Positions 1 to 43,634 of a DNA stretch of 43,634 nucleotides are shown one piece after another. Within the stretch, counting starts at the first letter, position 1; each line of letters opens with the position of its first letter. A program made the translations under genes and the position numbers. Under the pieces are notes generated by a model. It saw nothing but the letters and a program-made list of their open reading frames with translations, did no database searches and was not told the origin of the DNA. Location: the NCBI GenBank assembly GCA_021160725.1, contig JAGHCA010000039.1, positions 1-43,634 on the forward strand, given 5' to 3'. This DNA comes from Dehalococcoidia bacterium. GTDB taxonomy: Bacteria; Chloroflexota; Dehalococcoidia; GIF9; AB-539-J10.

Positions 1-3000
1 CATATGAACCCAGGAACACTGGTCCCGTATGTTTGCCATCTCAAAGAGATACGGATTGAGTCCAGCCTCTCTAATCGTTTCTCGAAACATAGGCTCGTGT
101 GTCCTCGGGGTGCAAGATGCTACAATAACTCGATTGAGTTTGTGTTCCTCAATCGCCTTTTTTATTTTCTCTTGAGTATCCTGTGAACAAGTAAAAAGGT
201 TTCTTTCAGCATGAACTACATTGGGTAGTGTCCCAGCAAACTCGGTGACCTCAGGGACATTTACATACCCGCCGATATTGATTCCACAGTGACAAATGAA
301 AACCCCGATCCTCGGTTCCTCCCCACTGACATCTCTTTCTGGCGGATATTCTTTTCTCTTGGTTAGAGTTCCTCTTGCTGGAGCAAGTAAGGTTGAGATA
401 TCACCTGCAGCTCCGCTTGCTTGCACCACAGTCTCGGGAATATCCTTCGGTGCCGAGAGAGCTCCGCAGACAAATATTCCAGGCATCGAGGTCTCCATTG
501 GCGAAAATGGCCTTGCCTGGCAGAATCCATAAGGGTTTAACTGGATTCCCACCTTTTTAGCGAACTCAACAAATTCCGGAGAAGACTGAAAGCCTACAGA
601 GAGAACCACCATATTGAATTTCTCAGTCTTTACTACGCCATCCTCGGCAGCAAATTTGACTACCAGATCTCCCGTGCTATCTGCTGATTCAATGTTATAA
701 ATCTTCGACCTAACGAAGTCTATGCCGCTTTCTTTCTTGGCACGCTCATAGTATTTGTCAAAATCCTTACCATAAGTCCTGATATCCATGAAGAAAATGG
801 TGATGTCCAGAGGAATTGTGCTATGTTCTTTAGCGATTATTGCTTCTTTAATAGCATAGGTGCAACAAACGGAGGAGCAGTAAGGTCTGTCATGACTTGG
901 ATCCCTGGAACCAACACACTGAATAAAGGCTATCTTCTGCGGTGGGGTCAAATCCGAGAGTCTGAGGAGGGTTCCTTGGAAAGGGCCAGTGGCGCTTAAG
1001 ATACGTTCAAATTCAATGCTAGTCACCACATTGGGGTATTTTCTGTATCCTAGCTCATATTGAACTGAAGGATCAAAGAGGTCATAACCTGTGCTGAAAA
1101 CAACAGCGCCGACATTCAAGTCAACGTATTCATCCTGCATTTCATAATTAATCGCCTTTGCAGTACAACGCGTTTCGCACTCATGGCATTCAATACAACC
1201 CTCTATCTGGGAAGCTAAGCATCTCTTAGCCTCTTCCTGTGCCTCAGAAACAGAATACCCTTGCTCTACTTCTCTAAAATTCTTAATTCGTTTTATTGGT
1301 TCTAACTCCCGCATAGGTATTCTATTTTCGGTAGGAAAACGTGATTTAAGTATGGAAACTTCTCCTGCGCTAAGTTCTTCCGGTTGTCTCTTATCTACTT
1401 TGGAAGACAACGGCTCTCCCTGTAGATATTCGTCTATGGAGAGAGCTGCTTTTTTCCCAGCCGCTATAGCCTCTATGGCTATTGAAGGCCCAGTGGTCAC
1501 ATCACCACCTGCGAAAATCCCTTCCACGTTGGTCGCTAAAGCTTCATCGGTTGAAATTATTCCCCTCACGGAAATTTCTATGCCCAACTCCTTAGCAAAA
1601 CCAAGGGCTGGTACTTGTCCTAAAGCGGTAATAACAGTATCAGCCTCGAGCAAAAACTCCGACCCCTCAATGGGTATAGGCCGACGACGACCACTTGCAT
1701 CAGGCTCGCCAAGTTCCATCTTGATGCATTCTATCTTCGAAACCTTGCCATCTTTTGTTATTATCTTTGTGGGGTTGGTTAAGAATATAAGCTCGATTCC
1801 CTCTTCTTCTGCACCCTTAACTTCAGCAGAGGTGGCTGGCATTTCAGTTCGAGAACGTCGATAGATAACTTTCACTTTAGCACCCAACCGCCTCGCAACC
1901 CGAGAAGCATCAATGGCAGTATTTCCTCCACCAATTATGGCTACCTTTTGCCCTATATTAACCTTCCTGCCCATATTTATATCTCGCAGGAAGTCAATAG
2001 CATGAATTACTCCATGGGAATCTTCGCCTGGGATATTGAGCCTTTTGCTCTCGTGAGCACCTGTGGCAATGAAGATGGCTTGATAAGAATTTTTGAGCTC
2101 TTCAAGCTGGATTTCCTCTCCTATCTTGGCATTTACTTTTATCTCCACTCCTAATCTCTTGATATACTCTATCTCCTTGTTAAGAACATTCTTGGGTAGA
2201 CGATACTCAGGGATTCCAAATCGAAGCATTCCGCCTGGCTCAGGCAAAGCCTCAAATATGGTTATCTCATAACCTTGAAGAGCAAGATCATGAGCTGCAG
2301 CAAGTCCTGCTGGGCCGCTTCCGACAATAGCAACCTTCTTCCCATTTCTAGTGATATCAGGCACTTCGATACTATCAATATCAATTTGGTCAGTGACAAA
2401 TCTCTTCAATTCCCGAATTGCCAGGGGGTCATCGAGTTGCCCCCGGTTGCATACTTGCTCACAGGGTGCGTAACATACCCAACCACAAACAGCAGGGAGA
2501 GGATTAGTACTTCTTATAAGCTCGTACGCTTCTTTAATCCTTCCCTCAGCAATTAAGGCGATATAGCCTAAAACATTCATGTGGATAGGGCAAGCCTCTT
2601 TACAAGCTGCCTTACAAGGTCTTTCTTCTCTCTTGTCAATAACATATGTGTTGGGCACTGCTTGAAGAAAAGGAGTATAAATTGCCTTACGTTCGCGCAA
2701 CCCATGGTCATATTCATTTTTCGTAACAATGGGACACCCCTCAACACATAAGCCACAGCCAGTACATTTTGCCCCATCCACAAACCTTGCCTTCTTCCTC
2801 ACTGAAGCAGTGAAATTTCCTGGTTCTCCCTTGATATCCAGAACTTCAGAATAAGTTAAAAGTTCAATATTCAAGTGTCTGCCACATTCCACCAGCTTAG
2901 GTGACAAAATACACATAGAGCAATCATTGGTGGGGAAGGTCTTGTCGAGCTGAGTCATTACTCCACCAATAGAGGGAGATTTCTCCACAAGATATACATA

Positions 3001-3102
3001 ATATCCAGACTCAGCAAGGTCTAAAGCTGTTTGAATCCCCCCTATACCCCCACCTACGACAAGAACTGCTCCTATTGTGCCATTTCCGTTTTGTTTACCC
3101 AT
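1..3102 (-). CDS. HdrA-like flavoprotein with an inserted GltD/NfnB-like NAD(P)H-FAD module, truncated by the left window edge
   Basis: Not in the ORF track because it has no stop inside the window. Reverse complement from ATG at 3102 (AAAGGTG upstream) stays open to base 1: [47 protein letters not shown]...[12 protein letters not shown], then [26 protein letters not shown]...[47 protein letters not shown]...[20 protein letters not shown]...[13 protein letters not shown] (GltD hallmarks), then HdrA again: [11 protein letters not shown]...[19 protein letters not shown]...[16 protein letters not shown]...[11 protein letters not shown]. Confidence 0.88.
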   Translation of the reverse strand, partial: [1034 protein letters not shown]

Positions 3103-3117
3103 AATAACACCTTTGCA

Positions 3118-3585
3118 TTACAAGCTCTTCAATGCTTCCGCTGCTAGCTCGGAAGGCTTACCTTCGGTTCCTTGAGACCGTGAGCCAACAACTGCAACCA
3201 CCATCTCGTGACGTAATTTTTGGCAGAAGACATCTATCTCCCTTATCTTTTTAACAAAAGAGGGGTCAACGTATCCTTCCCTAACTGCCATGTTTCTTAG
3301 AGCTTTCACGATATCGGCAAAATCAACATTCTGGGGACAGTGCGCCTGACAGTTATAACACTGAATGCAAAACCAGATAGTGTCTGAAGAAAGGACTTCC
3401 TTCCTCATTCCCAAAAGCACCTTGCGAATTATCCGACGGGGATTGAACTTCTGGTCAATATCAGCAACAGGACAGCTGGCAGTGCAGAGTCCACAAGCGA
3501 AGCACACCTTTATATTTTCTCCGCCTGGCTCACTAGCAACATCATACTTGAACTTCGTATCTAGTTCACTCAAAGCTACAGTCAT
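3118..3585 (-). CDS. hdrC: HdrC-like heterodisulfide reductase subunit (two [4Fe-4S] motifs)
   Basis: VCFACGLCTASCPVADIDQKFNPRRIIRK...WFCIQCYNCQAHCPQNVDFADIVKALRN. The track ORF starts at 3699, but ATG at 3585 preceded by AAGGAGG is the likely start. Confidence 0.88.
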   Translation of the reverse strand: MTVALSELDTKFKYDVASEPGGENIKVCFACGLCTASCPVADIDQKFNPRRIIRKVLLGMRKEVLSSDTIWFCIQCYNCQAHCPQNVDFADIVKALRNMAVREGYVDPSFVKKIREIDVFCQKLRHEMVVAVVGSRSQGTEGKPSELAAEALKSL

Positions 3586-3622
3586 TTTTCGCCTCCTTAA
3601 TTCCCAATCAGGGGAGGAAACC

Positions 3623-4519
3623 TTATAGTAGTCCAGCAGCTTCCAGTATGTCAGGCACTTTTTCCTCCCGTCCGATAAACATAATGTGTACACCGTCACA
3701 GATTTTCTCTTCTCTCATTTGCCTTATCATACGGGCAGCTATCTCTATTCCTTTGGCAACTCCTGTTCCCTTCGGAGTTTGAGCCAATTCGTCAATGAGG
3801 TGTTGAGGGATAAAAACACCAGGGACATTGTCGTTCATATACGCAGCCATTTTGGCGCCGATGACGGGTACTATGCCACCAAGAATTTTGACCTTGTCAT
3901 CCATCTTACGAACGAACTCCACAAATCTCTTCAGCTCATCAAGCTCATACACAGCCTGGGTTTGAATGAACTCCACTCCTGCCGCAAGCTTCTTCTCAAC
4001 TTTGATAAGCTGAGGCTCGAGAGGGTCGGCAGAAGGTGTAGCCGTCGTTCCAATACAAAAGTCAATATTCCCATCAAGCTCATTTCCTGCCATGTCTTGG
4101 CCGGAGTTCAATGTGTGAATAAGGTGGATGAGTTGCACCGAATCAAGGTCGAACACTTGCTTTGCTTCCTTATGGTCACCAACATCAATGGAATCACCAG
4201 TAAGGCAAAGGACATTATCTACCCCTCGCGAATAAGCGAAGAGGAGATCTGCTTGGATCGCCAACCGATTCCTATCGCGGCAAGTTACTTGAAGGACTGG
4301 TTCACCACCATGTTCCTTAACCAAGAGGCAAACACCCAGAGAAGGATAGCGCATCACAGAGCTTTGATTATCTGTCACATTTAGACCATCCACCTTATCC
4401 TTGAGAAGCTCAATATGTTCTATCGCCTTTGACACATTGGAGCCTTTCACAGGCGCTGCCTCAGCTGTTACAACGAAGTCTTTTGTTTTGAGAATTTTTC
4501 TAAAAGGTGTTGCCATCAT
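3623..4519 (-). CDS. metF: Methylenetetrahydrofolate reductase MetF family (paralog 1)
   Basis: FVVTAEAAPVKGSN...QVTCRDRNRLAIQADLLFAYSRGVDNVLCLTGDSIDVGDHKEAKQVFDLDSVQLI...AAGVEFIQTQAVYELDELKRF...ILGGIVPVIGAKMAAYM: MetF TIM-barrel motifs. Confidence 0.9.
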   Translation of the reverse strand: MMATPFRKILKTKDFVVTAEAAPVKGSNVSKAIEHIELLKDKVDGLNVTDNQSSVMRYPSLGVCLLVKEHGGEPVLQVTCRDRNRLAIQADLLFAYSRGVDNVLCLTGDSIDVGDHKEAKQVFDLDSVQLIHLIHTLNSGQDMAGNELDGNIDFCIGTTATPSADPLEPQLIKVEKKLAAGVEFIQTQAVYELDELKRFVEFVRKMDDKVKILGGIVPVIGAKMAAYMNDNVPGVFIPQHLIDELAQTPKGTGVAKGIEIAARMIRQMREEKICDGVHIMFIGREEKVPDILEAAGLL

Positions 4520-4526
4520 TTACCCC

Positions 4527-5186
4527 CTAAGCTTTTGCCGCCTGGATTCTGCCAGGTCTTTTCACCGCCCGATAATTCTTCGGTGCGTAGTAATTCCGCA
4601 TCAGATCAAGCCTACCTTGCTTTTCCAGCCTGCGATAAATAAGAACCCAGGCACAATCCTTGTCCGGGTCTATCTCACACTTTCCTCCCTTTCTTGTACC
4701 GCCACAGGGGCCATTAAGCAGCCCTTTGGCACAACGAACTATAGGGCAAATGCCTCCAGTTCGATCTAGAAAACAATCACCACAAGCACCACACATTTCC
4801 ACCCAAAGCCCTTCTTTTTCCGGCATCCCAATGAAGGTGGTATTGACTCCCGGGAACACTGGCTTATCTTCAAACATCTCAGACATGGTTTGTACTCCCG
4901 CCCCACAGGCCAAAGAAATAACCGCCTCAACTTCAGTAACTTTATCTTTAATTTCTGCTACCATCTCCCTTTCACATTGCCTTTCCACTGAAGCCTCAAA
5001 AATCGAAATCTCATTATGCTCTGCACTTCGAGCCAGTCTGAGTTGAGAAGCAAGTATCGCCACCTCCTTCTCTCCACCAGCCCAGCAGACTGTAACGCAG
5101 GTACCACAGCCCGCCACAAGTACTTTCTTGTAGGGAGCCAACATACGCTTTATCTCATCCATAGGTTTTCGTTCAGCGATTATCAT
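4527..5186 (-). CDS. metV: MetV-like methylene-THF reductase C-terminal/zinc-finger family protein (copy 1)
   Basis: Cys-rich CGTCVTVCWAGGEKEVA...CGACGDCFLDRTGGICPIVRCAKGLLNGPCGGTRKGGKCEIDPDKDCAWVLIYRRL; directly upstream of metF. Confidence 0.85.
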   Translation of the reverse strand: MIIAERKPMDEIKRMLAPYKKVLVAGCGTCVTVCWAGGEKEVAILASQLRLARSAEHNEISIFEASVERQCEREMVAEIKDKVTEVEAVISLACGAGVQTMSEMFEDKPVFPGVNTTFIGMPEKEGLWVEMCGACGDCFLDRTGGICPIVRCAKGLLNGPCGGTRKGGKCEIDPDKDCAWVLIYRRLEKQGRLDLMRNYYAPKNYRAVKRPGRIQAAKA

Positions 5187-5187
5187 A

Positions 5188-5574
5188 TTACCTCCCGGAC
5201 TCTTTTATTCTCTTGGTTATTTCATTTACTGCTCCAACGAATTTGTGAGGAGCATTGGGGCTAAGATTGAACATTGCAACAAGTCTGCCATCTGCCTCAA
5301 TTTCTCTCAACAGCAAATTACAGTATTTTACCCTTTCTTTTGTTCTTGTATTCCCAGTCATGTGATGGCAAGCTCCACCCTCGCATCCCATCACCATCAC
5401 TGCTGCAGCTCCTTTCTCAAAAGCTTTCAGAATATGAATCAAATCCACTCGACCAGCACAGGGTACCCGAATTATCCGCAAATTCTCAGGGTAGTGAAGC
5501 TTTAATTTGCCTGCCAAATCAGCAGCAGGATAGGCAGAGTGTTCACAACAAAAAGCCACGATGCAGTTATTCAT
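5188..5574 (-). CDS. mvhD: MvhD-family hydrogenase iron-sulfur subunit
   Basis: CIVAFCCEHSAYPAADLAGKLKLHYPENLRIIRVPCAGRVDLIHILKAFEKGAAAVMVMGCEGGACHHMTGN. Confidence 0.9.
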   Translation of the reverse strand: MNNCIVAFCCEHSAYPAADLAGKLKLHYPENLRIIRVPCAGRVDLIHILKAFEKGAAAVMVMGCEGGACHHMTGNTRTKERVKYCNLLLREIEADGRLVAMFNLSPNAPHKFVGAVNEITKRIKESGR

Positions 5575-7199
5575 GATTCTCCTATGGTTTCAACTTGAGC
5601 CAGGATTTCTTCATCTCTATAACCTTGAAATGTTATTGCCTTAGCCGGACACATGGCAGCACAAATGCCACATGCCTCGCAAGCGAGATCACAAATCTCG
5701 GCCACCTCTTTACCTCCATCTACTCGAACTAATTGGATAGCATTATGTGGACAGATACGGATGCAAGTAAGACAAGCCACACATTTTTGAGGGTCAACTT
5801 TAACTCTCTCCACCTCTGCCAGAATATTCCCTGAGGATAAGAGTTTATAGATACTTACAACAACACTGGAAACATCTGTTAATACCCGGCTAAGGTCTAA
5901 GTTACCTCGGCAGCCACCGATAAAAAATATCCCCTTCTTCTCCGAGGCAACAGGATAGAGGTGCACATTTTCATCCTGATAAAAACCCCTGGAGTCTCTC
6001 CTGATGTTCAGTATTGAGCTCAGAGCCTCAGTTTCCTCCGCAGGAAGAAGGCACTCCTCAGCAACTAGAACATCACAAGTCAGGTTGATATCTTCACCGA
6101 GAAAAATATCTTTAGCCTCGATTTTTATCTTCCCATTTTCCGCAGCAACCTTAGGCGAAACATCACTCTTTAAGAACATCACCCCACAATCTCTTGCCTC
6201 TTGGTATAGTCTTTCGATTCTTTCACTATCGACTTTGACATTCTTGCAAAATACATAAACCTCGCTGCCCCATTTTCTCTTGGCTGCCAAAGCATTATTC
6301 AGAGTAGCCAGTGTAGGCAATCGAGAATTTTCATCGGCAAAATCAAGCATAAAACCTATGGTTCTTGGTCTTATTCTCAGCTCCGGGTCCTCAAGCATGT
6401 GACAGAGCTTTTCCTGTGACACAATGTTAACGTCAGACTTAAGTTTAGACTCTAGAGCGAGCTTCGTTTGATACCCGGTAGCAATTACTAGTGCTCCATA
6501 CTTACGGGAAATCTCCTCACCGCCTTTCCTTATACGCACATTAAAATCTCCAATCTTACCCGATGTTTCTATCACTTCAGCGGGCGCGAGAATCTCGATA
6601 TTTTCATCGCCTTTCACCTCCATCACCATCGCATTAATGTCAAATCCACATAGGTTTTCTAATTCTGTGGTCCCAGTTCCCAAAACTGCCTCCCTCTCCA
6701 ATAGAGTTGTCCGCAAGCCAGCGCGGGAAAGCTGGAGTGCTGCATTAATTGCCTCGAATCCGCCGCCGACCACAAGAACTTCCCTGTTCACAGAAAAATT
6801 ATTCATCTTCACTGGCTGGAGCAACCGAGTTCTGCTTACCGCCATTTTAATAAGTTCCACAACCTTTCCTGTAACATCTCCCTCATGAACCCAGGAGCAC
6901 TGCTCCTTGATATTTGCCATAGAAAACAGATGACCATTCAGCCCGGCATTTTCCAATACTTCACGGAAAACGTGTTCCTTAAACTCAGGGGAACAAGCAG
7001 CAACAACAACCTTCTCTATATTCTCCTCCCTAATACAGGAAAGCATCTTTTTCTTTCCTTCCTCGAGACAAAGGGGAGAAATGAATTTGATAGAAGTGAC
7101 ACCGGGCAACTCGACTACCTTTTTAACAACGGCATCAAAATCAATGTTGTTCAAAGTTCCGCTGCAATTGCAGATAAAAACGCCTATCTTTGTTTCCAT
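5571..7199 (-). CDS. HdrA-like protein, C-terminal half (second FAD domain plus C-terminal 2x[4Fe-4S] ferredoxin)
   Basis: IGVFICNCSGTL...VVAACSPEFKEHVFREVLENAGLNGHLFSMANIKEQCSWVH...VLVVGGGFEAINAALQLSRAGLRTTLLEREAVLG...CVACLTCIRICPHNAIQL...CEACGICAAMCPAKAITF. Confidence 0.85.
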   Translation of the reverse strand: METKIGVFICNCSGTLNNIDFDAVVKKVVELPGVTSIKFISPLCLEEGKKKMLSCIREENIEKVVVAACSPEFKEHVFREVLENAGLNGHLFSMANIKEQCSWVHEGDVTGKVVELIKMAVSRTRLLQPVKMNNFSVNREVLVVGGGFEAINAALQLSRAGLRTTLLEREAVLGTGTTELENLCGFDINAMVMEVKGDENIEILAPAEVIETSGKIGDFNVRIRKGGEEISRKYGALVIATGYQTKLALESKLKSDVNIVSQEKLCHMLEDPELRIRPRTIGFMLDFADENSRLPTLATLNNALAAKRKWGSEVYVFCKNVKVDSERIERLYQEARDCGVMFLKSDVSPKVAAENGKIKIEAKDIFLGEDINLTCDVLVAEECLLPAEETEALSSILNIRRDSRGFYQDENVHLYPVASEKKGIFFIGGCRGNLDLSRVLTDVSSVVVSIYKLLSSGNILAEVERVKVDPQKCVACLTCIRICPHNAIQLVRVDGGKEVAEICDLACEACGICAAMCPAKAITFQGYRDEEILAQVETIGES

Positions 7200-8483
7200 T
7201 CAATGTCTTCCTTGGTTGCCTTGCCTCTGGCTAGCAGATTCGGTCAGTACTTGCCTTGCCTTCGACGCTGCTGCTATCCCATGAGCAATGGAGTCAGGTA
7301 TATCCTTGGGCCCCTGGCAAGTTCCGGCGATGAAAATGCCATCAATATTGGTTTCGTTAGTGTTCATGGAATCCCTTTCAGCAAAGAATCCGTTGTCAGA
7401 CAAATTTATCCCCAAAGTTCTGGCCAAGTCCCAAGATTCCTTACTTGGCGAAATACCCACGGAAAGGACAACAAGTTCAAACGTATCTCTGCATACTTTT
7501 CCTTGAGAGATATCTTCAAACCTAACCTCAAGTTCGCCGGACGCAGTCTGCAGAATCTCGACTGGCACTCCGCGGACAAATCGTATATTTTCCTTGTATT
7601 CTTCATAGAATTGAGCAAAACCCTTGCCGGCAGTCTGCAGATCAATGTAAAAGATAGTCACCCGAGCATCAGGGTTATGATACTTGATAAGCCCGGATAG
7701 CTTCATGGCATATTTACAGCACACATGTGAACAATAATCGTGATCTTCGTCTCTGGAACCAACACATTGAATAAATGCAATATTGCGGGGTTCTACACCG
7801 CTCGCGGGAAGCTTGAGACAGCCCTCTCGAGTGAAAATCTGCTCCAGATCGAGGCCGGTTAAAACATTAGGATATCTACCATAACCCAAGGAGCCTTTCT
7901 TCCTGGCATCAAAAACATCAAAACCAGTGGCGACAATGAGGGCTCCGACACTCAACTCTTGTTCCTTTGATTCGCCTTTGAATTTTATAGCTTTAGTGGG
8001 GCAACCTTTTCGACAGAGGTCACACTTCTCTCCTTTGAAGCGCAGACAAAGTTCTTCATCAAGAACATAGGAAAAAGGTGTCGCCTCAGCAAAAGAAGGA
8101 TGGATTGCTTTAGGATCAGTAGGACAGACCTCAGTACAAAGACCACAAGCTATGCATCTCTCTTGATCAATATATTGGAGTTTCTGAGTTATCGTAACGC
8201 GAAAATTACCAAGTTCGCCGCTAAGTCTCCTTATCGTAGAATTGGTTAGGAGCCTTATTTGAGGATGACTTACCGTTTCTTTTATCTTGTCGGGAACTAC
8301 ACAGGCAGAACACTGGGAACAGACATCTGTTGCTTTACAGCAGAAGGAGGCACTGTGTCCACCGATCACTGCCTCCTTTTCTAGCAAATATACGTTTATA
8401 CCAGAGTTAGCTAGCTCTAATGCTGATGCTATCCCTGATATGCCTGCCCCAACAACCAGAACATTATTGCTCTCCTTATTCAC
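7200..8483 (-). CDS. hdrA: HdrA-like protein, N-terminal half (FAD-binding, FeS)
   Basis: [40 protein letters not shown]...[20 protein letters not shown]...[15 protein letters not shown]...[27 protein letters not shown]...[28 protein letters not shown]. Confidence 0.88.
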   Translation of the reverse strand: [427 protein letters not shown]

Positions 8484-8521
8484 TTTCCAAATTCAACAAA
8501 CCTGGCTATTATATTATTTTC

Positions 8522-8920
8522 TTATTTTTTAAGCAAGTCCTCCACCCTGTTGACTAATTCCTGAGGATCAACTGGCTTCTGAAGATAATCCTCTGCTTCC
8601 ATCATCATTCCCTCTCGCATGGAAAGGTGCATTTTTTCTCTATCCTCAGGGTAAACAGTGAGCATCAACACAGGGATATCGGAGAAAAAATGATATTTTT
8701 CGTCGGTTTTAAGTTCTCTGCAAACCTCAAAGCCGTGCTTACCGGGCATTATTACATCCAGGATAATCAAGTCAGGCCTTTCCTCCACCACCTTACGTAA
8801 ACCTTCCTCGCCATTATACGCGCATACCACATTATAGGACTTAGGCTCAAGGATTTTTCTCACTAGTGTATGGACATCAGGGTCATCATCAATTACCAAA
8901 ATCTTAATCTGTTTTGGCAT
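8522..8920 (-). CDS. Single-domain response regulator (receiver)
   Basis: ILVIDDDPDVHTLVRKIL...PDLIILDVIMPGKHGFEVCREL...YLQKPVDPQEL: receiver D-D, D and K residues. Confidence 0.9.
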   Translation of the reverse strand: MPKQIKILVIDDDPDVHTLVRKILEPKSYNVVCAYNGEEGLRKVVEERPDLIILDVIMPGKHGFEVCRELKTDEKYHFFSDIPVLMLTVYPEDREKMHLSMREGMMMEAEDYLQKPVDPQELVNRVEDLLKK

Positions 8921-9314
8921 CCTTTCCTCCTTTAGATAAAAGTTTCTCTACACGCCCGAGTAGAATGAAGGGTTCAATGGGTTTTTCTATGTAATCATCA
9001 ACATCAAGTTTACGACCAAGCTCCAACTCATATCGACGTTGACTGGCTTCCTCCCTTACTGAACTTATAACAAGGACAGAAATATCAGGATATTCCTTCT
9101 CTTGACTAATTCTTAATTCCTTGATCACATCAAAGCCATCCATCTCTGGCATTAAGAGGTCCAAAAGCATTAGATCTGGCTTCTCTTCTTTTAGCTTTCT
9201 CAACGCCTCACGTCCATCACAAGCCTCAATTACCTCATAAGAACGGGAATTTAGTACACTGGCAATAGCCAGTCGCATATCAGGATCATCATCCACTATT
9301 AAAATCTTCGCCAT
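8904..9314 (-). CDS. Single-domain response regulator (receiver)
   Basis: ILIVDDDPDMRLAIASVL...PDLMLLDLLMPEMDGFDVIKEL...YIEKPIEPFILL; overlaps both neighbouring genes. Confidence 0.9.
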   Translation of the reverse strand: MAKILIVDDDPDMRLAIASVLNSRSYEVIEACDGREALRKLKEEKPDLMLLDLLMPEMDGFDVIKELRISQEKEYPDISVLVISSVREEASQRRYELELGRKLDVDDYIEKPIEPFILLGRVEKLLSKGGKDAKTD

Positions 9315-10473
9315 CTAACTTATCCCCGTTTGGTTCGCTTTTTTTAGGCAAAATGAATGTAAATTTGCTTCCCTTGCCTGTCTCAGGGCAGGGACTAGTT
9401 GCCCAGATTTTACCACCATGGCCCTCAATTATTCTCTTGCTTATAGAAAGCCCTAAGCCAGTCTCCCTTCCCTCCACATTAATACTCTTACTCTTATAGA
9501 AACCATCAAATATTTTGGGTAAGTCCTCGCTAGGAATTCCGATTCCGCTGTCAATTACATCAACTTGCAAATTATCTTTATTATCCTTTACCTTAACCGT
9601 TATTCCACCGGAGCGAGTAAACTTGATAGCATTGGACAACAAGTTTGTCACTACTTGCTTAAGCCGACTAGCACTTCCAAGAATCATAGGAAGCTCTGGT
9701 GGGGCTTCAAAAACCAGTTGCAACCCCTTTTCTACGGCTAAGGGACGCATTGTCTCAACACAATCTTCTATCACTTTTGTCAGAGAAACTTCTTCTGTTC
9801 TGAATCCTCCGAAATCAACACGGGAAAGATCAATCATGTTACTTATTAAATTGAGCAGGTCAGAAAGTCTCTTACTGCTCCTTTTAATTATATTTTTTTG
9901 CTCTTCACTCAATTCCCCGACAAAACCATCAAGTAAGAGCCGATTGTAGCTTTCCGCTGCAGCTAGGGGAGCCTTCAAGTCATGGAAAATAATAGATAGA
10001 ATACGTTCCATAGTTTGCTTGGTATGCTCCAGCCTTGAAGCCACCACTCTCACAAGATTACATGCCACTTTATAGCCCATTTGAGGGTCTTCATTCAGCA
10101 AGGCTTTAAGCTTGTTTCCGTCCAAGGCGATAATCTCAGTCTTCTCCAGACACCGGCCCGAAGAGGTAAGAATATGAGGTTCCATCAGTGCTGACCAACA
10201 AAAACTGGCACCTGGTGATAACGCATCAATTGTAGCTTTTTCAACTGAGCTATGGCTTATAGCAAGTTCTGTCTCCAAAGCTACCTTGCCTGATTTAAGA
10301 GTCTGAACATAGTTACATTGCTCACCTTCACAGAACATGACTGCTCCCGGTTCATAAAATTGCTCCTGGCAAAGCGGAAGCAGTTTATCTAACTCATCAT
10401 CAGTCAAGTTGTGAAATAGCTCTGAAGATTTTAATGCTTCCTTAATTGAGTTTATCTCGGTTACCGCTTTCAT
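9289..10473 (-). CDS. Soluble sensor histidine kinase with N-terminal cNMP-binding-like domain
   Basis: N-terminal LSELFHNLTDDELDKLL...FYEPGAVMFCEGEQCNYVQTLKSGKVAL (cNMP fold); IIFHDLKAPLAAAESYNRLLLDGF (H-box); NLLSNAIKFT, DSGIGIPSEDLPKIF, GLGLSISKRIIEGHGGKIW (HATPase N/G boxes). No TM segment seen. Confidence 0.88.
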   Translation of the reverse strand: MKAVTEINSIKEALKSSELFHNLTDDELDKLLPLCQEQFYEPGAVMFCEGEQCNYVQTLKSGKVALETELAISHSSVEKATIDALSPGASFCWSALMEPHILTSSGRCLEKTEIIALDGNKLKALLNEDPQMGYKVACNLVRVVASRLEHTKQTMERILSIIFHDLKAPLAAAESYNRLLLDGFVGELSEEQKNIIKRSSKRLSDLLNLISNMIDLSRVDFGGFRTEEVSLTKVIEDCVETMRPLAVEKGLQLVFEAPPELPMILGSASRLKQVVTNLLSNAIKFTRSGGITVKVKDNKDNLQVDVIDSGIGIPSEDLPKIFDGFYKSKSINVEGRETGLGLSISKRIIEGHGGKIWATSPCPETGKGSKFTFILPKKSEPNGDKLDGEDFNSG

Positions 10474-10542
10474 TAGTCAGTGCATATTATAACTGCTTTT
10501 AGAAATTGCTGCAAAAACTTAAAGATAAGGCGATTTGAAATG

Positions 10543-10571
10543 TTGCCCTCGCCATGACATTCTGGCATACT
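10543..10571 (+). promoter_or_regulatory. Candidate sigma70-type promoter for the lone metF paralog
   Basis: TTGCCC (10543-10548), 17-bp spacer, CATACT (10566-10571), about 29 bp before ATG at 10600; CGGGAG upstream of the start codon. Confidence 0.5.
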
Positions 10572-10599
10572 GTACTAAAAGTTTATCGGGAGTTTAAAG

Positions 10600-11523
10600 A
10601 TGAAGACCAGAAGCAATCTAGCAAAGACATTGGAGACAGGGCAATTTGCAGTCACTGCCGAAATCAGTTCTCCCCAAAGTATGGACTTCGAGACGATCAG
10701 GAAGAATATCAATCTCATCAAAGGTTACGTTGATGCCTTTAATGTTCCTGATGGACAGGCAGCCGTGGTAGCAATGGCAAGCTGGGCAGTCTGTCTTGTA
10801 GGTATGGAGGAGGGTATCGACGCCATAGCCCATATGACCTGTCGGGATCGAAATCGAATTGCCCTCCAGATGGATATCTTGGCAATCTCCGCTTATGGTG
10901 TTAACAATATTTTATGTGTATCAGGGGATCCTATCTCCTTTGGCAACCATCCCGAGGCAAAGCCTGTCTTTGACCTCGACTCCATCCAGCTTATCAGGAT
11001 GGTCAAGAAACTTAGAGATGAAGGGAAATTTGATAATGGAGAGTCCATAGTGGGGACAAAGCCCAAGCTTTTCATCGGGGCAGACTTAAATCCTTTTACC
11101 CGACCATTGGAATCTGCGGTGGGTCGCCTTATGGAAAAGGTTACTGCAGGAGCAGATTTTGTCCAGACTCAGCCTGTATATAACATTGAGGAATTTAAAA
11201 AATGGATGGAACTGCTTCGTGCAGAAGGATTATACAAAGAGATAAAAATTCTGGCTGGAATTACTCCTGTAACATCCCTAGCAGCAGCAAGATATATGAA
11301 GACGAAAATCCCTAATGTTGATATTCCTGAGATAATTATTGAACGCCTTAAAAAGGCTCGTAACAAAGAGGAGGCAGCAGAGGAAGGGTTAAAGATTGCC
11401 GTGGAAACAATAAAGCAATTAAAGCAAACCGAAGGAGTATCTGGTGTCCATATCATGACCCTGCAACGGGAGGAACTTATTCCTAAGATATGCAAAGCAG
11501 CCAGCCTTTATCCTCGTCCCTAA
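10600..11523 (+). CDS. metF: Methylenetetrahydrofolate reductase MetF family (paralog 2, no adjacent metV)
   Basis: MKTRSNLAKTLETGQFAVTAEISSPQS...MTCRDRNRIALQMDILAISAYGVNNILCVSGDPISFGNHPEAKPVFDLDSIQLIRM...GADFVQTQPVYNIEEFKKW. Confidence 0.9.
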   Translation: MKTRSNLAKTLETGQFAVTAEISSPQSMDFETIRKNINLIKGYVDAFNVPDGQAAVVAMASWAVCLVGMEEGIDAIAHMTCRDRNRIALQMDILAISAYGVNNILCVSGDPISFGNHPEAKPVFDLDSIQLIRMVKKLRDEGKFDNGESIVGTKPKLFIGADLNPFTRPLESAVGRLMEKVTAGADFVQTQPVYNIEEFKKWMELLRAEGLYKEIKILAGITPVTSLAAARYMKTKIPNVDIPEIIIERLKKARNKEEAAEEGLKIAVETIKQLKQTEGVSGVHIMTLQREELIPKICKAASLYPRP

Positions 11524-11585
11524 GTAATAGCGGAGTTTATTCCATCCCAACTTGCGGGAGCACAAAATTAGCTCCAGACTGAAAC

Positions 11586-12812
11586 CTACCACTTCTCCTG
11601 GGATAAGCGAGAAACGAGCAAAGTTCGCAAGGACTCATCTAAGAAGCCTACCCTGGATTCCAGCCAGTGAAGGTCTCCACTAGTTAGAGCGGCTTTTGCT
11701 TCACTGGTCAAATTGTAACCCTCCAGTGCCTTATCAGGATTCTCGGACAATTCAGTCAAGAAGCCGTCATCATCTCTCGCCCTTGCCAGCACAGATATCA
11801 GAGCTTCCGTTTCTATATCCGGAGCATACTCTGATGTTTTGGTTTCAGCAGTCGTAAACTTACTAAACCAGTGCCTTTTAGCAAGAACTTCAGCGGTCCT
11901 TTGCTTCCGCAGGAATACTAACCAGTAGATTACGCCCACCGAGGTTCCACCGATTATGTTACCTATGGTCACCGGGACGAGATTGTGAACAAGACCAAGT
12001 ATATTAACATTAGCTATCTGAGATGCTATCAATCCGGCAGCTTGGACAACCTCAGCTTGCCCTGCTATAGCGATACCCATAGGGATGAAGAACATGTTGG
12101 CAATGCTGTGTTCAAAACCACAAGCCACAAAAGCAGTTATGGGGAAGACGATAGCTAGTACCTTTTCGGTAACCGAGCGGGCAGATAAGCACATCCAAAC
12201 AGCTAGACAGACTAACACGTTGCACAGTATGCCTCGGCATAATGCTGGAATGAAAGCTAGGCTTGTCTTGCCGCTGGCAATCATTAGAGCATTAACTCCC
12301 ACCCCATAGCCATTAAGTGCCCAGAACTGAGCATGATAGAGAATTGCTACCAAAGTCAGTGCACCAACAAAATTGGCAAAGTAGACTATCGCCCAGTTAC
12401 GCAGGAGCGCAGACCCAGTGACACGCGTACTTAGCCATGGAGCAATTATAAGGGCGTTGCCAGTGAACAACTCTGCGCCAGCGACTACAACCAGAATAAG
12501 TCCTAAAGAGAAAGCCAGTCCTCCCAATAATTTTCCCAGTCCAAATCCCAAGCCAATATCAGTGGTAACCAGAGTACAAAAAACCGCCCCCAGCCCAATG
12601 AAGAATCCTGCCAATATGCCTAAAAGAGCCATACTCAGGCTATCTTGAGAGGTTTTCGCCTCACATGTGTCTTCCAACCTCCTAATCATTTGTGCTGGCG
12701 GGTAGGCATCGGGCACCAGTCTATCCAACTTCTCAGCGATGAGTTCAAATCCAGGCAAATCCGTTATTTGAGGTACGCTTTCTAATTTAGTTGTTAACTT
12801 ACTTCGCGCCAT
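11586..12812 (-). CDS. Formate/nitrite transporter (FNT, FocA-like) with extended N-terminus and extra C-terminal helical domain
   Basis: FNT-type channel: GLGAVFCTLVTTD...LVVVAGAELFTGNALIIAPWLS...LLRNWAIVYFANFVGAL...GILCNVLVCLAVWM...AFVACGFEHSIANMFFIPMGI. Likely start at the second Met (MARSKLT), preceded by AAAGGAG. Tail ALISVLARARDDDGFLTELSENPDKALEGYNLTSE...SRLSQEKW. Confidence 0.88.
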   Translation of the reverse strand: MARSKLTTKLESVPQITDLPGFELIAEKLDRLVPDAYPPAQMIRRLEDTCEAKTSQDSLSMALLGILAGFFIGLGAVFCTLVTTDIGLGFGLGKLLGGLAFSLGLILVVVAGAELFTGNALIIAPWLSTRVTGSALLRNWAIVYFANFVGALTLVAILYHAQFWALNGYGVGVNALMIASGKTSLAFIPALCRGILCNVLVCLAVWMCLSARSVTEKVLAIVFPITAFVACGFEHSIANMFFIPMGIAIAGQAEVVQAAGLIASQIANVNILGLVHNLVPVTIGNIIGGTSVGVIYWLVFLRKQRTAEVLAKRHWFSKFTTAETKTSEYAPDIETEALISVLARARDDDGFLTELSENPDKALEGYNLTSEAKAALTSGDLHWLESRVGFLDESLRTLLVSRLSQEKW

Positions 12813-12830
12813 CGTTCTAACTCCTTTCAT

Positions 12831-13115
12831 TCACCACTTTTCCTGAGCAAGCCGGCAGCAAAGCCAGGTAGCCATCTCGTCATCTAGCTTCCCAATCCAA
12901 GATTCTATTTTCTTGATATCTCCGCTCGCCAGGACAGCTACCTCCTCGCTAGTCAAGGAATAATACTCTTTGAGTACTTCGTGAGGATTCTCAGCTAATC
13001 GCGCCAGGAAGCCAGAGTCTGTAGCCGCCCTCCTCAAGACTGCAATCAAGTCTTCTCCACGCACCTCTACCTCCGCACCAGACTTTTCCTTACTTACTGT
13101 AAATACCTTAGCCAT
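12831..13115 (-). CDS. Small (94 aa) protein homologous to the FNT C-terminal tail; resembles short LigA/Nif11-like helical domains
   Basis: RGEDLIAVLRRAATDSGFLARLAENPHEVLKEYYSLTSEEVAVLASGDIKKIESWIGKLDDEMATWLCCRLAQEKW aligns end to end with the FNT tail; preceded by AAAGGGGGGG. Confidence 0.8.
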   Translation of the reverse strand: MAKVFTVSKEKSGAEVEVRGEDLIAVLRRAATDSGFLARLAENPHEVLKEYYSLTSEEVAVLASGDIKKIESWIGKLDDEMATWLCCRLAQEKW

Positions 13116-13225
13116 TTTTAATCCCCCCCTTTCTTTATTTATTTCAATTAAATTTTATCGATTCTCTGTTCGCCTGCCATCGCCTATAGGTTATAATTTT
13201 CAATAGCACTTTGGTTATGTCCAAA

Positions 13226-13244
13226 AGGGCAATTAGCTTGCCCT
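13226..13244. promoter_or_regulatory. Perfect 7-bp dyad AGGGCAA-TTAGC-TTGCCCT, candidate operator
   Basis: Inverted repeat read directly in the divergent intergenic region; its right arm contains the TTGCCC -35-like box. Confidence 0.5.
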
Positions 13245-13266
13245 AAAGTGCATATAAGCTTATAAT
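13238..13266 (+). promoter_or_regulatory. Candidate sigma70 promoter of the narL/narX-like operon
   Basis: TTGCCC (13238-13243), 17-bp spacer, TATAAT (13261-13266). Confidence 0.6.
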
Positions 13267-13286
13267 TGCTTCGACAAGCTGGAAAA

Positions 13287-13970
13287 TTGGGAAGAAAAGA
13301 TAAGTTAACAGTCTTGATTGCTGACGACCATCCCTTGGTACGTGAAGCGCTACATCAAGCACTAGATGGTGAGAGGGACATGAAGGTTGTGGCTGAGGCC
13401 GGTGATGGTGAGGAAGCAGTTAAGCTTGCCTCGGAGTTAAAGCCCGATGTGGCGGTGATGGATATTGTCATGCCCAGACTCAATGGAATCGAAGCCACCA
13501 GAAAGATAAAAGAGATTGCTCCCAACATAGCCATCCTAATCCTCACTGCTTATGATGACGACGAGTATGTACTGGGATTGCTTGATGCTGGAGCTGCCGG
13601 CTATCTCTTGAAAAGCACCAGGGGACGTGATTTGGCTGGAGCCATTCGAGCTATAAAATCAGGCAAATCGGTACTCCACCCCAAGATTATCGCCAAACTG
13701 TTAAAGCGAGCTATGATAGCACCAGTTGAAGAGCGCAAAACATCGGACTTGCTGAGCGAGCGAGAATCGGAGGTGCTCAGATTAGTCGCCCTAGGAATGA
13801 GCAATAAAGAGATAGCAGAAAAATTGTTTCTCAGTCAGCGCACTGTTAAAGCTCACCTGACTAATATCTTTAATAAATTGAATGTTGCCTCACGTAGTGA
13901 GGCAATAGTTAAAGGATTGCAATGGGGATTAGTTACCTTAGAAAATACCGAGGACAAGTTGCCGGGTTAA
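13287..13970 (+). CDS. NarL/LuxR-family response regulator
   Basis: VLIADDHPLVREALHQALDGERDMKVVAEAGDGEEAV...DVAVMDIVMPRLNGIEATRKI...LSERESEVLRLVALGMSNKEIAEKLFLSQRTVKAHLTNIFNKLNVASRSEAI. The track start (TTG at 13266) overlaps the -10 box, so I prefer the in-frame TTG at 13287. Confidence 0.9.
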   Translation: MGRKDKLTVLIADDHPLVREALHQALDGERDMKVVAEAGDGEEAVKLASELKPDVAVMDIVMPRLNGIEATRKIKEIAPNIAILILTAYDDDEYVLGLLDAGAAGYLLKSTRGRDLAGAIRAIKSGKSVLHPKIIAKLLKRAMIAPVEERKTSDLLSERESEVLRLVALGMSNKEIAEKLFLSQRTVKAHLTNIFNKLNVASRSEAIVKGLQWGLVTLENTEDKLPG

Positions 13971-15820
13971 GAAATCCTCACCTCTGGATTATAATCGCCT
14001 TGTTCGCTTTCTTAACCATATCTCATTTTACCCAGCTCCCATCTCAAACAACCTTCTTGAGGGGGATTTCGATACCTGCAATTATAGAGCTTTCACGACA
14101 CAGTTTGGAGCGATTTATTTATCTCTTGTTGGTATTATATGCGGGCTGGACACTGGGGATAATCGGGAGCGCCGCACTATGGCTAGCAAGCACCGTAGTA
14201 ATGTTGCTGCGTACTTTTTTGATTTCCCCCAATTTCAAAGATGCACTCCTGGAAACTGTCGCTAGCCTCGTTATTGGAGCTTTGGTTATTGCACTTATGG
14301 CAGCCTATCATCACAATAAACAACAACAAGAGAAATTAGAAAAGACTATGAGGGATGTAGAATTGGCGAGGCAAAATTACGAAGAGCTACTTACTAATGC
14401 CAGCGATGCCATCTTCATTCACGATCTAGAAGGCAATATCACTTATGCTAATAGATCCTGTGAAAAGCTCACCGGCTATTCGGTTTCAGAATTAATCGGT
14501 AAAAATATCAGTGAACTTCTTGCCCCGGAGACGATGCCTTTAGCGAGACAGGTGAGAGATAGGTTGCTGAAATGCGAAGAGGTAGAACAACCCTACAAGC
14601 AGAATCTAATCAAGAAAGATGGGACACAAGCAATTTTAAGGCTGGCTACCAATTTAGTTATAGGAGATGGGAGATCCATTCGCTTCCAGCATATAGTGAG
14701 GGATGTGACTGAACAAGAGAGAGCGGAGGAAATGCTTACTAAAATAATTGACGGTTCTCCTGTCCCGACATTTGCAATCAATAAACAGCATAAAATCACA
14801 CACTGGAACACGGCACTAGAATCTCTCACTGGAGTAAAAAGGGAAGATGTACTTGAGACAGATCGACAATGGGTAGTATTTTATCGTGACAAGAGACCAA
14901 TTATGGTTGATCTCATAGTGGACAAAGCATCTACAAGCGAAATTGAGGTATATTATCGAGGCAAAAGTCGCCCATCTTGTTTAATTGATGGTGCCTACGA
15001 AGCCGAGGATTTCTTCCCAGACTTGGGAGAAGATGGCAAGTGGCTTTATTTTACAGCAAGCCCTATAAGAGATAAAAACAAGGAAATAGTAGGAGCAATA
15101 GAGACCATACAAGACATAACTGAAACGAAACGAATGCAGGATAACCTGAGTTATTATCTCAAGGAAATTACTATAGCTCAGGAAGAAGAGCGCAAGCGCC
15201 TTGCCCGTGAACTTCATGACGATATCTCTCAGCAAATATTGCTTTTAACACATGGTGTGGATAATCTTGCCTCTAAAGCCGAGAGATATTTGCCTCAAGA
15301 GTTAAGAAATGAATTAGGAAGACTATATGAACTATCACAGCAAACCTACCAAGGGATTAAGCGCTATGCTCAGGTTTTAAGGCCTCGCATTTTGGACGAC
15401 TTAGGTTTGTTGCCAGCCATCAAATGGCTGGCTGAGGAAATACACAACTTTGCTGGAATAGAAATTCAGGTCAAAACAGATACTATCCCGCCGCTATCCC
15501 CAGAAACACAACTAGTCTTGTTCCGCATTGTTCAGGAAGCCCTAAATAATGTTCACCGACATTCTGGAGCATCTGAAGCCAACGTTATAGTGAAGCACCA
15601 AAGAAATGAGGTCAGCATAACTATTAGCGATAACGGCAAGGGTTTTGAGGTTCCCAAGCAGCTAAGTGATTTTGCTGGTCAAGGTAAGCTGGGGTTTACC
15701 GGTATGGCGGAACGAGCCCATTTAATTGGCGGAGACCTTGAGGTTAATTCCCAAGTAGGAAAGGGAACCAAAATAATAGTCAAAGCGCCCACAAAGCTTT
15801 ATACCGAGCGAAATAGTTAG
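13922..15820 (+). CDS. Membrane PAS-PAS sensor histidine kinase, NarX/HisKA_3 type
   Basis: Several N-terminal hydrophobic segments; PAS (YEELLTNASDAIFIHDLEGNITYANRSCEKLTGYS); HisKA_3 (AQEEERKRLARELHDDISQQILLL); HATPase (VQEALNNVHRHSGA, ISDNGKGF, GLGFTGMAERAHLIGG-like end). Overlaps the regulator by 49 nt. Confidence 0.9.
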   Translation: MGISYLRKYRGQVAGLRNPHLWIIIALFAFLTISHFTQLPSQTTFLRGISIPAIIELSRHSLERFIYLLLVLYAGWTLGIIGSAALWLASTVVMLLRTFLISPNFKDALLETVASLVIGALVIALMAAYHHNKQQQEKLEKTMRDVELARQNYEELLTNASDAIFIHDLEGNITYANRSCEKLTGYSVSELIGKNISELLAPETMPLARQVRDRLLKCEEVEQPYKQNLIKKDGTQAILRLATNLVIGDGRSIRFQHIVRDVTEQERAEEMLTKIIDGSPVPTFAINKQHKITHWNTALESLTGVKREDVLETDRQWVVFYRDKRPIMVDLIVDKASTSEIEVYYRGKSRPSCLIDGAYEAEDFFPDLGEDGKWLYFTASPIRDKNKEIVGAIETIQDITETKRMQDNLSYYLKEITIAQEEERKRLARELHDDISQQILLLTHGVDNLASKAERYLPQELRNELGRLYELSQQTYQGIKRYAQVLRPRILDDLGLLPAIKWLAEEIHNFAGIEIQVKTDTIPPLSPETQLVLFRIVQEALNNVHRHSGASEANVIVKHQRNEVSITISDNGKGFEVPKQLSDFAGQGKLGFTGMAERAHLIGGDLEVNSQVGKGTKIIVKAPTKLYTERNS

Positions 15821-16068
15821 AGCAACCCGATAGATTACTTTACCTGCCGTTGACAATGATATTTTTTATCGTTTCGTTTTTGCTGACTTTGGCCTCGGCA
15901 AAGGCGAGACAGCGAATATGGATGAAGTTTGTCCCCAACTACACCCGGGCGAAGTCCAAATTCGACACTATACTACTGCTGAAGGAAGACTCATAAAACC
16001 CTATCACTGAGCAGTTGAGATCCGAGCTTTATTCAATATGAGGTCGGAATGACACAAGATAAAACAAG

Positions 16069-18816
16069 TTAGATTTTCTCCACCCTAACTGCTGCAACTT
16101 TAAACTCGGGAATCTTGGAAATAGGGTCGAGCTCAGGATTGGTGAGAATGTTGGCAGAGCTCTCAGCAAAATGGAAGGTCATAAACACCACTCCAGGCGG
16201 CAGAGCTTCAGTTATTCTGGCTCTAGTGGTGACTTCACCGCGTCGGGAGCTGACCTTAACTTTATCACCCTCGGTTATGCCAAGCTGTTCAGCATCCCCA
16301 GGGTTGATTTCCAGCACACCATCAGGCTTTAGAACATTGAGCACATCTACCTTGCGAGTCATCGTGCCGGTGTGGAAGTGATATAAGCTGCGCCCTGTGG
16401 TGAGGATCAAAGGATAATCTTCGTCAGGCATCTCTCCTGGAGGAATATACTTCAAGGGTGCAAATCTGCCCCTTCCTCTAACAAAAATGTTCGTGTGTAA
16501 TATGGGTGTACCTAGATGGCCATCAGTCGGGCAAGGCCACTGAAGTCCACCATTTTCTAGCCTCTGGTAACTTATGCCCCCATAGCTGGGAGTAAGATTG
16601 CGAATTTCTTCCATTATGGTGAATGGATGGGTATAGTCAAAGCCTTTGGCCCCTAATCTCTGGGCGACTTGACAAATAATCCACCAATCAGGTTTAGAAT
16701 CTCCAATTGGCTCAATAGCTTTTCTTATCCGCTGCACCCGACGCTCGGTGTTAGTAAAGGTACCATCCTTTTCAGCAAAGCTCGCTGCTGGCAAGACAAC
16801 GTCGGCAAACTTTGCCGTTTCCGAAAGAAATATGTCCTGGACTACAAGAAACTCCAGTTTTGCCAGTGCCCCCCGTACATGGTGAGCATCAGCATCACTT
16901 AACACCGGATTCTCACCGATCACATACAATGCCTTCAAATCCTTACAGTAAGCCGCTTCAATCATATCAACCAATGTGAGCCCCGGAGAAGGAGATAAGG
17001 AACAGCCCCAGGCAGCCTCAAACTTCTTTTGGATAGCTGAATCATTTACCGCCTGATAGCCGGGATAGACATTAGGCAAGGCGCCCATATCACAAGCACC
17101 TTGCACATTGTTCTGACCTCTAAGCGGATTAACGCCGGTGGAGGGCTTTCCTACGTTTCCAGTAAGCATTGCCAAGTTAGCGGTAGCTAACACATTGTCG
17201 GTACCGTGGGAATGTTGGGTAATACCCATAGCGTACAAGATAGCAGCAGGGCTATTGGTAGCAAACATGCGAGCAGCTTCTACAATCTTGCTCTGCGGTA
17301 CTTTGGTAATCCGTTCGACAAAATCAAGGTCGAAGTCTTTCAAGGATTCACCGAAAGCATCGAAGTTCTCGCATCTTTCCCTGATGAACGCCGAGTCAAG
17401 CAGTCCTTCATCCACTATAACCCTCATCATCCCCATTAGCAAGGCGACGTCTGTGCCAGGGCTATGTTGTAGCCAAATACTGGCAAAGCGACAAAGTTCA
17501 ATCTCGTAGGGGTTAGCCACGATGAGTTTCCCCCCATTATTCACCGCACGGGCTATCCTGTACCCAAGCACAGGATGGTTTTCTGTAGTATTGGTGCCGA
17601 TGGCTAAAATACAGGCGGCGTCCCCAATGTCATTGATGGAATTAGTCATTGCTCCACTGCCAAAGCTCTGAACCAGGCCAGCTACAGTAGGCGCGTGACA
17701 CAGTCGCGCGCAGTGGTCCACATTATTAGTGGCCAGTACTGCTCGAGCGAATTTCTGCATGACATAGTTTTCCTCGTTGGTACACTTAGCTGATGCAATT
17801 ACCCCAACTCCATTTGACACGAAATCTCTCAATCTCTTGGCCACCAGTTCTATTGCTTCATCCCACCCGGCTTCACGGAAAACGTCATGCGTTTTCATAT
17901 TTTGCCCTGCGTCCCGGGGAACGCCGGGGATTCGAATAAGAGGCGTGGTAAGCCTTTCCGTATGACTAACAAAATCATAACCCCAACGTCCTTTCACACA
18001 CAAAGTACCGCGATTAACTGGACTCTCGGAGTCACCGCGCACGGAAACAATCTTATTATCTCGAACACCTAAATATATGGAGCAGCCAACACCACAATAG
18101 GGGCAAATGGTCTTAACCTCTTGGGTTGGTGTCTTTTCCCATTTAGGCACCAATGCTCCAGTAGGACATCGAACTACACATTCACCACAGGATTTGCAAA
18201 TAGATTCGGCAATCGGTTTATCGCCAAAGGTTGCTACCTTTGCCGAGTTGCCACGAAAGGCTATGTCAATAGCATCATGGCAAACTATCTCATGACAGGC
18301 CCGCACACATTTGGCACAAAGAATACACTTGTTCAGGTCACGAATAAACGCCGGATGGCTATCATCTACAGGAAACACTTGAGTATTTTTCCGCAGTCGG
18401 TCAACATGGTTTTGCTCCATACCCAAATACCGAGCAACCTTAAGTAGTTCACAATCCTGGTTTTTAGCACAGACAAGGCAATCGCCGTGATGATTGACGG
18501 TGATAAGTTCCATAGTGATACGGCGTGATTGATTTACCTTTGGAGTCTCGGTGTACACCACCATCCCATTAGTTACTGGCGTAGTACAGGAGCTCACCAA
18601 ACCCCTCATTCCTTCTATCTCGACCACGCAGAGGCGACAACCCCCGTAAGGCTTGAGGTCAGGGTCATAACAAAGCGTAGGAATATAGATTCCAGCATTG
18701 AGTGCCGCCTCAAGCACAGTAGCTCCCTTTTTTGCTACCACTTCCTTTCCATTAATAGTCAGCTTGATAGAGGCTGTGCCATTTTCTCTAACGTTGGTTG
18801 CAGGGATCGCATTCAT
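16069..18816 (-). CDS. fdhA: Formate dehydrogenase alpha subunit, molybdopterin/tungstopterin-dependent, NuoG-like N-terminus, Cys at the Sec position
   Basis: N-terminal [2Fe-2S] YGGCRLCVVEIEG, CILCAKCVRACHE, CKSCGECVVRCPTGAL; CPYCGVGCSIYLGV; NVDHCARLCHAPTVAGLVQSFGSGAMTNS; LRGQNNVQGACDMG; TTGRSLYHFHTGTMTRK. Confidence 0.92.
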   Translation of the reverse strand: MNAIPATNVRENGTASIKLTINGKEVVAKKGATVLEAALNAGIYIPTLCYDPDLKPYGGCRLCVVEIEGMRGLVSSCTTPVTNGMVVYTETPKVNQSRRITMELITVNHHGDCLVCAKNQDCELLKVARYLGMEQNHVDRLRKNTQVFPVDDSHPAFIRDLNKCILCAKCVRACHEIVCHDAIDIAFRGNSAKVATFGDKPIAESICKSCGECVVRCPTGALVPKWEKTPTQEVKTICPYCGVGCSIYLGVRDNKIVSVRGDSESPVNRGTLCVKGRWGYDFVSHTERLTTPLIRIPGVPRDAGQNMKTHDVFREAGWDEAIELVAKRLRDFVSNGVGVIASAKCTNEENYVMQKFARAVLATNNVDHCARLCHAPTVAGLVQSFGSGAMTNSINDIGDAACILAIGTNTTENHPVLGYRIARAVNNGGKLIVANPYEIELCRFASIWLQHSPGTDVALLMGMMRVIVDEGLLDSAFIRERCENFDAFGESLKDFDLDFVERITKVPQSKIVEAARMFATNSPAAILYAMGITQHSHGTDNVLATANLAMLTGNVGKPSTGVNPLRGQNNVQGACDMGALPNVYPGYQAVNDSAIQKKFEAAWGCSLSPSPGLTLVDMIEAAYCKDLKALYVIGENPVLSDADAHHVRGALAKLEFLVVQDIFLSETAKFADVVLPAASFAEKDGTFTNTERRVQRIRKAIEPIGDSKPDWWIICQVAQRLGAKGFDYTHPFTIMEEIRNLTPSYGGISYQRLENGGLQWPCPTDGHLGTPILHTNIFVRGRGRFAPLKYIPPGEMPDEDYPLILTTGRSLYHFHTGTMTRKVDVLNVLKPDGVLEINPGDAEQLGITEGDKVKVSSRRGEVTTRARITEALPPGVVFMTFHFAESSANILTNPELDPISKIPEFKVAAVRVEKI

Positions 18817-18848
18817 CTTGGCACCTTCTTTATATGCTAATATAATAT

Positions 18849-20762
18849 TTAAGACTTGGCGACTACTGGGATGGGCTTCTCGGGGATACCCGAGGGTTTT
18901 GGCCCGCTAACTTTGACCACAGCGCTGAATTTAGGTGGGCAGACATCAAAGCAAATCCCACAGTTGATGCACTTATCTTGATCAATAACATGCACCATCC
19001 GCTTGCCGCCCTCAATAGCCTGTACAGGACAGTTCCTAGCGCAAATCATACATCCCTGACATTTGTCAGGAAGTATATAGTAAGATATGAGAGCCTGGCA
19101 CTGCATCGCGGAGCAGCGTTTCTCAACTATGTGTTCTTCGTACTCATCACGAAAATAGCGAATACTGGTGAGCACTGGGTTGGGAGCTGTTTGTCCCAAC
19201 CCACATAAGGAATTACCTTTAACTGATTCTGCCAATTCCTGCAGAAGTTCAACGTCTCCTGGCTTTCCTCTTCCTTCAGTAATATCTACCAAAATATCCA
19301 GCATCTGCTTAGTGCCCCAGCGACAGGGTATACACTTTCCGCAAGATTCAGCTTGGGTAAAAGTGAGGAAGAATTTTGTAATATCGACCATACAAGTATC
19401 CTCATCTATTACTACCATCCCCCCTGAGCCCATAATAGATCCTGCTTGGGTAAGAGATTCGTAATCAACGGGCAGGTCGATCAAACTCTCGGGTATGAAA
19501 CCACCTGATGGGCCCCCAGTTTGAATTGCTTTCAGACGCTTGTTTTCAGGAATTCCCCCACCTATTTCATATAAAATTTCACGCAAACTAATTCCCATTG
19601 GAACCTCTATGAGTCCAGTGCGAACAACTTTTCCTGCTAGGGAAAAATTCTTGGTACCCTTGCTCTTCTCAGTACCATAGCCAGCATACCATTCTGCGCC
19701 TTTCGCAATAATAGCTGAGACGTTGCTCCAAGTTTCCACGTTATTGATATTTGTTGGCTTTCCCCACAAGCCAGACTGGGCTGGAAATGGAGGCCGAGAG
19801 CGAGGCATCCCCCGTCTACCTTCGATGGAAGCCATCATCGCAGTCTCCTCTCCACAGACAAAAGCACCAGCGCCCTCTTTTATTTTGATATGGAATTTAA
19901 AGCCAGAGCCCATAATATCATCACCTATCAACCCATATTCCTCCATTTGTTTGATAGCAATTCGTAATCTTTGGATCGCTAGAGGATATTCAGCTCGGAT
20001 ATAAATGTATCCTTCTAACGCACCGATTGCATACGCCCCAATGAGCATTCCTTCCAATACAGCATGCGGATCACCTTCAAGAAGCGCTCGATCCATAAAT
20101 GCCCCTGGATCCCCCTCGTCAGCATTACATATTACATATTTAATATCACCGGGCACATCGTGGCAGAATTGCCATTTAATCCCAGTGGCAAAGCCAGCTC
20201 CACCACGACCTCTCAACCCTGATTTCTTTATTTCATCAATCACTTCCTGCGGTTTCATCCTCAGTGCCTTAGCCAGGCCTTCATAGCCACCGTTAGCGAT
20301 GTAGTGGGCTATATTCTCCGGATCGATATTCCCGCAATTACGCAAAGAAATACGCACTTGAGGTTTGAGCACTGGCAAGTCAAAAAGCTTGGGAATACCA
20401 TCTAATGTTCCCTCTCCACGAGTGCCGAGAGCTAGATCGGGGCGTGGATTGTCGGCAATTAAATAGTCTGCGATGATTTCCGACATAAGCTCCGGAGTAA
20501 GATTTCCGTAGAAGACACTCGGTTTGCCTGGCTTTATCACTTCGATCAAGGGCTCTGCATAACAGAGACCAATACAACCAACTGGAAGAATATCGGTTTG
20601 TATATTCCGCTTGGCTAACTCCTGATTAAGAACATCGAGTATGTCTTCAGCACCAGCTGCTCGCCCACAGGTTCCCATACCTATTAGAATGCGGATGCTC
20701 TCGCTCTGCTGCATTGTTTTCCATTGTAGTATAGCTTTCTCCTTAATTTCTTCGAAGCTCAC
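18849..20762 (-). CDS. NuoF/HydB-like diaphorase subunit (Trx-like N-terminus, FMN/NAD core, C-terminal ferredoxin), copy 1
   Basis: GLRGRGGAGFATGIKWQFC, CNADEGDPGAFMDRALLEGDPHAVLEGM, ESCGKCIPCRWGTKQM, CQGCMICARNCPVQAI, CINCGICFDVCPPKF. Confidence 0.92.
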   Translation of the reverse strand: MSFEEIKEKAILQWKTMQQSESIRILIGMGTCGRAAGAEDILDVLNQELAKRNIQTDILPVGCIGLCYAEPLIEVIKPGKPSVFYGNLTPELMSEIIADYLIADNPRPDLALGTRGEGTLDGIPKLFDLPVLKPQVRISLRNCGNIDPENIAHYIANGGYEGLAKALRMKPQEVIDEIKKSGLRGRGGAGFATGIKWQFCHDVPGDIKYVICNADEGDPGAFMDRALLEGDPHAVLEGMLIGAYAIGALEGYIYIRAEYPLAIQRLRIAIKQMEEYGLIGDDIMGSGFKFHIKIKEGAGAFVCGEETAMMASIEGRRGMPRSRPPFPAQSGLWGKPTNINNVETWSNVSAIIAKGAEWYAGYGTEKSKGTKNFSLAGKVVRTGLIEVPMGISLREILYEIGGGIPENKRLKAIQTGGPSGGFIPESLIDLPVDYESLTQAGSIMGSGGMVVIDEDTCMVDITKFFLTFTQAESCGKCIPCRWGTKQMLDILVDITEGRGKPGDVELLQELAESVKGNSLCGLGQTAPNPVLTSIRYFRDEYEEHIVEKRCSAMQCQALISYYILPDKCQGCMICARNCPVQAIEGGKRMVHVIDQDKCINCGICFDVCPPKFSAVVKVSGPKPSGIPEKPIPVVAKS

Positions 20763-21286
20763 TGTGCCTCCTTGTTGAATATCTCCCCTACCTTTGTCAC
20801 TGTCATCCTCCCATGCACTTTATTATTAGCAACCACAACTGGTGCCAATGCGCAAGAACCAAAACAAGCTATCGTCTCTAACGAGTACTCCAGATCTGGG
20901 GTGGTTTCACCGGCACTAATGCCTAATTGCTTTCCAATTTCAGCAAGGATTTGTGCACTACCACGCACATGGCAGGCAGTCCCCCGACACACTCTAATAA
21001 TATTCCTTCCCGTTGGCAGAAGTTTGAATTGAGCATAGAATGTACCTACCCCAAAGACGGTGCTTTCCGGCAGCTTGAGAAATTTGGCTAGCTTTTTCAT
21101 CGCCAACTCTGGCAGGTAGCCAAAAACCTGTTGGACTTGCTGCAAGATGGGGATAAGTTCATCTTGACTGCCCTTATAGGAATGCAGAATTTCATTCAGG
21201 CGTTTTTGAATAGCAGCCTCCTGATTGGTTACGCCCACTTGAACATTTTGACCTATTGAAGGATTCACCATTTTACACCTCAACAT
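20759..21286 (-). CDS. NuoE/HydC-like [2Fe-2S] subunit, copy 1
   Basis: LIPILQQVQQVFGYLPELAMKKLAKFLKLPESTVFGVGTFYAQFKLLPTGRNIIRVCRGTACHVRGSAQIL...TIACFGSCALAPVVVANNKVHGRMT; 4-nt overlap with NuoF copy 1. Confidence 0.92.
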   Translation of the reverse strand: MLRCKMVNPSIGQNVQVGVTNQEAAIQKRLNEILHSYKGSQDELIPILQQVQQVFGYLPELAMKKLAKFLKLPESTVFGVGTFYAQFKLLPTGRNIIRVCRGTACHVRGSAQILAEIGKQLGISAGETTPDLEYSLETIACFGSCALAPVVVANNKVHGRMTVTKVGEIFNKEAQ

Positions 21287-21494
21287 TCACCATCTCTCGT
21301 GAGACAGCCTTGAAATAGGTGTCTTCAAAGTATCCAGCTAGGCTGATTCTCTGAGAATAGCTCAAAGCGTGAACTCTACTACAAATAGGGACGCTAATGC
21401 AATTATAACCCATTGTGATTGTTCCACAACTCTTTTCGGCGTCTTTCAACCCTTCGCCTTCTATCATTTTAGAGGGAAAATTTCGATCGCTAGG

Positions 21495-22142
21495 TTAAGC
21501 AGAGGAAATATCTTTAATTAACTTCCAGATGATAGCTTCACAAAGCACAGTTACATCCTCGGTGGAAAGATAATCAGAAATATTGGCATCGAACAATATG
21601 TTTCCATTGGGAGCAACCTCTTCATCCCCTCTCCATAATACTAAGGTTATGGGCACATGACTGAAAGCATTAATGATTACAGAGGCATCTCCATAGTCTG
21701 CTTTGTCGCCGCCTAATTTTACTGCCTTGCTTATAAGCAGCTCAGGATTGCGGCCAAAATGCTTTACCAAAGGGTTTATGGTTCTCTGGAAAAATGCTGG
21801 AAAATAGTCCATGCCTCCCGGCAGCTGTTTATAGGTAATCAATATATCGGTAGGCGGGGTGCCCTTTGCCATAGTGAAGTAGTGAAGTATCAGGGTTTTG
21901 TCCTTCAGTGGGACTTCTACTTTGCTGTCCCCTAACGAAATTTCGACATCGGGAAAGGTGATATGATACGGCTTATTTAGATAATCAATAATTATCTTAT
22001 TAGTACCTACATACATCGCACCACTTTTACAGCATTGTTCTTCTACATCGCTGATTTTGGACAACTGCTCACGAGCAAGATTATAAGAAAGCTCAAAGCC
22101 CTGCTCCCGGGAACCGTGTGATGAAGAATGTTGGTTTTTCAT
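21495..22142 (-). CDS. DUF3786-family protein
   Basis: YNLAREQLSKISDVEEQCCKSGAMY...LHYFTMAKGTPPTDILITYKQLPGGMDYFPAFFQRTINPLVKHFGRNPELLISKAVKLGGDKADYGDASVIINAFSHVPITLVLWRGDEE; overlaps the metF paralog 3 stop by 1 nt. Confidence 0.7.
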   Translation of the reverse strand: MKNQHSSSHGSREQGFELSYNLAREQLSKISDVEEQCCKSGAMYVGTNKIIIDYLNKPYHITFPDVEISLGDSKVEVPLKDKTLILHYFTMAKGTPPTDILITYKQLPGGMDYFPAFFQRTINPLVKHFGRNPELLISKAVKLGGDKADYGDASVIINAFSHVPITLVLWRGDEEVAPNGNILFDANISDYLSTEDVTVLCEAIIWKLIKDISSA

Positions 22143-23071
22143 TATGGTGTAAACTTAGGACGGGGTAAAAGACCAGCCGCCTCTACTATCTCAGGTACTG
22201 CTTCCTCCCACTCAATAGCCATGAGATGAATACCCGCTACACCCTCAATTTCCCGCACCTGATTGATAATATCAATGCAGAGTTTGATGCCCTCCTTAGG
22301 CACTTGTTCCTTAGGCACTCCTTGAAGCTGTGTGATAACACTATCTGGTACATCCATCCCCGGAACTCTGGTTTTCATATATCTTGCAGCACCTACCGAT
22401 TTTATAGGAGCAACACCAGCAAGTATCTTTACCCTCTCATGTAATCCTCTGTCTCGTACCATCTTCATCCATTCAGCGAATTTATCCACATTGTAGACAA
22501 TCTGGGTTTGAATAAAATCCGCCCCTGCTGCTACTTTCTTAGCAAGACGTGCCACCCGGAACTCAAAAGGGTCGGCAAAGGGATTAGCAGCAGCCCCGAT
22601 GAAGATACGAGGCTCGACCACCATTTCCTCGCCACACTGAAACTCCTTGTCATCCCGCATGCCCCTCACCATCTTAACAAATTGAATAGAATCGAGATCA
22701 TAAACTCCTTTGGCTGTAGGATGATTGCCGAATTTTTGGTGGTCGCCCGTGAGACACAACATATTATTGATGCCCAGTGCTGCAATACCCAACACATCCA
22801 TCTGAAGGGCAATGCGATTGCGGTCGCGGCAGGTCATCTGGACAACAGGGTCTAAACCTTCCTCTTTGGCTATAAGGCAAGCTGCCCAGGATGCCATGCG
22901 CACTACTGCAGTTTGACCATCGGTGATATTGCAAGCGTCTACATAACCTTTGAGTATCTTTGCTTTTCTCTTAATTACCTCAGAGTCAGCGCTTTGTGGC
23001 GGTCCCAATTCACCTGTGACAGCAAACTGTCCAGCCTCCAGCACCTGTTCCAAATTACTTTTTGTCTTCAT
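22142..23071 (-). CDS. metF: Methylenetetrahydrofolate reductase MetF family (paralog 3)
   Basis: MKTKSNLEQVLEAGQFAVTGELGPPQSAD...MTCRDRNRIALQMDVLGIAALGINNMLCLTGDHQKFGNHPTAKGVYDLDSIQFVKM...GADFIQTQIVYNVDKFAEW. Confidence 0.9.
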   Translation of the reverse strand: MKTKSNLEQVLEAGQFAVTGELGPPQSADSEVIKRKAKILKGYVDACNITDGQTAVVRMASWAACLIAKEEGLDPVVQMTCRDRNRIALQMDVLGIAALGINNMLCLTGDHQKFGNHPTAKGVYDLDSIQFVKMVRGMRDDKEFQCGEEMVVEPRIFIGAAANPFADPFEFRVARLAKKVAAGADFIQTQIVYNVDKFAEWMKMVRDRGLHERVKILAGVAPIKSVGAARYMKTRVPGMDVPDSVITQLQGVPKEQVPKEGIKLCIDIINQVREIEGVAGIHLMAIEWEEAVPEIVEAAGLLPRPKFTP

Positions 23072-23096
23072 AAGCCCCTCCTAATCTTGCCATTTG

Positions 23097-23828
23097 CTAT
23101 ACTCCTAACGCCTCTAACGCCTTCTTCGTCCCCTTCAATTCCTGTAGCAGGTCGATGGCTTCAACCTCTAAACTGCGTGGTCTTACTGCTTTACTCCAAT
23201 CATGTGGCTCTTGTATCTTCGACAGGTCATCAAGTTCACCAAGTTCCTTTAATCTCCTGTATATCATGACCCAAGCACAGTCACGTGTAGAGTCTACTTC
23301 ACACTTGCCAACCGTGGTCGTTCCGCCACACGGGCCATTCAATAACCCCTTTGGGCATTATACAAGTGGACAAATCCCGGCAGTTCTACCAAGCTCGCAT
23401 TCCCCACAGGCTTGGCGTTCCTCTTTGAACTTGGTAGGTCCTCCGCTGGAAAAGCCAAGGGCATTGTTTGATGGATACATAAGCTTCACAATACCCATTT
23501 CCTCTTCCAAATATCCTCTTACAGCTTGCAAACCATCTCCACAGCTCTGCATCAATATGGCATCGCACTTCTCTATCTCCTCCCTATGCTCCTTCAGAAA
23601 CATGGAAGACATCGGAAGGTAGCAGGTAAATATTCCGAATGGCAATCCAATCTTGCCTACGATCTCCTTCCCTTTCTTTGTCAATTTCTCTGCCATCTCA
23701 TCCACCTCTTTTATGCCACCTGTGTGGAAGATTGTGGCACATCCTCCACAGTCCATCAGAAATATCTTTTTCTTACCATCCAGATATCCTAAAATCTCAT
23801 CAAAAGGTTTTTGAACTTGCGCATTCAT
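23097..23828 (-). pseudogene. metV: MetV-like copy 2, interrupted by a single in-frame TAA (23358-23360)
   Basis: The two track ORFs are in the same frame: ...CGECELGRTAGICPLV-TAA-CPKGLLNGPCGGTTTVGKCEVDSTRDCAWVMIYRRL. Both intact paralogs have Arg at this position (CPIVRCAK, CPIARCSK). Confidence 0.75.
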
Positions 23829-23908
23829 TTCTTCCCTCCTAAATAATTCATGTATTTGACATGTGAGCCGCGGTAGCTCTTAAGGACTGCCTCTCTCACA
23901 CAATAACA

Positions 23909-24559
23909 TTAAGAAAGCCTCTTTACTGGTGGTCCTGACGTAAGGCTTACACTCCAATTCTTTGGCATCACAAGCCTTTCCAATTTATCAAGTTGTCCTA
24001 GTTTGGCAAGACGATCAATGATCTGTTGCCAAACGCAAGGTATGTCTGGATTAACTTCACATTTACCACCTTGCGAGCCACCACAGGGACCATTAAGCAG
24101 ATGCTTAGAACATCGGGCAATAGGACAGAGGCCACCAGTAAACTCTAACACACAATCACCACACTCAAGGCAGCGCTCCGCTTCTTTCCATTCAGCATGA
24201 GCACCACCTGAGGACAGAGTATCGCAGCCAGGATGGACTACCTTATTCACTAATTCCGCCACCGTCTGCACTCCAGCACCATCTGTCAGAACTAGGATAG
24301 AATCAGCAGCAGCAATTTCCTTTTTGTAGGTTCTAAGTTTCAAGTTGGTTAACGCACTATCACATAACATATCCACAACTACCGAGCCTGCGATAGTTTT
24401 GCCTTGTGCCTGCAGATTTCTCTCCATTTCTGCTACTTGCTTTTCCCCACCACTCTTCCAACCTTCAGCGCAGCCTTTACAGCCGACGAGAAAGACGTTC
24501 TTATCCCCATCAAGGTAGCTTAGAATTTCTTCAATTGGTTTTTGTTCTGAAATCAGCAT
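23909..24559 (-). CDS. metV: MetV-like zinc-finger/FeS protein (copy 3)
   Basis: VFLVGCKGCAEGWKSGGEKQVAEMERNL...CLECGDCVLEFTGGLCPIARCSKHLLNGPCGGSQGGKCEVNPDIPCVWQQIIDRL. Confidence 0.85.
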   Translation of the reverse strand: MLISEQKPIEEILSYLDGDKNVFLVGCKGCAEGWKSGGEKQVAEMERNLQAQGKTIAGSVVVDMLCDSALTNLKLRTYKKEIAAADSILVLTDGAGVQTVAELVNKVVHPGCDTLSSGGAHAEWKEAERCLECGDCVLEFTGGLCPIARCSKHLLNGPCGGSQGGKCEVNPDIPCVWQQIIDRLAKLGQLDKLERLVMPKNWSVSLTSGPPVKRLS

Positions 24560-25014
24560 TTTCCCTCTCCTTCAGAATTATTAAGTTCTGCCAAAATAGC
24601 ATCTATTATCTGAGGTATTTTATCTTGAAGCTCTGGCGACAATTCCAAACCCCACTCTATCTCTTTGGGCTCAACTCCAATAATGACAGTCTCGCCTATG
24701 CTATGCCAAAGCTTCATTAACATTAAATTATCCACTAAGCCCATATCGTGAAGGGATAGAAATGGCTTTGGCTCTAGGGCTATATCCTCAATGTTAAAAC
24801 GGTAAATTTGTCCAGGCGGTCCTCCACCCTTAACAGCATCTACTATGATCAATTTATCAGTGCCCTCAGCAAACTGCAATATATCGGGGCATGTTCCTCC
24901 ATCTATTATTTTTACCTCGGTGAGATGGATTTCTTCCAAAGCATGTGCTACATGGCAACCAATCCCGTCGTCTCTTAACAGAGCACTTCCTATTCCCAGA
25001 ACAAATTTTCCCAT
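24553..25014 (-). CDS. [NiFe] hydrogenase maturation endopeptidase (HyaD/HycI family)
   Basis: MGKFVLGIGSALLRDDGIGCHVAHALEE...IIDGGTCPDILQF...KLIIVDAVKGGGPPGQIYRF...LSLHDMGL. The track start at 25047 is in-frame upstream; MGKF at 25014 fits family N-termini. Confidence 0.88.
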   Translation of the reverse strand: MGKFVLGIGSALLRDDGIGCHVAHALEEIHLTEVKIIDGGTCPDILQFAEGTDKLIIVDAVKGGGPPGQIYRFNIEDIALEPKPFLSLHDMGLVDNLMLMKLWHSIGETVIIGVEPKEIEWGLELSPELQDKIPQIIDAILAELNNSEGEGKC

Positions 25015-25040
25015 TCCCGAACTTTCCTTCAAATTTCTTA

Positions 25041-26600
25041 CTAACAAACCCTAAATTCCCCCAGGTCATGCCCTTTAGGACTGAGCAAATGTACAGAACA
25101 GGCAAGACAAGGATCAAAAGATCTCACAATGCGCACAATCTCAAAGGGGTTAGCTTCATCCCTTATATTGGTGCCAGTGATAGCCTGCTCTAATGGTCCA
25201 GGTTGGTCATTATCATCCCTGGGAGAAATATTCCAAGTTGATGGAGTAACAACCTGATAATTAGCAATCTTGCCTTCTTGTATCTCCATCCAGTGCCCCA
25301 AGGCACCCCTCGCTGCACCGACCAATCCCATTCCAGTAGTCTCCTCAGGGAGTTTATAGTTTATGTAAGCTGACTCACCAGGCTTGAGCTCTAGAACCCA
25401 GCCGGCCATGGCATCGGCTATGATTTTGGTTTCTAAGGCTCGAGCAAGATTACGCCCCATTACAGAAAACATCTTGTCGGGTCTTAGATTTGCCTGCGAT
25501 AAGGCGGAATCAACTAGGCTCTTAACCTCAGGATTGTCACCGACATAGTTGACCATGATTCGAGCCAATGGCCCAACTTCAAAAACTGCCTTATCATAGC
25601 GAGGCGATTTTAGCCAGGAATAAGCCCCCTTCTTCTCTTCGTCAGGAACAACATCTCCACGGGAGGGATGTCTGCCGCTGATAGAATCAGCATACCAGGA
25701 ATGTTTCACTTCTTCGGTAATTTTAGTTGGATCGAGTTCACTATACTTAAGATTAGTTGCGGTGGTCCCAGGCTTAAAAAATCTGTTTCTCTTGGTGAGA
25801 TCTGCTTCCTTTCCATCCATCTCATAGGAACCATAGGCAAGCAAATTTCCACAGCCACGACCAATCTCAAAATAATCCGAGTAAACCTGGGCTATCACCA
25901 GCACATCAGGGAGGTATACATTATCAATAAACTCCTGAAGCTCCTTCAACTTCCACAGGAAGGATGTTATATTATCAACTGTGGGTACAGAAGCAACTCC
26001 GCCGGGCATTATGCCCACGTTGTGAGGCATCTTTCCACCGAACAGGGCAAGCATCTCCTGGCTTTTACGACGCATGTCGAACGCCGAGACATAGTGCGCT
26101 ACCGCTTGTTCATTAGCTTCATCGGACAGGCGATAATCACCTTCATAACGGGGTACAAAAGGCCCGAGTTCCCCGCGGGCAATGAAGTTCTTTATTGAAT
26201 TTAAGGCTGGATTATTTCCCTCATACTTTGCTAATCTAGCCACATCTACATAATCAAGAGCCACCAGGTGATAAAAATGAAGGATGTGGTCAGCAATATG
26301 GGCTGCCCCCAGAATTAGATTACGAATAATTCTTCCGTTGTCGGGAATTTTATCAGCGATGCCGAAGGCACTATCCAGGTTTAAAGCGGCAGCAATAGAA
26401 TGACTTGTGGGGCAAACTCCACAAATACGTTGTGTTATTCGCTGGGCATCACGAGGATCTCTGCCTCTCAGGATCAGCTCTAAGCCGCGGAACAACGTTC
26501 CTGAACTTTTAGCCTCTTTTACTTTACCATCCTCAACTACTGCCTCCACCTTAAGATGTCCCTCAATACGACTTACCGGATCGATTATAATCTTGCCCAT
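25041..26600 (-). CDS. [NiFe] hydrogenase large subunit
   Basis: IIDPVSRIEGHLKVE; RICGVCPTSHS; C-terminal DPCLACSVHLLSPKGHDLGEFRVC (Ni ligands DPCxxCxxH plus a cleavable C-terminal peptide). Confidence 0.95.
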   Translation of the reverse strand: MGKIIIDPVSRIEGHLKVEAVVEDGKVKEAKSSGTLFRGLELILRGRDPRDAQRITQRICGVCPTSHSIAAALNLDSAFGIADKIPDNGRIIRNLILGAAHIADHILHFYHLVALDYVDVARLAKYEGNNPALNSIKNFIARGELGPFVPRYEGDYRLSDEANEQAVAHYVSAFDMRRKSQEMLALFGGKMPHNVGIMPGGVASVPTVDNITSFLWKLKELQEFIDNVYLPDVLVIAQVYSDYFEIGRGCGNLLAYGSYEMDGKEADLTKRNRFFKPGTTATNLKYSELDPTKITEEVKHSWYADSISGRHPSRGDVVPDEEKKGAYSWLKSPRYDKAVFEVGPLARIMVNYVGDNPEVKSLVDSALSQANLRPDKMFSVMGRNLARALETKIIADAMAGWVLELKPGESAYINYKLPEETTGMGLVGAARGALGHWMEIQEGKIANYQVVTPSTWNISPRDDNDQPGPLEQAITGTNIRDEANPFEIVRIVRSFDPCLACSVHLLSPKGHDLGEFRVC

Positions 26601-27469
26601 TAATTCACCTCTCCCTCTGGCAGAGCAACTTCGCTAACTTTCTCGTAAAGCGGAGATATGTCAAAGAACTCGGGCTCGGTACAGCCAATACAAGTAGCAC
26701 CACAACCTACACACCAATTCACTTTATTGTTCCACAACCTCAGAGGACAATCAGCATGAGTTATAGGACCCCTACACCCTAATTCGTAATTGCAGCCGGG
26801 ATCGCCAAACTTTTTGGCAAACTTATTCTCATCATAGTAGGCTCGCCGTGGACAGTTTTCGTGGATGGTTTGTCCATAGAAAGCCTTGGGGCGGCTATGT
26901 TCATCCAAATCATCCGGCTCCGGCAAGCCGGAAAGCAGGATGGTTGCCACTGTGCCTACAAACCAGTCAGGATGTGGCGGGCAACCGGGGACATTTACTA
27001 ATGGAGTACTGATACCCTTGGCTTGAAGAACCTCACCGACGCTGCGACACTGAGTAGGGTTAGGATATGCAGCAGGAATTCCCCCAAAAGCAGCACAGCT
27101 ACCCAAAGCAATAACTGCCAGCGCATCCTTAGCCAACGTTTCAATCCACGCTTTCATAGTCACTGGCCTACCATCTTGCTCTCCAACCACCCCATAGATA
27201 CCATCTTTAGCTGTAGGTATAGCCCCTTCTACAATGAGAATGTAACCTCCCTTTTTCTTCTTCGATGTATCCACCATAACCTCAATGGCAGGTGCTCCCG
27301 CGCCTGCCATTACAGTAGGATGAAACCTCAGATTTATATGACAGCCTGGGAGCACTTCATCAACCAAGAGGTTTTTAATAGAGGGATTTATAACATTGAG
27401 AAGAGAAACTGAGCATCCAGTACAGCCAGCGGCCTGCAACCATATCGCCGGATATTCTTTTGTATCCAT
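26600..27469 (-). CDS. [NiFe] hydrogenase small subunit without Tat signal
   Basis: IWLQAAGCTGCSVSLLN; IALGSCAAFGGIPAAYPNPT; VNVPGCPPHPDWFVGTVA; C-terminal WCVGCGATCIGCTEPEFFD. An in-frame TGA lies two codons upstream of the ATG, so no hidden N-terminal signal. Confidence 0.93.
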   Translation of the reverse strand: MDTKEYPAIWLQAAGCTGCSVSLLNVINPSIKNLLVDEVLPGCHINLRFHPTVMAGAGAPAIEVMVDTSKKKKGGYILIVEGAIPTAKDGIYGVVGEQDGRPVTMKAWIETLAKDALAVIALGSCAAFGGIPAAYPNPTQCRSVGEVLQAKGISTPLVNVPGCPPHPDWFVGTVATILLSGLPEPDDLDEHSRPKAFYGQTIHENCPRRAYYDENKFAKKFGDPGCNYELGCRGPITHADCPLRLWNNKVNWCVGCGATCIGCTEPEFFDISPLYEKVSEVALPEGEVN

Positions 27470-27666
27470 AAGTCCTCACCGCCTTTCTATAAAATTCAAC
27501 ATATCCGGGCAAAATATTCATCAGGAAGGATATTTCCCCATTCCAAATTCCTTTAATCATAAAGGTAAGCCCTCGGTTATTCGGTTATTCCTTCCACCTT
27601 CAATCGAAGAGGAGATTCTTTGAGCTCCATGGCACTAATTCTTAATTGCAACTTCTACAGTGCTAC

Positions 27667-28431
27667 TCATACTGCGCCCTTATGAATGAGACCTGCTTTA
27701 GCTAAGATTTCTTTAACCGACTGTAAAGCAGGTGAGTTCTCAGACAATTCCAAGAGCGGTTTGCCCTTCAAATTATATTCCTTCACCTCAGGGTCATATT
27801 CTATTCTCGCTAGATAAGTTTCTCCGCTGCTTCGCAAATATTCTTCTGTCTCCTCGGTGAACTTGTAGTTGCCCACAAGATAGAGGTGATGGTAATTCAC
27901 CCTCAACTCCTTGGCAATATCTAAGACCCTTCTTATATGCTTCACCGATTTCTCCGAGGGGTCTAAAATCACAAACAGGTCATCTATGTCCACCACCACC
28001 TTGCGATTGAAATGCTCTAATCCTGCAGGAGAGTCTAATATCACCTCTTCATAATCTTGAACTACAGTGGGCATGAAGTCTTTAAGCACTGCATCTGGGG
28101 CACAATAACAGCCTACAGCAAACTTTGTCCCCAAGCTGATAAAATCAAATCCTCCGTCCCTATACAAACAATCGTCCAAAACTCGAGACAATAATTCTGA
28201 GAAGACATTATAACCGGAGCGGCCAACCCTCTCTCGTGCAAATTCGTACAGCATGGCTGAAATGGTCTTCTTTCCATTTGCTTCCAAATCTATTCCAAGC
28301 ATATCGGCTAGGCTCTCATCGGGATCCATGTCTATAAGGAGCTTAGGAGAATTCAAACATCTGCTAGCCAAAGCTGCGAAGGTTGACTTTCCTGTGCCCC
28401 CTCTTCCAGTACAGACAATTACATCACCCAT
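27667..28431 (-). CDS. cooC: CooC/AcsF-type nickel-insertion P-loop ATPase (copy 1)
   Basis: VIVCTGRGGTGKSTFAALASRCL (deviant Walker A), LLIDMDPDESLADMLGI, VGCYCAPDAVLKDFM, VILDSPAGLEHFNRKVV, FVILDPSEKSVKHIRRV. Confidence 0.85.
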   Translation of the reverse strand: MGDVIVCTGRGGTGKSTFAALASRCLNSPKLLIDMDPDESLADMLGIDLEANGKKTISAMLYEFARERVGRSGYNVFSELLSRVLDDCLYRDGGFDFISLGTKFAVGCYCAPDAVLKDFMPTVVQDYEEVILDSPAGLEHFNRKVVVDIDDLFVILDPSEKSVKHIRRVLDIAKELRVNYHHLYLVGNYKFTEETEEYLRSSGETYLARIEYDPEVKEYNLKGKPLLELSENSPALQSVKEILAKAGLIHKGAV

Positions 28432-28602
28432 ATTCTTATAGCTATCTATTTAGCGCTCTTATCCTAACTATTCTAATTTTGCCGTGACCTGTTTTATGTA
28501 AGCCATTTACATCCTGCATTGCTGACAAATCAGCTTACTCCCTCTTGTTTTCTGTAGCGACATATAGCAATCATAGACGTTATCAGTTCATTCCTGCTTA
28601 AT

Positions 28603-29358
28603 CTAATATCCTGCTTTAGTCAGAATCTCTTTGACCGAAACCAGAGCAGGTGAATCTACCGGCAATCCTAGAAGTGATTTGCCTTCCAAGTTATACTCTT
28701 CCACGTTGGCGTCATATTCTATTTTGCCCAAGTAAATCTCGCCACTCTTTTTTAGATACTCTTCTGCTCCTTGGTCAAACTCATAATTGGCTACCAAATA
28801 AAAGTGATCATATTTGGTCCCTACTTCCTCCATGATTTTTTTTATTCGCGGTATGTGCTTTAATGATTTTTCAGAGAGATCACATATGACAAACAGGTCG
28901 TTTATGATAGGGACAATATTTCGGTTCAAGTGCTCCACTCCGGCTGGTGAATCTACTACTATGTTAGTATAGTTCTGAGCTAACTTGGGAATGGTTTTCT
29001 TCAGTAATTCGTCTGGAAAGCAAAGACAGCCTTCGGTCAACTTTGTTCCCAACGTAATGAGATCAAAAGCTCTATCCTCGTATAGACACTCACTCCACAG
29101 CAAAGAGTTCATCATATCTTGAGTTGTAATCAAAGAACTGCCCTTGCCGCTTTTTCTTTTTTCGACAACTTCATAAAGGGCTTCGCAAACAGTCTTCTTC
29201 CCCTCCTTATGGAAATCAAATCCAAGCATATCAGCAAGGCTGAGATCGGGGTCGAGGTCAATAAGCAAAGAAGGAGGCTTCAGATATCTACTAATCAAGG
29301 CGACAAAAGTCGATTTTCCTACGCCTCCCCTTCCAGTACAGACAATTCTCCTAGACAT
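28603..29358 (-). CDS. cooC: CooC/AcsF-type nickel-insertion P-loop ATPase (copy 2)
   Basis: RIVCTGRGGVGKSTFVALISRYL, LLIDLDPDLSLADMLGF, EGCLCFPDELLKKTI, IVVDSPAGVEHLNRNIV, FVICDLSEKSLKHIPRI. Confidence 0.85.
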   Translation of the reverse strand: MSRRIVCTGRGGVGKSTFVALISRYLKPPSLLIDLDPDLSLADMLGFDFHKEGKKTVCEALYEVVEKRKSGKGSSLITTQDMMNSLLWSECLYEDRAFDLITLGTKLTEGCLCFPDELLKKTIPKLAQNYTNIVVDSPAGVEHLNRNIVPIINDLFVICDLSEKSLKHIPRIKKIMEEVGTKYDHFYLVANYEFDQGAEEYLKKSGEIYLGKIEYDANVEEYNLEGKSLLGLPVDSPALVSVKEILTKAGY

Positions 29359-31277
29359 TACACCACCTGTTGCGCTATGCCTCGTTCTTTAGCTGCTAGA
29401 TCTTGTGGAGGAAGTTGAGTAATAGGTGATAACTTTACTACTGCATCATATTCGGGAGGGCAAACATCCATACAGGTACCGCAATTAACACACTTTTCTT
29501 GATCAATAACCTTTGTCTTCCCTTTTTCGCCTTTAATTGCCTCAGTGGGGCAGGTAAGGACGCAATGCTCACAGCTTCTTTCGCATTTATCTGGCAAGAT
29601 GTAGTAAGCAGTGAGTTTGGGACATACTTTGGCGGGGCAGCACTTCTCCAGAATATGAGCTTCATATTCGTCTCTGAAGTAACGCAGGGTTGTGAGGACA
29701 GGATTGGGAGCTGTTCTACCCAAGCCACAAAGCGATCCTGCCTTAACATCCTCAGCCAATGCAAGGAGCAGGTCGATATCCTCTATTTTGCCTCGGCCAG
29801 CCGTGATGTCCTCCAAAATGTGTAGCATTTGCAAAGTCCCCAAGCGACACATAGTGCACTTGCCGCAAGACTCCTTGGTTGAGAAATCAAGAAAGAACTT
29901 CGCAGCATCGACCATGCAATTATCTTCATCCATGACAATCATACCACCCGAACCCATCATCGAGCCAGCCTCTCGAAGGGAATCATAATCAATAGGGATG
30001 TCAAGCAAAGTCTTGGGGAGACATCCCCCCGAAGGCCCTCCTATCTGTATTGCTTTAAACTGCTTGCTCTTAGCAATTCCACCACCGATGTCATAAATAA
30101 GCTCATGAAGTGTTGTTCCCATAGGCACTTCTGCTAACCCCGAATTAATCACTTTGCCTGCTAGGGTAAACACTGCTGTGCCCTTGCTTCCATCAGTGCC
30201 GATAGAGGTAAACCAATCCCCCCTTCGCTCAATTATCAAAGGAACATAAGCAAAGGTCTTCACATTGTTTAATAGAGTAGGTTTATCCCATAATCCAAGC
30301 TCGGCAGGATAAGGTGGCCTGGGTTTAGGTGTGCTCATTCTCCCTTCAACAGCCGCTATCAGTGCTGTTTCTTCACCAGAGACAAAAGCACCAGCGCCGG
30401 CTGCTATCTCGATATGGAAACCAAAACCACTCCCTAAGATGTTATTCCCCAGGAAACCTAGTTCCCCGGCTTGCTTTAAAGCAATCTGGATACGCTCAAT
30501 AGCCAAAGGATATTCAGCGCGGACGTAGATATAGCCCTGTTCGGCACCTACGGCGTAGCCGGCAATAATCATACCCTCAATAACTTGATGCGGATCGCTT
30601 TCCAAAACGACCCGATCCATAAAAGCACCGGGGTCTCCTTCATCAGCATTGCATATGACATATTTTGGTGTGCTTCCAGCCTTACGGCATAGCTCCCACT
30701 TCCGATGGGTAGGAAATCCAGCCCCCCCTCTTCCTCGCAACCCAGATTTCTTCAGCTCCTCAATTATCTCATCAGGCGACATCTTTAACGTTCTCTCCAA
30801 ACCTCTATATCCACCATTGGCAATGTAGTGATTTATATTTTCAGGGTCTATGTAGCCACAGCGGGATAGTATAAGGCGAAGCTCACGCTCAAATCTGGGA
30901 AGCTCGGGAATGTAGATTGCTTCCCCATCACCTCCTTCAAAGGTGCCTAGGGCAAGCTCTAGGCACGGGTCATCGCCGGCAACATAACCTTCCACGAGTC
31001 GGGGTACAATCTCCGGAGTCACATTGGCATACACAACACGAAGAGAACCAGCCTTGGATATAACAACCAAAGGGTCAGCGTAGCAGAGACCCGTGCAGCC
31101 AACCTGGATAATCGGGACCTCCAGCCTTTGTCGCGTTAGCTCTTTTTTAAAGGCGTCAACCACATCCAGGGCACCGGCTGCCCGCCCACAAGTAGCTGTA
31201 CCGACAAGAATGTAGCTACCCCGCTGCAGAGCTTCCCATTCCGACTTCGCTTTATTAGTAATTTCCGCGAAAGTCAT
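29358..31277 (-). CDS. NuoF/HydB-like diaphorase subunit, copy 2 (CODH/ACS-linked)
   Basis: GLRGRGGAGFPTHRKWELC, CNADEGDPGAFMDRVVLESDPHQVIEGM, ESCGKCTMCRLGTLQM, CERSCEHCVLTCPTEAIKG, CVNCGTCMDVCPPEY. Start at the second Met of the track ORF. Confidence 0.92.
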   Translation of the reverse strand: MTFAEITNKAKSEWEALQRGSYILVGTATCGRAAGALDVVDAFKKELTRQRLEVPIIQVGCTGLCYADPLVVISKAGSLRVVYANVTPEIVPRLVEGYVAGDDPCLELALGTFEGGDGEAIYIPELPRFERELRLILSRCGYIDPENINHYIANGGYRGLERTLKMSPDEIIEELKKSGLRGRGGAGFPTHRKWELCRKAGSTPKYVICNADEGDPGAFMDRVVLESDPHQVIEGMIIAGYAVGAEQGYIYVRAEYPLAIERIQIALKQAGELGFLGNNILGSGFGFHIEIAAGAGAFVSGEETALIAAVEGRMSTPKPRPPYPAELGLWDKPTLLNNVKTFAYVPLIIERRGDWFTSIGTDGSKGTAVFTLAGKVINSGLAEVPMGTTLHELIYDIGGGIAKSKQFKAIQIGGPSGGCLPKTLLDIPIDYDSLREAGSMMGSGGMIVMDEDNCMVDAAKFFLDFSTKESCGKCTMCRLGTLQMLHILEDITAGRGKIEDIDLLLALAEDVKAGSLCGLGRTAPNPVLTTLRYFRDEYEAHILEKCCPAKVCPKLTAYYILPDKCERSCEHCVLTCPTEAIKGEKGKTKVIDQEKCVNCGTCMDVCPPEYDAVVKLSPITQLPPQDLAAKERGIAQQVV

Positions 31278-31292
31278 CTTAACCAATATCAA

Positions 31293-31390
31293 GATTCAAA
31301 GGTAAAAATGCAAAGTGATAGGCCAAGCATTGAAAATAACACATTTCTGCATTTTGAATTGTAATTTTGATTTTTAACTTTTGCTCTTTG
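31293..31390. repeat. AT-rich imperfect inverted repeat between the nuoE and nuoF copies
   Basis: Left arm ...GATTCAAAGGTAAAAATGCAAAG; right arm ...CTGCATTTTGAATTG...TTTTTAACTTTTGCTCTTTGATTT. The right arm runs into the 3' end of nuoE (Lys/Ser-rich ...KSKSKS*). Confidence 0.45.
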
Positions 31391-31889
31391 ATTTCCCTTC
31401 TTTAGGCTCGCCTTGAGCTTCTTGTTTATACGGTATTAAAGCCTCCTCCATCTTAAAGGGTGTCATCCTAGGATAAATTTTATCCTTTACTACTACGACA
31501 GGGGCCAGCATGCAACACCCGATACAAGCCACCCTTTCCAAGCTGAAGTTACCATCCTCGGTGGTTTCGCCTACCTTGATATCTAACTCACGCTCCAGGG
31601 CTTCTAAAATAAGTTTACCCCCCGCTAAGTGGCAGGCAGTTCCCATACAAACCATGATATGGTATTTTCCTAACGGAACAAAACGAAACTGATTATAAAA
31701 GGTAGCAACTCCCCAGACCTCAACCACTGGCATCCCCAAGAAACCAGCAATTTCCTGCATCGCTTTCCTGGGGAGATATCCCAGCTTTGTCTGAACTTCT
31801 TGCAATAGCGGGATTAAATTTTTCTCTTCTTTTTTATGCGAGCTTAAAATCTCAGCTATCGTTTGGCTAGCCTGTTTCTCTGTAATCAT
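31374..31889 (-). CDS. NuoE/HydC-like [2Fe-2S] subunit, copy 2
   Basis: LIPLLQEVQTKLGYLPRKAMQEIAGFLGMPVVEVWGVATFYNQFRFVPLGKYHIMVCMGTACHLAGG...VACIGCCMLAPVVVVKDKIYPRMT; overlaps acsC stop by 4 nt. Confidence 0.92.
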   Translation of the reverse strand: MITEKQASQTIAEILSSHKKEEKNLIPLLQEVQTKLGYLPRKAMQEIAGFLGMPVVEVWGVATFYNQFRFVPLGKYHIMVCMGTACHLAGGKLILEALERELDIKVGETTEDGNFSLERVACIGCCMLAPVVVVKDKIYPRMTPFKMEEALIPYKQEAQGEPKEGKSKSKS

Positions 31890-33250
31890 CCTTTAAGTTG
31901 CTTAGCAAATCCAGGCAAAAAGGCCCCTATTCCAGTCGTTTCCTTGGGTCCAACTATTATTTCCCATTCAAGGTTCAAAGCATCTTCCAGCTCACCTTTG
32001 ATTCTGGCCACCTTCCCCGGGATAACTAGTTTCCTATGCTTCACCTTATCTGCAACGCCACATTTCTTGATAAATGTTCCTATAGAATCGCCGCTAAACT
32101 TACCTGCCGCCCAGGCACTGAGGACACCAAGTCCTTCCGCATCCTTAACACAAACATAGGCAGGAATCTTAGTAGCCTCAACAGCAGATGAGACAAGGAA
32201 ATAGGTCAAAGCCCAGTTTGAAGTAACAAGGACCGGGGAATATTCATCAGGTTCTCCCACTTCATAATACTTCTCTTCTACTGCCATAGGAAAACGAGGG
32301 TCAGTATAGATATTAAGCCGTTGAACCAGAAGAGGAAGTAGAGAATACTGGTCAAAATCAGAAAGGACAATGATACCAGCCCATTTAGGTATATACGCCG
32401 AGGCTAAGAGTATTTCCTTCAGTCCATCCTGGGACATGAAACAAGGAAAGGCAATAGTGGGATAGCCAAGTGGCCTGAAACCATGCTTTAGCGCTGCCCT
32501 TCTGATAAAAGTTTGGTCTCTTATTGCCTCCAGCAAGTTTTTAGAACCGGGGTTTAAAACCAGTTCCTCAATCCCAGAATCTTTCAACTTGGTAGTTAAA
32601 GGAACCAGTTCCTCAATACTATCTCCCCGAAGACCAACAGGAGTAAGGTTCGCTTTAATCTTGAGAATGGCCTCATCAACGTTTTCCTTTGTTATAGGAT
32701 AGAGAAGCGGATGTCTATCTGCACATATGTCCCGTGCCGCAAATAAAGCATCCATATCTTCTGAGATTAAGACCATACCTAAGTTTGTTGAATCATAAAT
32801 TTTCTTCACCAAAGCTAAGAACCTGTTCTTGTTCCCTGATCCATAATAAGGTGCCAGGAGGTCTGCCTTTAGGTTCACACTAACCCAGGGAAATTGCAAT
32901 TCCTGAATCTTCTTTATTTTCTCCTCTATTTTGGCATCGTCTTCCCTGTCTGAGATGAGGAGGGCAATACCTGGTGAATGGACAAAAGTCTTCTCGTGCC
33001 GATATATCACTTCTTCATTTCCGACTTTGACAGCGTTCTCCCCGGCGCCTATGGTAACAAGCTTTATCGGCGGTGCCAGAAGATCTACTAGCCTGGCTTT
33101 CACCTCCTCGGAGAGGTAAGGGCATTTGTCCACAGTAGTTCCACCTGAAGCCAGTTTCATGGCAAAGGCAAAACAAGTAGGAAAGCCACATTCCTTACAC
33201 GGCTTCCTGCCCGGGAGCATCTTTACAATCTCAGAACCCGAAATTGGCAT
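31886..33250 (-). CDS. acsC: Corrinoid iron-sulfur protein large (gamma) subunit
   Basis: MLPGRKPCKECGFPTCFAFAMKLASGGTTVDKCPYLSEEVKARL (N-terminal FeS motif); VGPKETTGIGAFLPGFAKQLKG. AcsC/CdhE family. Confidence 0.93.
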   Translation of the reverse strand: MPISGSEIVKMLPGRKPCKECGFPTCFAFAMKLASGGTTVDKCPYLSEEVKARLVDLLAPPIKLVTIGAGENAVKVGNEEVIYRHEKTFVHSPGIALLISDREDDAKIEEKIKKIQELQFPWVSVNLKADLLAPYYGSGNKNRFLALVKKIYDSTNLGMVLISEDMDALFAARDICADRHPLLYPITKENVDEAILKIKANLTPVGLRGDSIEELVPLTTKLKDSGIEELVLNPGSKNLLEAIRDQTFIRRAALKHGFRPLGYPTIAFPCFMSQDGLKEILLASAYIPKWAGIIVLSDFDQYSLLPLLVQRLNIYTDPRFPMAVEEKYYEVGEPDEYSPVLVTSNWALTYFLVSSAVEATKIPAYVCVKDAEGLGVLSAWAAGKFSGDSIGTFIKKCGVADKVKHRKLVIPGKVARIKGELEDALNLEWEIIVGPKETTGIGAFLPGFAKQLKG

Positions 33251-33262
33251 GGCAAATCTCCT

Positions 33263-33395
33263 TCTTCGTTAAATTCTAAATCCTAAGCTCCAAATAATCT
33301 CCAAATTCAAATTCCGAAGGATCAAACTAATTTGAATTTTGGATTTCGGTCATTTGAATTTGTTTAGGATTTGGTACTTAGAATTTAGTATTTCC
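33263..33395. repeat. AT-rich interrupted inverted repeat built from AAATTCTAAATCCTAA/AAATTCAAAT-type words
   Basis: AAATTCTAAATCCTAAGCTCCAAAT...CCAAATTCAAATTCCGAA ... AATTTGAATTTTGGATTTCGGTCATTTGAATTTGTTTAGGATTTGGTACTTAGAATTT; the outer arms are reverse complements with indels. Confidence 0.6.
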
Positions 33396-33399
33396 CCTT

Positions 33400-34647
33400 C
33401 TATGTTGGGAGCTCTACTTCCCCTTTTAGCCAAGGATGCCCTACTTTTTCTAAGAACTCTAGAAGCTCATCCACATTTTTTACATCTTCCTCTGTAGCTA
33501 TTTTATCGTAGAGCCCTTTCTCTTCCAAGACATCTTTATATCTTGCCTTTAACTCCCTTGGCATCCACACAACTCTAGCCAGGCCACCATCTGCCTGGAT
33601 GAATTTGGGAGACCGCAGTTGTTCTAATCCGGTCCCCAGTCTTCCTTCTACTTGTTTCCCTCCAGAAGTCTCACCAGCCATATGGGAAAATGTCTCCCCA
33701 ATTACAGTTTCACCCTTGAATTCTCGATGCACTACACCAAAGGCATCCACCTCAGGAATATAATACACAATTGCCTCGAAACAGCCACAGGACGTATGTG
33801 GGTGCTCAAATGCACTATACAGATAAACTCTATCGTAGGTTCCCAGTGATTTCTCAGCCTCCACCTTATTCACCCCTGAGTATTCACCTTTTATAGCATC
33901 TATAAGTTCCCCCTTTGGTATAGCAAATATGGGCCCCTCAGGGTCAATCTTGGCAGCGGCTCTACCGTCAAACCAATTTATCGCTCCACAGTTGGCAATT
34001 CTATTCGGAGTTATAATAGAGACATGGGTTGGAGCAAAACTCTGGCACAGAACACAGCCGTAAAAAGTATCCACATCCTCATCATTTAAAGTCTTTGCCC
34101 GTTCATCTCTGGCAGCATAGACTTCCATGGCATAGGGAAGAAGCTCCTCTATCTTATTTTCATCGGTGATAATAGTGATTTGGATTTTCTCGATAATCGG
34201 CATCTCTGATGTATAAAGCAGGATATAAACCTCTCCCAATTCTCGCAGTGAATTAAAGCCTTTTTTATAGCAGTCCTTACTTACCCTCATCCACATATCC
34301 TGCCTTTGATTCATGTGATACCAGCCCTCGACATAATTAGTGAACATATGAATCCTTCTCTCAATGATCGCTTCGGCGTCCTTGTCTAATTCTCCCCCAG
34401 CAACATCTACCAGAATGGCAATAGGATAGGTACCACCGCCTTTCTCTTCATCATAAGGCTCTAAATCACATAGGTCCGGGCCGATAATCTCTACTTTCGC
34501 ATTTTCTACTTCCTCAGGACTCTTGACTGTTGCTAATTCAAATTTGTGCGCTACTTTTGGCCCACCGAACTCAATGTACAGGTTTTCCTTCCTTATCACT
34601 TCTCCTTCATACTGAGGCCCAATATCTACATGGAATTCGCCTGCCAT
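33400..34647 (-). CDS. cdhC: Acetyl-CoA synthase, short CdhC-like form (beta subunit)
   Basis: FYGCVLCQSFAPTHVSIITPNRIANCGAINWFDGRAA (A-cluster Cys), YSAFEHPHTSCGCFEAIVYYIPEVDAFGVVHREF, LRSPKFIQADGGLARVVWMPRELK. At 415 aa it lacks the N-terminal region of bacterial AcsB. Confidence 0.92.
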   Translation of the reverse strand: MAGEFHVDIGPQYEGEVIRKENLYIEFGGPKVAHKFELATVKSPEEVENAKVEIIGPDLCDLEPYDEEKGGGTYPIAILVDVAGGELDKDAEAIIERRIHMFTNYVEGWYHMNQRQDMWMRVSKDCYKKGFNSLRELGEVYILLYTSEMPIIEKIQITIITDENKIEELLPYAMEVYAARDERAKTLNDEDVDTFYGCVLCQSFAPTHVSIITPNRIANCGAINWFDGRAAAKIDPEGPIFAIPKGELIDAIKGEYSGVNKVEAEKSLGTYDRVYLYSAFEHPHTSCGCFEAIVYYIPEVDAFGVVHREFKGETVIGETFSHMAGETSGGKQVEGRLGTGLEQLRSPKFIQADGGLARVVWMPRELKARYKDVLEEKGLYDKIATEEDVKNVDELLEFLEKVGHPWLKGEVELPT

Positions 34648-34652
34648 TTTCC

Positions 34653-35204
34653 CTAGCTTCCTTTCTCTAAATTAGCTACCAGGTTCTCTAAGAACTCCTG
34701 CCACTTCACATCTTTTTTAAAGTTGGGGAGTGAGTAGTTGGCATGGGGGAAATAATGCTTACACAGCGTCATAGTCTTTAGATGAGGTGCAAAGTGTTTG
34801 AGCGTAGAAAGACTTTGATTACCAAGATCCGATCTTATGCCAAAGAAAATAACCAGGTCATGGTTTCCTACCTTCTTAACTCCCGGCCAGTCTGGGTCTT
34901 TAAGAGCATTTACTATCTCAACGACATCATAAACGCTGTCAGGCTTCACCCCAAGCTCTACCACCTTTCCTTTAGTCTGAGCTGTCGCACATATTGGGAT
35001 ATTAGCCACTTTAGCTATGTCAAGGGCGTACTCCAGAAGCAGTTTTCCATCAGGCGAAGATTCTAGCAATAGAGGGCCAATCACAAGCAGGGGCCTTTTA
35101 GCCTTCTTAATCAGATTGGCATACTCTGCGGGGTCCTCAACCAGTCTGGCTGATTTGATTCCCGTTAAAACATTAACCCTGTGGCGCGGTATTACTGAAC
35201 TCAT
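34653..35204 (-). CDS. cdhB: CODH/ACS epsilon subunit (CdhB-like)
   Basis: AEYANLIKKAKRPLLVIGPLLLESSPDGKLLLEYALDIAKVANIPICATAQTKGKVVELGVKPDSVYDVVEIVNALKDPDWPGV...HDLVIFFGIRSDLGNQSLSTLKHFAPHLKTMTLCKHYFPHANYSLPN. Confidence 0.85.
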   Translation of the reverse strand: MSSVIPRHRVNVLTGIKSARLVEDPAEYANLIKKAKRPLLVIGPLLLESSPDGKLLLEYALDIAKVANIPICATAQTKGKVVELGVKPDSVYDVVEIVNALKDPDWPGVKKVGNHDLVIFFGIRSDLGNQSLSTLKHFAPHLKTMTLCKHYFPHANYSLPNFKKDVKWQEFLENLVANLEKGS

Positions 35205-35235
35205 TTTTTCATCTTTTTAAGCCATTTTCCTGTTA

Positions 35236-37545
35236 CTAGTGTATCACTGCATCCACAGGAACTTTAGTAGGATAGGTGCCAATGAGGGTAGGCAATCCAA
35301 TAGGCTCTCTGGGTTGCCAGCCGATTTCCTGTAGATGTGCCCGTACTTCCTTTTTATAGACTAGCGGTATGTCAGCATCCCTGCGGACAAAGAGGTGTAA
35401 GTCTTCGGGAAGACCAGGTCCAATATACTTCCTATACAGGGAAATATAGTGGTTCAGCTTTATCGCTCTTCCCTGAGGAGTATCGTTTCTTCTTATGCAA
35501 AGCTTGGCAATCATGGGCATAGCTTTTTCTTTAGTCTCACATACGTAAGCCAGGTGCTCAGGCGCTGGCTCCACAGTATCCACAATCTCCCTCTTCCTAG
35601 CATCCATAACCTTCCAGTCGTCCTCTTCCTTTCTGGAGAGGAATAGTCTTCTATACTTGGAGGAGTGAGGTCCCAAAACAACAGGAACACCCAGCCTGTT
35701 AAACCCTGTACCAATGGAAGCCGCCTTTTGGGACATTGCTCCCCAAGCTACGCCACAGACACCTACCCTGTTAAGGACGTAATCGGCCATGACCTCGTAG
35801 TTGCCTCTCAAGGGAAGAGCAGCAAAGATATTGGCTATTTTTATTGCTGCTCCAGAGATATGAGCATTGGAGACACAGGAGCCAATATTTACTACGCCTC
35901 CAGCAGCGAAGTCTGGGGGATATTTCTCGTAAACAGTCAAGCCATCCTTGTCCTTTTTCATTCCGGCGACCATAGCAGCACATCCTGTGAGAACCACGAT
36001 ATACTTTCTCTTGGCGAATTCATCCACCATGTCAGCAACATCATCTATATCGGGGTAGTTAGAACATCCTACTAAGGCAATAACTCCCGGGATTGTGCCT
36101 AAAGTTATAGGCGCACCAACGTTTCTTATTTCGGTATCCATAACTGGACCACGTCCAGTCCTGCATTTCCAAGTCTCCATGCTTGCTGCCGTCTGCATTA
36201 TCTTAAAGATAGGAACATTGTTGGGACATTCTTGTTCACACTTACCGCAGCCAATACATTGCAGGATTTGCTGCCTTATTAAATCAAAGTCACCTTTAGC
36301 GACCTCAGTGATACCACCGCCAATATTAAAGAGGTTAGGACACACCTGCTCGCACATTTTACAGTTAGTGCACTTCTTAGCCAGTTCTATGGCTTCTTCC
36401 TCCGTTAACCACCCCTTCTTCCTCTGAGGAGCGATTTCCATGGCAACTTTAACCGCTACCTCGGCCGCCTTTATAGAGTCCAGGATTGCAAATTGTTCTT
36501 TATTATCCACCATTCGCCTTACTATCTCATCAGTATCTATTTCTGTGGCATCCTCAAGTCCATACATAGCCTTATCCAGACAGGCGATAACTGCTGAACC
36601 AACCTTGGCTGCTTCCTGAGGTGTATCTGTCCTGATGCACTGCTCATCAGTCATTATCACATCGGCGATACCTGCCCTCATGAAGAAAAGTGCGCGGGAA
36701 AGAGGACCAACTATTTTGGCTTTGCTCGAATATCTGGTTGTCTCCAGCGCAGTGCAACACAGGCCACAAACTTCTACCTGGTCTTCAAGGTTGTGCTCCC
36801 TGAGGTAGTCAATTACCACCGTCGAAGTAGCTGGGTTATGCCCTGATACTAGGATCACGGGCTTACTTTTATCTATCGCTCCCCATCCCATGTCAACTAG
36901 AGGTGTCTCAGCAACAGAGGCAGGAAAACCAAATCCCACTATTTGTGCAATATCAGCAATTTCCATCCCTACATGGTCCAGCATGCTAGCATGCAGGGCC
37001 TTGGACTCATAGTCCAAAGCGCTTCCCTCTTGCCCTGTATGGCAAGAATCAAGGAGATGAGTAATTTCCTTGAAAACATACTCTAGAGCTATTTGAAGAT
37101 CCCCTAGAGTCTCAGGCTTCAAACCTACAACTGTCCTTATATTTGGCGCTTCCACTTCGATAAATGTTCCTAAGTCTATCTTCTTATCCAGACCACGTTT
37201 TTCAATCAAGAACTCCAGAATATGCCCACCATGTGCAGCATGAGCAGAGCATCCCATCAAGCAGGCGAGAAGTACAAACCTGGCTTGCTGGGTAGCTATG
37301 TCAATACCACAGGCGCCTCTTCTTCCTTCGGTTAAGTCACACTTACCGTATGTACAGAAGCAACACAAATCACAGAATGGCATATAAAAAGGCGCATATG
37401 TTTTCAATAACCTCATGTCCCACTGTCTGAGGTCAGGAATTTCCGGCATCGGAGTGGGCCCTACTGGCTCCCAAGGAATCTCTGCCTTAATACGCTCGTA
37501 AATCTCCTCTAATTTCTGTGATAGCTTTTTCCCCGTTGCTGACAT
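35236..37545 (-). CDS. cdhA: CO dehydrogenase alpha subunit, archaeal (ACDS/CdhA) type
   Basis: PFCDLCCFCTYGKCDLTEGRRGACGI; MGCSAHAAHGGHILEFL; CGLCCTALETTRY; extra ferredoxin domain CTNCKMCEQVCPN...CIGCGKCEQECPNNVPIF; GSCVSNAH. ATG at 37545 (MSATGKKLSQKLEEIYERIK) preferred over the track start at 37656, which overlaps cdhD. Confidence 0.93.
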   Translation of the reverse strand: MSATGKKLSQKLEEIYERIKAEIPWEPVGPTPMPEIPDLRQWDMRLLKTYAPFYMPFCDLCCFCTYGKCDLTEGRRGACGIDIATQQARFVLLACLMGCSAHAAHGGHILEFLIEKRGLDKKIDLGTFIEVEAPNIRTVVGLKPETLGDLQIALEYVFKEITHLLDSCHTGQEGSALDYESKALHASMLDHVGMEIADIAQIVGFGFPASVAETPLVDMGWGAIDKSKPVILVSGHNPATSTVVIDYLREHNLEDQVEVCGLCCTALETTRYSSKAKIVGPLSRALFFMRAGIADVIMTDEQCIRTDTPQEAAKVGSAVIACLDKAMYGLEDATEIDTDEIVRRMVDNKEQFAILDSIKAAEVAVKVAMEIAPQRKKGWLTEEEAIELAKKCTNCKMCEQVCPNLFNIGGGITEVAKGDFDLIRQQILQCIGCGKCEQECPNNVPIFKIMQTAASMETWKCRTGRGPVMDTEIRNVGAPITLGTIPGVIALVGCSNYPDIDDVADMVDEFAKRKYIVVLTGCAAMVAGMKKDKDGLTVYEKYPPDFAAGGVVNIGSCVSNAHISGAAIKIANIFAALPLRGNYEVMADYVLNRVGVCGVAWGAMSQKAASIGTGFNRLGVPVVLGPHSSKYRRLFLSRKEEDDWKVMDARKREIVDTVEPAPEHLAYVCETKEKAMPMIAKLCIRRNDTPQGRAIKLNHYISLYRKYIGPGLPEDLHLFVRRDADIPLVYKKEVRAHLQEIGWQPREPIGLPTLIGTYPTKVPVDAVIH

Positions 37546-37547
37546 TT

Positions 37548-38453
37548 TTATTGTACTCCGATTGTTTCCTTTACCAAACTCAAGGCCACGGGATGCCTTA
37601 ATACAAGGATATTTGCTCCAGCCAAAAGGAGCGATAGCGCTGTTATCCCTTCCCAAAGCAAGCCTTGTTCTTTGCTTTCCTTAGCTTGCTTTGTCTTCCA
37701 ACACTCATCTCCAAGATTGGCGATTATAGGCATCATAGCCATATTATCTTTAGTTATCACACCAATCTGCTTTACCCTCTCCATTAGAGAGAAACTATAT
37801 TCCATGCCATAGCCCAATGCTGAAGACAAGGGGTCTATCACAATTCTATCCGAGGGAAAGAACTTGCTGAGTTTCACATTCAACTCTTTAAGCAGATTGA
37901 TATCCAAGGGAGTTTGGGCGATAGCTGTATGCCCATGCTCTAAAATCGCCCTGCCCACCACTTCGTAATTTTCCTTGAGCACGGGGCCTATGAGAAGGTT
38001 CATTCCATTACACGTTTCAGCAACCTTAGGAAGAACCTCAGCATCTTTGTTCTCGTCTCCTGAGCCATAGACAATCAAAGGCACATCTATTGCCTCGGCT
38101 ATTTCTTTGACCAATGCCGCCGCTTTGTCAGCAGGAGTATCCTTGCCCGCCGGGTCGGTGCCCACAAGGTAAAGAGAAACTGCATCCACAGCAAAATCTT
38201 GACATTTCTTAGCCCACTTAATTGGCTCGGAGATTACGTCTTTAAAAGGCTCAATCAGATGCTCTGGCCAATCCTGAGGTTCCATATCAAGAACTTCCAA
38301 GGCAAACCTCGCTGGATTAGCATTTGAGCCCTGATCAAAAAAGTGAAGAGGGAGAATATTCTCTCCCCCAATCTTTAAGCTCTTCCTGCCTTCTCCAATA
38401 ATTACCTCTCTCACTACTCCAGCATATGCTTCGACTGGTGCTTTATATTCCAT
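37548..38453 (-). CDS. acsD: Corrinoid iron-sulfur protein small (delta) subunit
   Basis: GGENILPLHFFDQGSNANPARFALEVLDMEPQDWPEHLIEPFKDVISEPIKWAKKC...DPLSSALGYGMEYSFSLMERVKQIGV: AcsD/CdhD family. Confidence 0.93.
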   Translation of the reverse strand: MEYKAPVEAYAGVVREVIIGEGRKSLKIGGENILPLHFFDQGSNANPARFALEVLDMEPQDWPEHLIEPFKDVISEPIKWAKKCQDFAVDAVSLYLVGTDPAGKDTPADKAAALVKEIAEAIDVPLIVYGSGDENKDAEVLPKVAETCNGMNLLIGPVLKENYEVVGRAILEHGHTAIAQTPLDINLLKELNVKLSKFFPSDRIVIDPLSSALGYGMEYSFSLMERVKQIGVITKDNMAMMPIIANLGDECWKTKQAKESKEQGLLWEGITALSLLLAGANILVLRHPVALSLVKETIGVQ

Positions 38454-38465
38454 CTTTTTCCTCTC

Positions 38466-39362
38466 CTAACTTTCCAGCCATGCATTGGAGTATAAGGTCT
38501 CTCCCATGAGAACCTTGGCTGTTTTCACATACTCAAGTTTTCTTTGAGGTAGAACAGAGAGGTCTATATCCTCTCCATCCATGATCTTATAAACAAGCTC
38601 GCAAATTTCCGGCATTTCCCCCTTAACTAAACTCATAAGTTCCTTGTCCAAAGGATCAGCGATAGCAGAATATAGCTTATTCTTACCCAACATAACCAGA
38701 TATGTGCGGTTAAGAAGCGGTCGGAGTTCACTGGGTACCCCATTGGATAAATTGGAAAGCCCCACTGTTGACTTAACTCCAGGCAGAACATCTTCAAGTA
38801 TCTTGATAAATTCCAAACAGGCTACAGCAAATCTTTGTCCCTCACCAGCAGTACTCACAGGGAGAATTATGGGATCAACCCAGATATCCTCGTTGGGAAT
38901 TCCCAATTCATTGGCATAGGCAACCGTGTCCATAATACTCTCTATTTTGGAATCAACATCTGGAGGCATTCCCTTATCTGTCATCACCGAAATCACCACA
39001 TCGCAGTTATATTTTCGGGCTAATGGAAGCATTTGTTCTTTAGAATCAGTCTTCCCCGAAGCAGAGTTAAGCAAAGGTCGCTTCTGGCAAGCTTTCAAGC
39101 CTGCCTCCATAGCTACAGGATTCATAGTATCTATGGACAAGGGTAAATCAGTAGTTTCCTGAACTGTGTTAACCAACCACTGCATAGTTTCCTCGGTGTC
39201 TTTTTTCATGGGGCCAACATTCAAGTCAATGTAATCGGCCCCAGCTTCAGCTTGGGCTTTAGCCAAATCTTGGATGACTTTGGGATCTCTTTCTCTTATC
39301 GCTGTAGAGACTGCCCTGGCAAGGACATGTATATTTTCACCTATGATAACCGTCTCAAGCAC
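38466..39362 (-). CDS. acsE: Methyl-THF:corrinoid iron-sulfur protein methyltransferase
   Basis: VIIGENIHVLARAVSTAIRERDPKVIQDLAKAQAEAGADYIDLNVGPMKKDTEETMQWLV...LSIDTMNPVAMEAGLKACQKRPLLNSASG...TVGLSNLSNGVP. GTG start. Confidence 0.93.
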   Translation of the reverse strand: MLETVIIGENIHVLARAVSTAIRERDPKVIQDLAKAQAEAGADYIDLNVGPMKKDTEETMQWLVNTVQETTDLPLSIDTMNPVAMEAGLKACQKRPLLNSASGKTDSKEQMLPLARKYNCDVVISVMTDKGMPPDVDSKIESIMDTVAYANELGIPNEDIWVDPIILPVSTAGEGQRFAVACLEFIKILEDVLPGVKSTVGLSNLSNGVPSELRPLLNRTYLVMLGKNKLYSAIADPLDKELMSLVKGEMPEICELVYKIMDGEDIDLSVLPQRKLEYVKTAKVLMGETLYSNAWLES

Positions 39363-39578
39363 CCCCTGATCTATCCATTCGATATCTCAAATAGTCTATG
39401 CACTTTAGCAAGGGTAAGAGCGTTTGTCAAAAATTTCTCCCCCCAGAGAAAAGAACAAGCGATAATCAGCGTTAATTTCACCGCTTTGCTATAATTTTTA
39501 CGAATTTCAGGGAATAGATAGACAGCAAAATCCTGACAATTATCTCAGACTCTCGACTAGTTAGGATAATAAGTTTAA

Positions 39579-40241
39579 ATGGCTAAGGATTATTATGGAA
39601 TCTTAGGCATTCCTCGGAATGCCTCGGATGCAGAAATCAAGAAAGCCTATCGAAAACTGGCCATGCGATATCATCCCGACCGCAATCCCGGAAGAGAAAA
39701 ATGGGCTAATGCGAAATTCAAGGAGATAAACGAGGCTTATGGAGTCCTTGGTGACCCTCAAAAAAGAAAACAGTACGATCAATTTGGCACTGTAGGCGGA
39801 ATAGGCGACGTCTTTAGTAGCCCTTTCACCCGAACCACTTTCGAGGATATGATGAAGGACTTTGGCGGAGCTGGCTTGAGATTTGATTTTCTTGATGACA
39901 TATTTGGCGATTTCTTGAAGGGCAGAGGCTCTTCTTTCTCCTTCAGAAGCTTCGGTGGCAGACCTGGCGAAATGAAATTTCAAGCCTGGCCGGGGCAAGA
40001 AATCAATCTGGACGAAATATTTGGCCAGGCTCGAAAAAACAATGCTGTTCACTATGAGCTTGCAATCAGCCCGCGAGAGGCCCTGCAAGGGGTGAGGAAG
40101 GTATTAAAAAGAAGAGGTAAAAAGCTGGAGGTAAGGATACCTGCCGGGGTGAGGACAGGCAGCGTGGTAAGATTGAGGAATGCTCGCCAAATAAGTGATG
40201 GTTTGCCGGGCGATATATTGATTAAAATTATAGTTAAATAA
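39579..40241 (+). CDS. DnaJ/CbpA-like J-domain co-chaperone without zinc finger
   Basis: [36 protein letters not shown] (HPD motif); GF-rich linker; one short C-terminal peptide-binding-like segment. Confidence 0.9.
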
Positions 40242-40438
40242 ATCCAGTCTTGCACCAGGATACAAACAAAGGACGAAGTACTGTGCTTCGCTTTCGTCAA
40301 TGGTTTATTCAGCATAGGTTATACATACTCGATACATTTATGATAATATTGAGGAGATACATCGGTACATTTACCCTTGTAGAGCTTTGCACCCAAAGTC
40401 TATTCTACATAACTATTTAAGGTAGAGAGCCTCACACT

Positions 40439-41722
40439 ATGCCTTTGAATTTAGATTGGAAGCCACGTCGAATATTCTATGGGTGGTGGGTTGTAGGCGC
40501 ATGTTTCCTGATTTCACTATACGGGGGTGGAGTTGTTTTCTACGGGTTTACTGCCATCTTTGAACCTCTGGCTGATGAATTTGGTTGGAGCTATGCACAA
40601 ATTTCATTTGCCGCTTCACTACGTGGACTGGAGGCAGGCCTTCTTGCCCCATTGGTGGGATTGCTTGTCGACCGGTGGGGGCCAAGGAAATTGCTTCTCA
40701 GCGGATCAATCATTACCAGCCTGGGTTTAATGCTTCTCAGCCGTACCAGTTCCCTGGGCACATTCTATGGAGCCTTCGTGGTAATTGCTATAGGCATGAG
40801 CACGTGTAGCAGCACGGTGTTAATGACAGCGGTTGCCAACTGGTTCCGGAAGAAAATAGGTATAGCCACAGGGATTATGATTTGTGGTTATGGATTTAGC
40901 GGCTTGCTAGTGCCGGTCATGGTTGGTCTTATTGATAGATATGAGTGGCGGATGGCGATAGCCATCCTCGCCATAGGAATGTTGGCCATATGTTTACCAC
41001 TGTCTCTTTTAGTCCGCCATAAACCTGAACAATATGGCTACCAGCCCGACGGTGCAGTATATGAGGATGTAAAATCAAATGACTGCCCACTTCCAGCCGA
41101 ATCCGTTGAAGTAAATATTAAAGCGAGTCAAGCTATAAAGAGCCTCACCTTCTGGCACATCACTCTAGCACTATTGTGTCAGGCAGCAATAGTAAGTGCC
41201 ATTACTACACATGTAATGCCTTATCTCAGCAGCATTAATATCACCAGGGCAAAATCCAGCCTGATAGCCAGCGCAATCCCGTTGGTAAGCATTGGTGGCC
41301 GCATTGGTCTGGGCTGGCTTGGAGATAGAATAGATAAGAGGCGACTGATAGCCGGTGCTCTTGCAATGATATGTGGTGGTTTATTATGTTTCGGGTTTGC
41401 CTCCCCTGAAGCCAACTGGTTATTTATTCCTTTCCTCATCCTTTACGGTATTGGCTATGGGGGCAACAACACGTTGAGGGCGTCTGTGCTAAGTGAATTC
41501 TTTGGCAGAAGGAATTTCGGAGCCATACACGGCCTCGTGATAGGAATAATGATGATAGGAAGCATAGCTGGCCCACCCGTAGCCGGCTGGGTATTTGATA
41601 AGTGGCACAGTTACCAGCCGATATGGTTTGTGTTTGCTGGCCTTGCCGTTGCCGCTCTAGCATTGGCGGCAACCACACCCCCAATCAGCACTACAGTTCA
41701 ACAACCGATTGACAGGACGTAA
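40439..41722 (+). CDS. MFS transporter (monocarboxylate / oxalate-formate antiporter-like)
   Basis: FYGWWVVGACFLISLYGGGVVFYGFTAIFEPLADEFGWSYAQISFAASLRGLEAGLLAPLVGLLVDRWGPRKLL (MFS motif A); GRIGLGWLGDRIDKRRLI; about 12 hydrophobic segments. Confidence 0.88.
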   Translation: MPLNLDWKPRRIFYGWWVVGACFLISLYGGGVVFYGFTAIFEPLADEFGWSYAQISFAASLRGLEAGLLAPLVGLLVDRWGPRKLLLSGSIITSLGLMLLSRTSSLGTFYGAFVVIAIGMSTCSSTVLMTAVANWFRKKIGIATGIMICGYGFSGLLVPVMVGLIDRYEWRMAIAILAIGMLAICLPLSLLVRHKPEQYGYQPDGAVYEDVKSNDCPLPAESVEVNIKASQAIKSLTFWHITLALLCQAAIVSAITTHVMPYLSSINITRAKSSLIASAIPLVSIGGRIGLGWLGDRIDKRRLIAGALAMICGGLLCFGFASPEANWLFIPFLILYGIGYGGNNTLRASVLSEFFGRRNFGAIHGLVIGIMMIGSIAGPPVAGWVFDKWHSYQPIWFVFAGLAVAALALAATTPPISTTVQQPIDRT

Positions 41723-42135
41723 CCCTAGAATGTGGTCGCTTAATCTATTGGGCTGAGGACGGAGGCAACTAAGCCTTATAAATCAAGCTATTACTAAATT
41801 CAAGTTAGCCCTTACAATCTTGATTAGAAGCACAACAGAAAGAAGATCTAAGATTGCCAAGTAAGTTAGGAAAGTCGATAAGTCCCACCGTGACTCCATT
41901 TCCCTGTCCACATCAACCGCACATGTTACAGAGTCAAATGAACAACCTCCTGCATTTTACACTCGTTTGTCTCAGTCAATGGAGAATGAAAAATCAAATA
42001 AAACAATTTTTCCTCAATCGTCACAAATTACTTTTGAATGTGGTATATTTATTACAGAAAATTCCCAACGATTCACAAATATGATACACGGCATTTTGAC
42101 CAATTGCCTCAATATAGATTACTAGGAAAATAAGC

Positions 42136-43634
42136 ATGCCATATGGATATATCGGCAAGATTTTGCGAGTTAACCTTTCCTCGGAGAGCTTAATTATTGA
42201 GAAGCCTCCAGAGAATTTCTACCGCCAATATTTCGGCGGCGAGAGCTTTGTAGGATACTTTCTGCTAAACGAACTCCAGCGAGGTGTAGATCCCCTTGGT
42301 CCAAACAATAAACTCATTTTTGCCACTGGTCCGCTGACAGGGGTGCCAGTGGGAGGCTGTGGCCGTCATAGCGTGGGTGGCAAGTCACCTCTTACAGGGG
42401 GATTTGGCGAAGCCGAGGCCGGAGGCTACTGGGGAGCCGAACTCAAAATGGCTGGCTTCGATGCCATAATTGTTGAGGGTAAGGCAGAAAAGCCCGTCTA
42501 CCTTTTCATCCGAGATGGAGAAGCTAAGATTAAGGACGCTCGCCATCTCTGGGGACTAAAGACTTTAGAGTGCCAGAATGCCATCCGCGAAGAGCTAGGT
42601 GACCCGGGCATAAAGGTTGCCCAAATTGGACCTGCGGGAGAGAATCAGGTTCGATTCGCCTGCGTGGTGAATGATTTAGATGCTTTTGCTGGCAGAACCG
42701 GTATGGGGGCGGTTATGGGTTCCAAAAACTTAAAAGCAATAGCTTGCCGAGGTCACCAACGTCTTTCTCTAGCCGACACAAAGGCCGTGGCCGATATCGC
42801 TCGGTGGATCAGGAATAATGCCCCAATTAACAATAAAAGAATGCGGGATCTGGGCACAGCCTCGATTGTTACAACTTTGAACCGACAGGGAGGCTTGCCA
42901 ACCTATAACTTTCAGAAGGGCTCTTTTGACGGAGCCGATAAAATAAGTGGCGAAACTATGAGGGACACCATCTTTTTAAGGAGGAGAAGTTGCTTTGCGT
43001 GTCCTGTTCAGTGCAAACGAGAGGTAAAGGTAGATGAGCCTTATACGGTTGACCCCCGCTATGGAGGGCCAGAGTATGAAACACTAGCTTCTCTGGGCTC
43101 TAATTGTGGCATAGATGATTTGAAAGTTATCGCTAAAGGTAATGAGCTGACCGCTGCATATGGCTTAGATAGCATATCCTGTGGCAGTGTTATTGCCTTT
43201 GCTATGGAGTGCTTTGAACATGGTCTCCTGACGCTGCGAGATACTGGAGGGATAGATCTCCGTTTCGGCAATGGGCCAGCATTGCTGCAAATGATTGAGC
43301 AAGTTTCTCTACGTCAAGGTCTTGGAGCTTTACTATCGGAGGGGGTAGCCCGGGCAGCGAAGAAAATTGGACCAGAGAGCGAAAAATTCGCCCTCCACAT
43401 AAAGAGCCAAGAGTTGCCGATGCATGAACCTCGTTGGAAGCAGGGCATGGGCGTTGGATTCAGCATGTCACCAACAGGCGCTGACCATTGCCATAATATG
43501 CATGACTCAGCCTATACCAGTCTTACCCCACTACTGGAGTATTTTAAAGCTATAGACATATTAGAGCCACTGCCCACCAGTGACCTCTCTGCGGCAAAGA
43601 TACAGCTGCTCATTTATGATTCGCTATGGAAACA
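42136..43634 (+). CDS. Aldehyde:ferredoxin oxidoreductase family tungstoenzyme, truncated at the right window edge
   Basis: Open from ATG 42136 to the window end: MPYGYIGKILRVNLSSESLIIEKPPENFYRQYFGGESFVGYFLLNEL...FATGPLTGVPVGGCGRHSVGGKSPLTGGFGEAEAGGYWGAELKMAGFDAIIVEGKAEKPVYL...FAGRTGMGAVMGSKNLKAIA...RRRSCFACPVQCKREV. Confidence 0.93.
   Translation, partial: MPYGYIGKILRVNLSSESLIIEKPPENFYRQYFGGESFVGYFLLNELQRGVDPLGPNNKLIFATGPLTGVPVGGCGRHSVGGKSPLTGGFGEAEAGGYWGAELKMAGFDAIIVEGKAEKPVYLFIRDGEAKIKDARHLWGLKTLECQNAIREELGDPGIKVAQIGPAGENQVRFACVVNDLDAFAGRTGMGAVMGSKNLKAIACRGHQRLSLADTKAVADIARWIRNNAPINNKRMRDLGTASIVTTLNRQGGLPTYNFQKGSFDGADKISGETMRDTIFLRRRSCFACPVQCKREVKVDEPYTVDPRYGGPEYETLASLGSNCGIDDLKVIAKGNELTAAYGLDSISCGSVIAFAMECFEHGLLTLRDTGGIDLRFGNGPALLQMIEQVSLRQGLGALLSEGVARAAKKIGPESEKFALHIKSQELPMHEPRWKQGMGVGFSMSPTGADHCHNMHDSAYTSLTPLLEYFKAIDILEPLPTSDLSAAKIQLLIYDSLWK

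Follow-up and report, generated by a model that had tools for sequence, protein, structure and literature searches.

Type IV methylene-THF reductases are known from Moorella thermoacetica, in which the enzyme is encoded as MetVF-HdrCBA-MvhD (Mock et al. 2014, described in PMC9430772, PMC8760232 and PMC13040438). The third electron carrier of these reductases is described as unknown (PMC13040438, PMC8760232), and its identity decides whether the methylene-THF step of the Wood-Ljungdahl pathway conserves energy. In Sporomusa ovata, MetVF was not co-purified with Hdr proteins and the interaction was seen in pull-downs only, where MetVF contacts HdrA and MvhD (PMC9430772). Marine Chloroflexi (Anaerolineae) carry hdrABC-mvhD-metVF clusters, which Sewell et al. 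(2017, PMC5736913) described as restricted to marine subphylum I, and Chadwick et al. (2022, PMC9012536) describe heterodimeric or fused HdrA proteins, as well as HdrA with an NfnB insertion, from ANME.

The window studied here, a stretch of 43,634 nucleotides from a Dehalococcoidia bacterium, is the whole of contig C70 of genome G000, a draft MAG with 95.9% completeness. Its first part, read on the minus strand from 8483 to 1, holds an operon encoding HdrA_a, HdrA_b, MvhD1, MetV1, MetF1, HdrC and an HdrA-GltD fusion (Table 1). The intergenic gaps are 0, -4, 1, 7, 37 and 15 nt, which makes the operon one packed unit. The original prediction had claimed these seven co-directional genes, and all are present, with their family assignments upheld by Pfam and NCBIfam. 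As in other Type IV (Hdr-type) enzymes, metV and metF are clustered with hdrA, hdrC and mvhD. The same window also encodes a hydrogenase-MetVF cluster and CODH/ACS.

Table 1. Features of the operon, its continuation on contig C27 and the upstream regulators. Coordinates refer to the window unless a contig is named.
Feature	Length	Coordinates	Strand	Basis and remarks
HdrA-GltD fusion	first 1034 aa of ~1490	1..3102	-	continues at G000:C27:1-1368
HdrC	155 aa	3118..3585	-	TIGR03290, E 1.1e-28, 100 bits, under the 160-bit cut-off
MetF1, methylene-THF reductase	298 aa	3623..4519	-	PF02219, E 2.1e-37
MetV1	219 aa	4527..5186	-	PF12225, E 2.5e-35; alignment A1
MvhD1	128 aa	5188..5574	-	PF02662, E 1.1e-41
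HdrA_b	542 aa	5571..7199	-	NF040770 1-233 and C-terminal Fer4
HdrA_a	427 aa	7200..8483	-	NF040770 139-563; PDB HdrA chains 8rvv/5odc, E 1e-93
RR1, stand-alone receiver		8522..8920	-	PF00072; synteny in most relatives
RR2, stand-alone receiver		8904..9314	-	Blast similarity to RR1; synteny
Histidine kinase, N-terminal cNMP-binding domain		9289..10473	-	PF00027, PF00512, PF02518; first gene of the unit
MvhD2		C27:1365-1793		after the fusion end

The gene order is kept in 17 further Dehalococcoidia genomes, which belong to five families (f1, f22, f46, f53 and f67) and whose proteins are mostly 55-90% identical to those of the window. Given this conservation, the operon is not a chance arrangement, and the predicted Moorella-type set of MetFV, Hdr and MvhD proteins, which has two hubs of the HdrA class but lacks HdrB, is borne out, also beyond the genome in which it was proposed. 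The closest MetF1 orthologs in the class (65-90% identity) sit in this operon type. Comparison loci with the classical order HdrC-HdrB-HdrA-MvhD-MetV-MetF also exist in the class (L092), and there the GltD-type HdrA directly adjoins MetVF. A plasmid search returned distant HdrA matches only. Hdr-linked MetVF in Chloroflexota is shared with the marine clusters and now extends to Dehalococcoidia, although metV was reported in 2017 solely from marine subphylum I Chloroflexi (PMC5736913), whose clusters, unlike the present one, have HdrB (fused to HdrC in DscP3). The hosts are a group of uncultured Dehalococcoidia, and their gene set resembles the one-carbon folate reduction complex of acetogens.

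Since the window is all of its contig, the HdrA-GltD reading frame is truncated at the contig edge. Full-length fusions in the relatives measure about 1480-1506 aa. In this genome the last ~455 aa are encoded from the first base of contig C27 onward, and the junction lacks two residues; the join of the two contigs is thus derived from the interrupted gene itself. The fusion is followed on C27 by MvhD2 and a convergent gene, with neither hdrB nor a complete hdrABC of a separate operon adjacent, so that the predicted lack of hdrB in the visible part also holds past the edge. An HdrB just beyond the contig edge is ruled out in this genome and in the relatives. Residues 163-562 of the fusion match a GltD/PRK12771-type domain (544 bits against a 516-bit cut-off), a predicted NAD(P)H-oxidising module like the GltD of Moorella. 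The insert splits the inserted ferredoxin domain of the fusion, whose cysteine motifs lie at 103-114 and about 636-647. The NAD(P)H module had been regarded as an odd component of the set, a view that does not stand, as GltD is inserted in the same way in the HdrA of Moorella (1487 aa; PMC9430772). The locus and Moorella therefore share MetV, MetF, HdrC, MvhD and a two-half HdrA of ~1490 aa with GltD in its N-terminal part. What is new and sets the locus apart from Moorella is the HdrA_a/HdrA_b pair, which comes on top of these and brings an MvhD of its own, together with the loss of HdrB; hdrC and the GltD-type HdrA gene also lie downstream of metF.

HdrB is missing from the operon in all 18 genomes with this gene order, absences that, as in G000, are read from draft MAGs. 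When 11 genomes were searched with the PF02754 (CCG) profile, no CCG protein was found on the operon contigs except in G026, where a 392-aa protein lies ~8 kb upstream, outside the operon; hence no genome tested has a CCG protein within it. A CCG motif scan was empty at the operon loci and positive at three HdrB-bearing control loci. HdrC, by contrast, is in the operon of all genomes covered. It has two 4Fe-4S motifs and no HdrB partner within the operon, and its true start is placed by alignment at the ATG at 3585, about where the relatives begin, as the longer GTG reading frame overlaps metF. HdrC proteins accompanied by HdrB likewise align mainly over the cluster region, so that the C-terminal tail does not clearly mark the loss of HdrB.

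An ordinary Moorella-type complex, with an HdrB from elsewhere in the genome docking on HdrC and the HdrA_a/HdrA_b pair as an accessory, is quite unlikely. CCG proteins are indeed encoded on contigs C41 (302 aa) and C12 (387, 408 and 528 aa), and the Wood-Ljungdahl cluster of 'Ca. Contubernalis' has HdrA and MvhD with HdrBC elsewhere (PMC10608574). However, the C41 protein belongs to a fumarase-SdhAB-type operon that includes a separate HdrC-like gene, the C12 proteins contain HdrC-like segments and come from a different Hdr cluster, which possesses HdrA and MvhD genes of its own, and the present operon always keeps HdrC and never HdrB in the genomes covered.

The original prediction had described HdrA_a and HdrA_b as a split HdrA. 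Two reading frames are indeed present, yet a broken gene, be it a pseudogene or a frameshift, is ruled out by separate conserved genes and clades in the relatives and by complementary domain losses; they form a conserved pair, and it is this pair that is unusual in the operon. HdrA_a is an HdrA core, with the FAD/TrxR-like domain and an inserted two-cluster ferredoxin domain, and lacks both the N-terminal domain and the C-terminal ferredoxin domain. HdrA_b has an N-terminal Fe-S domain, a FAD domain without inserted ferredoxin, and a C-terminal two-cluster ferredoxin domain. Cys197 and all eight cysteines of the inserted ferredoxin domain are kept in 16/16 HdrA_a orthologs, while Cys197 and the four TrxR-cluster cysteines are missing in 14/14 HdrA_b orthologs. 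The pair was found in every relative whose sequence reaches far enough, and HdrA_b is fused to MvhD1 as one gene in G019. In a tree of HdrA sequences, HdrA_a, HdrA_b and the two fusion halves form four separate well-supported clades, with HdrA_a sister to the N half of the fusion (98/90).

In heterodimeric HdrA, one copy has the N-terminal domain without Cys197 and the other copy shows the reverse (PMC9012536). This pattern is found throughout HdrA_a and HdrA_b, and in 11/11 fusions for their halves. The complementary losses of domains and Cys197 predict that HdrA_a and HdrA_b form an obligate heterodimer. Tandem HdrA with such losses, and an inserted ferredoxin domain that harbours an NfnB/GltD-like module, are shared with ANME; there, however, the HdrA clusters are archaeal and in ANME-1 do not occur with MetF, whereas here both features join MetVF in one HdrB-less operon. 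The pair (427 + 542 aa) is also comparable to the GltD-less two-half HdrA of S. ovata (942 aa, with E/K at one of two flavin sites; PMC9430772), which differs in being a single gene, in lacking the full inserted ferredoxin domain that HdrA_a has, and in its association with HdrB.

With respect to the flavin residues of bifurcating HdrA, E356 and K409 (M. thermolithotrophicus numbering), the window's HdrA_a keeps both; among its orthologs E356 is present in 16/16, and K409 is Lys in 9/16 and Arg in 7/16. Both residues are gone in nearly all HdrA_b orthologs, kept in 11/11 N halves of the fusion and variable in the C halves. The second Cys of the MvhD1 CxxC motif is Ser in 13/13 orthologs, whereas MvhD2 copies keep Cys. 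Given the Arg variants and this Cys loss, bifurcation may depart from the textbook route.

We favour, with moderate confidence, the reading that the operon encodes an asymmetric two-hub, HdrB-less variant of the Type IV (Hdr-type, Moorella-like) methylene-THF reductase, driven by NAD(P)H and with ferredoxin as the second partner. Hub 1 would consist of the HdrA_a/HdrA_b heterodimer and MvhD1, in which HdrA_a may supply a potentially bifurcating FAD, a ferredoxin-type domain and an HdrC-facing cluster, and HdrA_b the N-terminal cluster and a C-terminal ferredoxin domain accepting electrons from MvhD. Hub 2 would be formed by the two-half HdrA and MvhD2, its GltD insert making the ferredoxin-type domain the point at which NAD(P)H electrons enter. 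HdrC, without HdrB, most likely links the two hubs (or hub 2 and MetV), and hub 1 would serve MetVF, which reduces methylene-THF, and probably ferredoxin. Overall, the enzyme would oxidise NAD(P)H and couple this to the reduction of methylene-THF, ferredoxin acting at HdrA_a as the other electron partner. The predicted routing among NAD(P)H, ferredoxin and methylene-THF is compatible with the cysteine and domain anatomy. Against this reading, the second acceptor in Moorella was reported not to be ferredoxin (PMC13040438), and the HdrBs from C12 and C41 could act in trans. For MetV, the predicted structure is poor (mean pLDDT 60.5), a fold search against the PDB gave nothing below E 0.001, and the model was discarded.

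It is unlikely that one operon encodes two separate complexes, a QmoAB-like HdrA_a/HdrA_b/MvhD1-MetVF enzyme and an HdrC-HdrA(GltD)-MvhD2 oxidoreductase, even though each hub has its own MvhD, each is self-sufficient by its Cys197 pattern, and the gene order groups HdrA_a-HdrA_b-MvhD1-MetVF apart from HdrC-HdrA-MvhD2. All five families strictly keep the two sets together in a single operon, in the classical L092 order it is the GltD-type HdrA that sits right next to MetVF as its partner, and hub 1 by itself has no obvious entry for NAD(P)H or another substrate.

The input module of hub 2 varies while hub 1 and MetVF remain unchanged. At the GltD position, G020 and G025 carry a NuoE+NuoF+NuoG-like module and G011 an FdhB-like+FdhA module; G189 has no module there, and its locus adjoins a [NiFe] hydrogenase. 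A tentative extension of the two-hub reading is that the second HdrA uses its inserted ferredoxin domain as a socket, into which a GltD, NuoEF(G) or FdhAB-like module fits at one point, bringing in electrons from NAD(P)H, NADH or formate, respectively, to feed a constant HdrB-less HdrA_a/HdrA_b-MvhD-HdrC-MetVF core. The two bifurcating hubs might then work in series, with HdrA_a restoring the ferredoxin port that the socket has displaced. The unseen ferredoxin activity of the Moorella enzyme could reflect GltD interrupting the corresponding part of HdrA.

No match to PF02621 (MqnA/MqnD-type) and no MenD above cut-off were found in six operon genomes. In the window's own genome, neither a PF02665 (NarI-type cytochrome b) match nor an RnfC above cut-off was found, and a group-4-like NiFe hydrogenase large subunit is encoded beside a NuoH/EchB-like gene. 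Rnf-based coupling was set aside on the RnfC result, as was membership in QmoABC on the PF02665 result. In composition the operon would resemble QmoABC, whose two flavoproteins are HdrA-like and which has an HdrC-like part but no HdrB; unlike QmoABC, the operon has no membrane subunit and no sulfate-reduction context, and is linked to MetVF.

In the absence of menaquinone-pathway markers and NarI-type cytochrome b among these searches, ferredoxin is favoured over a quinone, and the locus differs in these markers from S. ovata. A membrane-linked enzyme of the Sporomusa/Moorella style, with menaquinol as co-reductant in place of ferredoxin, thus appears improbable. Menaquinol has been put forward as the co-reductant in both S. 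ovata (PMC9430772) and Moorella (PMC13040438), and the size of the HdrA pair is close to that of the S. ovata HdrA, yet HdrA_a retains the inserted ferredoxin domain, whereas the extra half in S. ovata is described as a TrxR-like domain only. In this variant NAD(P)H would have its port at the GltD hub, away from the HdrA_a hub with its candidate port for ferredoxin, and these separate ports, together with the missing HdrB and menaquinone markers, offer a direct test of whether the carrier is ferredoxin or a quinone.

The two-hub enzyme would bifurcate in the acetogenic sense, reversibly. It is less likely that the main flow goes the other way, with electrons from methyl-THF and from ferredoxin confurcated to form NAD(P)H in organisms that live by oxidising acetate or methyl groups, although the Wood-Ljungdahl pathway is reversible in syntrophs (PMC10608574) and NAD(P)H- or formate-type input modules are usable as electron sinks. 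The hydrogenase-MetVF cluster and CODH/ACS fit either direction. The operon is preceded by a trio of a histidine kinase and two response regulators.

The original prediction described seven co-directional genes, among them two HdrA ORFs, MvhD, MetV, MetF, HdrC and an HdrA-GltD fusion; this observation was confirmed, with all of them read on the minus strand and intergenic gaps of -4 to 37 nt from HdrA_a downstream. Its main point, a Hdr-linked MetVF (MetV plus MetF) with two HdrA hubs, is also supported, but its choice of which HdrA is unusual is corrected, given that the Moorella HdrA itself has a GltD insert, as already described (PMC9430772). Hub 1 is the HdrA_a/HdrA_b pair with MvhD1, and hub 2 is the two-half fusion with MvhD2.

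The host genome has 1.45 Mb and is 95.9% complete, and the window covers its contig C70 entirely. When the C-terminal stretch of the fusion from a relative was compared with this genome, it matched C70:1-210 (99%) and then C27:1-1371 (86%); hence the fusion gene continues on contig C27, with two residues absent at the junction. The original prediction asked for a leftward extension in search of hdrB; C27 continues with the fusion, MvhD2 and a convergent MobA-like gene, without HdrB.

Feature coordinates (positions in the window unless C27 is named)
Feature	Position	Strand	Remark
Kinase-receiver trio: histidine kinase (cNMP-binding domain), two stand-alone receivers	10473-8522	minus	upstream of the Hdr genes
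HdrA_a	8483-7200	minus	
HdrA_b	7199-5571	minus	
MvhD1	5574-5188	minus	
MetV (MetV1)	5186-4527	minus	
MetF (MetF1)	4519-3623	minus	
HdrC	3585-3118	minus	
HdrA-GltD fusion	3102 to contig edge	minus	
Fusion 3' end	C27:1368		
MvhD2	C27:1365-1793		PF02662, E 1.2e-56
Third MetF	10600-11523	plus	without MetV
Hydrogenase/MetV2/MetF2 run	21495-27469	minus	
CODH/ACS run	31886-39362	minus	

Searched with the PF02754 profile, 11 genomes yielded CCG (HdrB-type domain) proteins only off the operon contigs, with a single exception: in G026, a 392-aa protein shares the operon contig but is not part of the operon, lying about 8 kb upstream of it. A CCG motif scan, which detected all its positive controls (HdrB in loci L036, L092 and L044), yielded zero matches in any operon gene, and its sole window match, a NuoF-like protein, lies at a considerable distance from them. 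In the host genome, a 302-aa HdrB (C41) is part of a fumarase/SdhAB-like operon, and the CCG proteins of C12 belong to a separate Hdr cluster. Whereas a standard Type IV (Hdr-type, Moorella-like) methylene-THF reductase (MTHFR) has HdrB in its cluster, this operon has none; therefore, it is described as a variant of Type IV and not as a standard member.

At the C41 locus (L044), fumarase alpha and beta genes flank a succinate dehydrogenase/fumarate reductase-like operon that encodes HdrC-like and HdrB-like subunits, and similar runs occur in relatives (L045-L048, L050). The C12 cluster (L035, G000:C12:18000-37000) is large, holding several HdrA and HdrA-GltD proteins, three HdrC/CCG proteins, MvhD domains and one GltD protein.

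The same gene order was to be sought in other genomes, and the core HdrA_a-HdrA_b-MvhD1-MetV-MetF-HdrC-fusion was found in 17 relatives, complete in some and as contig-limited portions in others: G005, G006, G007, G008, G010, G011, G014, G019, G020, G025, G026, G028 and G408 (family f1), G127 (f53), G155 (f46), G189 (f67) and G209 (f22). Named records include SOJG01000113, JAUWQY010000015, SKVJ01000055, JAUWQP010000010 and JACUUR010000002. Even sampling found HdrA_a orthologs in 13 of 393 genomes of the class; of 400 genomes sampled in the same way from the phylum, 4 have an HdrA_b ortholog, all four within the host's own genus. In G019, HdrA_b and MvhD1 are fused into one protein of 680 aa. 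The best class matches of MetF1 (65-90%) sit in operons of this type, except one at 65% (G046). The kinase and receivers, co-directional with the Hdr genes, are largely kept upstream of them, and no DNA-binding output domain was found in this trio (8522-10473). The third MetF is divergent from the kinase gene, and many relatives keep a MetF2/MetF3-like gene at its position.

HdrA_a, HdrA_b and the fusion halves were aligned to M. thermolithotrophicus HdrA (5ODC), whose residue numbers are used here. HdrA_a lacks the N-terminal domain and the C-terminal ferredoxin, both of which HdrA_b keeps. Cys197, all eight inserted-ferredoxin cysteines and the TrxR-domain cluster cysteines are kept in 16/16 HdrA_a, with E356 invariant and K409 as K (9) or R (7); in HdrA_b, Cys197, the inserted ferredoxin and the TrxR cluster are gone, as are E356/K409 in nearly all. 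This complementary split is repeated in the fusion's N and C halves, the N half keeping both E and K (11/11). Under the criterion that Chadwick et al. (PMC9012536) give for heterodimeric HdrA, both hubs are expected to be asymmetric HdrA dimers, one split over two genes and the other fused. In a 63-row tree, HdrA_a, HdrA_b and the two fusion halves form four separate clades, HdrA_a being sister to the fusion N half (98/90); the deeper placement of HdrA_b and the C half is unreliable due to their long branches. In MvhD1, Ser replaces the second CxxC cysteine (13/13, window 5188-5574 and orthologs), and MvhD2 copies keep Cys.

In the fusion, GltD separates the two Cys motifs that belong to the inserted ferredoxin domain. 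Insertions there are already described for ANME-1 HdrA (NfnB; PMC9012536), as is the Moorella GltD insert, which interrupts the part matching the HdrA_a ferredoxin domain. In G020 and G025, HdrA is split at the GltD site, with NuoE, NuoF and a NuoG-like [2Fe-2S]/4Fe-4S segment there instead; G011 has an FdhA of 679 aa and an Fe-S/FdhB-like segment in place of GltD; and G189 carries two copies that lack GltD (1016 and 945 aa) and adjoin [NiFe]-hydrogenase genes. Judging by these modules and neighbours, what changes between genomes is the electron source of hub 2, with hub 1 and MetVF unchanged. A search of open-licence papers found no description of such input-module exchange or of a two-hub HdrB-less set.

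Judging from the alignment, each mechanistic HdrA element is mapped once onto hub 1, and the ferredoxin branch of hub 2 is turned into a predicted NAD(P)H port. In the simplest circuit, electrons would pass from NAD(P)H through GltD, hub 2, HdrC and hub 1 and so reach MetVF, and HdrA_a would be the site of exchange with ferredoxin; we infer HdrC to be the bridge between the hubs and ferredoxin to be the second carrier. Against quinone as that carrier, six operon genomes gave neither a PF02621 match nor a MenD above cut-off, and the host genome gave no PF02665 match. Against ferredoxin counts the report that it does not work as carrier in Moorella (PMC13040438). RnfC above cut-off was not found in the host genome. 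A group-4-like NiFe large subunit that retains both CxxC motifs is encoded there beside a NuoH/EchB-like gene and could plausibly consume reduced ferredoxin. This hydrogenase/complex I-like run (L097, G000:C76:1-10300) also contains a NuoI-like gene.

Sampled MetFs at 62-65% to MetF1 occur in two further settings. One is the Moorella-like cluster of L092, ordered HdrC-HdrB-HdrA(GltD)-MvhD-MetV-MetF. The other is Hdr-less, FdhA-NuoE-(NuoF::GltD)-MetV-MetF, and recurs in other Dehalococcoidia with a NuoF-GltD fusion of about 1020 aa (L084 in G046, L085 in G009, L086 in G015, L088 in G006:C41, L091 and L093-L095; L087 ends at a contig end). It is possibly a formate/NAD(P)H-coupled methylene-THF reductase outside the four described MTHFR types. 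In the window, one run encodes [NiFe] hydrogenase small and large subunits, a maturation protease, MetV2, MetF2, a 156-aa MetV-like protein and a DUF3786 protein, a possible hydrogenase-linked MetVF; L036 has a similar set, HydS-HydL-HycI-MetV-MetF. The CODH/ACS run, an archaeal-looking set in a bacterial host, comprises the CO_dh epsilon family (PF02552), CdhA, CdhD, CdhE, a methyltransferase and a short CdhC/ACS of 415 aa.
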